Assembly (NCBI GenBank): GCA_963681505.1
Contig: OY811989.1
Coordinates: 2,052,986-2,116,985 of the forward strand
Direction of reading: 5' to 3'
Length of the DNA: 64,000 nucleotides
Origin: Eunapius fragilis
Lineage: Eukaryota; Porifera; Demospongiae; Spongillida; Spongillidae
In this document: piece after piece, positions 1 through 64,000 of the stretch
How positions within the stretch are numbered: the first letter of the stretch is position 1
Layout: each line of letters starts with the position of its first letter
Notes under the pieces: generated by a model
Told to the model about the DNA's origin: nothing
Database searches by the model: none
Seen by the model: only the letters and a program-made list of their open reading frames with translations
Position numbers and translations under genes: made by a program

Positions 1-147
1 AGTACTGCAATCCTATCTTCTCCCATATAGTTACTCCCTGTTTGAGCCCAACTCTCGCACACTAGCAGAGTATGGAGTGAGTCTTGAAAAAGCAATACTT
101 AGGGATAGTGAAGCTCAAACTTCCTCAATTTCTGCTCCCGCCAGCGC

Positions 148-525
148 TAGCCCTACCACTAGCAGCAGCAGCGCTGCCCCCGCCAGCGCTACCAGCAGCA
201 CCGCTGCCCCCGCCAGCGCTACCAGCAGCACCGCTGCCCCCACCAGCGCTACCAGCAGCACCGCTGCCCCCACCAGCGCTACCAGCAGCACCGCTGCCCC
301 CACCAGCGCTACCAGCAGCACCGCTGCCCCCACCAGCGCTACCAGCAGCACCGCTGCCCCCACCAGCGCTACCAGCAGCACCGCTGCCCCCGCCAGCGCT
401 ACCAGCAGCACCGCTGCCCCCGCCAGCGCTACCAGCAGCACCGCTGCCCCCACCAGCGCTACCAGCAGCACCGCTGCCCCCGCCAGCGCTACCAGCAGCA
501 CCGCTGCCCCCGCCACTGCTCCCCC
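148..525. repeat. 30-bp GC-rich minisatellite
   Basis: About 12 head-to-tail copies of a 30-bp unit (core gctgcccccgccagcgctac), differing mainly at one C/G-to-A position. All six frames stay open because 30 is a multiple of 3, so Ala/Pro/Ser/Thr-rich or Val/Leu/Ala-rich ORFs appear on both strands. The array is followed by a G-rich run near 583. It probably lies in a PLRG1 intron, because the downstream PLRG1 exons are not in the window. No sign of a real coding exon. Confidence 0.9.
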
Positions 526-782
526 CAATGCTGCCCCCGCCTTTTTTCCTGCCCCCGCCACCCGCATGGCCATATCCAAGACGGGGGGGGGGAGAAGAGG
601 AAGAGGAGGGAGAAGAGGCCGAGGACGTGGAACTATAATTAATTATATTAAAAACAATTATACTTATCATTATTAATTAACTATGTGTTCTATAATTTAT
701 TAATTTAATTATTAAAGTCTTATTGTAAAAGTTTATACGTTCTTTGACACGGAGAAAAAAAAAAGAAAAAAAAACTTATGAA

Positions 783-1079
783 ACAAGTATATAAAAACAT
801 TCTCTAACGAGAAAGTTGGTGGGCATATAGGATTGACAATGTTGGTGTAAAAAGCACGGAAACAAGTGTGACAGAAATGTTACTGGAAAATTGAAATAGG
901 CCTATATTTAGCCCATTTTCTCAGGCGTGCGCTGCCTAAATGTGACTGGGCTAAATATAGGCCTATTTCAATTTTCCAGTAACATTTCTGTCACACTTGT
1001 TTCCGTGCTTTTTACACCAACATTGTCAATCCTATATGCCCACCAACTTTCTCGTTAGAGAATGTTTTTATATACTTGT
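783..1079. mobile_element. 297-bp foldback (MITE-like) element
   Basis: An almost perfect inverted repeat. The left arm starts acaagtatataaaaacattc and the right arm ends with its complement; arms are about 133 bp with a spacer of about 28 bp near 917-945. No ORF is present. The target-site duplication is unclear. A 16-bp minisatellite begins at the right edge. Likely a non-autonomous DNA transposon or foldback element. Confidence 0.75.
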
Positions 1080-1322
1080 ACCTATTATGGCCTATACCTA
1101 TTGCAACCTATACCTATTATGGCCTATACCTATTATGGCCTATACCTATTATGGCCTATACCTATTATGGCCTATACCTATTATGGCCTATACCTATTAT
1201 TGCCTATACCTATTATTGCCTATACCTATTATGGCCTATATCTATTAATAACTATTACGGCCTATACCTATTATGGCCTATACCTATTATGGCCTATACC
1301 TATTACGGCCTATACCTATTTC
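1080..1322. repeat. 16-bp minisatellite (cctatacctattatgg)
   Basis: About 15 copies of cctatacctattatgg with few substitutions and one interruption near 1243-1258. It abuts the foldback element at 783-1079, whose core holds the related string aataggcctata, so the array may have grown from the element edge. Confidence 0.9.
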
Positions 1323-1833
1323 CCAGAAGTCGTGAGGTCAGGCTGTTGAAGCATACAAAGCCAAAAGGCTCATAGCGCCAGCAGAATGTGCACACCAACA
1401 TTATTTTGCTAAATGAGTGCAGTGAAGTAGCGACAGACGACAGGGGGTGGGATATATTGTTTCAAGCGTCCTGATAAAGATTCATGGCTTCAATTGAACT
1501 ACTTCTTCCAAATTATTGGGAAGCTTAAAACTGCCTAACAAAAGGCGTTACTTCTACATAGCAACCATAGCCACTAAAAGTTGAACACTTAACTACATTC
1601 CTTCAAGACCCTGTGATGTGGATCCCACTTTACAATGGCATAATGGTACTTCGATCCTTCCTAGCCAAAAACAATTTACATGCACCTCAAAATATATGCA
1701 TCCAGGATTAGGTCCAGTAATTACATGTACATAAAATGTACGAGAGGGGAGGAGGGGGGGATAATATTTAATGATTTCAAAAATGTGGCTCTTTTTACTT
1801 CTCAGGTTGCCAAGATAAGAAGGAGCGATGGAG

Positions 1834-1836
<3 letters not shown>
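1323..1836. other. Non-coding stretch, probable PLRG1 intron
   Basis: No exon, RNA gene or element was recognised. The sequence is AT-rich with scattered stops in all frames. No WD40-like exon on the minus strand could be found here. Confidence 0.5.

Positions 1837-1867
<31 letters not shown>
1837..1867. repeat. (GT)n microsatellite
   Basis: About 15 uninterrupted GT dinucleotides. Confidence 0.95.
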
Positions 1868-1868
<1 letters not shown>

Positions 1869-2123
1869 TGTAAAGGTGCATGGGTACTTAATGGCAAGTA
1901 CTTATATTCAGCTATAGAGCTATATATTCTACTCAGTATTTGCTACTGAATTCAATCACACTTAGTGTAACAATGGACCACACACATATGCAGCACACAA
2001 CCTCATACTTAGCAGGTAGATTATTAACACATTATTAATGAGCAAACTGGGATAATGAACAAAATGTGCACTGGTGTGAGCTTGCAAGCAATTGCAGGAA
2101 TACATACTGTATACCCACCTTAC

Positions 2124-5100
2124 CTTGATTGTCCTGTCATTTGATCCAGTGGCGAACCACTCGTTGCTTGGATCCATCGATATGCACCTTACCCATCCAA
2201 GATGTCCACTGATCACCTGATGTCAGGTGATGTGTACAGAGAATACAGGAAAGGTTGAAGGGAAGTGCCGAGGAGGGGAGAGGAGGAGGAGGGGAGAGGG
2301 GTAAGGGGGAGGGAGGTTCACGAGGAGGGAAGAGGGGAGAGGTTCAAAAAGGAGAAGGGGAGAGGGGTAGGTTCCATGAGAATAAAGAGATGAAGGGCCC
2401 AGCAAGGAGACAATGGGAAGGGGATAAACTTACCCTCATCAGCTTCCAAGGAGGGTGCCAACGTGGCTTGATGGTCTGAAGGGCCTTGCGAGGTACCAGC
2501 TGCTGCGTGCCTCGGCTAAGGATCATGGCCTGTGGGTGGGTGGAGGGAGGGTGTGGGTAGAGGGAGAATGTGGGTGGAGGGAGAATGTGGGTGGAGGGAG
2601 GGTGTGGGTGGAGGGAGGTTGTGGGTGGAGGGCATCAGTGGAAGCAAGCAGGTATATTGGTGTAGAGCATGGTAATGGAGAGGGGATGGGGGGGCAGGGT
2701 TGAAATGGTGTGCAATAGACAGAATAAACACCAAATGGTGTGGGCTCTATACAGGTTTGCTACGTAACAAAGGAGCTGAACGAAAGTCTTACCTGTGATG
2801 ATGGGTCACCAAGCATATCCGACACACTAGCCCCTACTGGTCTGCTCGATGTATGGAGGGAAATAAAAGGATGTGCGAAAAGGAAAATACTTAGAGCGGG
2901 CAGTACCTTCCTATCCAGCTGCTGTAACATGCAGTACCCTCATATACAGAACACCAGCTGCTGTTACATGCAGTACCCTCATATACAGAACACCAGCTGC
3001 TGTTACATGCAGTACCCTCATATACAGAACACCAGCTGCTGTTACATGCAGTACCCTCATATACAGAACACCAGCTGCTGTTACATGCAGTACCCTCATA
3101 TACAGAACACCAGCTGCTGTTACATGCAGTACCCTCATATACAGAACACCAGCTGCTATTCCATGCAGTACTGTTCAACAGCCTCAGCCGCACAATGCAA
3201 GTGCTTACGGTGGTTTGTCAGCCATGGCTGCCTCGTCTCTCACACGTTCGACTACCTCATCCGTCAGACTCCTTGGCATAACAGCTGTCTCTTTGGAGAG
3301 CTGCACACCTTCATGGGGTCAGGGTAACCACCATAAGGGTCAGGGTAACCACCATAGGGATCAGGCAGTAACACCATAGGGGTCAAGCAGTAACACCATG
3401 GGGGCCAGGCAGTAACACCACAGGGGTCATGCAGTAACAGCATTGGGGTCAGGCATGGGGGTCAGGCAGTAACACCAGTTAGTGAGCAGTCTTACCTGGT
3501 GCATTCGGATAAGGATGGCCTCCCATCACCATGACACCACTGCCACCTCCATCTAAAGGGAGGGAGAGACATAGTGCTCATCTTTGCCCAACAGAACTCG
3601 TCTTTAATCTACTTCATCCCCCCATGCTCAGCCACAGACTTTTTTGCAGGGTGAAAATATCTTAGAAGGTGTATCACGTTTTATTACTACACTTCTAGAG
3701 GAGGGACTTCAAGGTGCAGTGCCTCCTAGTTACAGGCTTGATGGGGGTGATCTCCCTAAAATTGTCCAAGAAGTTAGGTCTTTTATCCTTAAAGGATATA
3801 TGCTAGCACGTTGGGATCCTCCTGATCTCCTATTGGGTATGGGGGCATTAGTACATCCAAGACATAAAAGCCTGCCTTGGTTGAACACTGCTGATAAGAA
3901 AAGAATTGTTTGTCGGATGCACACTGAAATGATTAATACAGTTTCAGGTTTGAACATTGCAGCAGATGAAGAGGAAGCTGGTGATCCAAAGAAACCAGCA
4001 TTAAAAAGACGATTTCAATCTACCGTTTGGTCAGAAAAAGGACTTAGAGGTGGAGGGACAGGTACAAAGTGAGGAAAATCTCCACCATATACAAGATGAA
4101 TTGGAACGATACGTTACGGAAGCTGAAACGAAGACGATCCAGACCAGCATTTGCGCTAATATTATCCACCACTTTACGATCGGCTTTGTGAATGTGAATT
4201 ATGCAATGTCATGGTTGAAGCGTTTTCTACTCCCCAAGTGCATCCTTGTGTCGTCCAAGCGCAGAGGACGTCGCCATAAGCCAATGTCTATCGGGCATCA
4301 TTGCAATCTGTGGTATCAAGGACGATTTGATGTTCTTTGGGAACATGCCTACCCGTCAGACCACACCTAGTCATGGGCAGTGCAGCGCAATCATTACTGC
4401 CATATCCCTTGCCAGGGAGGGACTTTATGGCAAAGCTTGTCAAGCACTCACCTCCACACCATGGATACCGCGTGGGAATTGTTCCAAACACCCCAAGGGA
4501 ACTATGTATGTATTCAATGGTAATAATAATAGACCTGTTATGTTATGTTTGGTCACGATCAGTTCTTGTTTAGGAAATACAAAGTTTGGATCATTTAGTT
4601 GATTGACCTTAAGCCAGACCAGAAATGGAAAATTCCTCAGGACCGAGTGAGGGCACAAGATCGTGTAATGACGACCACTTTGCATTTTTTTAAACACTTT
4701 CAATCCCATAATCTACTTTCTAGTAGTTCAAGAAAAGTGTGTAATTTGAAGATAGCATTATGTGATTGGGACGGCCAAAAGCCGAAGGGTGCAAAACTTG
4801 GGAGTGGCCACAAAATTAGAGTTTTTCTGTATCTTTAGATTAGTACCTGTATTCTATTATTCGCAATATCAGTACAATACACCACATCAAACACTACGCA
4901 TCCACATCCCCCACACAGAACAATCTCTCCAACTTTGAAGTGCCCAGTCTAGCGGTCGCAGACCCAAATGGTTTACTGAAAATGGATCCTTGCAGCCCTT
5001 GACCACGGATTTCGCGGGTAATTGCTCTTTCACGGAGCTATTCGGCGCCAAAATGACGCCTTTCGTCTTCCCTTCCGACCGCACAACTTCCTCCTTGTCA

Positions 5101-8100
5101 CCAAGCCACTTCAAAGTAGAGAGTCGTTCCAATACATGCCCACCACAGGGGAATATCACCACTTCAGCCAGACACAGCATGTAGCGTGAGGTGGCCAGCC
5201 TACACGTACATATGCAATGAACTGCTAACTGTTGTTTGAAGATTCGTGCCTTCACTTCAATTGTTGACCTTGACTACAGCCAAATTATTTTTTAATTATG
5301 TTAAAAATAAAAAATAATAGCCCAGGTGGGATCTTCAGATTCTCACGTGAGCCAGCAATGCTTCTACTTCCTCAATGTGGGAGTATTTGCAGGTTGATAC
5401 ACTTGACCACAACTATCCCACTTTCTTTAGCTGCTGATGCCCTCAGTCTGTTTGATGATGAGTGTTTTGCGGAGTGTACTGCTGTAGACACTCCTCAACT
5501 TAGCTCGCATGAGCTAGCTAGCTAGGTCCCTAAACGTGTTGAGTCTGAATTAATTTTTTTAATTTTTAGAACACAAGAATGTTCAGTTATGAAAGCTGTA
5601 CAGCAGTACCTGAGCTAGTTGGTTGAGAGTATGGTGGTGGTGTAGTGAAGGGTAGGGTTGTGTGGGGACGAGGAGAAGTGTTCAATTTGGATGAGGTAGG
5701 TTCAAAGTGGGTAAGATGGGCTAATGGTGTGGGGACCACACTAGCTGTATGTGGAGGAAAGTTAGTGTGTAGCATCATCTTTGGATTAACTATTAAATAA
5801 TTTAGAACACAAAAATGTTCAGTTTCCAAGATTGTGCAGCAGTACAGTAGGTCAGTTCAATGGTGAGGTGTGGGCCACATTAACTGTATGTGGAGGTGAG
5901 GGTGGTGGTTGGAAGGGTGGTAGTGTGTCTAGTAAGGAGGTGAAGGTGTGGAGGGTAGGGAGGTGAGATAGACCTATTCGTGCTTGTGGCACAAGGTTCG
6001 TGTGCCATAAAGCTGCTGCCATCAGCTGAATAATAGATCGCCATGGTGCTTACATCACTCACATGACTGCTCTTAATGCAAGGTGCTTCTGTTAAGGCTG
6101 CTGACAAAGCAAAGCCTAAAGGCTATGCCAAGAAGTGGAGTGATGCTTAAATACTTGTTGGTTGTGCAGTACTCTAAGACATCTTTGCACCAGCTCAGTT
6201 GGATGCTATTCCTGCAGTTCCCCTCCTCTAGCTCAGTGGGATGCTATTCCTGCAGTTCCCCTCCTCCAGCTCAGTGGGATGCTATTCCTGCAGTTCCCCT
6301 CCTCTAGCTCAGCGGGATGCTATTCCTGCAGTTCCCCTCCTCTAGCTCAGTGGGATGCTATTCCTGCAGTTCCCCTCCTCTAGCTCAGTGGGATGCTATT
6401 CCTGCAGTTCCCCTCCTCTAGCTCAGTGGGATGCTATTCCTGCAGTTCCCCTCCTCTCAGTGGGATGGGATGCTATTCCTGCAGTTCGTTTATGGTGGAA
6501 GGACAAGCAGTGCAGGCAACTGTCACAAGACACCAGGGGCACCACCAACATTCAAAACTACTAGTGCAGTCACTTTCAGTAAGCCTGCACACACGTTAAA
6601 TCTTGAAGACTGGGACACATTTCTTGACACATTTCTTGAGGACTATGTTTAATTATTGCATGGTATTCTTAGAAACCATTTTGGGATGTGCTTTGTTTCA
6701 TACACTCATCACTTCAGATGCAGTGCACTGACTGTTAATGTTTTTCAATGCTATTATTACATAAAACAATGTCTGACCAATTTTATAACATGTCAGGCCA
6801 AATATTGTAATTGACATTGTGTCAGGACAATTTTGGAATGTTCTCCTGTAAGTGGAGGTGGTCTGTTGGTGATGGGAGGGTATGGTAATGGTGGGTTCTT
6901 GAATGTCGTTAGGTATTTGATGGTCGGGCATGGCGCATGGGACCATCATATCACAGGGTCCATGGAGACATGCACTTTGGGAGCAGGCAGTGTGGTCTGC
7001 CAACATCACTGACCTAGTGAGCAACTGAACATTGTGTAGCATCTCTGTCCCTGCGTGTGTAGCTACCCCACACTACTACACGCACATATGATATGCATCC
7101 ACACTCTCAGCGTGCACACACGTGCGCGCTTCAACAACTCGAGGTACGCGCACACACTAAGCGTCTCCATCGCATTCGTGCGCACCACGTACGCAGACGT
7201 TAGTGCGTCGTGTGCACTTATTACTTGACAGCTGTACAGGCATCCTTCCTTGGTCCTTCCTTGCACTCAAGGTCACCTGTGCAATTGATTCAGATCACGA
7301 CTGAAACTCGGGTGCTCTATCTGATGGGTTGGCAGAAAGGCCGGGGTTGAAGAGATATAGGTCCTTCTCTCAGCTTACTAATCAATCTTGCCAAATGAGA
7401 GCTTATTAGTAGCACTGATGTGAGCACTCTTCCAACCCTCATCAAAATGTCTGGTGCGCCACATTTGGATACACTCTGGAGCCCCAGTAGGTATATTTCT
7501 TGTTTTGCACTAAATTCATACATAGCTTCAAAACAAACAAGCACCCATTTGGCTGGCTGGCTACTAATCACATGTACCAGGACCAAGTGCAGTCATCACC
7601 CCCAAGTCTGCTACCACCATGCATCACAACCTCGGGCCCCCTCAGCAATTACACGAGGAGGCTCCAGAGTGACCAGGGGTATGGACTCACCATCTCTCAG
7701 GGCTCAAACATTGTGGGCAAACACAACAGTTAACCATTCTTCTGGGGAGAGCTCCAGTATGAAGTACCAGAGCTCTAAATGCATATTCTCGTGGGTTTTC
7801 CACACAGAAGGTGGTATTGAGCAAGGAAAAGGGCTTAGCAGACGCAAGGTGGGAGGTCTGTTGATGCTTGTATACTCTCGTGGCCACTCCATGCCTTTTC
7901 CTTGCAGCTCCCAGTTATTCATTATCAGAACACTTAATGTTCCACACCAGCTTCAGGCAACTACACAGAAATGTTCATCACAACTACTGCAACAAGATCC
8001 TTTCCACATGTATACTGCTCCACCGAGAAGCACACTCCCTCCAATGCTCCCCAGTTGCTTGGCAGGGTCCTTCTCAAAGAGGAGGAGTGTTCATTTTGGA

Positions 8101-11100
8101 TGAGGTAGGTTCAAAGTGCTAATGGTGTGGGGACCACACTAGCTGTATGTGGAGGAAAGTTAGTGTGTAGCATCTTTGGATTAACTATTAAATAATTTAG
8201 AACACAAAAATGTTCAGTTTCCAAGATTGTGCAGCAGTACAGTAGGTCAGTTCAAAGTGGGTGAGTTTGGCTGATGGTGAAGTGTATTTTATAACATGTC
8301 AGGCCAAATATTGTAATTGACATTGTGTCAGGACAATTTTGGAATATCATCCTGTAAGTGGAGGTGGTATGGTGGTGAAGGGAGGGTATGGTGATGGTGG
8401 GCTCTTCAATGTGAAGTGGATCCTTCTCTAAGAGGAGTGTTCATGTTGAATGAGGTGTAGGTTCAAAGTGGGTAAGATGGGCTAATGATGTGGGGACCAC
8501 ACTAGCTGTATGTGGAGAGAAGTTAGTGTATGTCGGTGGTTGGAAGGGTGACGTGTAAAGACAAGGCAAGGTGTGTGTGATGTGTTCTACACCTTAGTAG
8601 ATGAAATTATACAGTGGAAGAAAACTGAGGTCCACCAAACATCTAAAAAGAAAAAGGCCTGTTCTCTTTCATGAAGAACCTCCCACACCCTTTTTGTTCA
8701 CTTTTAATTTGCATTTACTCATTCATTCATCATGTATCAGTCCAACATTCAATCTTGCCATTCCCATCAGTGCATCTGATAATATCTATGTGTGTGGTGT
8801 CTATAGGTATATATATATAATATATATGTATAGGTATGTGTGTTGGTAAACATATGTATGCATGTGTGAGTGTATATACATGGAACAGAAGAGGGGTTAA
8901 TACAGAAACCACACTCACACATCATCCAGTTGTTGGTACAAGCACACCCACACATTTACACATATGTATGAGAGTGAGCACATGTTTCTTCACCTTAGAA
9001 ACATCAAAGCCTAGCTAAGCCACCCCATATATAGATAACCATCTAATCTGAACTGCTGTATCCCTCTCATCAAAGGACTGTAAACCAAAAAAATCCATTG
9101 GCTAGATGTGCCATGGCCTTCATTTTTATGAGAGAGCTGTATCTTCCACAGTTGTATGCGGCTGGAAACTAAGTCTATAATTAGATTGCATCATTCTAAA
9201 AAGATGCCTCCAGTGCTCAGAGATGGGCGGGCGTTGACCCAGGCCTTGTACACACAATATTGTAGTAGACATTGCGTCAGGACTATTACCCAGTAAGTGG
9301 AGGTGGTATGGTGGTGAAGGGTATGGTGATGGTCGGCTCTTCAATGTGAAGCAGAATCACACTGCTCTAATATGAGTGCATGCACTACAGGAGGTGCTGT
9401 CACAGCCAAAAACAAACTTTTCGTTGTTGTACAACCTGTCATCACATTCACAGCCACCACATTTAGGTCAGACACCCCAGTCTCAGCTACATGTAACACA
9501 TTCTCACTCATCACCCCCAAGTCTGCAGCCATCATGCACCACAACCTCAGACCCCCTCAGCAATTACACGAGGAGGCTCCAGAGAGACCAGGGTTTGGAC
9601 TCACCATCTCTCAGGGCTCAAACATTGTGGACAAACACAACAGCTGTGGATAGTTAACCATTCTTCTGGGGAGAGCTGTGGTATGAAGTACCAGAGCTCT
9701 AAATGTATGTTCCCGTGGGTTTTCCACACAGAAGGTGGTATTGAGCAAGGAAGAGGACTTAGCAGACGCAAGGTGGGAGGTCTGTTGACGCTTGTATACT
9801 CTCGTGGCCACTCCATGCCTTTTCCTTGCAACTCCCAGTTATTCATTCTCAGAACTCTTAATGTTCCACACCAGCTTCAGGCAACTACACAGAAATTTTC
9901 ATCACAACTACTGCGACGAGATCCCTTCCACATGTATACTGCTCCACCGAGAAGCACACTCCCTCCAATGCTCCCCAGTTGCTTGGCAGGGTCCTTCCCA
10001 AAGAGGAGAAGTGTTCATTTTGAATGAGGTAGGTTCAAAGTGGGTGATGGGCTAATGATGTGGGGGCTACACTAGCTGTATGTGGAGAGAAGTTAGTGTA
10101 TGTCGGTGGTTGGAAGGGTGACGTGTATTGTAAGGAGGTGAAGGTGTTCTGAGCCACTGAACATTGTGTAGCATCATCTTTGGATTAACTATTCTTTTTC
10201 ATTTAGAACACAAAAATGTTCAGTTTCCAAGATTGTGCAGCAGTACAGTAGGTCAGTTCAAAGTGGGTGAGTTTGGCTGATGGTGAGGCATATTTTATAC
10301 CATGTCAGGCCAAATATTGTAGTAGACATTGCGTCAGGACAATATTGTTCAATGTGATGCGGATCCTTCTCTAAGACAAGGAGTGTTCATGTTGAATGAG
10401 GTACATGTAGGTTCAAAGTGGGTAAGATGGGCTAATGGTGTGGGGACCACACTAGCTGTATGTGGAGGAAAGGCAGTGTGTAGCATCTTTGGATTAACTA
10501 TTAATTTAGAACACAAAAATGTTCAGTTTCCAAGATTGTGCAGCATACTGTAGGTCAGTTCAAAGTGGGTGAGGTTGGCTGATGGTGAAGTGTATTTTAT
10601 ACCATGTCAGGCCAAATATTTTAGTAGACATTGCGTCAAGACTATTATGGAATATTACCCAGTCAGTGGAGGTATCCCCAAGTCTGCAGCCATCATGCAT
10701 CACAACCTCGGACCCCCTCAGCAATTACACGAGGAGGCTCCAGAGGTTTGGACTCGCCATCTCTCCGGGCTCAAACATTGTGGACAAACATGACAGCTGT
10801 TGATAGTTAACCATTCTTCTGGGGAGAGCTGTGGTATGAAGTACCAGAGCTCTAAATGCATGTTCTCGTGTGTTTTCCACACAGAAGGTGGTATTGAGCA
10901 AGGAAGAGGGCTTAGCAGACGCCAGGTGGCAGGTCTGTTGATGCTTGTATACTCTCGTGGCCACTCCATGCCTTTTCCTTGCAGCTCCCAGTTATTCATT
11001 CTTAGAACACTTAATGTTCCACACCAGCTTCAGGCAACTACACAGAAATGTTCATCACAACTACTGCAACAAGATCCTTTCCACATGTATACTGCTCCAC

Positions 11101-14100
11101 CGAGAAGCACACTCCCTCCAATGCTCCCCAGTTGCTTGGCAGGATCCTTCTCAAAGACAAGGAGTGTTCAATTTGGATGAGGTAGGTTCAATATGCTAAT
11201 GGTGTGGGGGCCACACTAGCTGTATGTGGAGGACAGTTAGTGTGCATCATCATCTTTGGATTAACTATTAAATAATTTAGAACACAAAAATGTTCAGTTT
11301 CCAAGATTGTGCAGCATACAGTAGGTCAGTTCAAAGTGGGTGAGTTTGGCTGATGGTGAGGCATATTTTATAACATGTCAGGCCAAATATTGTAATTGGC
11401 ATTGTGTCAAGACAATATTGGAATATTACCCAGTAAGTGGAGGTGGTATGGTGGTGAAGGGAGGGTATGGTGATGGTGGGCTCTTCAATGTGAAGCGGAT
11501 CCTTCTCAAAGACAAGGAGTGTTCATTTTGGATGAGGTAGGTTCAATATGCTACTGGTGTGGGGGCCACACTAGCTGTACGTGGAGAGAAGTTAGTGTAT
11601 GTAGGTGGTTGGAAGGGTGATGTGTATTGTAAGGAGGTGAAGGTGTTCTGAGCCACTGAACATTGTGTAGCATCATCTTTGGATTAACTATTCTTTTTCA
11701 TTTAGAACACAAAAATGTTCAGTTTCCAAGATTGTGCAGCATACAGTAGGTCAGTTCAAAGTGGGTGAGGTTGCCTGATGGTGAGGTGTATTTTATAACA
11801 TGTCAGGCCAAATATTGTAATTGACATTGTGTCAGGACAATATTGGAATATTACCCAGTAAGTGGAGGTGGTATGGTGGTGATGGGAGGGTATGGTGATG
11901 GTGGGCTCTTCAAGTGAAGCGGATCCTTCTCAAAGACAAGGTGTGTTCATTTTGGATGAGGTAGGTTCAAAGTGGGTGAGATGGGCTAATGGTGTGGGGA
12001 CCACACTAGCTGTATGTGGAGGAAAGTTAGTGTGTAGCATCATCTTTGGATTAACTATTAAATAATTTTAGAGCACAAAAATGTTCAGTTTCCAAGATTG
12101 TGCAGCAGTAAAGTAGGTCAGTTCAAAGTGGGTGAGGTTGGCTGATGGTGAAGTGTATTTTATACCATGTCAGGCCAAATATTGTAATAGACATTGCGTC
12201 AGGACAATATTGGAATATTACCCAGTAAGTGGAGGTGGTATGGTGGTGAAGGGAGGGCATGGTGATGGTGGGCTCTTCAATGTGAAGCAGAATCACACTG
12301 CTCTAATATGAGTGCATGCACTACAGGAGGTGCTGCCACAGCCAAAAACAAACTTTTCGTTGTTGTACAACCTGCCATCACATTCACAGCCACCACATTT
12401 AGGTCAGACACCCCAGTCTCAGCTACATGTAACACATTCTCAGTCATCACCCCCGAGTCTATAGCCACCATGCACCACTACCTCAGACCCCCTCAGCTAA
12501 TTACACGTGGAGGCTCCAGAGGTTTGGACTCACCATCTCTCAGGGCTCAAACATTGCGGACAAACATGACAGCTGTGGATAGTTAACCATTCTTCTGGTG
12601 ACAGCTGTGGTACATGTATGAAGTACCAGAGCTCTGAATGCATGTTCCCGTGGGTTTTCCACACAGAAGGTGGTATTGAGCAAGGAAGAGGGCTTAACAG
12701 ACGCCAGGTGGGAGGTCTGTTGATGCTTGTATACTCTCGTGGCCACTCCATGCCTTTTCCTTGCAGCTCCCAGTTATTCATTCTTAGAACACTTAATGTT
12801 CCACACCAGCTTCAGGCAACTACACAGAAATGTTCATCACAACTACTGCAACAAGATCCTTTCCACATGTATACTGCTCCACCGAGAAGCACACTCCCTC
12901 CAATGCTCCCCAGTTGCTTGGCAGGATCCTTCTCAAAGACAAGGAGTGTTCAATTTGGATGAGGTAGGTTCAATATGCTAATGGTGTGGGGGCCACACTA
13001 GCTGTATGTGGAGGACAGTTAGTGTGCATCATCATCTTTGGATTAACTATTAAATAATTTAGAACACAAAAATGTTCAGTTTCCAAGATTGTGCAGCATA
13101 CAGTAGGTCAGTTCAAAGTGGGTGAGTTTGGCTGATGGTGAGGCATATTTTATAACATGTCAGGCCAAATATTGTAATTGGCATTGTGTCAAGACAATAT
13201 TGGAATATTACCCAGTAAGTGGAGGTGGTATGGTGGTGAAGGGAGGGTATGGTGATGGTGGGCTCTTCAATGTGAAGCGGATCCTTCTCAAAGACAAGGA
13301 GTGTTCATTTTGGATGAGGTAGGTTCAATATGCTACTGGTGTGGGGGCCACACTAGCTGTACGTGGAGAGAAGTTAGTGTATGTAGGTGGTTGGAAGGGT
13401 GATGTGTATTGTAAGGAGGTGAAGGTGTTCTGAGCCACTGAACATTGTGTAGCATCATCTTTGGATTAACTATTCTTTTTCATTTAGAACACAAAAATGT
13501 TCAGTTTCCAAGATTGTGCAGCAGTACAGTAGGTCAGTTCAAAGTGGGTGAGTTTGGCTGATGGTGAGGTGTATTTTATAACATGTCAGGCCAAATATTG
13601 TAATTGACATTGCGTCAGGACAATATTGGAATATTACCCAGTAAGTGGAGGTGGTATGGTGGTGATGGGAGGGTATGGTGATGGTGGGCTCTTCAAGTGA
13701 AGCGGATCCTTCTCAAAGACAAGGTGTGTTCATTTTGGATGAGGTAGGTTCAAAGTGGGTGAGATGGGCTAATGGTGTGGGGACCACACTAGCTGTATGT
13801 GGAGGAAAGTTAGTGTGTAGCATCATCTTTGGATTAACTATTAAATAATTTTAGAGCACAAAAATGTTCAGTTTCCAAGATTGTGCAGCAGTAAAGTAGG
13901 TCAGTTCAAAGTGGGTGAGGTTGGCTGATGGTGAAGTGTATTTTATACCATGTCAGGCCAAATATTGTAATAGACATTGCGTCAGGACAATATTGGAATA
14001 TTACCCAGTAAGTGGAGGTGGTATGGTGGTGAAGGGAGGGTATGGTGATGGTGGGCTCTTCAATGTGAAGCAGAATCACACTGCTCTAATATGAGTGCAT

Positions 14101-17100
14101 GCACTACAGGAGGTGCTTTCACAGCCAAAAACAAACTTTTCGTTGTTGTACAACCTGCCATCACATTCACAGCCACCACATTTAGGTCAGACACCCCAGT
14201 CTCAGCTACATGTAACACATTTTCAGTCATCACCCCCGAGTCTATAGCCACCATGCACCACTACCTCAGACCCCCTCAGCAATTACACGTGGAGGCTCCA
14301 GAGGTTTGGACTCACCATCTCTCAGGGCTCAAACATTGCGGACAAACATGACAGCTGTGGATAGTTAACCATTCTTCTGGTGACAGCTGTGGTACATGTA
14401 TGAAGTACCAGAGCTCTGAATGCATGTTCCCGTGGGTTTTCCACACAGAAGGTGGTATTGAGCAAAGAAGAGGACTTAGCAGACGCCAGGTGGGAGGTCT
14501 GTTGATGCTTGTATACTATCATGGCCACTCCATGCCTTTTCCTTGCAGCTCCCAGTTATTCATTCTTAGAACACTTAATGTTCCACACCAGCTTCAGGCA
14601 ACTACACAGAAATGTTCATCACAACTACTGCAACAAGATCCTTTCCACATGTATACTGCTCCACCGAGAAGCACACTCCCTCCAATGCTCCCCAGTTGCT
14701 TGGCAGGATCCTTCTCAAAGACAAGGAGTGTTCAATTTGGATGAGGTAGGTTCAATATGCTAATGGTGTGGGGGCCACACTAGCTGTATGTGGAGGACAG
14801 TTAGTGTGCATCATCATCTTTGGATTAACTATTAAATAATTTAGAACACAAAAATGTTCAGTTTCCAAGATTGTGCCGCGTACTGTAGGTCAGTTCAAAG
14901 TGGGTGAGGTTGGCTGATGGTGAGGCATATTTTATAACATGTCAGGCCAAATATTGTAATTGGCATTGTGTCAAGACAATATTGGAATATTACCCAGTAA
15001 GTGGAGGTGGTATGGTGGTGAAGGGAGGGTATGGTGATGGTGGGCTCTTCAATATGAAGCGGATCCTTCTCAAAGACAAGGAGTGTTCATTTTGGATGAG
15101 GTAGGTTCAATATGCTAATGATGTGGGGGCCACACTAGCTGTACGTGGAGAGAAGTTAGTGTATGTAGGTGGTTGGAAGGGTGATGTGTATTGTAAGGAG
15201 GTGAAGGTGTTCTGAGCCACTGAACATTGAGTAGCACCATCTTTGGATTAACCATTAAATAATTTCTTTTTCATTTAGAACACAAAAATGTTCAGTTTCC
15301 AAGATTGTGCAGCAGTACAGTAGGTCAGTTCAAAGTGGGTGAGTTTGGCTGATGGTGAGGCATATTTTATAACATGACAGGCCAAATATTGTAATTGGCA
15401 TTGTGTCAGGACAATACTGGAATATTACCCAGTAAGTGGAGGTGGTATGGTGGTGATGGGAGGGTATGGTGATGGTGGGCTCTTCAAGTGAAGCAGATCC
15501 TTCTCAAAGAGGAGGAGTGTTTATGTTGAATGAGGTAGGTTCAAAGTGGGTGATGGGCTAATGATGTGGGGACCACACTAGCTGTATGTGGAGAGAAGTT
15601 AGTGTGTAGCATCTTCTTTGGATTAACTATTAAATAATTTAGAGCACAAAAATGTTCAGTTTCCAAGATTGTGCAGCATACTGTAGGTCAGTTCAAAGTG
15701 GGTGAGGTTGGCTGATGGTGAAGTGTATTTTATACCAAGTCAGGCCAAATATTGTAATAGAAGTTGCGTCAGGACAATTATGGAATATTACCCAGTAAGT
15801 GGAGGTGGTATGGTGGTGAAGGGAGGGTATGGTGATGGTGGGCTCTTCAATGTGAAGCAGAATCACACTGCTCTAATATGAGCACATGCACTACAGGAGG
15901 TGCTTTCACAGCCAAAAACAAACTTTTCGTTGTTGTACAACCTGCCATCACATTGACAGCCACCACATTTAGGTCAGACACCCCAGTCTCAGCTACATGT
16001 AACACATTCTCTCAGTCATCACCCCCGAGTCTGCAGCCACCATGCTCCACTACCTCGGACCCCCTCAGCAATTACACGAGGAGGCTCCAGAGAGACCAGA
16101 GGTTTGGACTCACCATCTCTCAAGGCTCAAACATTGCGGACAAACATGACAGCTGTGGATAGTTAACCATTCTTCTGGGGACAGCTGTGGTATGAAGAAC
16201 CAGAGCTCTGCATGCATGTTCCCGTGGGTTTTCCACACAGAAGGTGGTATTGAGCAAGGAAGAGGGCTTAGCAGACGCCAGGTGGGAGGTCTGTTGACGC
16301 TTGTATACTCTCGTGGCCACTCCATGCCTTTTCCTTGCAGCTCCCAGTTATTCATTCTTAGAACACTTAATGTTCCACATCAGTTTCAGGCAACTACACA
16401 GAAATGTTGATCACAACTACTGCAACGAGATCCTTTCCACATGTATACTGCCCCATCGAGAAGCACACTCCCCCCAATGCTCCCCAGTTGCTTGGAAGGG
16501 TCTTTCCCAAAGAGGAGGAGTGATCAATCTGGATGACGTAGGTTCAAAGTGCTAATGGTGTGGGGGCCACACTAGCTGTATGTGGAGGACAGTTAGTGTG
16601 TAGCATCTTTGGATTAACTATTAGAACACAAAAATGTTCAGTTTCCAAGATTGTGCAGCAGTACAGTAGGTCAGTTCAAAGTGGGTGAGTTTGGCTGATG
16701 GTGAAGTGTATTTTATAACATGTCAGGCCAAATATTGTAATTGACATTGTGTCAGGACAATTTTGGAATGTTATCCAGTAAGTGGAGGTGGTATGGTGGT
16801 GAAGGGAGGGTATGGTGATGGTGGGCTCTTCAATGTGAAGCGGATCCTTCTCAAAGAGGAGGAGTGTTTATGTTGAATGAGGTAGGTTCAAAGTGGGTGG
16901 GACGGGCTAATGATGTGGGGACCACACTAGCTGTATGTGGAGGAAAGTTAGTGTGTAGCATCTTTGGATTAACTATTAAATAATTTAGAACACAAAAATG
17001 TTCAGTTTCCAAGATTGTGCAGCATACTGTAGGTCAGTTCAAAGTGGGTGAGGTTGGCTGATGGTGAAGTGTATTTTACACCAAGTCAGGCCAAATATTG

Positions 17101-20100
17101 TAATAGACATTGCGTCAGGACAATTATGGAATATTACCCAGTAAGTGGAGGTGGTATGGTGGTGAAGGGAGGGTATGGTGATGGTGGGCTCTTCAATGTG
17201 AAGCAGAATCACACTGCTCTAATATGAGTGCATGCACTACAGGAGGTGCTGTCACAGCCAAAAACAAACTTTTCGTTGTTGTACAACCTGCCATCACATT
17301 CACAGCCACCACATTTAGGTCAGACACCCCAGTCTCAGCTACACGTAACACATTCTCAGTCATCACCCCCAAGTCTGCAGCCATCATGCACCACTACCTC
17401 GGACCCCCTCAGCAATTACACGAGGAGGCTCCAGAGAGACCAGAGGTATGGACTCACCATCTCTCAGGGCTCAAACATTGTGGACAAACACAACAGCTGT
17501 TGATAGTTAACCATTCTTCTAGGGAGAGCTGTGGTATGAAGTACCAGAGCTTAAATGCATGTTCCCGTGGGTTTTCCACACAGAAGGTGGTATTGAGCAA
17601 GGAAGAGGACTTAGCAGACGCAAGGTGGGAGGTCTGTTGACGCTTGTACTCTCGTGGCCACTCCATGCCTTTTCCTTGCAGCTCCCAGTTATTCATTATC
17701 AGAACACTTAATGTTCCGCACCAGCTTCAGGCAACTACACAGAAATGTTCATCACAACTACTGCGACAAGATCCTTTCCACATGTATACTGCTTCACCGA
17801 GAAGCACACTCCTTCCAATGCTCCCCAGTTGCTTGGAAGGGTCCTTCTCAACAAGGAGGAGTGTTCATGTTGAATGAGGTAGGTTCAAAGTGGGTGAGAT
17901 GGGCTAATGGTGTGGGGACCACACTAGCTGTATGTGGAGAGAAGTTAGTGTGTAGCATCTTTGGATTAACTATTCTTTTTCATTTAGAACACAAAAATGT
18001 TCAGTTTCCAAGATTGTACAGTTGGTCAGTTCGAAGTGGATGAGTTTGGCTGATGTTGAAGTGTATTTTATACCATGTCAGGCCAAATATTGTAATCGGC
18101 ATTGTGTCAGGACAATTTTGGAATGTTATCCAGTAAGTAGAGGTGGTATGGTGGTGATGGGAGGGTATGGTGATGGTGGGCTCTTCAATGTAAAGTGGAT
18201 CCTTCTCAAAGAGGTGGAGGAGTGTTCATGTTGAATGAGGTAGGTTCAAAGTGGGTGAGATGGGCTAATGGTGTGGGGACCACACTAGCTGCATGTGGAG
18301 GAAAGGTAGAGTGTAGCATCTTTGGATGAACTATTAATTTAGAACACAAAAATGTTCAGTTTCCAAGATTGTGCAGCGTACTGTAGGTCAGTTCAAAGTG
18401 GGTGAGGTTGGCTGATGGTGAGGCATATTTTATAACACGTCAGGCCAAATATTGTAATTGGCATTGTGTCAGAACAATTTTGAAATGTTACCCAGTAAGT
18501 GGAGGTGGTATGGTGGTGAAGGGAGGGTATGGTGATGGTGGGCTCTTCAATGTGAAGCAGAATCACACTGCTCTAATATGAGTGCATGCACTACAGGAGG
18601 TGCTTTCACAGCCAAAAACAAACTTTTCGTTGTTGTACAACCTGTCATCACATTCACAGCCACCACATTTAGGTCAGACGCCCCAGTCTCAGCTACATGT
18701 AACACATTCTCAGTCATCACCCCTGAGTCTGCAGCCACCATGCACCACTACCTCAGACCCCCTTAGCAATTACACGATGAGGCTCCAGAGGTTTGGACTC
18801 GCCATTTCTCAGGGCTCAAACATTGTGGACAAACACAACAGCTGTTGATAGTTAACCATTCTTTTAGGGAGAGCTGTGGTATGAAGTACCAGAGCTCTAA
18901 ATGCATATTCTCGTGTGTTTTCCACACTGAAGGTGGGATGAATTCCGTTTCCAAGAATGGGTTTTCCACACTGAAGTGGTATTGAGCAAGGAAGAGGGCT
19001 TAGCAGACGCTAGGTGGGAGGTCTGTTGATTCTTGTATACTCTTGTGGCCACTCCATGCCTTTTCCTTGCAGCTTCCAGTTATTCATTCTCAGAACACTT
19101 AATGTTCCACATCAGCTTCAGGCAACTACACAGAAATGTTCATCACAACTACTGCGACAAGATCCTTTCCACATGTATACTGCTCCACCGAGAAGCACAC
19201 TCCCTCAAATGCTTCTCAACTGTCTACTTTCCACACAGCAGGATGGTTCCCTGAACTGCTGGCAGTGATTCTTTATGTTGCCTAAAATGAGTTCCTGCTT
19301 CTAATAAACGTGGACGCAGACATTATAAATGGACGCCAATCAGCAAACTATGTGAATACTGAGAGTCTGGACAGGAACTTCAGCTCTGGCTGCGAGCAGA
19401 GAGGCACTCTACTAAACTAGGTACCAAGAGTTTCTCCCCGCCTAATGGTAAAAAGCAGATCACATACCCCATCTCTCCGGCACAGGAGGGCCTCTATGAT
19501 AAGGCTTGGGCTTGCAGAATGTTGTGCTGATTTAATGGCATTGCCACTAACACCAGTCAAACAACGGGAGGCTCTGAAATCTCCAAACACCCACTCACTT
19601 CTCCCCCAATGATTCCCACGGTTTGCCCAACTCAGAACTCATACCACAGACTACTTCAGTATACTGCACACTGTCCTCCCTTAAGACACAGCTAGTGGAC
19701 CCTCTGGCTTGAGAAGTTAGCACATTTTTGATGCTCTGGAAGCCACCCCGCCTAAACCCTCTAACCCTAACCCTAAGCCACCACGCCTAAACCCTCTAAC
19801 CCTAACCCTAAGCCACCACGCCTAAACCCTCTAACCCTAACCCTAAGCCACCACGCCTAAACCCTCTAACCCTAACCCTAAGCCACCACGCCTAAACCCT
19901 CTAACCCTAACCCTAAGCCACCACGCCTAAACCCTCTAACCCTAACCCTAAGCCACCACGCCTAAACCCTCTAACCCTAACCCTAAGCCACCACGCCTAA
20001 ACCACTGGCAAAAATGCTCGTAAATGTAATCTTTTGGCAAAGTGGTAAGGTTCCAGCATGCAGAAGTCACTACCAACTGTGATGTTAGACGGTGAAGATT

Positions 20101-23100
20101 AACAATATGTTTATGTGCCCTGCTTAGACAAAAGGCTGCCAATTATTTAAGCCCTCACCAACTTGGGAGTAGATTGTCCAGATCATGTGGTGATCCATTC
20201 ACTATGAGTTTGGGTCGATCATCATTGGCGTGACAACGATTTCTAAAAGTAGATCTCTGAAACGCTTTCAAACCACGTATCCAGGCAAGCTGTATTTGAC
20301 CAATGCCACTCCCAGTTCCCTGAGCTCCTCCCCCTGGGTGTCACGGTGCTGTGGTCAGCACACAAAGCTTTGGCATCTACTGGGCAACCTGTCATCTGCT
20401 TCAGGTGTACGGCAAGGTGATCCACTTGGCTCCCTTCAGGTGTACGGCAAGGTGATCCACTTGGCTCCCTTCAGGTGTACGGCAAGGTGATCCACTTGGC
20501 TCCCTTCAGGTGTACAGCAAGGTGATCCACTTGGCTCCCTTCAGGTGTACGGCAAGGTGATCCACTTGGCTCCCTTCAGGTGTACGGCAAGGTGATCCAC
20601 TTGGCTCCCTTCAGGTGTACAGCAAGGTGATCCACTTGGCTCCCTTCAGGTGTACAGCAAGGTGATCCACTTGGCTCCCTTCAGGTGTACAGCAAGGTGA
20701 TCCACTTGGCTCCCTTCAGGTGTACAGCAAGGTGATCCACTTGGCTCCCTTCAGGTGTACAGCAAGGTGATCCACTTGGCTCCCTTCAGGTGTACAGCAA
20801 GGTGATCCACTTGGCTCCCTTCAGGTGTACAGCAAGGTGATCCACTTGGCTCCCTTCAGGTGTACGGCAAGGTGATCCACTTGGCTCCCTTCAAGGTGTA
20901 CGGCAAGGTGATCCACTTGGCTCCCTTCAAGGTGTACGGCAAGGTGATCCACTTGGCTCCCTTCAGGTGTACAGTAAGGTGATCCACTTGGCTCCCTTCA
21001 GGTGTACGGCAAGGTGATCCACTTGGCTCCCTTCAGGCGTACAGCAAGGTGATCCACTTGGCTCCCTTCAGGTGTACGGCAAGGTGATCCACTTGGCTCC
21101 CTTCAAGGTGTACGGCAAGGTGATCCACTTGGCTCCCTTCAGGTGTACAGCAAGGTGATCCACTTGGCTCCCTTCAGGTGTACGGCAAGGTGATCCACTT
21201 GGCTCCCTTCAAGGTGTACGGCAAGGTGATCCACTTGGCTCCCTTCAAGGTGTACGGCAAGGTGATCCACTTGGCTCCCTTCAGGCGTACAGCAAGGTGA
21301 TCCACTTGGCTCCCTTCAGGTGTACGGCAAGGTGATCCACTTGGCTCCCTTCAGGTGTACGGCAAGGTGATCCACTTGGCTCCCTTCAGGTGTACAGTAA
21401 GGTGATCCACTTGGCTCCCTTCAGGTGTACAGCAAGGTGATCCACTTGGCTCCCTTCAGGTGTACAGCAAGGTGATCCACTTGGCTCCCTTCAGGTGTAC
21501 GGCAAGGTGATCCACTTGGCTCCCTTCAAGGTGTACGGCAAGGTGATCCACTTGGCTCCCTTCAGGTGTACAGCAAGGTGATCCACTTGGCTCCCTTCAG
21601 GTGTACAGCAAGGTGATCCACTTGGCTCCCTTCAGGCGTACAGCAAGGTGATCCACTTGGCTCCCTTCAGGTGTACAACAAGGTGATCCACTTGGCTCCC
21701 TTCAAGGTGTACGGCAAGGTGATCCACTTGGCTCCCTTCAGGTGTACAGCAAGGTGATCCACTTGGCTCCCTTCAGGCGTACAGCAAGGTGATCCACTTG
21801 GCTCCCTTCAGGTGTACGGCAAGGTGATCCACTTGGCTCCCTTCAAGGTGTACGGCGAGGTGATCCACTTGGCTCCCTTCAGGTGTACAGCAAGGTGATC
21901 CACTTGGCTCCCTTCAGGCGTACAGCAAGGTGATCCACTTGGCTCCCTTCAGGTGTACGGCAAGGTGATCCACTTGGCTCCCTTCAAGGTGTACGGCGAG
22001 GTGATCCACTTGGCTCCCTTCAAGGTGTACGGCAAGGTGATCCACTTGGCTCCCTTCAGGTGTACAGCAAGGTGATCCACTTGGCTCCCTTCAGGCGTAC
22101 AGCAAGGTGATCCACTTGGCTCCCTTCAGGTGTACAGCAAGGTGATCCACTTGGCTCCCTTCAGGCGTACAGCAAGGTGATCCACTTGGCTCCCTTCAGG
22201 TGTACGGCAAGGTGATCCACTTGGCTCCCTTCAAGGTGTACGGCGAGGTGATCCACTTGGCTCCCTTCAGGTGTACGGCAAGGTGATCCACTTGGCTCCC
22301 TTCAAGGTGTACGGCGAGGTGATCCACTTGGCTCCCTTCAGGCGTACAGCAAGGTGATCCACTTGGCTCCCTTCAGGTGTACAGCAAGGTGATCCACTTG
22401 GCTCCCTTCAGGTGTACGGCAAGGTGATCCACTTGGCTCCCTTCAGGTGTACAGCAAGGTGATCCACTTGGCTCCCTTCAGGCGTACAGCAAGGTGATCC
22501 ACTTGGCTCCCTTCAGGTGTACAACAAGGTGATCCACTTGGCTCAATTCAGGTGTACAGCAAGGTGATCCACTTGGCTCCCTTCAGGTGTACGGCAAGGT
22601 GATCCACTTGGCTCCCTTCAGGTGTACAGCAAGGTGATCCACTTGGCTCCCTTCAGGTGTACAGCAAGGTGATCCACTTGGCTCCCTTCAGGTGTACAGC
22701 AAGGTGATCCACTTGGCTCCCTTCAGCCAGGTGTACAGCAAGGGGTACTAAGATATATACTGCAAACATTTAAGATGGCGGACACTCGTAAAACTCGATG
22801 GGGTCCCTAGAGATTGTCTATACACTGAATTTTTATTTCATGAAAACAACAATATTGATGGTCCTTTCAATCCTGAAAAAAAAATTTCCAGTGTATCGAT
22901 CCGGAAACCATCTCAATTTAGAAATCCGCGAAATGATGATAATGATAATTTAACTCTTTCATCACCTACTAAAGTTATTAATATGTATAGATTCTACATA
23001 GAGTGAGCATTAATATGACGCCAAAGATGTCACTACCAGATAAACAATGGAAAAGTTATGAGCCTGCCAAGTTGCCGGGAAAATTAATTATTCAGTGCAG

Positions 23101-24152
23101 TGTATTTCGTAAACCACTAAGGTTATTAACATAGTAACTGGTTCAAGTACCATTCATCCTTAGACAAATAGGAGTAATTGCATCAATATGTGAAGCACAC
23201 TTATAGAATGACCCTGCATACAGCAAGGTGATCCACTTCAAAAAGGTGGGCATTATTTAGATACCTGGTTGAAATTTGTTTTTGTCTTTCCAGTGATTGA
23301 ATCCGATGAAGTTAGATTAGGTAATCAAATGGAAGCCACTAGCCGCCATTCACCATGGTAACAAACCACATTATTATGGTGAACCTTTAACAGTATAATT
23401 TATGGCAAAATGCTGATAACATTACCATAGCTACACCTTTTTTTTGTGGCAAGCAACAATATACCTTACCCTGAGAAGCAGAAATTTAAATTCATTTAAG
23501 TTTAATTCTACTTTACAATACTACCTCTGAAATCTAAAAGACGCTGTGAGCCTCCTCCCAAGTAAGCAGTCAGAACAAAGCTATATGCACGTTTCCATTC
23601 CCTACATTAACCCCATAAAAGTTGACAGAAAACCAACAGCAAATGCAAGATCGAATGTCAACTACGACCAGGTCTTGGGCAGTACGAAAGCAACGTTGTG
23701 GTCGCGTAGGCGCGGTGATAAATATATTTGGAACGTCTCTATTTTTATCGTTTCATGCGATATTTACATACCGTGTCTATTCGCCTCAGGCCCTCTTAGT
23801 ACGGGCCTGGATGGTGTTTCGCCAATGGTGGGTAGGTCTTTAACCAGGATGTGTTCATCTTGAATCTTACACATAATCTTTTGCTTAAGCCTTGAAAGAA
23901 ATAACGAACGAAGAAAAAAAGACGTTTAGGCGAATGCTATACAATAGAAACATACAAACGTACGCGACTTCATCCTCGTGGATGGCCTGGCCTTCTTGAC
24001 ACAGAAACATGTCGTGCGTCCTCTTCAGAGACCTGAACACGAGTGTGTGCACACTGTGTTTCACCACTGCGTCCTACATTGGAGGATTCGAGCGAGTAAT
24101 TTAGCAACAAATCCGAATTAAAACAATTTTCGTTAACCTCCACTAGCGCCAT
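2124..24152 (-). CDS. PLRG1: PLRG1 pre-mRNA splicing factor, 5' part (8 exons; continues off left edge)
   Basis: Pleiotropic regulator 1, a WD40 protein of the Prp19/CDC5L complex in the nuclear spliceosome. Minus-strand exons: 24138-24152, 23964-24073, 23772-23890, 3496-3552, 3209-3308, 2793-2844, 2434-2529, 2124-2216. All introns are GT-AG and all phases agree (642 nt, 214 codons). The start [20 protein letters not shown] matches the family N terminus, followed by LKRTHDMF. Exon 4 holds [10 protein letters not shown]; exon 7 holds [18 protein letters not shown]; exon 8 is the first WD40 blade ([13 protein letters not shown], then [11 protein letters not shown]). The middle (exons 3-6) is poorly conserved across the family and rests on phase and weak similarity. 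Later blades should lie left of base 1. Intron 3 (3553-23771) is about 20.2 kb and repeat-filled, while the other introns are short. The start codon is 61 bp from that of divergent ABCB8. Confidence 0.92.
2255..2400. repeat. Purine-rich GA/GGA tract
   Basis: Irregular gagg/ggag-rich sequence inside a PLRG1 intron; on the PLRG1 strand it is a pyrimidine tract. Not coding. Confidence 0.7.
2530..2640. repeat. G-rich short minisatellite (gggtggagggaga/g)
   Basis: About six degenerate copies of a roughly 17-18 bp G-rich unit immediately upstream, on the PLRG1 strand, of exon 7, where it gives a C-rich polypyrimidine tract ahead of the acceptor. Confidence 0.8.
2918..3175. repeat. 39-bp minisatellite in PLRG1 intron
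   Basis: About 6.5 copies of a 39-bp unit beginning agctgctgttacatgcagta. As 39 is a multiple of 3, repetitive ORFs occur on both strands; none joins the flanking PLRG1 exons. Confidence 0.92.
3313..3480. repeat. Degenerate ~27-bp repeat
   Basis: Six or seven imperfect copies of a unit like ggtcaggcagtaacaccata between PLRG1 exons 5 and 4. Confidence 0.75.
3630..4170 (+). mobile_element. hAT-family transposase remnant
   Basis: An open frame at 3644-4072 contains [20 protein letters not shown], resembling the region before the hAT dimerisation domain (LLDPRFK-L--L in ZBED/hAT proteins). A second frame beginning near 4050 continues with [11 protein letters not shown], resembling the start of the dimerisation segment. 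The frame change and the absence of the rest of the transposase mark a dead fragment. It lies in PLRG1 intron 3 on the opposite strand. The family call is by motif resemblance only. Confidence 0.55.
4200..4530 (+). mobile_element. Retroelement fragment (region upstream of RT)
   Basis: The plus frame reads [19 protein letters not shown], a sequence typical of the segment preceding the reverse transcriptase in a group of invertebrate non-LTR elements. A related, more decayed version ([10 protein letters not shown]) occurs near 19480. Frames are broken around it. Confidence 0.5.
4531..5600. other. PLRG1 intron 3, unassigned sequence
   Basis: No confident gene. A 122-codon minus-strand ORF spans 4887-5255 (contains [20 protein letters not shown]); it has no recognised domain and is probably another decayed element. 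The rest is AT-rich with frequent stops. Confidence 0.4.
5640..6000. repeat. Diverged copies of the intronic satellite sub-repeat
   Basis: Shares aaaatgttcagtttccaaga and gtggggaccacactagctgt with the main array at 7420-19250; an outlying, more diverged piece of it. Confidence 0.75.
6190..6485. repeat. 38-bp minisatellite
   Basis: About eight copies of a 38-bp unit with core gggatgctattcctgcagtt followed by a CT-rich stretch. It lies in PLRG1 intron 3. Confidence 0.92.
6490..7420. other. PLRG1 intron 3, mostly unassigned
   Basis: Contains isolated pieces of the satellite seen further right (for example the caggccaaatattgtaattg motif near 6793-6812). Also a cytosine/adenine-rich stretch 7060-7210 with many CpG and CA/CG alternations. 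No gene seen. Confidence 0.4.
7420..19250. repeat. Higher-order complex satellite filling PLRG1 intron 3
   Basis: Eight copies of a module of roughly 700-900 bp (landmark atgaagtaccagagctct or variants near 7760, 9683, 10836, 12618, 14400, 16192, 17536 and 18880), separated by variable numbers of 365-440 bp sub-repeats (landmark aaaatgttcagtttccaaga). Spacings are about 1923, 1153, 1782, 1782, 1792, 1344 and 1344 bp; 1782 and 1344 differ by one sub-repeat. The 1782-bp units at about 11200-14770 are nearly identical, indicating recent tandem duplication. The module carries open frames on both strands (for example 114 codons at 9683-10027, 12618-12962 and 14400-14744), but no domain is recognised and neighbouring frames are broken. 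Confidence 0.88.
8490..9300. other. Non-satellite insertion between satellite modules
   Basis: Roughly 8560-9240 does not match the surrounding satellite. It includes a TA/TG-rich low-complexity run near 8800-8880. This explains the longer 1923-bp spacing between the first two modules. No gene or terminal repeats recognised. Confidence 0.4.
19430..20440 (+). mobile_element. Decayed non-LTR-like retroelement with RT motif
   Basis: Plus-strand reading fragments [10 protein letters not shown] (near 19480) and, near 20330-20430, [15 protein letters not shown] followed by [10 protein letters not shown]. The last matches the conserved [13 protein letters not shown] block of reverse transcriptases. 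Stops and frame changes show the element is dead. It is split by the telomere-like minisatellite at 19745-20005. Immediately after the GVRQGDPLG codons the DNA expands into the 35-bp array. Confidence 0.7.
19745..20005. repeat. Telomere-like 35-bp minisatellite
   Basis: About seven near-identical 35-bp units, each with ctctaaccctaaccctaagc, that is two to three CCCTAA telomeric hexamers plus a gccaccacgcctaaa spacer. It is interstitial, inside PLRG1 intron 3 and within retroelement debris. Confidence 0.93.
20401..22745. repeat. 35-bp minisatellite (~67 copies) derived from a reverse-transcriptase motif
   Basis: Uninterrupted array of caggtgtacggcaaggtgat plus ccacttggctccctt, with 36-bp variants carrying an extra A (ttcaaggtg). 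In one frame the unit reads [11 protein letters not shown], the RT block that ends the adjacent element. As 35 is not a multiple of 3 the motif recurs in all three frames, so the array is not a coding repeat. Variants (acagc/acggc, ttcagg/ttcaagg, gcgtac) occur in recurring blocks, suggesting multi-unit duplications. A stray unit fragment lies at 23220-23240. Confidence 0.95.
22746..23771. other. Right end of PLRG1 intron 3, no gene seen
   Basis: AT-rich sequence with a partial 35-bp unit near 23220. An open frame at 23622-23843 (plus) overlaps PLRG1 exon 3 antisense and is taken as chance. Confidence 0.5.
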
Positions 24153-24213
24153 CCTCAAACCTGGGGCGCGCTATCTAGAATAAGTTCGCGCTTTGTGAAA
24201 GAGGCGGGGCTTC
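24153..24213. promoter_or_regulatory. Bidirectional promoter/5'UTR region PLRG1-ABCB8
   Basis: Only 61 bp separate the two start codons. The interval is GC-rich beside AT-rich flanks, with gggcgcgc and a GC-box-like gaggcggggc at about 24200-24210. No TATA box is seen. Transcription start sites probably extend into each gene's first exon. Confidence 0.6.
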
Positions 24214-27200
24214 ATGTGGCGATTTTGCGGTGTTAAGTTGCCAATCCTTTCCCTCAGTAAAGTGTCAACGCGCCTCAGGGCAATCCATGTTCCTCGAATA
24301 GTTCACCCTGCGTGGGAGGGATGGGTAGGTCGGGCCGTACGCGGACTGCGCGAGTCCAAGGAATGGCGCTCTCACCTCCAAATTAGCATCCCTCGAGTCG
24401 CCGCTGTGCCGTCGTTTGGGTTAGCTTGCCATCTGTTGTTCTCGCACCGTACCGTTGCGAGTTGCAAACGAACCCCGAGTCATCCGTCGAGATTGCGTCA
24501 CAGGAAATTTCAAGATCCAAAATTCGACTGGTCACTCTTTTGGAAGTTCCTTTCTCCAGATTTGGTATACCTGTGCCTGGCTGTCTTGGTGAGGCTAGCA
24601 AATGAAGCTATGCGAGCGTTATTTACACCAAAAACTTTCGTTTCATCACAGAGCGCGGTGGTAGTGGCCGTGCTGAACTTCCAGATACCGCTGTTTCTCG
24701 GTCAGCTGGTGAACATCGTGGCGGCTTTAGAGCCAGGCAAGCAGCTGTCCTTTTATGCCGCTCAACTCGTCCAACCTGGGACGAAGCTGTTTGCACTTTA
24801 CTGTGTTCAAGTAGGTGGGGACGCGATGGCTGCAGCCGTTACTATCCCAGCTCTGCTTGCGCCCTTGTAGTGCGTCGGTACCTTCTTCTACATCTACCTG
24901 CTGTCAGTGGTGGGGGAAAGGTTCGCCCTGAGACTGAGGGTGCACCTCTTCAGAGCCCTTGTTGAGCAGGACATTGCCTTCTTTGATGGCCACAAGACTG
25001 GAGAATTGGTGAACAGGTGAGAGGATGATGGGAGAGGGGAGGAGGTAGGGTGGGAGAGGGGAGTGGTGATGTGGGAGAGGGAAGGAGATAAGGTGGGAGA
25101 GGGGAGTGGTGATGTGGGAGAGGGGAGGAGGTAGGGTGGGAGATGAAGGCATCTGGTGATGTGGGAGAGGGGAGTAGTGATGTGGGAGAGGGAAGGAGAT
25201 AAAGTGGGAGAGGGGAGTGGTGATGTGGGAGAGTGGAGGAGATAAGGTGGGAGAGGGGAGGAGATAAGGTGGGAGAGGGGAGGAGATAAGGTGGGAGAGG
25301 GGAGTGGTGTTCATAGTCAAAGGACTGTGGACGGCTTAGGGTTACGACACTGCCTCATAGTGCTAAGGTGTAAGTAGTAACAACACCTCATAGTGCTAAG
25401 GTGTAAGTACTAGCACCACCGCATAGCCCTAAGGTGTAAGTACTAACACCATCTCATAGTGCTAAGGTGTAAGTAGTAACACCTCCTCAGAGTGCTAAGG
25501 TGCAAGTAGTAACACTACCTCATAGTGCTAAGGTGTAATTAGTAACACCACCTCAGAGTGCTAAGGTGTAAGTAGTAACACCACCTCATAGTGCTAAGGT
25601 GTTAGTAGTAACATCACCTCAGTGCTTAGGTGTAATTAGTAACACCACCTCAGAGTGCTAAGGTGCAAGTAGTAACACTACCTCATAGTGCTAAGGTTAA
25701 GTAGTAACACCACCTCAGTGCTAAGGTGTAAGTAGTAACACCACCTCATAGTACTAAGGTGTTAGTAGTAACACCACCTCATGGTGCTAAGGTGTAAGTA
25801 GTAACACCACCTCATAGTGCTAAGGGTAAGTAGTAACACCACCTCATAGTGCTAAGGTGTAATTAGCAACACCACCTCATAGTACTAAGGTGTAATTAGT
25901 AACTGCCTGATTGTGCTGGGGACACCGCCACCTGATAAAATCATTGTGCTAGTGTTTAGGTGATGACACTTCCATATGGCGCTAAGTTATAGTTGATGAC
26001 ATCACCTCATGGTGATAAGTTATAGTTGATGACATCGCCTTGTGGTGCTAAGTTATAGTTGATGACACCACCTCATGGTGCTAAGTTATAGTTGATGACA
26101 TCGCCTCATGGTGCTAAGTTATGGTTGATGACATCACCTCATGGTGCTAAGTTATAGTTGATGACATCGCCTTGTGGTGCTAAGTTATAGTTGATGACAT
26201 CACCTCATGGTGCTAAGTTATGGTTGATGACATCACCTCATGGTGCTAAGGTGTAAATGACTACACCCACCTCATGTTTCAAGGTTGTCAGCAGATGTCC
26301 AGGACTTCAAGAGTTCCTTCAAGGAGGTTATCAGTCATGGTCTACGCAGCTTCACACAGACCGTTGGATGTGTGGGCTCCCTGTTCTTCATCTCCCCACA
26401 AATGACAGCAGTGGTGGGGGTGTCTCTCCCCCTCATGATAGCTGTGGGATCAGCTCTCGGCCACGTCTTGAGGAAATGGTCTCGTGATGCACAGGAGCAG
26501 GTGGGGTATCATGTGGGGGAGGGGAGGATGGGGTAGGGGAGGGGACATTGGAGCCTTGACTTTTGGCATTTCCGTAGGTCTCAGTGGCAACGGGGGTAGC
26601 AGATGAGGCGTTGAGCAACATCCACACCGTGAGGTCATTTGCAATGGAGCAGCAGGAGTGCATGTATGTACGTGTCCAAGTATGCCGTATATGTGTGGTG
26701 TGTGTACGTGTGCAAGTATGCTATGTGTGGTGTACGTACGTGTGCATGTATGTAGTATGTGTGGTGTATGTACATGTGCACATATTGTGCTATGTATATG
26801 CTGAACCCTTTCCCCACAGACTGTATGAATCAGAACTGCGGAAGTCGTGCTGGCTGAATGAGAAGCTTGGTGCAGGCATAGCTGTGTTCCAAGGGCTCTC
26901 CAACCTGGCCATCAATGGACTGGTCCTAGTGGTTGTCTCCCATGGGGGCGTGCTCCTGGCGACCAATCAGCTCACAGCTGGAGACCTCATGTCCTTCCTT
27001 GTGGCCACACAGATCATCCAGAGGTGACCCCTCCCTCTTTCCCCTAACATCCTTCACTCCTTATCTATGGCTCGCATACCTTAGATATCTACCTGCACAT
27101 GACTTGGTCCCTCCTCTCCCCCTCCTCCACTTCCACTCCTTCCTCTCCCCTCCTCCCCTTTCAGGAAAGGAGGGGAGGGAAGGAAGGTAGGAGGGAGAGG

Positions 27201-30200
27201 AAGGGGAGGAGAGGATGGAGAGGAGGAGAGGAGAGGAAGGGGAGGAGGGGCCTCCCACCCCTTCCTCTCCTCCTCTCCCTCCACTCCTTCCCTCCCTTCC
27301 TCTCCTCTCTCTCCACTCCTTCCCTCCCCTCTCTTAAAAGATTACCCCTCACCATCCATTGCCCATCATGCCTTCACTGTCACTATCATTTTACCTTCAC
27401 TGTCACTGTTGTCCAGATCCCTAGGAAACCTATCACTCATATTTGGTCAGACTGTTCGTGGCCTAAGTGCTGGTGCCAGGGTGTTTGAGTACATGAAACT
27501 CCACCCCTCTGTATCTCTGAGAGGTGGGCGGAGCTTGTCTGAGGATCACATCCAGGGGAAGGTGGAATTTAAGGGAGTTCATTTCACCTACCCCTCAAGG
27601 CCTGAGCAGGTGACCTCTGGGTGTTTTGCTGTCATCTGGATTGAAAAGTCATTTTCTGTCCTTTCTCTCCCTCCTTCCCCTCCCCCTCCCTCTTCCCCCT
27701 CCTTCCCTCCCCCTCCTTCCCCTCCCTCTTCATCCCTCCCTCCCTTCTTCCTCGGGATAAAGCCTATTCTGACAGATTTTAACCTGCACATTCCCCCTGG
27801 CAAGGTTACTGCACTGTGTGGTGTCTCTGGTGCAGGTGAGTGCTGTGTGCACCTGTGTGTGTACATATGTGTGTGTGGGTGTGCGTGTGTGTGTGTGCGC
27901 GCATGGTTGTATGTGTGTGTTTGTACGTACATGCATGTGTGCATGTGTGTGTGAGCTATGCCTGTAGTTACGTCTCACTTATACACCACACACATAAAAC
28001 TACAATCACACAGGTAGTGAATGGGTGGGCTGTAATTAGATATGCTATACCAGCCATACATTAACCACCACCCCGACTGATGTTATCATGGTTGCCTTTC
28101 CTGTTCCTCCTTCCCACACACTCACCCACACACTAGGCAAGTCCACAGTAGCTGCATTGCTGGAGAGGTTCTATGACCCCCAGGCCGGGGATGTCCTCAT
28201 AGACGGGCACACCCTGAGGGAGCTGGACCCCTCATGGCTGAGGGAGAATGTGATAGGGTTCATAAAGCAGGAGCCAGTCCTGTTCGGTACCACGGTGATG
28301 GAGAACATCCGCTACGGCAGGCCAGCTGCCACAGATGAAGAGGTACCATATGTGATGGTGGGGTGAGGGGAGGAGGAGGAAGTTAAGGTGGCATTTGGGA
28401 GAGGGGGTTCATAAGATCCATGTCCGAAAAAATTTTAATTCAAATCCTGATCATGTAAAAAAAAAAAAAAAAAAACAAGGGGATTACGTCTGTAATCAGG
28501 AATTTATGAAAATAGCATACCTGAAATTAGCAAGTTCATGACATCATAGGTATACTACAGACCTGGTAGTTTTCATAGATACCTGATGTCATGTTCCATA
28601 GTTGCTCTCGTTTGCTTATTTTTGCTTCCACTTATTTTTGCTTCCACTTGAGAAGCTGCTAAAACATAATTTGACACACTCAAATTAAATACACAATTAT
28701 GTCCAAAATACATACACATCCTTAGCTAGATACTTATTTCACCACATGGCCCCAAATACCTTTAACTTGAGATATGGCTCTGTGCATCCTGTGTGTAGTG
28801 ATATTAGAGGTTGCCTAGTCACTGATCATAAGAGGTACATTGCATCTTTTGCGCAAATGGTCCTCATTGTTTTAATAGCCATGCAATTACACCGCAGACA
28901 CATGGTTTTAGAGGAGTTAAAAGTTAGTACCATTGTATGCAGAATCATCATACTGTCAATTATCCTATTTATTTCAATGATCCTATTTGCTTCAATGATC
29001 CTATTTGCTTCTATGATCCTATTTACTTCAATGATCCTATTTGCTTCTATGATCCTATTTGTTTCAATGATCCTATTTGCTTCAATGATCCTATTTGCTT
29101 CAATGATCCTATTTGCTTCTATGATCCTATTTACTTCAATGATCCTATTTGCTTCTATGATTCTATTTGCTTCTATGATCCTATTTGCTTCAATGATCCT
29201 ATTTGCTTCAATGATTCTATTTGCTCAGGACTATGATCCTATTTGCTTCAATGATCCTATTTGCAAAGCTGATGGCCAGTAACTATACCTCTAGTTCTCA
29301 GTGATTTGGTGATTTATTTAATGCATCCAAGGCATGACTTGGCAAAGGGCACTGTTATGATTCACAGCTTCATTGACGTCATAGACCGAAATTTTTATCA
29401 GGCATGACTCGTTCAGAAAGTGAAATAACAAAAAGAATACTTATGCTCTAGTGTGCCTTTGCATAACCTTTGGCCTTTGCTCAGGTCTTTGATGCAGCAA
29501 GAAGGGCCAATGCCCACGACTTCATCTGCAGCTTTCCAGATGGTTACCAAACCTTGGTGGGAGAGAGAGGCCATGCAGTGTCCGGGGGACAGAAACAGAG
29601 GTGTGCCCCATTAACCTCTTCTGTACTGCTTTTCCATCAACCAGTTCTTTGCTGCTATGTATGTTTGTTTGCTATGAATTTATTTTTAAGGATTGCCATA
29701 GCTCGTGCATTGGTGAAGAATCCAAAGGTACTGATCTTGGATGAGGCCACCAGTGCCCTGGACACACAGTCAGAGAAGATGGTCCAAGAAGCCCTGGACA
29801 AAGCTGCAGAAGGTTAGTGGTGGTGTTCATGACTTATATGGAATGAGTGTAATTTGTGATGAGGTGCGTATATGTGTGCGTGTGTATGGTGTGTGTAGCC
29901 TTACATGTAATTTGTATGGGGGGGAGGGAGTGATGGGTTCACTACATCTGGCCACCTCCCACCTCTGTTTTCATGTTATGCGTATACATATCCAAGTGTG
30001 CTAAAGATCTGTCGCATATGAACTCGGTACCGTTTTTGTTTGAAAGGGTTTTTGAAAACCTTATTTTTCAGGTACCGTGTAACCATTTCTTTCCCAACTT
30101 TATACACCTATTTCCCCATCCCTTTTGTACATACGGTACCATTATGATAGCATAGAATCACCCCCCTGGCCGTATCCAAGGTCTGATACCTCACTGGGAC

Positions 30201-31626
30201 AAAACGTACCATAACTTCGGAAACAAACATAAATTTAATGCCAAACTTTAAACACACGTAAGAAAATGGTGTCCAAACACATGGTAAGTTTTCGCAATAT
30301 CTTTTGAATGATGGTTCGGGCGATGCTTAGTGTCAAACGCCATGCAGCCGGTGAAACAATTTATAAATTTTCATACGTGCCACACCTCCATTTCTGCGTG
30401 ACGTCACGAGGACTACACATGGAAGGTAAGTACGAGGGGCTGCAATCAACACCGCTGCACAAACAACACCTATTTGCTCGCGACAAAGAATGTGTGCTCC
30501 CAGTACGGTTCAGAAGGTACTAGATGAAGCCTTAAGCGAAGTTGAACTACGCAACCCTATTACCAGTACTAAAGGTCGACCACCATTCGCTTTGGATGTA
30601 GGCCATATTACCTATATACGTCAGTTTGTACGAGAACAAACACATTGTGGACAGCCAGTTACACTCGCGCATATGCAAAACCATCTGTCATCTAGTACCT
30701 TCTGAACCGTACTGGGAGCACACCCAAACATGTTTGCAACGATTGTTATAGTTTGGCCTTTAACAACTACCCTTCCAGCCTTGCGTTCATCACGGAAATA
30801 GGTGAATGCGCGTACTATGGATTCTTTGTCGCGAGCAAATAGGTGTTGTTTGTGCAGCGGTGTTGATTGCAGCCCCTCGTACTTACCTTCCATGTGTAGT
30901 CCTCGTGACGTCACGCAGAAATGGAGGTGTGGCACGTATGAAGATTTATAAATTGTTTCACCGGCTGCATGGCGTTTGACACTAAGCATCGCCCGAACCA
31001 TCATTCAAAAGATATTGCGAAAACTTACCATGTGTTTGGACACCATTTTCTTACGTGTGTTTAAAGTTTGGCATTAAATTTATGTTTGTTTCCGAAGTTA
31101 TGGTACGTTTTGTCCCAGTGAGGTATCAGACCTTGGATACGGCCAGGGGGGTGATTCTATGCTATCATAATGGTACCGTATGTACAAAAGGGATGGGGAA
31201 ATAGGTGTATAAAGTTGGGAAAGAAATGGTTACACGGTACCTGAAAAATAAGGTTTTCAAAAACCCTTTCAAAGTCATTATCAAAAACGGTACTGAGTTC
31301 ATATGCGACAGATCTTTAGTATCTGATCACCTCCCATGACCCAATTATGACCACCTGATCATCATCACCCACACCTCATCCCCATCAGGTCGTACAGTGA
31401 TAATCATTGCTCATCGTCTGAGCACCATCCAGTCTGCACACCAGATAGCTGTCCTTCACAGAGGTTGTCTGGTAGAGGTATGCCCCATGGAGGTGTTGTT
31501 GCATTGTGGTGAGCCATTGAATGATGTTTAACACTGGTGCAGGTGGGCACACACACGGAGCTGCTCAAGAAAAATGGCCGATATGCTGCCATGGTTACCA
31601 GACAGCTGCTCGCTGAGCAGCAGTGA
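24214..31626 (+). CDS. ABCB8: ABCB8-like mitochondrial ABC half-transporter
   Basis: Half-size ABC exporter of the mitochondrial inner membrane (the family's ABCB8/MITOSUR is linked to iron export and the mitoKATP channel). Twelve exons: 24214-24810, 24871-25016, 26284-26500, 26578-26663, 26820-27023, 27417-27609, 27763-27835, 28137-28342, 29485-29600, 29691-29812, 31389-31477, 31543-31626. All are GT-AG and in phase, 2133 nt, 710 aa, close to the human length. Residues 1 to about 100 are basic and serine/arginine-rich, fitting a mitochondrial presequence. The transmembrane domain includes [10 protein letters not shown] and [13 protein letters not shown]. The ATPase domain has Walker A GVSGAGKST (split by intron 7), signature VSGGQKQR, Walker [13 protein letters not shown] and H-loop IIAHRLST. 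All catalytic motifs are intact. Head-to-head with PLRG1. Exons 9-10 and parts of introns are duplicated at 46160-47430. Confidence 0.96.
25021..25312. repeat. Purine-rich ~21-bp minisatellite, ABCB8 intron 2
   Basis: Irregular copies of gtgggagaggggagtggtga and gaggagataag units directly after the exon 2 donor. Confidence 0.88.
25340..26275. repeat. 33-bp minisatellite in two subfamilies, ABCB8 intron 2
   Basis: About 18 units like tagtaacaccacctcatagt + gctaaggtgtaag (25340-25920), then about 9 units of a sister type built on agttgatgacatcacctcat (25970-26260). The array ends only a few bases before exon 3 (26284). Most first-type units carry gtaagtag, matching a 5' splice-site consensus on the sense strand. 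Confidence 0.93.
28343..28967. other. ABCB8 intron 8, left part; source of a duplication
   Basis: Non-coding. About 28475-28935 recurs at about 46495-46915 in the same orientation, with small indels. Confidence 0.7.
28968..29270. repeat. 18-bp minisatellite, ABCB8 intron 8
   Basis: About 17 copies of ttcaatgatcctatttgc (or ttctatg variant). The 6-residue periodic ORFs it creates in several frames are a by-product of the 18-bp period. Confidence 0.93.
30004..31316. mobile_element. 1.3-kb foldback Tc1/mariner-like element in ABCB8 intron 10
   Basis: Two long inverted arms (about 30004-30525 and 30688-31316; termini aagatctgtcgcatatgaac) face each other and are flanked by TA (30002-30003, 31317-31318), the target duplication of the Tc1/mariner superfamily. 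Each arm carries a piece of the same protein. The right arm (minus strand) reads [20 protein letters not shown] then [12 protein letters not shown]; the left arm reads [19 protein letters not shown] then [14 protein letters not shown]. This looks like the helix-turn-helix N terminus of a transposase. The left arm lacks about 100 bp present in the right arm. No DDE catalytic domain is present, so it is non-autonomous. Confidence 0.75.
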
Positions 31627-31671
31627 AACTGCTCGCTGAGCAGCAGTGAAACTTATGGGGAGGGAGTGGAT

Positions 31672-31673
<2 letters not shown>

Positions 31674-31712
<39 letters not shown>
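31674..31712. repeat. (GT)n microsatellite in ABCB8 3' region
   Basis: About 19 GT dinucleotides shortly after the ABCB8 stop codon, probably in the 3'UTR. Confidence 0.95.
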
Positions 31713-31715
<3 letters not shown>

Positions 31716-31783
31716 ACACTTTCTGTTGTATGGAAATGGCTTTGCGTGTTACATAGTGCTTATGAGTCATATCATGTCATTTA

Positions 31784-31935
31784 AGGCGTTTCTTCACTAG
31801 CAAAGGCAAACTGGATCGATCCGCATTGTGGTCAATGAATTTAATCAGTGTATATGGATCAATGTACTCACTGATTAAATTCATTGGCCACAATGCGGAT
31901 CGATCCGGTTTGCCTTTGCTAGTGAAGAAACGCCT
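31784..31935. mobile_element. 152-bp MITE with TTA target-site duplication
   Basis: Perfect or near-perfect hairpin. Arms of about 65 bp start aggcgtttcttcactagcaa and end with the complement, flanked by direct TTA (31781-31783 and 31936-31938). A 3-bp TWA duplication is typical of PIF/Harbinger elements. No coding capacity. Confidence 0.8.
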
Positions 31936-31938
31936 TTA

Positions 31939-33403
31939 GTCACCCAGTGAATAGTGCAATTGGTCACCACATGTAACAGGGGTATATAAGGAAACAGCAG
32001 TTTCACACCAAGCAATGCTATTTCTACATTGTCTTTTACACGTAAAATTCCCAGGGGTGATCAACAGTGAGGACAAGATGAGAAGTGCTACACTCACGTG
32101 TTCTTATCTAACCACAAATATTATGATGGCCTGTTTTGCTATGCCTTAAATCACATAGCTATCACAACACCCACAGCAATTGCAACAAACCACTTCCCAC
32201 AGTGGGAATAACTTGAACTTTTGGAACCCTCAGCCTGTTTGTGTGGTGTGTGTGAGCCGGAATGAATAGGAAGACTAAACAAAAGAGGACCCAATGAGTC
32301 GTCCTGCTGCACTACTGCTGATTATAGGAGGTTATAGTGTGGCGCCGCAGGCGCCCACGCATGGCCAAGATGGCGTTTATTAAGGAAGAGGGGAGTTAGT
32401 AAGTTTCAATGAAGAGTGTCGGGATGGAGGGACGGGTGCAATTTGAGTTAGGATTCGGAGAGGGGGTGCAAAGTTGGGTCAGCGTAGCTGGCCTTCGGCA
32501 CCCCCAGCAACCCAAATTATATCTCCTAACGACGCATCGCTGCTCTTGTTATCCAGTTGTACTTATATAAGATTACAAGTGCAGCAATCATTTGCGTCAT
32601 CAAATGCATGCAGTCGTCGGGCGTGCGTGCACTTGTGTCCAAAGATTCAAATACCAAGGGGACATGCAGGAACCATTAGTTGATCACCGAGTCATAGACA
32701 GTTTGGTTAATTCATAGCTGCACGTGTGAAGTAACGGTACTTATTATTATACGGCAATTTGACATTGATAATTCAATTTTTTTTTTAAATAAGGGCCAGA
32801 AATGAATTAAATTAATTATGCTATTACCTGTCTAGATCTGGAACTGTTAGATCCATATTAGCATACAAAACATTAGAAATTCTAGTCAATAGTGGCCAGA
32901 AAACATAATTCAGACGAGTTATCAATTCATGATGTTGATGGTATCGATTTCGTTCGACAAAATCTATTAATTTGATTAATGCATGGAAGGAAGCCATTGG
33001 AATGAGTTGAGAATATTAGCCATTCATGAATCTTGGAATACGGAGAAAGATCCACCCTGTTGCACCATCACAACGTTATTTTGCGGGCATGGTATCTCCA
33101 ATGCTAAGGAAGACCTACAACATTGTGCGCATGATCAATAACCTACAGATCAAGATAGTGTCTTATATCTGTGGGTAAATAATTACTTCCTCTCAGCCCA
33201 CCACGTTGATGCAACGCAAGTAAAGATCGATCAACTTCGTATTGATCTCACTGCTGGTGGGGTCACACTGAAGAACTAATGCCTTGAAATAATAAGCTTA
33301 CCTAAATTAAATTTTTTTGATTGGCTTAATGGGCGTGAAAAAAATAATTCGTATTTTTGCGATTTTTCTAGGTTTCCTATCTTTTAAGCCCTATATGCTT
33401 TAA
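31939..33403. other. Intergenic region ABCB8 to Hsp70-like gene 1
   Basis: No gene recognised. Notable are a GC palindromic patch ggcgccgcaggcgcc near 32342 and a CpG-richer stretch 32340-32660 without a supported ORF. Confidence 0.4.
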
Positions 33404-33529
33404 GTCCGCAGATCACACCGGACAGGCCGTGCGCCATCTGTCGCCGCCCGTCGACCAGCGCCTGCTCGCTTACGACTAGCCGGGCAATGTGCGCGAGCTG
33501 GAGAACTGCGTGGAACGCGCGGCATCACC
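33404..33529 (+). pseudogene. Fossil fragment of bacterial NtrC-family (sigma-54 activator) gene
   Basis: A GC-rich 126-bp island in AT-rich DNA. One frame reads AVRHLSPPVDQRLLAYD, stop, PGNVRELENCVERAA. The family consensus around the end of the AAA+ domain is (L/Y)xWPGNVRELENxxER, so the in-frame TAG (33477-33479) sits where Trp (TGG) is expected. In bacteria this domain remodels sigma-54 RNA polymerase. Here there is no start, no remaining domain and no homolog nearby. Similarity ends abruptly on both sides. It could be a relic of horizontal transfer, or a symbiont read mis-assembled into the contig. Confidence 0.7.
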
Positions 33530-33668
33530 CCCCATTGTATCATTGTCATGTGTGCATATGGCAGTCAAAGCGTGCGAGCATTAATTTCATGTCCCCAAAG
33601 ACAACATCAATGCAAGCATCTAAGCAAAATGTATCACACAGCTCCTAAATGTATAAATCTGCATTGTG

Positions 33669-36600
33669 CTAAGTATCTTGAGTATCTTTAAATTGGAACA
33701 GTTTTGATGTAAATTCAAACTGAGAACGTATTCCACTTCTCTGGCGGTTCTCCAATATCTCTTTACACTGGAAGTTGAGTGAATGTGCATACTGAAGCTC
33801 AACAATAAACGAACGTATCAATTCTTGCTCAGCACCACTGCAACTCTGCTGTAGTTGAACCATTTGGTTCCCATACTGTGCAGCTCTATAGATGCTTGTC
33901 TTTTGCTGTGATAGAAGTTCCAAGCATCGTTCATTGTCCAGATGCATTTGGTAAAGTACATCTTTCTGCACCTGTGTGGACACGAGCTGATGCTTCAATT
34001 TGAGCTCCTGATACTGAGCTATTTGCTTAGAGTTCATTTGTAGTGAGTCCAGGTGTTGCATGTTAGCTTTTTCTAGCTGTTCAAGCTTTTTACAACATTC
34101 CTCATATGTGGGGTCCTGTAAAAAAAAACAGCTTTTGTGATGTCTAGATATTTAATAGAAATTTAGTGTTATGCACTTGTTGTCCTCCAACCAATTGATT
34201 TGCTGCTGTTGGCTGTGGTTGTTGAGGAGGTTGCTTCTTCGTTGCATCACCCACTGCTCATAAAATATGTACATGTAATTGCATACTTTAACTGTAATAA
34301 AAATTGACAAAACGTGTAGTACATAATAATGCATTATGAAGAAAATCATTTATTATTTATGATAGAATGCAGTACTCCTGGCACTCGGAGGGAGGAATGC
34401 CACAAAAATCAATTTTTTGCAGTCAATGGTGGCAGAACAATTCTGATAATAATAGGACAGTGTCTGAATTACCGTAAGCAGCCTTGTGAAATTCATCAAA
34501 GTGCAATGATTATCTTAATCAACTTCACTAAATAAATTTAGCACAGATAAAGATGTTAATTTAAATTCAAAACATTTCATACAATTTTGTGGATAATAAA
34601 TAAACAAGCATCACGACATTGCAACTAGCACTGCTGGGTCACCTTCAATTTGAAGGCGACTTGAATTTGAAAATACAATGTGACACCACCCAACATGCGA
34701 AATAATCCGCTACGGTGCTAACCACTTTGGTTTTATTAACCATCCATAGAGAGCGTGGCACTGAATTATAATGTTTCATACGACTATACAATAATGAATT
34801 TGCTACATTACGCATGCTAATTAAAGATTGGCCGATACAATATAACTATGTATATAATAATAATTATTATTATATAGACATGCAAGACTCGATTTGAACA
34901 CCTCACCTCCGTTTTGTCGTTTGGGAGGATCCTTTGGTGATTCTGAGTGTAAAAGTGCCGGGCGCGGAGGTTGCTGCTGTCGTTGCTGCAGTGATGCAGA
35001 CTGTAGAATATATAAAGCCTTGTGCATGGTCACTAAATCATTTGTATACACCATGTATTCAGTATTGTGGTATCTACATGGTCATGGCATGCGATACGTT
35101 GACGTATAAATCCCGATTTGTTTTTATTCAGGAGACCCTATATATATTGAAACGCTGCATGTTGAGTGCGAAATAATCACACTGCGTGTACAGGTATAGG
35201 GTTGCCAAATATTGGATATGAGTAGAAATTGAAATTGTGCAGAACAATCGCATATCACCACTTACCATTTCTTTATCAACATCGCTCTTCCATCGCTCGA
35301 CTTTATCTTTCACTTTCGTTATTTCATTCATTGTTGGAATAGGGTCACGTTTTAGCCAATCCAGGGCCATTTTGCACTTTTGCGTAACATCTTCTTTCTT
35401 CTTTGCGTCTAATTCACCGCGGATTATTCGTTGTATTTCGTAGATATTGCTTTCTATATCATTCAAGAGAGCACTTCGATCGCCTAAATCTTTTGACTGA
35501 TCGTCAATATAAGTGGTTTGAGAAGACTGGGGACAACCCGTAACTAATTGGTTTGCTTTCCAGGGAATAGTTGTCAATAACTGGATGTTTATTAAATCGC
35601 TCGCCGCATCAGTTGGACTTTGTATAGGCCAAAGCTTGGCGGCAAGAACAGCAGCTCCATGGACAGCAACTTCTTCAGCGCTGAGAATTCGGTTCGACTT
35701 GATACCAAAACTATCGATCACATCTCGAACACACTTTAAGCGAGTCGATCCTCCCACCAGTATAACTGCAGCTCGTTCGGTAGATGAAATAGCTGACATT
35801 GCCCTTTTCATAATGTTTTTCATTTTTCCAAGCATTTTTTGAACATCTTCCATCTCCGTAATATCATCTTGAGTAATTCTGATGATATCGTCTTTACCTG
35901 CTACATCATCTAGTTTGATCGAAGTTTCTTTGCATGACGATAGATTTTTTTTTGCTCTTTCACAAAGGATGGAAAGGTGCATGGACGTTTGACCAGATGG
36001 GTCTGGTAGAATATTTAGTTTTTGTTGAAGCCACGTAACAATGGCTGCGTCAATATTTACTCCTCCGATGTTTGGATCCCCGTCGCTGAATATTGGTTTA
36101 ATACCGTTTGGAGAAATATTTACGACAGAGACGCCCAGTGACCCTCCTCCGAGGTGAACTGCGATGACGTATTGTGCGTTGCATTTCGTTGCAGAGATAC
36201 TGTAGGCTATAGTCGCTGATAGAGGTTTTTCGATGAGATTCACTTCCGTAAATCCTGCCATCTCCGCTGATTTTAGTGCATCTTTGACGAACGACTCGCC
36301 ACAGTTAATTGGAATGGTTATAACCGCACGAACAACGTTCTCTTGCAAGTAATTTGAGGCCAGTTCTCTGACCTTATACAATACGGCAGAATATACCTCA
36401 ATGGGATGTATGTCTCTTTCCATGTCCTGATAAGCCACCTGAAATACTGGCCTCTTCTCTCCTCCGTCTTTAACTCTGAACGGCCAGTGACTGTGGCGTA
36501 TCTGTTGAGTTATCTCCTCGTAAGAGCGACCGATCAATCGCTTTGGACAAAAGAACGTCGCCTCAATGTTTTCTACAACTCTGTTTAGGGCTAGGTCCCC

Positions 36601-36750
36601 GACAATCGTATCGCTCCAGCTTTTAAACGATACGTAGCAAGGTGTTTGTCTGCTTTGCGTTTCGCTGGGTATGATTTCAAAAGCATTATTGCTTCGAAAG
36701 ATTCCAACTCGACAGTAAGTATTTCCAAAGTCAATTCCAATTGCAGCCAT
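33669..36750 (-). CDS. Divergent Hsp70-like ATPase lacking the beta-sandwich domain, with C-terminal coiled coil
   Basis: Four exons: 35266-36750, 34907-35000, 34177-34253, 33669-34115 (GT-AG, phases 0/1/0, 2103 nt, 700 aa). Residues 1 to about 374 are an Hsp70 nucleotide-binding domain: GIDFGNTYCRVG, PKRLIGRS (Lys70 matches the family's catalytic Lys71), IEKP, VGGSTRLK, EEVAVHGAA. The phosphate-2 loop is GGGSLGVS instead of GGGTFDVS, so the catalytic Asp is replaced by Gly206, and Thr13 by Asn10; ATP hydrolysis may be lost. The roughly 115-residue substrate-binding beta-sandwich is missing: only about 55 residues separate the ATPase fold from a lid-like helical stretch (430-490; QKCKMALDWLKRD). 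Exons 2-3 encode a P/Q-rich linker; exon 4 a helical, Gln/Leu-rich probable coiled coil. Exon 3 is the least certain exon. A paralog lies at 43014-45307. Confidence 0.82.
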
Positions 36751-37315
36751 TGTAGTCTCTCAAATGATCTAATTGTCCTTGTTGAAGTGCATGATGTCAT
36801 TTCCTCAACTCGGTGCATGAAAGCATTTAATTTCTGCACTCGCGCGTAAATGAGAGTGTGAAGTGGTGTGATGGTACTTTGGTGTGAATATTGATGCATG
36901 CTCATATAGAGATGATGTCAATGCGATAGAGGGTTCAATGACGCCATCATTTTGCTCAAAGGGTGTTGCAGTACAGAGTATACGGACGCGAAAAGCATGC
37001 AATGCAAATGGAATTTAACTCACGATGCCCATGCAGGATATGCTTTCGTAAATAAAAAGCACGAGCTTTGAAAAATAACCATTGTTGCATTTAGCTCACC
37101 CCGGCCTGTTATTGTTATCTTAAACGAATTGGCCTGGCGTGCTGCGCCATGCACAAGAATCCAAAACGCGTAGGAACGTTTGCTTATAGAAAAACAAGGT
37201 TGTACGGAGTACTATACGATTTTGCATGCAAGCATGTTTTTATTGTTACTGCCTCCTAGCTCTATTACTATAAACGTGATGTTGATGATAATGATAACGA
37301 TGCATGCACACACAC

Positions 37316-37371
<56 letters not shown>

Positions 37372-37935
37372 GTGCACACCACACGCACGCCATACACGAC
37401 ACACCAACCGTATGACCGTGGTTACATTTATGCATGGCTGTGCATATTTGTTGCATATACTATATTAATTTGTTCAAGCACAGGTCAGGTGTAGTGCTTT
37501 CCTATTTGCGCAAACTCTGCATGCATAAACCTGCATGGATTATGGTATATAAAAATTATCGGAACCTGCGGAAGCAGATTCCATATATAGGATTATAGCG
37601 TCCGATCGAGTTCCGGAGGTTTCTCTTCATATTCAAGGCAAACAGATTATACCATGCATTGATCCATGGAAAAGAAAAAAAAAAAGACCTTTTTCTCGTC
37701 GTAAAAAGTTTATAATGTCCTTCATATTGGTCGCGGGTTTGACATCAAATAGGCCTTGTACCGTAGGAGTCCGCCGCGAAAAATGATCGTTACCATTAGT
37801 TATGTGCTTGGGTTACAACAAGCGCAATACCGCGCGTAAAAAAATGTCTGGAATGCATGGCCAAATAGATCTTACATGTATATGTAATTGTAAGGTCTGG
37901 GACGGGAACATTGAGATGCGCTTGTGACCGAAAAC
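36751..37935. promoter_or_regulatory. Divergent intergenic region between Hsp70-like gene 1 and Hsp70
   Basis: 1185 bp between start codons. The part next to Hsp70-like gene 1 holds tgcatgatgtcatttcctca (36789-36808), also conserved upstream of the second paralog. A heat-shock-element-like string of 5-bp units, gttccggaggtttct at 37610-37624 (TTC, imperfect GAA, TTC), lies about 310 bp upstream of the Hsp70 ATG. A tatataaaa box at 37544-37552 lies further upstream. A CA repeat sits at 37305-37368. Assignments are by eye. Confidence 0.35.
37305..37368. repeat. (CA)n microsatellite
   Basis: About 30 CA dinucleotides with one CG interruption, upstream of the Hsp70 gene. Confidence 0.95.
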
Positions 37936-39732
37936 ATGGCGGAGTCTAATTCCAAAAGCTGCGCCATTGGCATTGACCTAGGAACAACGTATAGCTGTGC
38001 TGCAATCTTTCTGGACGACAATCTGATTACGATCGAAAACGATCTAGGAGATCGCACCACTGCTAGCTGGGTGAGCTTCACCGAACATGAGTGCATTGTG
38101 GGCAACGCTGCCAGAGCGGCTTGCTGTAACCCAAGCAACATGATTTATGATGCAAAGCGAATGATTGGTCGGCAATTTTCAGACTCCACTGTCCAAGAAG
38201 ACATAAAGCATTGGCCATTTAAAGTTGTGAACATTGCCACTAAACCCAAAGTTCAGGTAGAGTGCAAAGGAAACAAGAAACTCCTCTCTCCGGAAGAGAT
38301 CTCGTCCAACATACTGAAATATCTTAAAGAGTGTGCGGAACTAAAACTAGGCGAAAAGGTGACTCAAGCCGTTGTAACAATACCAGCGTATTTCAATAAT
38401 TCCCAGCGCCAGGCTACCATGGACGCCGCACGACTCGCAGGTCTTGAGGTACTGAGACTATTGAGTGAACCCTTTGCTGCCGCCATGGCTTATGGCCTGG
38501 GCATGAAATATCAGTTCACAGGGAATATTGTTGTCTATGATCTGGGTGGAGGCACATTTGACGTCTCCATATTGAAAGTAGACGGCGGCTCTTTTGATGT
38601 CAAATCGACCAATGGAAACACTCACCTAGGAGGAGAAGACTTCACGAACCGACTGCTAAACTATGCCATTGTCGAATTCAAAGCAAAGGGAATTGTAGTA
38701 TCTGAAAACAAAAAACCAAAACTACGCGAGCAGTGCGAAAAGGTGAAGCGAATGTTTACTGCAAGAAGACACTGCGATATTGAATATGAGGATGCAAAAA
38801 TCAATGTTAGCAGAGCTTGTTTTGAAGAGCTCAATCATGACCTGTTCGTCTCCACCATAGAATGCGTCAAAATGGCTCTAACCGATGCCAAACTAAAAAC
38901 ATCGGACATTCAAGAAGTAGTTATGACAGGAGGTTCCACTCGCATCCTCAAAATTAAACAAATGGTTCAGGACTTCTTCGACGGTAAGAAGCTTACTATG
39001 TCCATCAACGCCGACGAAGCAGTGGCTCATGGCGCTGCAATACAGGCTGCCATCCTCACCGGTGACACGGCGAGTCCAAAGTTAAAGGACCTTGTTTTAA
39101 GCGACGTAACTCCTTTATCTTTGGGTGTAGAGACCAAAGGTGGGGATATGACCATCGTTGTGAGGCGTAATTCTCGTATTCCTCTCTCTGTAACCCACAA
39201 CTTCACAACTTGCGACGACAATCAAACGTCCGTTAAATTCTCCGTGTACGAAGGAGAACGAGCGGAGGTCAAGGATAATACCTTTCTCGATGCATTTGTG
39301 CTCGCGCCTATCCCGCCAGCCCTCCGCGGTGTGCCGTCCTTGGTCACAAACTTCAATATCAGTAGTGACGGTATCTTAACTGTCACAGCCACCGAGAAGG
39401 CGACGGGTCATTGCAATAAGGTCGTGATAAAGAAAGAGGGAAGAATGAGTGCTGTTGAAGTCGACCAATGCTTAGAGGAATCAAAGAGGATGAAGGCTAT
39501 AGATGACGAGACACGTTTAAAACAAGAAGCAAGGAACAATTTGGAATCGCTTGCGCACACTATAAAACATAAAGTCGTGGGATCTGTTCTTGCTGACAGC
39601 AGGAAGGAATTGGTCGATAAATGTAATCAAGTTTTGGCCTGGCTGAAACAATCCGAGTTAATGGACAAGAGTGTATATGAAGTGAAACACAAAGAACTCG
39701 ATAGGATGCTGAATAAATCGAATCAAAAGTAA
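37936..39732 (+). CDS. Canonical intronless Hsp70 chaperone (cytosolic type)
   Basis: 598-aa Hsp70 from ATG 37936; an in-frame GTG at 37924 is not needed. The chaperone binds exposed hydrophobic segments of clients in an ATP cycle driven by J-proteins. ATPase domain: AIGIDLGTTYSCA near the N terminus, DAKRMIGR, IPAYFNNSQRQATMDAARLA, DLGGGTFDVSIL with the catalytic Asp, GGSTRI, DEAVAHGAA. The beta-sandwich is complete (DVTPLSLGVETKGGDMT; YEGERAEVKDN; GVPSLVTNFNISSDG) and is followed by the helical lid. The C terminus ends MLNKSNQK and lacks the EEVD motif that binds TPR co-chaperones, and has no KDEL. It is shorter than typical cytosolic Hsp70 (about 640 aa), consistent with loss of the disordered tail. 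Lack of introns is common for inducible Hsp70. It lies between two Hsp70-like genes. Confidence 0.95.
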   Translation: MAESNSKSCAIGIDLGTTYSCAAIFLDDNLITIENDLGDRTTASWVSFTEHECIVGNAARAACCNPSNMIYDAKRMIGRQFSDSTVQEDIKHWPFKVVNIATKPKVQVECKGNKKLLSPEEISSNILKYLKECAELKLGEKVTQAVVTIPAYFNNSQRQATMDAARLAGLEVLRLLSEPFAAAMAYGLGMKYQFTGNIVVYDLGGGTFDVSILKVDGGSFDVKSTNGNTHLGGEDFTNRLLNYAIVEFKAKGIVVSENKKPKLREQCEKVKRMFTARRHCDIEYEDAKINVSRACFEELNHDLFVSTIECVKMALTDAKLKTSDIQEVVMTGGSTRILKIKQMVQDFFDGKKLTMSINADEAVAHGAAIQAAILTGDTASPKLKDLVLSDVTPLSLGVETKGGDMTIVVRRNSRIPLSVTHNFTTCDDNQTSVKFSVYEGERAEVKDNTFLDAFVLAPIPPALRGVPSLVTNFNISSDGILTVTATEKATGHCNKVVIKKEGRMSAVEVDQCLEESKRMKAIDDETRLKQEARNNLESLAHTIKHKVVGSVLADSRKELVDKCNQVLAWLKQSELMDKSVYEVKHKELDRMLNKSNQK

Positions 39733-40690
39733 ATTACGACCATCATCTTGCGCGACAGTGAATTATAATTGAGCTATAATTATAAGCTATTATAGTGAAT
39801 ATGTATGTGTCAACTGAGTGTGCTATGATAGATTCATTGATCCCTATACAATAATAATTTATAAACCCGCCCTTTTAATACTTTAAGTCACGCAGATGTA
39901 TATAGCGTAGAGTGAATAGTGACGTGTATTTGCAGCACGGGGACCAAGCTAAAAATATACACCATTTAAAATTTATAGCCGCTAGTTTTGTCCTCGTGTA
40001 CAATGCTCAATCAATTGCACGTACTATGTGCGGCTTAAGATTAAAAGGCGGTTTTATAAATTGCTCACCAAACACTGCAAGTTTATTTAAAATCACATGA
40101 GCATGCTGACTGATATGATCACCGTGCACTCTCTTTGCTGAGCATAACCTCTAAAGCTCCTCAACCTTCATTAACTAACCATTTTCGTCATTAGAATTAT
40201 AACAAAACTATCGCCATGCCTGTGTGTCATGCACCCTTTCTGTAATCATAAGTAGTGGAGGCAGTACTGGATGGTACGAGACAATAAAAACATGTTTGCA
40301 CGCAACAATTTAAATTATAGTACTCCGCACAACTACGTTTATCTAATCAATCGTTCCTACGCGTTGTATAGATCAACCCCAGGCATGGCGTAGTACGGGA
40401 TAGCTACAAGTGATATGTTTGTACAGCTTTAGTTGTCCCAAGCACGTGATGTCGTTTCAGATGACAATTAATTAAGAGTGAGATGAATGCAACAATGGTT
40501 ATTATTCAAAGCTCGTGCTTTATGTTTACTCATGTGGCATCATGTGAATATGCTATTATTGACCAAACAAATCCCAAAGAAAATGTTTTCATTACAGATA
40601 TACGTTTGGGTGAAAACAATATATACTTTGTTAATAAAATTAACTGACATGCAGCTTTCTCAAAGCAAATATTGAACTATATTAATAATT
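39733..40690. other. Intergenic region 3' of Hsp70, no gene seen
   Basis: AT-rich; includes the Hsp70 3'UTR. An aataaa occurs near 40283, inside caataaaaacat, but is far from the stop. No repeats or RNA genes recognised. Confidence 0.4.
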
Positions 40691-40699
40691 ATTACTCAC

Positions 40700-41132
40700 T
40701 CCTTACCGCACCACTCTCGTCCTGCTGATGTGCTTGTAGAAGGGTGGGAAAGAGGAAAGTCAGCGGCATTTGATATCACTGCTACCTCTCCACTCTGCCC
40801 AGCCTTTCTAGGTGAGGCTAGTCAGGTGGTTGGGGCAGCAGCTCTGGCTGCAGAAACCTGAAAGCACATAGCCAATGATACAAAGTGCCAACAGTTGGGT
40901 TGGGTATGTGTTCCCATTGCTGTGGAGACATACGGCAATTGGGGTCAAGAGGCAAAGCAGACATTTTCACGATTGGTATCTCATCTGTCTACTGACTCAC
41001 CACAACCAAAGTCAAAAGTTATTGCTGACCTCTATGGACATTTAAATCTAGCCCTGATGAGGGCCATTGCAAGGGCCGGCCATTCTAGCCAGAGCTTTCG
41101 GGCCAATAGGGCTGTTTGCGTAAGTAGATAGA
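40700..41132 (+). mobile_element. Retroelement C-terminal fragment, copy 1
   Basis: The plus frame reads SRPADVLVEGWERGKSAAFD, one in-frame stop, then KCQQLGWVCVPIAVETYGNW and later YGHLNLALMRAIARAG. This resembles the C-terminal region of reverse-transcriptase-bearing elements common in sponge and cnidarian genomes; the conserved Asp/Glu/Lys pattern suggests a PD-(D/E)XK-like nuclease. The stop codon (TGA after AAET) shows it is dead. Confidence 0.6.
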
Positions 41133-41539
41133 ATTATTTAATGCTGTTAGTAGTAGTTTAGTGGCATATATGGATACATGAACATGTACATTATTATTAA
41201 CAAAAAAAAAATGCCCTCATGCCTTGACTTTATTTGTGGGTGTATGACTATGTGTTAATTTTTAATAGCGACCTGTATTCATTATAAGTTATATATATAT
41301 TTTAATGAATGAGGAATACAACAATGAAAAAAGTCATTACAAATTGAAATTATAAACATACGATACATACATAGAGTACACAAATAATTTATTATACATT
41401 GCATAACATGAACAGGAATACAAGATGCAGCAGAATACACTAATCAGAATAAATGCACTAAATAACGAATGCTATTATTAATACATACATACATATCCAG
41501 ACACACTGAGACACACTGGCTATGAAAGTGACAATGAGG

Positions 41540-42110
41540 AACTATCCCCCTCCTGAAGGGAACAGCCACATCGTAAGAGGAGGGCTCGGGCATTGGCTCG
41601 CACAAGAGTCAAATTAAGGCAGCCATACAAGCTGCAGACAACCTTGGACTTGTTTTTTATTATTATTATTATTGTTATTGCTATTACTGATCTATACACT
41701 ATCTCTTATTACACTTCAATATACCCTAGCCTTCACGTTCTCCCTCTCCACCTTCCTATTATTATTATTTATTTATTATTATGATAATAATAACACACTT
41801 GAGAATACATGAATACATGAATGTGTACATTATTACAGATCTAAGCTACACAGTTACTATTATTATTATCACACACCAAATACACAACAACTAAGATTGG
41901 GCAGTTTAATGTCAGCCTATAGTAGTTAAGCCGTGATGTCAGAGCTGATGCCATATGCTCGGGATAGCATTGCCCTTGCATTTGTTCTGACAAGAACCAC
42001 GTTGAACATACCATAAAGTGTTGAGGTGGTGTGAGATTTGGAGCAATTTAGCCTAGCCGATTGAGAGGCAAGGCGTGAAAGATGAAGGTGAGCTTCAATT
42101 TATTATAACC
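41540..42110 (-). mobile_element. Retroelement C-terminal fragments, copies 2 and 3
   Basis: Minus-strand readings LNLTLVRANARALLLRC (about 41580-41640) and YGMFNVVLVRTNARAMLSRA (about 41945-42020) are alternative versions of the tail of copy 1. They are separated by AT-rich sequence with ATT/TTA microsatellite-like runs. Confidence 0.5.
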
Positions 42111-42189
42111 TTTTTGTGTAATAAAATTTATTAAGGATTTGCACTTTGCATGTTACAATTTTAACTACAGTTCTACACATGCACTAGCT

Positions 42190-42600
42190 AAGTCCCTTCC
42201 TAAAATGGCCCTGGCCACTGATCTCACAAGAGGTGGCCGCAGCCATTTTTTCTAGAGCTGGCCTGGCCAATGGCAAGCAAAGAGGCTAGTTGGAAGAATG
42301 TACACTGAGCCTCTTTGGCCCCATTGCCATGTGTCTCTATGGCCAATGAGATACAAGACCATCCCAACTCCTGGCACTTGTCATCGTTAGCAGCTTGCTT
42401 CCTAGCCTCAGCTGGAAAGGCTGCTACCCAAACTGCTGCACTAGCTTCATTTATGGTGGCAGAGGAAAGAACAGATGTAACTGTTACATCAAAGGCAGCT
42501 GGTTTTCCACTGTCCAGCCCTGAACAAGTACCTACAGGTGGGCACGATGACAAAACGCAGCAAAGATGTCCCTCAGATGATTGTGCCAAGCCACAACATC
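42190..42600 (-). mobile_element. Retroelement C-terminal fragment, copy 4
   Basis: The minus frame reads GKPAAFDVTVTSVLS then KCQELGWSCISLAIETHGN, parallel to copy 1 (KCQQLGWVCVPIAVETYGN) but on the other strand. It is truncated at both ends and frame-broken. Confidence 0.6.
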
Positions 42601-42919
42601 TCCATCATGCTTGCAGGTGGTGGTGACCCAGCGTGCCAAGGGCAACACCAGACAGAAAGAGCACAGAGAACCCCCTAAAGTGTCGAGACCCAGCCACCAC
42701 CTAATAGCCACCTGAAATTCAGCAGGGTCTAGGTGCAGTTCAAGCCAGGGGAAGGAACAACAGAGATCTGGGAACCTGCATGAGGTGCAGAGGTAGAGGA
42801 TAAACTCTATATGACCGTGCATCGAAATTTAACACCTGGCACATATACCACACCACATTCAACACAAATTAAAATGCTGTATGCATGTGCATAAATTAAC
42901 ACTTAATGTTTTCATCGAA

Positions 42920-43013
42920 TTGAGGAAATGACCTCATGCATTTAAACAAGGGAGTATGCCGATTGTCGTGGAATAGATATGTTAATTGACGTTTTCAGGA
43001 CTAGACAGAGCAG
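42920..43013 (+). promoter_or_regulatory. Conserved proximal upstream region of Hsp70-like gene 2
   Basis: ttgaggaaatgacctcatgc at 42920-42939 matches the same position-class sequence upstream of Hsp70-like gene 1, where it reads ttgaggaaatgacatcatgc. It contains a TGAC(A/C)TCA core similar to AP-1/CREB sites. Outside this block the two upstream regions differ more. Confidence 0.45.
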
Positions 43014-45307
43014 ATGGCTGCAATTGGAATTGATTTAGGAAATAGTTACTGTCGAGTTGGAATCTTCCGAAGCAATAATGCTTTTGAAATCATACCCAGC
43101 GAAACGCAAAGCAGACAAACACCTTGCTACGTATCGTTTAAAAGCTGGAGCGATACGATTGTCGGGGACCTAGCCCTAAACAGAGTTGTAGAAAACATTG
43201 AAGCAACGTTCTTTTGTCCAAAGCGGCTGATCGGTCGCTCTTACGAGGAGGTAACCGAACAGATACGCCACAGTCACTGGCCGTTCAGAGTTAAAGACGG
43301 AGGAGAGAAGAGGCCACTATTTCAGGTGGCTTATCAGGACATGAAAAGAGAAATACATCCCATTCAAGTATATTCTGCCGTATTGAATAAGGCCAGAGAA
43401 CTAGCCACAAATTACTTGCAAGAGAACGTTGTTCGTGCAGTTATAACCATTCCAATTAACTGTGGCGAGTTGTTCGTCAAAGATGCACTAAAATCAGCGG
43501 AGATGGCAGGATTTATTGAAGTAAATCTCATCGAAAAACCTCTAGCAGCGACTATAGCCTACAGTATCTCTGTAACGAAATGCAGCGCACAACACGTCAT
43601 CGCAGTTCACCTCGGAGGAGGGTCACTGGGCGTCTCTGTCGTAAATATTTCTCCAAACGGTATTCAACCAATATTCAGCGACGGGGATGCGAACATCGGA
43701 GGAGTAAATATTGACGCAGCCATTGTTACGTGGCTTCAACAAAAAGTAAATATTCCACCAGACCCATCTGGTCAAAGGTCCATGCAGCTTTCCATCCTTT
43801 GTGAAAGCGCAAAAAAAAATCTATCGTCGTGCAAAGAAACTTCGATTAAATTAGATGTAGCAGGTAAAGACGATATCATCAGAATTACTCAAGATGATAT
43901 TACGGAGATGGAAGATGTTCAAAAAATGCTTGGAAAAATGAAAGACATTATGAAAAGGGCAATGTCAGTTATTTCATCCACCGAACGAGCTGCAGTTATA
44001 CTGGTGGGTGGATCGACTCGCTTAAAGTGTGTTCGAGATGTGATCGATAGTTTTGGTATCAAGCCTAACCGAATTCTCAGCGCTGACGAAGTTGCTGTCC
44101 ACGGAGCTGCTGCTCTTGCCGCCAAGCTTTGGCCTATACAAAGTTCAAATGATGCAGCGAGCGATTTAATAAGCATCCAGTTATTGTCAACTATTAATCA
44201 TTGGAAAGCGAACCAATTAGTTACCGGTGGTCCCCAGGCTTCTCAAACCACTGTTTATATTGACGACAAGTCAAAAGATTTGCGCGATCGGTATGATCTC
44301 TTGAATGAGATAGAAAGCAATATCTACTCCATGCAACGGTTAATCAGTGAATTAGACACAAAGAAGAAAGAAGATGTTACGCAAAAGTGCAAAATGGTCC
44401 TGGATTGGCTAAAACGTGACCCTATTCCAATATTGAATGAAATAACGAACATGAAAGATGAAGTCGAGCGATGGAAGAGCGATGTCGGTATTGAAATGGT
44501 AAGCGGTGAAAAGTAATTTTCTAACCGCATGAGTATGCAATGACATAAGCAACCCTAACCCCTAACTGTATGAGTTATGCACAATTTATTTTAAAAATAA
44601 TATTGAAAGAATCATTACCATGGATTTAATGAATTTAATACAGTGCATTGGTTAGGGAAATATGGATGGTATAATAATGCAATCACCCTTGTAATAGGTG
44701 TAAAAAATCAGAAACGACATAAAATTAATGCCTGAATGAAAATTATTAAATTTGAATTTCAAAAACAAAACTTGAAATTACTAAATGACCACAACACTTT
44801 AATACAATTTGATTTTAATAAGTCACTTTTTCATATTTAAGTGGTGCTTTTTACTCACTTTATAGTAGACTTTTTAAAAATGCTTATTAAAATACTTGAA
44901 ATATTACTAACTCACTATTATGCCTGCTAACTCTGATCCGCAGCTTGTGCTATTTATAAGTATTATCTTACTGTGATTATAGAGCTTTGGATATGTTGGT
45001 TTATAAGGGTTTTGATATAAATCACTTACAACAAAATAGCATTTACTGTTATGTATAAAACATAAACTGCATCAAATGCTCAGTTACATTCAATCCTACG
45101 TTGATTTAGATGTGTTCATTTGCAAGCATAATTATACATTGATTATAAATTTACTAGAATTTGTAATGTAATTATATACAAAATCCATTAAATCTATTTT
45201 GTAGTCTGCATCACTGGAACCACACCCACAACCACACACACAACCTGAAATTTCACAAGAATTGCTCTCAGAATTGCCAAATGATCATCCAATTCTAACT
45301 AATAGAG
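43014..45307 (+). CDS. Hsp70-like paralog 2 (beta-sandwich-less); 3' end uncertain
   Basis: Exon 1 at 43014-44498 is 1485 nt, exactly as long as exon 1 of the 33669-36750 gene and highly similar. It again has GIDLGNSYCRVG, PKRLIGRS, GGGSLGVS (catalytic Asp replaced), VGGSTRLK, and no substrate-binding beta-sandwich before the lid-like helix. Unspliced, the frame would end EMVSGEK, stop at 44516. A donor-like gtaagc at the same codon as the paralog's donor, and an exon at 45205-45307 starting tctgcatcactg (same start as the paralog's exon 2), indicate splicing. Exon 2 encodes SASLEPHPQPHTQPE and more, then a gtgagg donor. The following acceptor candidates (about 45395 and 45576) lead quickly to stop codons, and no coiled-coil exon was found. 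The C terminus is therefore lost or different. Confidence 0.75.
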
Positions 45308-46160
45308 GTGAGGTTTTCAAGCTATATAAATGCATATCGTACACACCCCTGCTTTCTACACACACATGCACATATTCTACTACTACATTTATAGGATCGA
45401 GGTGTCGAGGATATTGTCAATGTCATCTACTGTAATGCCGCAGGAAGTGCACATGTACAGTAATGCCATGCGCATATGCCCAAATAAAGTCATGCTGTGT
45501 ATTGTATGCCCATAATGTTTTTTGTGTATGATAGAGTACATTAATGCACTACATGCATTCATGGTTTGCATGCAGAAACTGGACATCCTTTCTGCTGAAT
45601 ATGGAGCAGGTCCATGTGGGGGAAAAATGCATACCTCTGAATTGGAGAATGGTGTTGAAAGTTAAGAGATAATAGGAACGTATTAAAAGAACTGATGGGG
45701 CTTCCATGCAATGATTCAATTTAATGCCTAAGACATTATGGACCGAATGTGTAAGAAACCATATGATCCCTCTGTACCAGATACTACAAATTCGATTTGT
45801 AATGGTATTCTACCTTTAATAGCCCTCAAAGAATAATGGAATTTTCTAAACTGCAATACCTTTACTATGTAAAACGTCCATCTCAGACACAATATTTATT
45901 ATTTGAATGAGCATGCACAAAAGTGGGATCCACCCTCACGAAGCACACTGCTGGTGTAGTTGCACCATGAAAGATTCACATTCTTGCGACACATAAAAAA
46001 ATATCTTTGAGATAAAGGTGTACCAGAAAGTGTACAACCCAAAACTACAGGGCAAAATCTTATCATCTGTGAGTTAGAGAATGGAGCATGCACAACAAAA
46101 AGATAAGGATGTCGTCATGGATACCAAGTTCATTTTCTCTTAAGCTATTTAACCACGTAA
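45308..46160. other. Spacer after Hsp70-like gene 2, no gene seen
   Basis: Contains possible remnants of the missing 3' exons of Hsp70-like gene 2 but nothing that can be supported. Confidence 0.3.
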
Positions 46161-47430
46161 TTCATTTCACCTACCCCTCAAGACCTGAGCAGGTGATGTC
46201 TGGCTGTTTTGCTGTTGTCTGATTTCAAAGCCAGTTTTCTGTTCTTTCTCTCCCTCCTTCCCCTCCTCCTCCCCCTCCTTCCCTCCCCTCCCCTCTTTCC
46301 TGTGTACATGTGTGTGTGTGCGTGTGTGTGTGTGAGTGTGTGTGGGTGTGTGGTATGTGTGTGTGTGTGTGTGTACATGTGTGTGTGAGCTATGCCTGTA
46401 GTTACATCTCACTTATACACCACACACATAAAACTACAATCACAGGTAGCAAATGTATGGGAGTGGGTGGGTGTAAAAAGTAAACAAGCAAACAAGGGGA
46501 TTACGTCATGTAATCAGGAATTTATGGAAATAACATACTTAAAATTAGCAAGTTCATGACATCATAGGTATACTACAGATCTGGTAGTTTTCATACGTAC
46601 CTGATGTCATGTTCCATAGTTGCTCTTGTTTGCTTATTTTTGCTTCCATCTGAGAAGCACTATAATTTGACACACTGAAATTAAATACACAATAATGTCC
46701 AAAATACATCCTTAGCTTGATACATTTTTCGCCACATGGCCCCAAATACCTTTAACTTGAGATATGGTGCTGGTTATGTGTAGTGATATTAGAGGATGCC
46801 TAGTCTCTGATCACTAGAGGTACATTGCATCTTTTGCAAATGGACCTCATTGTTTTGTTGTAATATTACACCACAGACACATGGTTTTAGAGGAGTTAAA
46901 AGTTATTTACATTGTATCCGTGAAGTAGGTACATGTGTGTGCAATTAACTTATGTGTACACACACACTTGCACACACACACACACACACACACATACACA
47001 CACACACATACACACACGCACCTCATCGCATTCCATAAGTCATGAACACCACCACTAACCTTCTGTAGCTTTGTCCAGGGCTTCTTGGACCATCTTCTCT
47101 GACTGTGTGTCCAGGGCACTGGTGGCCTCATCCAGGATCAGCACCTTTGGATTCTTCACCAATGCACGTGCTATGGCAATCCTTAAAAATAAAATCACAG
47201 CAAACAAACATACATAGCAGCAAAGAACTGGTTAGTGGAAAAGCAGTACAGAAGGGGTTAATGGGGCACACCTCTGCTTCTGTCCCCCGGACACTGCATG
47301 GCCTCTCTCTCCCACCAAGGTTTGGTAACCATCTGGAAAGCTGCAGATGAAGTCGTGGGCATTGGCCCTTCTTGCTGCATCAAAGACCTGAGCAAAGGCC
47401 AAAGGTTCTGCAAAGGCACACTAGAGCATA
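46160..47430. pseudogene. Rearranged partial duplicate of ABCB8 (introns 6-8 plus; exons 9-10 minus)
   Basis: 46165-46300 copies the end of ABCB8 exon 6 and start of intron 6 (ttcacctacccctcaaga); 46380-46460 copies intron 7 sequence; 46495-46915 copies intron 8 (28475-28935), all in plus orientation. Then 46985-47430 copies 29385-29890 in inverted orientation: exon 10 at 47060-47181 (122 bp, Walker [13 protein letters not shown]) and exon 9 at 47272-47387 (116 bp, signature VSGGQKQR), both on the minus strand, with exon lengths and splice sites kept. No Walker A exon or other exons are present, so it cannot encode a transporter. Confidence 0.85.
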
Positions 47431-48890
47431 AGTATTCTTTTTGTTATATCACTTTCTGAACGAGTCATGCCTGATAAAAATTTCAGTCTATGACGCATTA
47501 AATAAATCACTGTACAGGTTTAGCTGGCTAGAGTAAACTGGTGGCCTTGCCCTGGGAGCTAGGGTTATATAGCACTTATGACGTTTATGTCTGCACTAAG
47601 CTTGGCTGGTTACAAACCTGTTGGAGGGGTAATGTATTGCACTATTCACTGGGTGACTGAATGACGTTATATGACACATTTAATCCAACCCAATCTTTTA
47701 TCAGGTGGTTGCTATATCTTGAAATGATTATGTTATAGCAACCACCTTGTTGATTTTGGGATATGGCTACGTGGTATATGGCTACTTGAGACTGTCCAGT
47801 TGATTGCTGAGGGCAATAACAAGTAGCCCACATGCACATCCCCACATGCACATCCCCACATGCACATCCCCACATGCAAATCCCCACATGCACATCCCAC
47901 ATGCACATCCCCACATGCACATCCCCACATGCGCATCCCCACATGCACATCTCTACATGCACATCCCCACATGCACATCTCTACATGCACATCCCCACAT
48001 GCACATCCCTACATGCACATCCCCACAAGCACATGATAACCACCAAACAGGAGCTGATGGTATCACCAGATAGGGGAGTGGTGCTTTGGTGGAGGCCAGG
48101 TAGCAGCAGTGGTCTATAGTGCATACAGTTGATACCCTGCATTTTGGCCTTGCTAGCTAAGAACCGTGCGTACAGTTCTCTGGCTTCCGAGATTGACCAA
48201 CCATATAGCACCACTGATGCCTTTGAACTGATGAGAATGACCTAAGCAACACATTGCAACATATCTCTACTGCCAACAGATCCAAACTCTTAAACCCGTA
48301 TTCATCATCTATGGCAGGGTGTCCAATTGGACTGAACTGTCTTTGTTTTATGGCACTCACACCTGGAGTTAGCCATAGCCATGTCCTTGTAAGGTATGTA
48401 TGTGGCCAGGGTGATACAGAAGGGCGCAATGGCATGCCTGTGTCCCCTGGTGTGCATTAATTAATATCATTTGCTGGACAGCTGACATGAACGGCATGCC
48501 TGCATCACACAAACATATTTCACACAAACAGGCTATCACCACTCTTCCCCTGTGGGCAGGATTGTGAAAGAACAACTCTGCAGCTAAGGGGATAGATATC
48601 TTATGTCTCAGCATATATAGCTTTTGACACAACTTTGAAAGGTGACTGACATTCTGACACCCAAGAATTCCTCACACTCTTTAGCATGCCAATGAGACAC
48701 TCATTTTCATGCTATGAAAAGTCACCACTGGCCAAAATTGCACAGCAGGAAGTCACAGTGAACACAGAAGTGATATAGAATGATCATTATGCAGGGGCCT
48801 AATTAAGGCCCCCCCCCCCCCTCCCTCCCCTCCCCCTCCATCTCATAGTGCCAAGTTAATTGTGCCAGTAATGTTTTTAAGAGCATATCC
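47431..48890. other. Spacer between ABCB8 duplicate and kinase gene
   Basis: Holds the 14-bp minisatellite and several minus-strand open stretches (48157-48632) without a recognised domain; the latter could be a decayed element. No supported gene. Confidence 0.35.
47825..48030. repeat. 14-bp minisatellite (ccccacatgcacat)
   Basis: About 14 copies with minor variants (ctctacatgcacat, cacaagcacat). Confidence 0.93.
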
Positions 48891-51473
48891 TTATACGTAG
48901 GCCTTCTGGAGGTCAATGTATAGCTTCTTTCCTGCATCCAATGAGGCACCGAGGATTGCTGCTTGGGGGTGGGAAAGGTGGGCTTCATCTGGAACCTTGA
49001 GGACAAACTCGGGTGACTGACAAAGTGATATGTAAACGTCATGAAATGTTGGACGAGAACGCTTTTCAGGGTTCCTGAAGGAGATAATTTTAATCATTGG
49101 GAATAAGGGTTCTAAAGAATAAGAATTTTATCTTACGTGATGCATCCAACCCAACATAACTGGAAATACATGTACATGTAGTTACTTAATGATGTCTAAC
49201 AGGGCCAGATGTAATAACTGAAGGATGCATGTATGCATATATTTTCACATGCGGTGTTAAGAAATGAACATGACACACATACCAGCACTCAATCATTAAC
49301 TGGTAGACTGACAGTGGACACCCAGGAGGTGGTGGGAGTCTGTAACCACAATCAATCGCTTCAATAACCTGTACATGGAGGGGGGGGGGGGGGGGGGGGA
49401 GGAGGGGGGGAGGTCACACATCAAAACACATGATCACAGCAAACACCAGACCCAGACCTCTGCATTGCTGGTTCCTTCATAAGGCTTGCAACCAAGGCTC
49501 CATATCTCGTACAGCAGACACCCATAGCTCCACACGTCACTGGCAGTGGAGTACTTCCTGAAGTGGATAGCCTCAGGGGCTGTCCACTTCACAGGGACCA
49601 TCCCTCCTTTGGAAAAATAGTACAAGTCATCGGCCAGGTCACGTGACATTCCAAAGTCACCAATCTGGGAGGAAAAAAAGATCACTGGGCTCTTAATATT
49701 AAATGCCCTTGACTGAATGTCACCTTGCATATGTAGTCCTTCGTGACAAGCACATTCCTTGCGGCAAGGTCTCGATGGACGAAAAACCTGCTTGACAGGT
49801 ATTTCATCCCAAAGGCAATTTGTTTTGAGTATCCAAGCAACCGCAAGCACACTTCAGGTTGGACAAAATGGGCCGGGCTACACAGGTAAATGTGGAGGCA
49901 GCATGAAGCGTAACACAAACTGCGCGGAAGGGAGTTACAAGGCACTGCACAACATACTCCTCCTCCTGTCTTAAGGTGTGAAGGTGCGTCCTCAAGTCTC
50001 TGTTGTGAGCCAACTCAAGCGCCAGCATCACCTGCATACGTGGTGTGGTCACCTGCATACGTGGTGTGGTCACCTGCATACGTGGTGTGGTGATTGGGCC
50101 ATTGCTGCATGGCTAAGCATACATGCATGTATCCACGTACGGGTTCTCCACCACCAACGGTACCGTGCAGGCCTATGACGTTAGGATGTCTGAACTGGGC
50201 TATGATCACCGCCTCCTGAAGGAATTTGACCTTTGCGTCTGGTTTAGTTGTTTCAGGATTGAGTGTCTTGATGGCAACTTCACACTTTTCGTCTGGCGAA
50301 CAATTCCAAATTCCTACTTGGATTTCACCAAACTGACCATTCCCAAGCATTCCAGTAATTCTGTGAAGATGGAAGGATTAATATTTATAACTTCACAGCA
50401 TATCACAGGAAGGGCCAGGCGAACTCCCAGCTCTTGTTTCTGTTCAACTTAATGTGCATAAATAAAACAATTCAATTTCCTGAAGCTGTGGCTGTAAGCC
50501 CTCTGTCTGATCAACACAACAGATATATATGGCAGTTACAAATGCAAAAATCCCCACATCAGAAAACTGTAAACTTTTTACGATGGAAAATACACTGAAC
50601 CATTTAAAGAATAAAGTCTTACTCTATGTTTTCTCGTATGATGTTCTGAATTTTTAGTGTCTCTAATTGCATGTACAGTTCATCTTCACGTGATGCTGGT
50701 GTAAAGTAAGGGTCTTCACATTCAACAGGGTTCTCTTGGTTGTTTTCTAATACCTGCAGAAGAATTTGCTATGCATGATTACATAACTTCTTTATTCTGG
50801 ACTGATGCTGTGTGACCATTATGCCACGGCAAAATATTTCAGCTGTTACAGGAGAATGTACATGCAGGGGAAGACACAACTATCTAAGCACTGAAATCTG
50901 ATATACGTCAAATTGTCCTTTACACCATATAAGTAAGCAATCAGCTGTCGTGAATGCAATGCATATATTGTGTGTTCTAAACACTGTATACGTTTTAAGC
51001 TGCAATGTAATTTTTATTAATCAGTTACAACTTCATTTTTACACACTTCAACTGCAACCACAAGCTGGCACTTGGAGAGTACTTACGTACCTTGGCCACA
51101 TGAGGGTCTACCATTTTTTCTAACATTGGTCCCTTGGTAGGTGTTGTGCCATCTCTTGGCAAGAAGACTTCTACTTCTTCATAGGCATGAGGGCGATCTT
51201 TCACGGGCTTGCTAGCTGCAGCAGCCTTATCAACCTTGTATAAGACTCTATCTGCATTCATGCATGTCCATATGTAGGTAAAATGTTCTCATAATTACAT
51301 AGAGGACCAACTTACTTCTGTTTACTGGGATGGAGACAGAGGCTGATGTAACGCTGTACGAGACTGGGTATTAAAATGAAATAATTATTAATATGTACAA
51401 AATAAATAATCACAGGAAACACACTACCTTTGCTCCCGGAAATGTATACGGACTGTAACGTATCCGAGTTCAT
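48891..51473 (-). CDS. Intracellular protein tyrosine kinase
   Basis: Ten exons, all GT-AG and in phase, 1311 nt, 436 aa: 51428-51473, 51316-51363, 51091-51251, 50623-50753, 50141-50360, 49958-50031, 49724-49877, 49458-49664, 49283-49368, 48891-49074. The kinase domain starts near residue 130: glycine loop GNGQFGEI (135-142), Lys160 in VAIKTL, catalytic loop HRDLAARN (261-268), DFG (281-283), paired activation-loop tyrosines Y293-Y294 ([10 protein letters not shown]), PVKWTAPE, and [12 protein letters not shown]. All catalytic residues are intact and HRDLAARN marks it as a tyrosine kinase. The first about 128 residues have no signal peptide, membrane segment, SH2 or SH3; they include EEVEVFLP and [12 protein letters not shown] 51471-51473 is preceded by an in-frame stop, so the short N terminus looks genuine. 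It may derive from the cytoplasmic half of a receptor kinase. A 5'UTR exon may end at 52369. Confidence 0.9.
49381..49410. repeat. Poly-G tract in kinase intron
   Basis: About 19 consecutive G followed by further G-rich sequence; on the kinase strand it is a C tract just upstream of the exon with [11 protein letters not shown]. Confidence 0.9.
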
Positions 51474-51996
51474 TACTTATCTACAGTTAAGAGGGTAAGA
51501 TTCATGACATTTTTGAGATGCACGTATGAGATGTGTAAGTTGCGTTGCTTGTCTGCATGCACAAAAGGCAAGTGTTGAAATAGTATGCTTATGAGAAACC
51601 AGCAAATAAAGAACAGCCGTACAGTAGACCACACACTAAAACATACACTCAACCTTATAAATTAGCCACTCTCCCGCTGTTAATAATTATATCGAATCTT
51701 CACCTAACCTGCTTAACATTTTATACTTGCAAGCACTAAAATTCTCTATCACAATAAATACTGCTGCTTTAGTTAACATATGTACTAGCCTGCTACATTT
51801 CATTGAGTTAATGCAGCAAGGTTGACTGTGTCCAATGGGGAAGTAGATTTATAGTACAGTGACAGTAACGAGGATAACTGACTTTTGTTCAATCATGTTA
51901 TGAGATGCGAAACACAAGTTCCATAACAGCCGTTGTTTTTAAAATTAATACGTGAATGGGCCGTAAAATATTGCCCACGCACGCTTAGACGTATCA

Positions 51997-52307
51997 CATA
52001 GGCGGCCCCAGTGCTTACTGAAGGGAGGGGCCAACCCCACGAAGGGCGCCAAAGGGAGAGGGGCCATCCCCACCACGAAGGGCGCCAAAGGGGGAGGGGC
52101 ATTATCGATTTTGCAATCTTAGTCATTTGTTAATCGCTATTTGTACGCTCAGATGAGTGTTAGTACGTATTTTACACATAGTTTGTAGTAATCATATTGC
52201 AACGCTACAGTAAAAATTACTTATAGGGGTTGGGGGGACGCAATAACCAGGGGGGGGTGTGTGTGTGCCATGGTCCCTTGGCCCCCCCCCCCCTGGGGCC
52301 GCCTATG
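51997..52307. mobile_element. 311-bp MITE-like element with 15-bp terminal inverted repeats
   Basis: Starts cataggcggccccag (51997-52011) and ends ctggggccgcctatg (52293-52307). The interior has two copies of a roughly 36-bp repeat (cacgaagggcgccaaaggg) and a poly-C run. No ORF; a clear target-site duplication is not visible. Confidence 0.6.
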
Positions 52308-52368
52308 GACTATCCCCACAACCAGAGATAATATATAGATAATATATATTATCTCTGCCACAACTTAC

Positions 52369-52567
52369 ATGTTATTCTTTGATCTCTAGAAGCAGACCTT
52401 TCATTTATTCCGTGATTGTCTTCACGCAGCAACTGGCACTGTAAGCAGTGACCTAAACACACATGGCATTGGCAGTGGTAGAGCCCATGCGCGCGATGGG
52501 GAATGGTGGTTCCAACGTATGAATTAACAGGCCTGGACACTAAATCGGTGCCTACGCTGCTTCGCAC
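52369..52567 (-). other. Possible 5'UTR exon of the kinase gene
   Basis: A consensus donor (gtaagt on the minus strand at 52363-52368) ends a stretch of somewhat higher complexity, and the kinase coding start has an acceptor 7 nt before its ATG (at 51481). Joining them would give a spliced 5' leader. The minus ORF here (72 codons) has no recognised domain. Confidence 0.3.
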
Positions 52568-52735
52568 TACACAGCCTACAAGCTAATGTCAAAGAGTAGG
52601 TAGTAGCTGGCTCGCTCGTTGTAGTTACGAGTGGGCGGGCCCAAGGAATTCGAAAGGGTGCGGCTGGCATAGTGACGAAACATGACGTAATTTTCTAACC
52701 ACCGCGCAATGGTAAATGTATTATTTGCACATGCA

Positions 52736-52756
52736 CACACACATGCGCACACACAC

Positions 52757-52800
<44 letters not shown>
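52736..52800. repeat. (CA)n microsatellite
   Basis: About 30 CA units with a few CG interruptions, between the kinase and GTF2E2. Confidence 0.95.
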
Positions 52801-52801
<1 letters not shown>

Positions 52802-52893
52802 GCGCAGTACATGCAGATGACATATTTTGCCATACTCATTAAGAGGACATATGGTGTGTGCTGAAGCTGATGCATATTCATGATCAAACGAGT

Positions 52894-55800
52894 TCACGTT
52901 CCTTCTGAATAATCCTTGAGAAGGTCTGTGTCTAGCAGGTGTGTATTGAGCATCTTGTGAGCTCTCTGTTTCTTTTTGGGGGGTTTCTTTTGGCCTGGTG
53001 CCTGGAAGTTGGGGGCGGGGCTTCAGTAACAGGCAAATGTATACCCAACGGCATACCGCACCTCCACCATCCCACAGGGCACATCACATCTCCACCATCC
53101 CACAGGACACATACACCTCCACCATCCCACAGGGCACATCACACCTCCACCATCCCACAGGGCACATCACACCTCCACCATCCCACAGGGCACATCACAC
53201 CTCCACCATCCCACAGGGCACATCACACCTCCACCATCCCACAGGGCACATCACACCTCCACCATCCCACAGGGCACATCACACCTCCACCATCCCACAG
53301 GGCACATCACACCTCCACCATCCCACAGGACACATCACACCTCCACCATCCCACAGGACACATCACACCTCCACCATCCCATAGGGCACATCACACCTCC
53401 ACCATACCACAGGGTAAGTCACACCTCCACCATCCCACAAGGTAAGTCACACCTCCACCATCCCACAGGACACATCACACTTCCACCATCCCACAGGAAA
53501 CATACACCTCCACCATCCCACAGGGCACATCACACCATCCACCATCCCATAGGGCACATCACACCTCCACCATCCCACAGGGCACATCACACCTCCACCA
53601 TCCCACAGGACACATACACCTCCACCATCCCACAGGGCACATCACACCTCCACCATCCCACAGGGCACATCACACCTCCACCATCCCACAGGGCACATCA
53701 CACCTCCACCGTCCCACAGGGCACATCACACCTCCACCATCCCACAGGACACATCACACCTCCACCATCCCACAGGACACATCACACCTCCACCATCCCA
53801 TAGGGCACATCACACCACCATACCACAGGGTAAGTCACACCTCCACCATCCCACAAGGTAAGTCACACCTCCACCATCCCACAGGACACATCACACTTCC
53901 ACCATCCCACAGGACACATCACACCTCCACCATCCCATAGGGCACATCACACCTCCACCATACCACAGGGTAAGTCACACCTCCACCATCCCACAAGGTA
54001 AGTCACACCTCCACCATCCCACAGGACACATCACACTTCCACCATCCCACAGGAAACATACACCTCCACCATCCCACAGGGCACATCACACCATCCACCA
54101 TCCCATAGGGCACATCACACCTCCACCATCCCACAGGGCACATCACACCTCCACCATCCCACAGGACACATACACCTCCACCATCCCACAGGGCACATCA
54201 CACCTCCACCATCCCACAGGGCACATCACACCTCCACCATCCCACAGGGCACATCACACCTCCACCGTCCCACAGGGCACATCACACCTCCACCATCCCA
54301 CAGGGCACATCACACCTCCACCGTCCCACAGGGCACATCACACCTCCACCATCCCACAGGACACATCACACCTCCACCATCCCACAGGACACATCACACC
54401 TCCACCATCCCATAGGGCACATCACACCTCCACCATACCACAGGGTAAGTCACACCTCCACCATCCCACAAGGTAAGTCACACCTCCACCATCCCACAGG
54501 ACACATCACACTTCCACCATCCCACAGGACACATCACACCTCCACCATCCCATAGGGCACATCACACCTCCACCATACCACAGGGTAAGTCACACCTCCA
54601 CCATCCCACAAGGTAAGTCACACCTCCACCATCCCACAGGACACATCACACCTCCACCATCCCACAGGATACATCACACCTCCACCATTCCACAGGGCAC
54701 ATCACACCATCCACCATCCCATAGGGCACATCACACCTCCACCATCCCACAGGGCACATCACACCTCCACCATCCCACAGGACACATACACCTCCACCAT
54801 TCCACAGGACACATCACACCTCCACCATCCCACAGGACACATCACACCTCCACCATCCCACAGGGCACATCACACCTCCACCATCCCACAGGACACATCA
54901 CACCTCCACCATCCCACAGGACACATCACACCTCCACCATCCCACAGGACACATCACACCATCATCCCACAGGGCACATCACACCATCATCCCACAGGGC
55001 ACATCACACCTCCACCATCCCACAGGACACACTTCTCCAACCATATCCTACATCATCTCACAGGGCATACTACAGTTAGGATATATTAATAAGTAACCTA
55101 TCAGATATGAGCATAATTACAACTACTGATCTGGTACTATTAACCTTGCAAGCTGAACATATGAGGTACCAAGAACTAATCATTATAGCTGGCCTTTGGG
55201 ACAACCCTTACTAGTGCATTGGGATCAGTGTGGTAACAAACATGATTTCAACCACCAACACAAGTGTTATTCTATGTGTCACACACACGTGTGTGTGTCT
55301 GACTACCCAAGGTGACAGGATCTAAATTATGTTTGCAGCACTAACACTACACAGTAAGCCACACTGAACACACACATGTAAGCAGCATTGAAGATACATG
55401 TAGATCTATGTCCCACATTGAACATATACGCATGCCACATTGCAGAACAATGAACCAACCCCCATACACGGTAATTAATCAATGCATCGAGACTGGGGAC
55501 CAGCACGCACCTTTCTCTTCCTTTCTTCCCCTTGCATGGCCGCAAGACCAACTGTTACGGTACAGACAGATAAAGGCGACAACCCCCCAAGGGACACACA
55601 GCCAACCAACCATTTTGTAGGTACTTCTCAACGTCTCCCTCCGACAGATGGTCTACACCTACGGCACGCCACAGAGACTTGAACTCTGAAAGCATGAGTG
55701 CATCTCATTTAGTGCACACCCTTGACTACAGAGAATGCACTTGTAAAGACATGTAGATACCTGTTAGCTTACAACCTTCCATTACATCACACCTTGTCCT

Positions 55801-58800
55801 TAAATCCCAACACCACCAGTTATAACCACAACTTAGTATCATATTAATACGTAACCTATTAGATTTGAGCATAATTACATTGTCACCAATATTGACAATG
55901 ACTACACCACCGTCAGAGGAAGCAGAGTATTGCGATGACAGAAGAGGTTGCTCAGAGGTGCTAGAAAGGTTTCAACGCATTTTTCAAAGAAGTCATGTTG
56001 CCTTCAGACGCGCGCACACCCATGGTTTAATTACACCAGGAATCAGCTCAGCTATGAAATTTGATCTGTGTCTTCAATACTAACTGGCTGCAATCACGGC
56101 CCATCCCATTGCTCTATGACATGCAGACCTTATGCCTTCTCCATCCAATATCTTGGGAGCCAGAGTCCACACTTGCAAACAGTTGGAGTGCAGAGATTGC
56201 CAAAACTTAGGCCATGTAAATTTATTCCCAGTCCCTTCAAACACACGAGTTGTGACCTTTGCAACAGAGGCAACTGTAAAAGTAATGATGTCACCACTGT
56301 AATCATATGGCTTCTGTACCATCATTGTTGCTGCCACCCAGGATCATGTGATGCCAATGGATGGTCATGTGACACATCACGTGATCTTCGGTCTAACTAT
56401 TGTCCATTGTGACATGCTGTAAGTCATGTCAACTTACATTCAGTTCAGGTTTTGAGTTAAGGGTTGTTGCAAGTACTTACAACCCCAGATAAAACTGTTC
56501 CAAGCTATCTGTGATGTACCGTAAACAACTATCTGAAGTAGACAGCTTGGGCCTTCGGAGTGACATACATGTCTGTAATGTCTGGCCCCCTGTATGCTTT
56601 ATAAACCATAGTGCAATTGTTCAACTGAACTTTGACCAACCACACTAGTTTCTTTGTCGGAAATTGTATCCTGAAATGCTGAACCAGCAACAGCATTTAA
56701 CACACCAAACGCATCCATTTGGTATCTCAAACTCTTTCAGAAGAGCACAAGGTAAATATTGTTTGTTATCAATGACCATTGGATTCTGCAGTGGACTAAA
56801 ACTGGGTTTACAATGTGACGCTCGCTGAATGTTGCGTCAGTGTCAGCATCAGCGTCGCTGAAACGTCATATTTTAAACAATTATTGTATGCCCCAGCTGA
56901 CGTGAAGTGACGTGACGCTGGAATAGACGTGAGTTATATTCCAGCGTCGGCGTCACGATTTGCAGACGCTGACGCTGATGCAACATTCAGCAAGCGTCAC
57001 ATTGTAAACCCAGCTTAACAAGAGGGTATCCCCACTGGCCAGCCCAACTGAATAATGATCCATTCACAGACTGGAACTAGGATCAAGCCACCTAATTAAA
57101 ACTTTTAAATGTAAATCTCGGAAAGGGACTGGAATGGACAGCAATTACATTTAGGCTATGCTATATTTGGTAACAATAATTACGTTATATTTGGTAACAA
57201 TAATTACTATGTTATATTTGGTAACATTGTTGTATTTGAGGGCCACATGATCAGTTGATCCTTTTTAAAAGAAGTGTGTGCCTTGTGCATTTGATTGCAT
57301 TAATGCATACCCACCATCATCACATTCATCACTTACCACCACTCCCACTCCTCACCCCACCCACTCCTCACCCCACCCACATTCATCACCCACCTCCGCA
57401 CACCCATTTCATCCCCTCACCTTCATAACGCACCTCAGTCCACCCCTCATCATTCACACCATCATCACCACACCCCTCATCACCCACACCCCTCACCACC
57501 ACACCCTCACCTTCACACTACACCCTCATCTCACACTCACCTTTACCACCACACCCCTCATCTTCACCACTACACCCTCACCTCACACTCACCTTCACCA
57601 CCACACCCCTCATCTCACACTCACCTTCATCAACCTGCATCTCGTATTCTCTGTTGTTGTAGAATACAATTTCTTCCTTGTCACCACGTGTGACAACCAT
57701 GATGTCATTGCTGTCTTTTAGTTTCTATGGCAATAAGGACGATCTATCTTAATAACCCATGACAGAAATAGAAATGGACACTGGTTTTGTCAAAATTATG
57801 GATCAAAGCTCGCAGTACTTGTTGTCACGACAACAATGCTCAAAGCTTAATATTGTTCCCACTTACAATGTACAAGCACATCTACATATGTACTGCCATA
57901 GCCCAGGGATATTAACATTATCTACTGAAATGTGCAGGTTCCATCAAGGGGCAGAGATGAGGGGAATCCCCCTTTTGGCAATGTACTCTATTTAATTATT
58001 TTATATTTATTTATTTATTTATTTCTTTAAAAATTTTATTTTTAAAAATGAACCAAAACGTCTGTACACGTAAGCAACACTGCATGATGTTCGTTCATCT
58101 AAGGAACAGATCTCTTAGCTTTTTTTGACAAGCTCGAACCACGCTTTAGGTTAACCTCTTCTTTCACATAACCTCCCAGAGTTGCCTTAGCAATCAAATA
58201 TTTAATACTGCTCCCCTCTAAACACTACCAAAAGAATTCTTTCCCCTTTGAGGAGGCAAAAAGCAAGTATTTTATTCCCCCCCCCCCCCCCCCCCCCTAT
58301 AATACCTGGATGGACTTCTCTGCACTGGGTAGGGCCTCTTTGATGTCACTCATCAGCACACCTCCCAAGCCTTCTCTGCTGTATTCCTTCAGCTTGTGCA
58401 GCAGCTGGTGTCTGTTCCTCACAGTGAGTCCGAGATAGGGCTGGGGAGGAGGGTAGCAATGGGTAAGGCTGTGTGAAAGCCATGCAATGTCGCCAAGGTG
58501 AAAACCAATATGGTACGGGTATAGAAATGACACACATCCCTGCTGCTATCTACTTCATATTAGGGAGAGTAATAACTCAGAAAATGGTGCTGAATAATAA
58601 CACTAACGACGGGAGGGGAGGAGAGGAGGTAGAGGGGGTGGAAGGGGAAGGTCAGCTGGTTATGAAGGGGTTCAGCAGCAGAGGAGGTAGAGGGGGGTGG
58701 AAGGGGAAGGTCAGCTGGTTATGAAGGGGTTCAGCAGCAGAGGAGGTAGAGGGGGGTGGAAGGGGAAGGTCAGCTGGTTATGAAGGGGTTCAGCAGCAGA

Positions 58801-60976
58801 GGCTCGCTTCTTCTGAGGTGGAGGGTAATGTGAGGTCGAAGAGCAGTCCGGGTGCTGACTTGGGATACGCCCAACTTGAAGACATCAACAGCGACTCTGA
58901 TTACAGTGACTATGAAGAAGAACCTGTTGCAAGCCTGGACCCAAAGGCCCAGCAGGACCAGGCAAAGGCACCTCATGGCGGTTGGGGAGGTTACAGGTCA
59001 GATCAAGGGCAATATGGGTCACAACGGTCATTCAGAGGGAGCCGACGCCATGTTGGTGACCAAAGGACCTTGAAGGTCCTGGAAGGGGGCGTGGTCGAAC
59101 AAGAAATGAAGGGGATAGGAGGGATCGACGTGTGAGCGCTGAGCTGGTAGGAGGGACAGGAGCAAAGGAACAGACTCAGCTGGCAGCGGAAGGTGCTGCT
59201 GCCGTTGATGCAGATACTGCTGCAAAGTCTGCTGGCACCAAGGAAGTCAAAAGCAAGAAGGAAATCTCCGTTGGCCCCAAGTCTGACATAAGTGTCTACG
59301 ACCTTCATTCCCACAAGGTTGCAATCGTTGACGACAACATGAAAGAGGAGGAGGATGACAGAGACAGTGGCAACAGCGGTGCATTTGTGGAGGTGACATC
59401 CAAAAGGACACATAAAGAGAAGCAGAAGAAGGAGCGGGAAGAACAGCTGAAGAAGGAGCGGGAAGAACAGCTGAAGAAAGAGGAGGTGGGAAAGCACGGG
59501 GGAGGGGAGATGAGGGGAAGGGGAGAGGGAGGGAAGGAGAGGGGAGGAGGTGGTCTGCAGTTCAATGATCTTCTGACCATATGAGAATACAGACTATAAA
59601 CATTGCTTTATTACAATAAATCCGTGTAAATAAGCATTACCCACTCCCAACACCCCTCCCTTGTCATTTTTCCACAGTGGAAATTCAGAATATGACAACG
59701 CTTGTCAATTGAATACAACAAGTATATTCCAGCATACCTAAACACTCACATACCTTAAACAAGAACTTATTAGTCTCAGTGTAGTGTTCTATCTTTGCAT
59801 TCTCCCTCAAAGCCTGAAAGGTGACACAAGACGTGCTATTAGTATAAATGGTACACTATGCCTGCCTCCATCCCCAAACCCTCCCCATCCTTCCCCTCCC
59901 TCCCCATCCTTCCCCTCCCTCCCCATCCTTCCCCACCCCTTCCCTCCCCTTCATCCCCCTCCACAGGCACTGCACATTCAGTGCAAGAGGAAAGGAGTGA
60001 GTGATGAGTGGGGAGGGGTAGGGAGGGAAGAGGTTGGGAAGGATGGAGAGGGAGGGAGGGTTTGGGGATGGGAGAGGATGGAGGAGGGGTGAGGACGGGT
60101 TGAGAGATATTTTAGAAGGATGTTCCCATATCTTCGCTTTCCCAAACTACAAATGTGTACCAATCGGCACACACCATTTAAAAGCACTTCCAAAACTAAA
60201 TTGCTGATAATCTGAAAGACTCTCCTGATGTAAATAAAATAAGTGTAATCTAATCACCTTACAATCATCCTATGAATTAATTTCCCTGTGCTGGCAATAT
60301 AGGTGTGAATTAATCTCCCTGTGCTGGCAATATAGGTGTGAATTAGGTGTGAATTAATCTCCCTGTGCTGGCAATATATGTAGTAAATAGGTCATGTATT
60401 CATAATACCTCATTCAGCCACTGTCTGGTGTCCGTATCCAGATCGGTGAGGTCTATTTCTGCGAGAACCTCTTCAAGGGACAACGGCTCGTAGTTCTTCC
60501 CCATGTACCTTTGTCGCATCAGGTCCACCACCGCCTTGAGCAAGCGATAGGGGTTCTTTGTACGGCGCCCCTGGCTGGCAGCCTGCTTGATCTCCGCAAC
60601 ATCCTCTGTAAACAGTAGTGCAAAAGGTACTTAGGCATATGTCTGTTTCGATGCGACACGACGATTTGCAATAAGCACACGGCCCCTATGAATAAAGCAC
60701 CTTTAATTAACCAATCCCCTCTTATGTGTGTATAAAAGCTGGGCTTTTTAAGTATATGGTCACAAGTCCTTCATTACAGCGGACGCCAGGACCTTTGGTG
60801 TGCCTACACAGCTTACCCAAAGGCTTTGGCTTCGGTTTCTGAAGCTTGGATTTTTTCTTTTTTGTTTTACTAGTTTTGGCTGACGCTGATTTTTGTTCGG
60901 GTCTTTTTTCGATCACAGGAATGGCGAGGGCGCGCTTTCTGAACGCTTCCTTCTCTCTAAGCAATGCTGGATCCAT
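52894..60976 (-). CDS. GTF2E2: TFIIE beta subunit (general transcription factor IIE, subunit 2)
   Basis: TFIIE-beta recruits and regulates TFIIH at RNA polymerase II promoters in the nucleus. Eight exons: 60817-60976, 60409-60605, 59754-59813, 58306-58440, 57625-57724, 55611-55685, 55511-55551, 52894-53001. Phases agree throughout, 876 nt, 291 aa, the same length as the human protein. The N terminus MDPALLREKEAFRKRAL is close to the human MDPSLLREREL and precedes a Lys/Ser-rich stretch. Exons 2-3 encode the first winged helix (NPYRLLKAVVDLMRQRYMGK; LTDLDTDTRQWLNE). Exon 4 starts the second (LKEYSREGLGGVLMSDIKEA). Exon 5 has GDKEEIVFYNN, exon 6 EFKSLWRAVGVDHLSEGDVE. The basic tail KKPPKKKQRAHK and LLKDYSEGT ends in the last exon. 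The last intron (53002-55510) is mostly a 28-bp minisatellite, and intron 3 contains a plus-strand ORF pair. Head-to-head with UNC45. Confidence 0.95.
53062..55035. repeat. 28-bp minisatellite (~70 copies) in last GTF2E2 intron
   Basis: Unit cacctccaccatcccacagg + gcacatca, with variants gacacatca, ggtaagtca and 26-bp tacac forms. Variants recur in the same order in blocks of several hundred bp (for example the ggtaagtca pair near 53414, 53829, 53970, 54444 and 54585), showing higher-order duplication. Plus-strand ORFs of HTSTIPQG type arise from low stop content, not coding. Confidence 0.96.
55040..55510. other. GTF2E2 last intron, left of exon 7
   Basis: Unique AT-rich sequence; includes short CA/TG runs near 55280. 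Nothing else seen. Confidence 0.4.
56800..57015. mobile_element. 216-bp MITE with TAA target-site duplication
   Basis: Terminal inverted repeats aactgggtttacaatgtgac / complement, flanked by direct TAA (56797-56799 and 57016-57018). The 3-bp TWA duplication suggests PIF/Harbinger. The interior is rich in gacgctgacgctgatgc-like GCGTC/GACGC strings on both arms, giving a long hairpin. No ORF. Confidence 0.78.
57320..57624. repeat. Irregular CA/CCT-rich minisatellite
   Basis: Degenerate repeats of the ctcatcaccaccacaccc type directly next to the donor of GTF2E2 exon 5. Confidence 0.8.
58276..58297. repeat. Poly-C tract
   Basis: A run of about 21 C just 3' (on the gene strand) of the donor of GTF2E2 exon 4. 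Confidence 0.95.
58612..58800. repeat. ~63-bp tandem repeat, three copies
   Basis: Three nearly identical copies of gaggaggtagaggggggtgg + ... + ttatgaaggggttcagcagc. The last copy runs into the plus-strand ORF at about 58800. Confidence 0.9.
58800..59490 (+). pseudogene. RG/KE-rich protein fragment nested antisense in GTF2E2 intron 3
   Basis: Two overlapping plus-strand frames, 58818-59135 and 59132-59584, look like pieces of one protein broken by a frameshift near 59060-59100. The first reads SSPGADLGYAQLEDINSDSD and a GGYRSDQGQYGSQRSFRGSR stretch. The second, read upstream of 59132, gives GRGRGRTRNEGDRRDRR, then a charged region with FVEVTSKRTHKEKQKKEREE, a probable coiled coil. The low-complexity RGG and FVEVxSK features recall PRRC2/BAT2-like RNA-associated proteins, but that is only a resemblance. 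It lies wholly inside GTF2E2 intron 3 on the opposite strand. A donor-like gtggga follows KKEE. It may be a retro-inserted fragment or a degenerate nested gene. Confidence 0.4.
59840..60090. repeat. Pyrimidine-then-purine inverted tract
   Basis: A C/T-rich block (59870-59960, ccctccccatccttcccct repeats) is followed by a G/A-rich block (60000-60090) of complementary character, capable of forming a long hairpin in GTF2E2 intron 2. Confidence 0.7.
60270..60385. repeat. ~35-bp tandem repeat, three copies
   Basis: Copies of attaatctccctgtgctggc + aatataggtgtga in GTF2E2 intron 1. Confidence 0.88.
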
Positions 60977-61000
60977 CGCAAACGTTTGTGTTTGCGATGG
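60973..61000. promoter_or_regulatory. Perfect 11-bp inverted repeat over the GTF2E2 start codon
   Basis: ccatcgcaaac (60973-60983), 6-nt spacer, gtttgcgatgg (60990-61000). The GTF2E2 ATG (60974-60976) is inside one arm. It lies in the 130-bp interval shared with UNC45 and could be a symmetric DNA element or an mRNA hairpin. Confidence 0.5.
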
Positions 61001-61106
61001 CTATTATGCTAACGTAATTCTAGATAAAGCCCCCAACGGAGGGCAATGTTATTAATTTTTCAAGCAAAGCTACCGGTCTGGGGACGATACAAGCGGTTAG
61101 TTTCTA
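60977..61106. promoter_or_regulatory. Bidirectional promoter region GTF2E2-UNC45
   Basis: 130 bp between divergent start codons, no TATA box in either orientation. Includes half of the inverted repeat described at 60973-61000. Confidence 0.6.
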
Positions 61107-63887
61107 ATGACGGATGAACCAGAAGACCCACTGCAGAAAGCACTGAAGGCCAAGGAGAGCGGAAACGTGCACTTCAAGGCCAAGAGGTACGATGAAGCTA
61201 CCAAAGCTTACTCGGAAGCGATAGAAGTGTGCCCCAAGGGCTGCAAAGAGGCGTCGGTCTTCTACAGCAACAGGGCGGCATGTTGGCTGAAGCTGGAGAA
61301 GTACGACCACGCTCTGAGCGACACGAACAGCGCCCTCGTCGTAGCGCCGAACGACGTTAAGGCCCTCTATCGCAGGGCTCTTGCCCACGAGGCCCTGGGA
61401 AATTCCGTGGGCGCCTTCCGAGATATCAAGCAGCTCCTCACCGTTGAACCGAAGAACGCCGATGCCATAGAAGCAGCCCAGCGACTTACCGCGGCCATAA
61501 AGAGACAAGCCGACAAGATGCAGTCTACCGATGGAATCGTGGGTGAGATGTTTACCGCCATATCGGACCCTTCCCTCCCGCAAGACAAGCTCGTCCAGGC
61601 GGCCAAGAACTTCGCCATCCTGAGTCGTGAGAGCGCTGGCGCGGAGAGGATTTTTCAAGCGCAGGGGCTCGCCCGCCTCGTCTCCCTTCTCGACTCGGAC
61701 CACGCGGATGTGGTCCACCACGCACTCGAGACGTTTGTCGGCCTCTGCTCTGACAGCCCGACCCGCGCGCACGCCGTCATCCAGGTCCTCTCCCTCGAGA
61801 AGGTTCGCTCCCTCCTCGCCTCTCCGCTCCCGTCCATCCACGCCAGCGCCGTGTCCGTTCTCAGGCACGCCCTCCTGGCGGTCTCGAGCGGGCAGGCAAA
61901 GAAGAAGGCCCCCGAAGGGGGGGCTCTGGTACCCGTTTCCGGCGCCCTCCTCGTTCCCATAGTTCGAGTGCTGCTCGCGTCCCTGACGAGCGCTGCAGTC
62001 TCCGCCCACGCCAGGGACCTCGTTCTGGAAACCATCACCACCACCATCCCCAGCATGGTGGACGTGTACGCGAAGGAGTCGGCCATCTTGTCTCTCCTCA
62101 CCCTCGCGGCCGGCACGAGCGGCGTCGGAACAGCGGGCGAAGGCGTGCCCGTGGGCGACAACACGCGCATGAGCGTCTCCCTGGCAACGTCCACCCTCCA
62201 CAAGCACTTGGGAAAGGGCCAGGAGGCGTCTTTGGTGGGAGAGTGCTCGTCCTTCATACTCTCTCACCTGAGCAAGGAGGACGTGGCTAACCAGGTGAAG
62301 GGTCTCACAGCTCTGGCCGCCGTCATCGAGGGGGTGACTGAGGTCGGGAACAAGGTGCTCGGGGAAGAAGTGGTCCTGTCCAGGGCCCTGAAGATGGCGC
62401 GGTCCGAAGACCCTTCCTGCCAGATAGTGGCGGCCGAGGTATTGGCGCTGGCCGCTTCGGACAAGGACAGGTGCCAGGGTATCATGGGGGAGGGGCTCCC
62501 CGCCTTGAAAGGCCTGTACGCGTCCGACAACGATCGAGTTAGGGTGAGAGCACTGGTGGGACTGTGCAAGCTGGGCTCCGTCGGGGGCAGCAACGTCAAC
62601 GCCCGCACCATGGCCGACGGATCGACCGTCAAGCTGGAACGCATATGTAGGAACTTCCTGGTCGGAGCCAAGAAGGGGGAGAGCGTGCGGAAGTGGGCGG
62701 CCGAGGGGATGGCCTTCCTCACCCTCGACGCCGAGGCCAAGGAGGCACTGGTCGCGGACGCGGCGGCCTTGAACGCCCTGTTCGGCATGGTGACCGCGGG
62801 GGACCCTTCCTTGCTGTTTGGGATCGCCTCCATCTTCGTCAACCTTACCAACAGCTACGACCGTCCGGAGAGGAACCCCGAGCTGGAGGCCCTGGGGAAA
62901 TACGCCGGGGAGGACGTGCCCAAGGAGCACGAACTGGACGGGGAGGAGCACGTAAAGAAGCGCGTGAGTTCCCTCCTCTACGCGGGGGTCGTCCCCTCGC
63001 TGCTCGCCCTGGCAAAGTGCGAGAGCAAGAGGATCAGGGAGCAGGTCTCCCGCGTGTTCCTGGCACTCACGGGCGAGGTGTCCCACAGGGGGGCCGTCAT
63101 CCAGCAAGGGGGCGCAAAGTGCCTCATCCCCCTGGCGCTGGAGAACACCGACGGCGGGAAGCTCATCGCGGCCCAGGCCCTTGCCAAGATAGGGATCACG
63201 TGCGACCCCAAGCTGGCCTTCCCGGGGCAGAGGGCCCTCGAGGTCGTGCGGCCGCTGGTCCAGCTCCTCAAGTCGGAGCGCGGGCTGCAGCAGTTTGAAG
63301 GCCTGATGGCGCTGACCAACCTGGCGAGCCTGAGCGACGACGTGCGCTCGAGGATTTGCAAGGAGGGGGCCCTCCCGCTGATAGAGACTCTGATGTTTGA
63401 GGAGCACGAGCTCATCCGACGGGCCGCGACCGAGGCGATGAGCAACCTCCTGCCCCTGGAGGAGGTCCACAAGAGGTTCTACGGGGACGATGTGGAGAGG
63501 GTCAAGCTGTGGACGCTCTTCTCTGGGGAGAGCGACGCTGACTTGGCCAAGGCTGCATCGGGTGGCCTTGCCCAGCTCTCCCACGACCCCAAGATCTGCG
63601 AGAAGATCATGGAGGTAAAAGCGGCGCCGGAGATCTTGAAGGAGCTTCTGACGGGGGACAACGCGGACCTGCACTTCAGGGGACTCTACATCGTGTCCAA
63701 CCTCATTTCCGCAAGCAAGGAGATAGCGGGCAAGCTCTTGGAGGGGGAGTTTTTAGAGATACTGCAGGCGTATGCGATTGGGGCGTTTCCTGAGCAGCAG
63801 AAGGAGTGTGCAAAGGGAGCGCTCCTGAAGGCAGTGGAGTATGGACTGATACAGCCAAATCCCGCTCTTGGAAACATCCCGGAGTGA
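61107..63887 (+). CDS. UNC45: UNC45 myosin/Hsp90 co-chaperone, single exon
   Basis: 926-aa UNC-45 family protein, a cytosolic co-chaperone that binds Hsp90/Hsp70 through its TPR domain and folds myosin motor domains with its UCS domain. Residues about 8-115 are three TPR repeats (KESGNVHFKAKRYDEATKAY; VFYSNRAACWLKLEKYDHAL; KALYRRALAHEALGN). The rest is armadillo-like helical repeat, with the UCS domain over about residues 500-920 (VRKWAAEGMAFLTLDAEAKE; FEGLMALTNLASLSDD; LIRRAATEAMSNLLPLEEV). Length matches animal UNC45 (about 930-945). The gene has no introns, unlike the vertebrate genes and unlike most neighbours. It is strongly GC-rich with G/C-ending codons, most of all in the second half. 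ATG 61107 gives a standard N terminus, MTDEPEDPLQKALKAKESGN. Divergent from GTF2E2. Confidence 0.96.
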   Translation: MTDEPEDPLQKALKAKESGNVHFKAKRYDEATKAYSEAIEVCPKGCKEASVFYSNRAACWLKLEKYDHALSDTNSALVVAPNDVKALYRRALAHEALGNSVGAFRDIKQLLTVEPKNADAIEAAQRLTAAIKRQADKMQSTDGIVGEMFTAISDPSLPQDKLVQAAKNFAILSRESAGAERIFQAQGLARLVSLLDSDHADVVHHALETFVGLCSDSPTRAHAVIQVLSLEKVRSLLASPLPSIHASAVSVLRHALLAVSSGQAKKKAPEGGALVPVSGALLVPIVRVLLASLTSAAVSAHARDLVLETITTTIPSMVDVYAKESAILSLLTLAAGTSGVGTAGEGVPVGDNTRMSVSLATSTLHKHLGKGQEASLVGECSSFILSHLSKEDVANQVKGLTALAAVIEGVTEVGNKVLGEEVVLSRALKMARSEDPSCQIVAAEVLALAASDKDRCQGIMGEGLPALKGLYASDNDRVRVRALVGLCKLGSVGGSNVNARTMADGSTVKLERICRNFLVGAKKGESVRKWAAEGMAFLTLDAEAKEALVADAAALNALFGMVTAGDPSLLFGIASIFVNLTNSYDRPERNPELEALGKYAGEDVPKEHELDGEEHVKKRVSSLLYAGVVPSLLALAKCESKRIREQVSRVFLALTGEVSHRGAVIQQGGAKCLIPLALENTDGGKLIAAQALAKIGITCDPKLAFPGQRALEVVRPLVQLLKSERGLQQFEGLMALTNLASLSDDVRSRICKEGALPLIETLMFEEHELIRRAATEAMSNLLPLEEVHKRFYGDDVERVKLWTLFSGESDADLAKAASGGLAQLSHDPKICEKIMEVKAAPEILKELLTGDNADLHFRGLYIVSNLISASKEIAGKLLEGEFLEILQAYAIGAFPEQQKECAKGALLKAVEYGLIQPNPALGNIPE

Positions 63888-64000
63888 CTTCCCAACACAC
63901 ATGACTTGTATGTACTTTTCAGACATCTGTACGAAGGCAATAATCATGCATTAAAAAATAGCATTTTTGTATTGGTATGAAAGATGAGGTATAGGACATG
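63888..64000 (+). other. UNC45 3' flank
   Basis: AT-rich sequence after the stop codon; a possible weak polyadenylation signal attaaa lies near 63951-63956. The window ends here. Confidence 0.4.

Follow-up and report, generated by a model that had tools for sequence, protein, structure and literature searches.

The window analysed here, a stretch of 64,000 nucleotides from the sponge Eunapius fragilis, holds two closely related Hsp70-like genes, A and B, which lie in the arms of an inverted duplication flanking a full-length Hsp70 gene. Gene B was overlooked in the initial annotation, which dealt with gene A. The main features, in window positions, are:

33669 to 36750, minus strand: gene A, total span
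35266 to 36750, minus strand: gene A exon 1, encoding the ATPase domain (NBD, residues 1-373), a spacer of about 45 residues and lid-like helices (residues 419-494), with donor ATG/GTAAGT
34907 to 35000, minus strand: gene A exon 2, 94 bp, start of a P/Q-rich linker, with a matching exon in gene B
34177 to 34253, minus strand: gene A exon 3, 77 bp, P/Q-rich linker, the weakest exon, which keeps exon 4 in frame; an alternative acceptor would place its edge at 34256
33669 to 34115, minus strand: gene A exon 4, predicted helical hairpin, 148 residues plus stop
37939 to 39732, plus strand: full-length Hsp70 between A and B, 597 residues, no EEVD end
43014 to 44498, plus strand: gene B exon 1; B is a paralogue of A and shares its deletion and its active-site changes, and if the donor were read through, the frame would stop after VSGEK
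45205 to 45307, plus strand: gene B exon 2, 103 bp, with the same first bases as exon 2 of A
29377 to 29895, plus strand: left arm of the outer piece of the inverted duplication, an ABC-transporter ATPase fragment (Pfam ABC_tran, 32.9 bits)
46971 to 47495, minus strand: right arm of the outer piece, 93.9% identical to 29377-29895

Exon 1 of gene A is a single open frame of 495 codons with an ATG start and a good donor at its end. When the in-frame join of exons 1-4 was recomputed it gave 700 residues and one terminal stop, in agreement with the consistent phase and product length first proposed. A join that skips exon 3 disrupts the frame and was rejected; the donor of exon 3 looks weak, and alternative junctions at both of its ends also preserve the frame. 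That the gene adjoins a true Hsp70 was likewise borne out, by the Pfam match of the frame at 37939-39732.

Gene B is 91.8% identical to gene A over the NBD by alignment (89% in the genome search). The inverted pairing joins 35241-36916 with 44522-42800 at 88.8% identity, and smaller pieces lie between that pair and the outer one. Exon 2 of B is 103 bp against 94 bp in A, with a similar donor and unchanged phase, and this matching exon supports exon 2 of A. Counterparts of exons 3 and 4 were not found near gene B: the longest open frame on the plus strand of 45320-46971 is only 86 codons, and exon 4 of A matches only itself in the 219-Mb genome (24 contigs) covered by our searches. Exon 2 and the outer piece are 1.65 kb apart in B and 5 kb apart in A, where the interval holds exons 3 and 4, so a deletion of this region in B is the simplest reading of the arrangement. 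A blastn comparison of the outer regions of the two arms gave only one further match, of 33 bp, outside the gap in B, and Pfam searches of the transporter-region frames 24199-24867 and 27103-27951 gave none.

Several other features of the window and genome were recorded. About 135 bp past the stop of gene A lies a GC-rich segment (33412-33535) that reads like part of a sigma-54 activator from bacteria (Pfam AAA_lid_14, E 1.3e-9, one stop); it has counterparts in 19 of 72,556 plasmid records, the best of them at 88.5% over 52 bases, matches only itself in the genome, and is possibly an insertion of bacterial DNA. A large foldback (inverted-repeat) element was seen by eye at 30000-31320, close to where the ABC-transporter-like gene ends. 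Similar open frames recur across 7399-18043, suggesting a tandem array of segments, a minisatellite with several frames open (HTSTIPQGTSHLHHPTGH-like repeats) occupies 52936-55096, and a single open frame at 61104-63887 encodes a UNC45-like myosin chaperone (Pfam UNC45-central). Papain-family matches occur at 84 places in the genome. Serine replaces the catalytic cysteine in four of the 12 examined (L124, L125, L126 and L128), as it does in silicateins, and this fits a siliceous sponge. Several of these matches contain internal stops and so may be spliced or broken.

The Pfam HSP70 profile (PF00012) matches residues 3-375 of gene A as profile positions 1-377 of 599 and then ends; in gene B the match ends at residue 379. 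The AlphaFold2 model of gene A likewise contains the ATPase fold, so the complete fold claimed by the initial annotation is upheld, and its Hsp70-type NBD places the product in the Hsp70 superfamily. The absence of the substrate-binding beta-sandwich also held: none is present at 374-418 of the model, where pLDDT is mostly under 50 and two short helices (381-385 and 389-394) are predicted, and neither the interdomain linker nor SBD-beta of a canonical Hsp70 was found by profile search in A and B or in the model of A. The gap between NBD and lid measures about 45 residues, not the 55 or so first estimated. A remnant of the sandwich at residues 376-418 was hinted at by the multiple alignment and rejected by shuffle tests, its score being equalled against L001 by 55 of 1000 shuffles for A and 887 of 1000 for B, and against the neighbouring Hsp70 by 896 and 993 of 1000.

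The lid-like helix of the initial annotation fared less evenly. Its alignment to the lid of the neighbouring Hsp70 was matched by only one of 1000 shuffles for A, and one of 1000 for B, but the alignment to L001 was weaker (50/1000 for A, 5/1000 for B), and the helices of the AlphaFold2 model (419-446, 449-467 and 470-494) have a block-mean pLDDT of only 37-64. In phmmer, residues 422-486 of gene A paired weakly with HSPA2 536-605 (9.7 bits), and a profile of mainly bacterial DnaK scored only about 2-7 bits. In our reading, A and B have lost the beta-sandwich and the interdomain linker and have retained helices predicted to be lid-like.

The active site was compared across 11 aligned rows, all from this genome: besides A and B, these were eight Hsp70 frames and a frame with the NBD alone. 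In Hsc70 numbering, A and B have in common the replacements T13N, E175K, D199H, T204S, D206G, R155V, E231V and D232N. E175, D199, T204, R155 and D232 are conserved in all nine other rows, and T13, D206 and E231 in eight of the nine, the exceptions being T13M in L009, D206N in L008 and E231Q in L010. D10, K71, R72, G201-G203 and G338-S340 are retained in both copies. The catalytic role of these NBD residues is known from Hsc70 mutants, and within the canonical set of D10, K71, E175, D199 and D206, three acidic positions have been replaced in A and B. The alignment thus agrees with the earlier observation that the phosphate-loop Asp is Gly, that Thr13 is Asn and that the catalytic Lys is kept; as an account of active-site damage that observation was incomplete, since E175K and D199H had been overlooked.

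Among the other Hsp70 frames, those at L009:1378-3723 and L008:1378-3696 carry in-frame N-terminal extensions, that of L009 containing coil-like TTTKGEL repeats, and L009 also has G203R. The frame at L012:1492-2676 ends after the ATPase domain (388 residues, the last being SGSILN), and the divergent frame at L010:1240-3120 has an acidic N-terminal extension and 26% identity to gene A.

We regard it as very likely that A and B encode ATPase-impaired Hsp70s without SBD-beta, and, judging from the replaced residues, the domain is probably now a pseudo-ATPase. That the proteins are ATPases of the HSPA13/STCH kind, active or slow and working by a changed catalytic mechanism, we think quite unlikely. 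STCH has an ER signal sequence, whereas the gene A protein, inspected by eye, opens with MAAIGIDFG inside the NBD and leaves no room for one; nor is there a place for the STCH-type insertion of about 50 residues in the NBD, since residues 3-375 cover profile positions 1-377. HSPA13 is an active ATPase without an SBD according to the partial text of PMC9691929, and the retention of K71 and D10 in A and B would fit such an enzyme, but E175, D199 and D206 have all been replaced.

Over 493 aligned codons, A and B differ at 88 nucleotides and 54 amino acids, with a dN/dS of 0.54 (95% bootstrap 0.36-0.87), or 0.43 for the NBD and 0.69 from residue 374 to the end. Such an overall value looks high for an Hsp70 and might suggest a slowly decaying pair of duplicates, its constraint relaxed and both copies heading towards pseudogenes, as might the higher ratio from residue 374 onwards and the failure to find exons 3 and 4 near B. 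Yet only one of 300 bootstraps reached or exceeded 1, only 149 of 5000 neutral simulations remained free of stops (all changes being put on one copy), the four indels in the A-B DNA alignment are all of 3 bases, and the edges of exon 2 are kept in both genes, so we think decay unlikely. From the dN/dS, the simulations and the 3-base indels we conclude that exon 1 is under moderate purifying selection; partly relaxed selection also fits.

A and B share 27% identity with the neighbouring Hsp70 and 34-36% with cytosolic Hsp70s; a recent origin by copying of the neighbour was rejected on the basis of this low identity. A genome search with exon 1 gave at least 15 matches (18 candidates scored), among which only A and B stand out, the others being ordinary Hsp70s at 26-36%. 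In a tree of 18 rows, rooted for drawing only, A and B sit on a very long branch of 2.85 changes per column. Relatives of exon 1 were sought in prokaryote genome contigs, where none of 23 pattern-matching stretches was confirmed, and in viral contigs, where no stretch matched exon 1 or the neighbouring Hsp70. Heat-shock elements matching at 8 of 9 positions or better were absent from the 450 bp upstream of A and of B, whereas all four cytosolic Hsp70 genes tested have a 9-of-9 match, so A and B are unlikely to be classical heat-inducible genes. A single 8-of-9 match was located closer to the neighbouring Hsp70, and such a match occurs in one of the two control stretches as well.

The initial annotation had followed exon 1 of gene A with a P/Q linker and a coiled coil of about 149 residues. 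The exons do join in frame, 23 of 57 linker residues are P or Q, and exon 4 is an open frame of 148 residues, of a length open in only two of 20000 simulations. Folded alone, as a single sequence without an alignment, it is predicted to form a helical hairpin (helices 4-87 and 94-147; mean pLDDT 75.3). Its heptad-range periodicity was reached by 24 of 2000 shuffles, and by 39 of 2000 for the first helix, while the second alone is unremarkable (741/2000). Against the tail stand the missing counterparts near B and the codon scores: the assumed frame of exon 4 is the best of six but within chance (225/2000), and in exons 2 and 3 of A, as in exon 2 of B, another frame scores better than the assumed one. 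Exon 4 had no match in PDB sequences at E 10 or in NCBIfam at 0.1, only sub-cut-off matches in Pfam (YkoP, E 0.0022; DUF771, E 0.11), and its 303 Foldseek matches all fell short of E 0.001, the best having 0.31. As a gene model read from the sequence the tail is nonetheless plausible, and gene A, unlike B, may have gained a long helical extension.

With no linker, no beta-sandwich and three catalytic acids gone, A and B should not run a foldase cycle. The earlier suggestion that the product of A is not a classical foldase is thus well supported, and the two proteins probably regulate or scaffold others instead of folding them. Of the two roles that the initial annotation proposed, scaffolding stays a live reading, whereas nucleotide sensing would have to survive heavier active-site damage than the annotation saw. 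One form of this would be a structural scaffold outside the chaperone cycle, in which the Hsp70 fold survives only as a rigid adaptor, targeted or brought into oligomers by the helical tail. The active-site changes common to both copies, the predicted hairpin and the P/Q-rich linker would suit such a role, but a pure scaffold has no need of D10, K71, R72, G201-G203 and G338-S340, which are kept, and gene B shows no tail exon nearby; we consider it rather doubtful.

We favour, tentatively and at somewhat less than even chances, an atypical pseudo-ATPase Hsp70 that would serve canonical Hsp70s as regulator or docking subunit; that A and B act on canonical Hsp70s at all we rate a shade lower. The NBD and lid would keep an Hsp70-like shape able to pair with another Hsp70 or a co-chaperone; these are the parts that Sse uses (NBD plus helical domain) to hold Hsp70 (PMC8476630, partial text), and a partner role needing little or no ATP hydrolysis would have a precedent in Ssz1, which serves as a partner subunit (same partial text). 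The P/Q linker and hairpin of A, if real, might add oligomerisation or targeting. Several points weigh against this regulator reading. In Ssz1 it is SBD-alpha that is missing and SBD-beta that is kept, opposite to A and B, and Sse1p requires ATP binding, though not hydrolysis (PMC4753570, available sections), whereas in A and B several residues near the nucleotide have been replaced. On so long a branch the ancestral interfaces may no longer exist, confidence in the lid helices is low and they align weakly to L001 and the mainly DnaK profile, and neither an exon 4 counterpart near B nor an upstream heat-shock element was found.

A bolder version of the regulator reading, which we think improbable, is an undescribed class of animal co-chaperone in which a dead NBD plus lid would be a minimal partner of the Hsp110 kind, capping real Hsp70s or exchanging their nucleotide, with the P/Q linker and hairpin as its tether or its means of polymerisation. 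If our account of A and B is correct, an Hsp70 can shed only its central substrate-gripping domain with both outer parts under selection. The pair would then offer a natural experiment on what NBD and lid are capable of once substrate binding is lost, and the animal Hsp70s would gain a pseudo-ATPase branch.

In the open-licence literature searched we found no description of this architecture. The main text of a study of non-canonical metazoan Hsp70s does not mention sponge, Porifera or Amphimedon (PMC12692333), and a report that Hsp70 is strongly induced in a sponge under heat stress gives no domain detail in its accessible parts (PMC5082814). Compared with canonical cytosolic Hsp70s, A and B share the NBD fold but lack the linker, beta-sandwich and EEVD and have replaced catalytic residues. 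Hsp110/Sse1 is comparable in operating through its NBD and helical domain and in having a marginal ATPase (PMC8476630, PMC4753570; partial texts). Proteins of the Hsp110/Grp170 type, however, combine the NBD with a beta-sandwich bearing long insertions and a helical domain, and no such sandwich was found in A or B. Ssz1 and human HSPA14, the latter with partial loss of the SBD in the available text of PMC2266713, resemble A and B as atypical Hsp70s with a reduced SBD. HSPA13/STCH is alike in having an Hsp70 ATPase core without a substrate-binding domain, but carries a 50-residue NBD insertion (PMC9691929, PMC2266713; partial texts) that is absent from A and B, which for their part retain lid-like helices and have an altered active site. 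Truncated cytosolic Hsp70s of plants (T1/T2) offer a further case of lineage-specific loss, in which, by the accessible part of PMC10687569, the lid or C-terminal parts have gone and not, as in A and B, SBD-beta alone. In the parts that they have lost, A and B therefore differ from HSPA13 (PMC9691929), the plant truncated Hsp70s (PMC10687569) and the human set (PMC2266713), as far as the available sections of these papers describe them.
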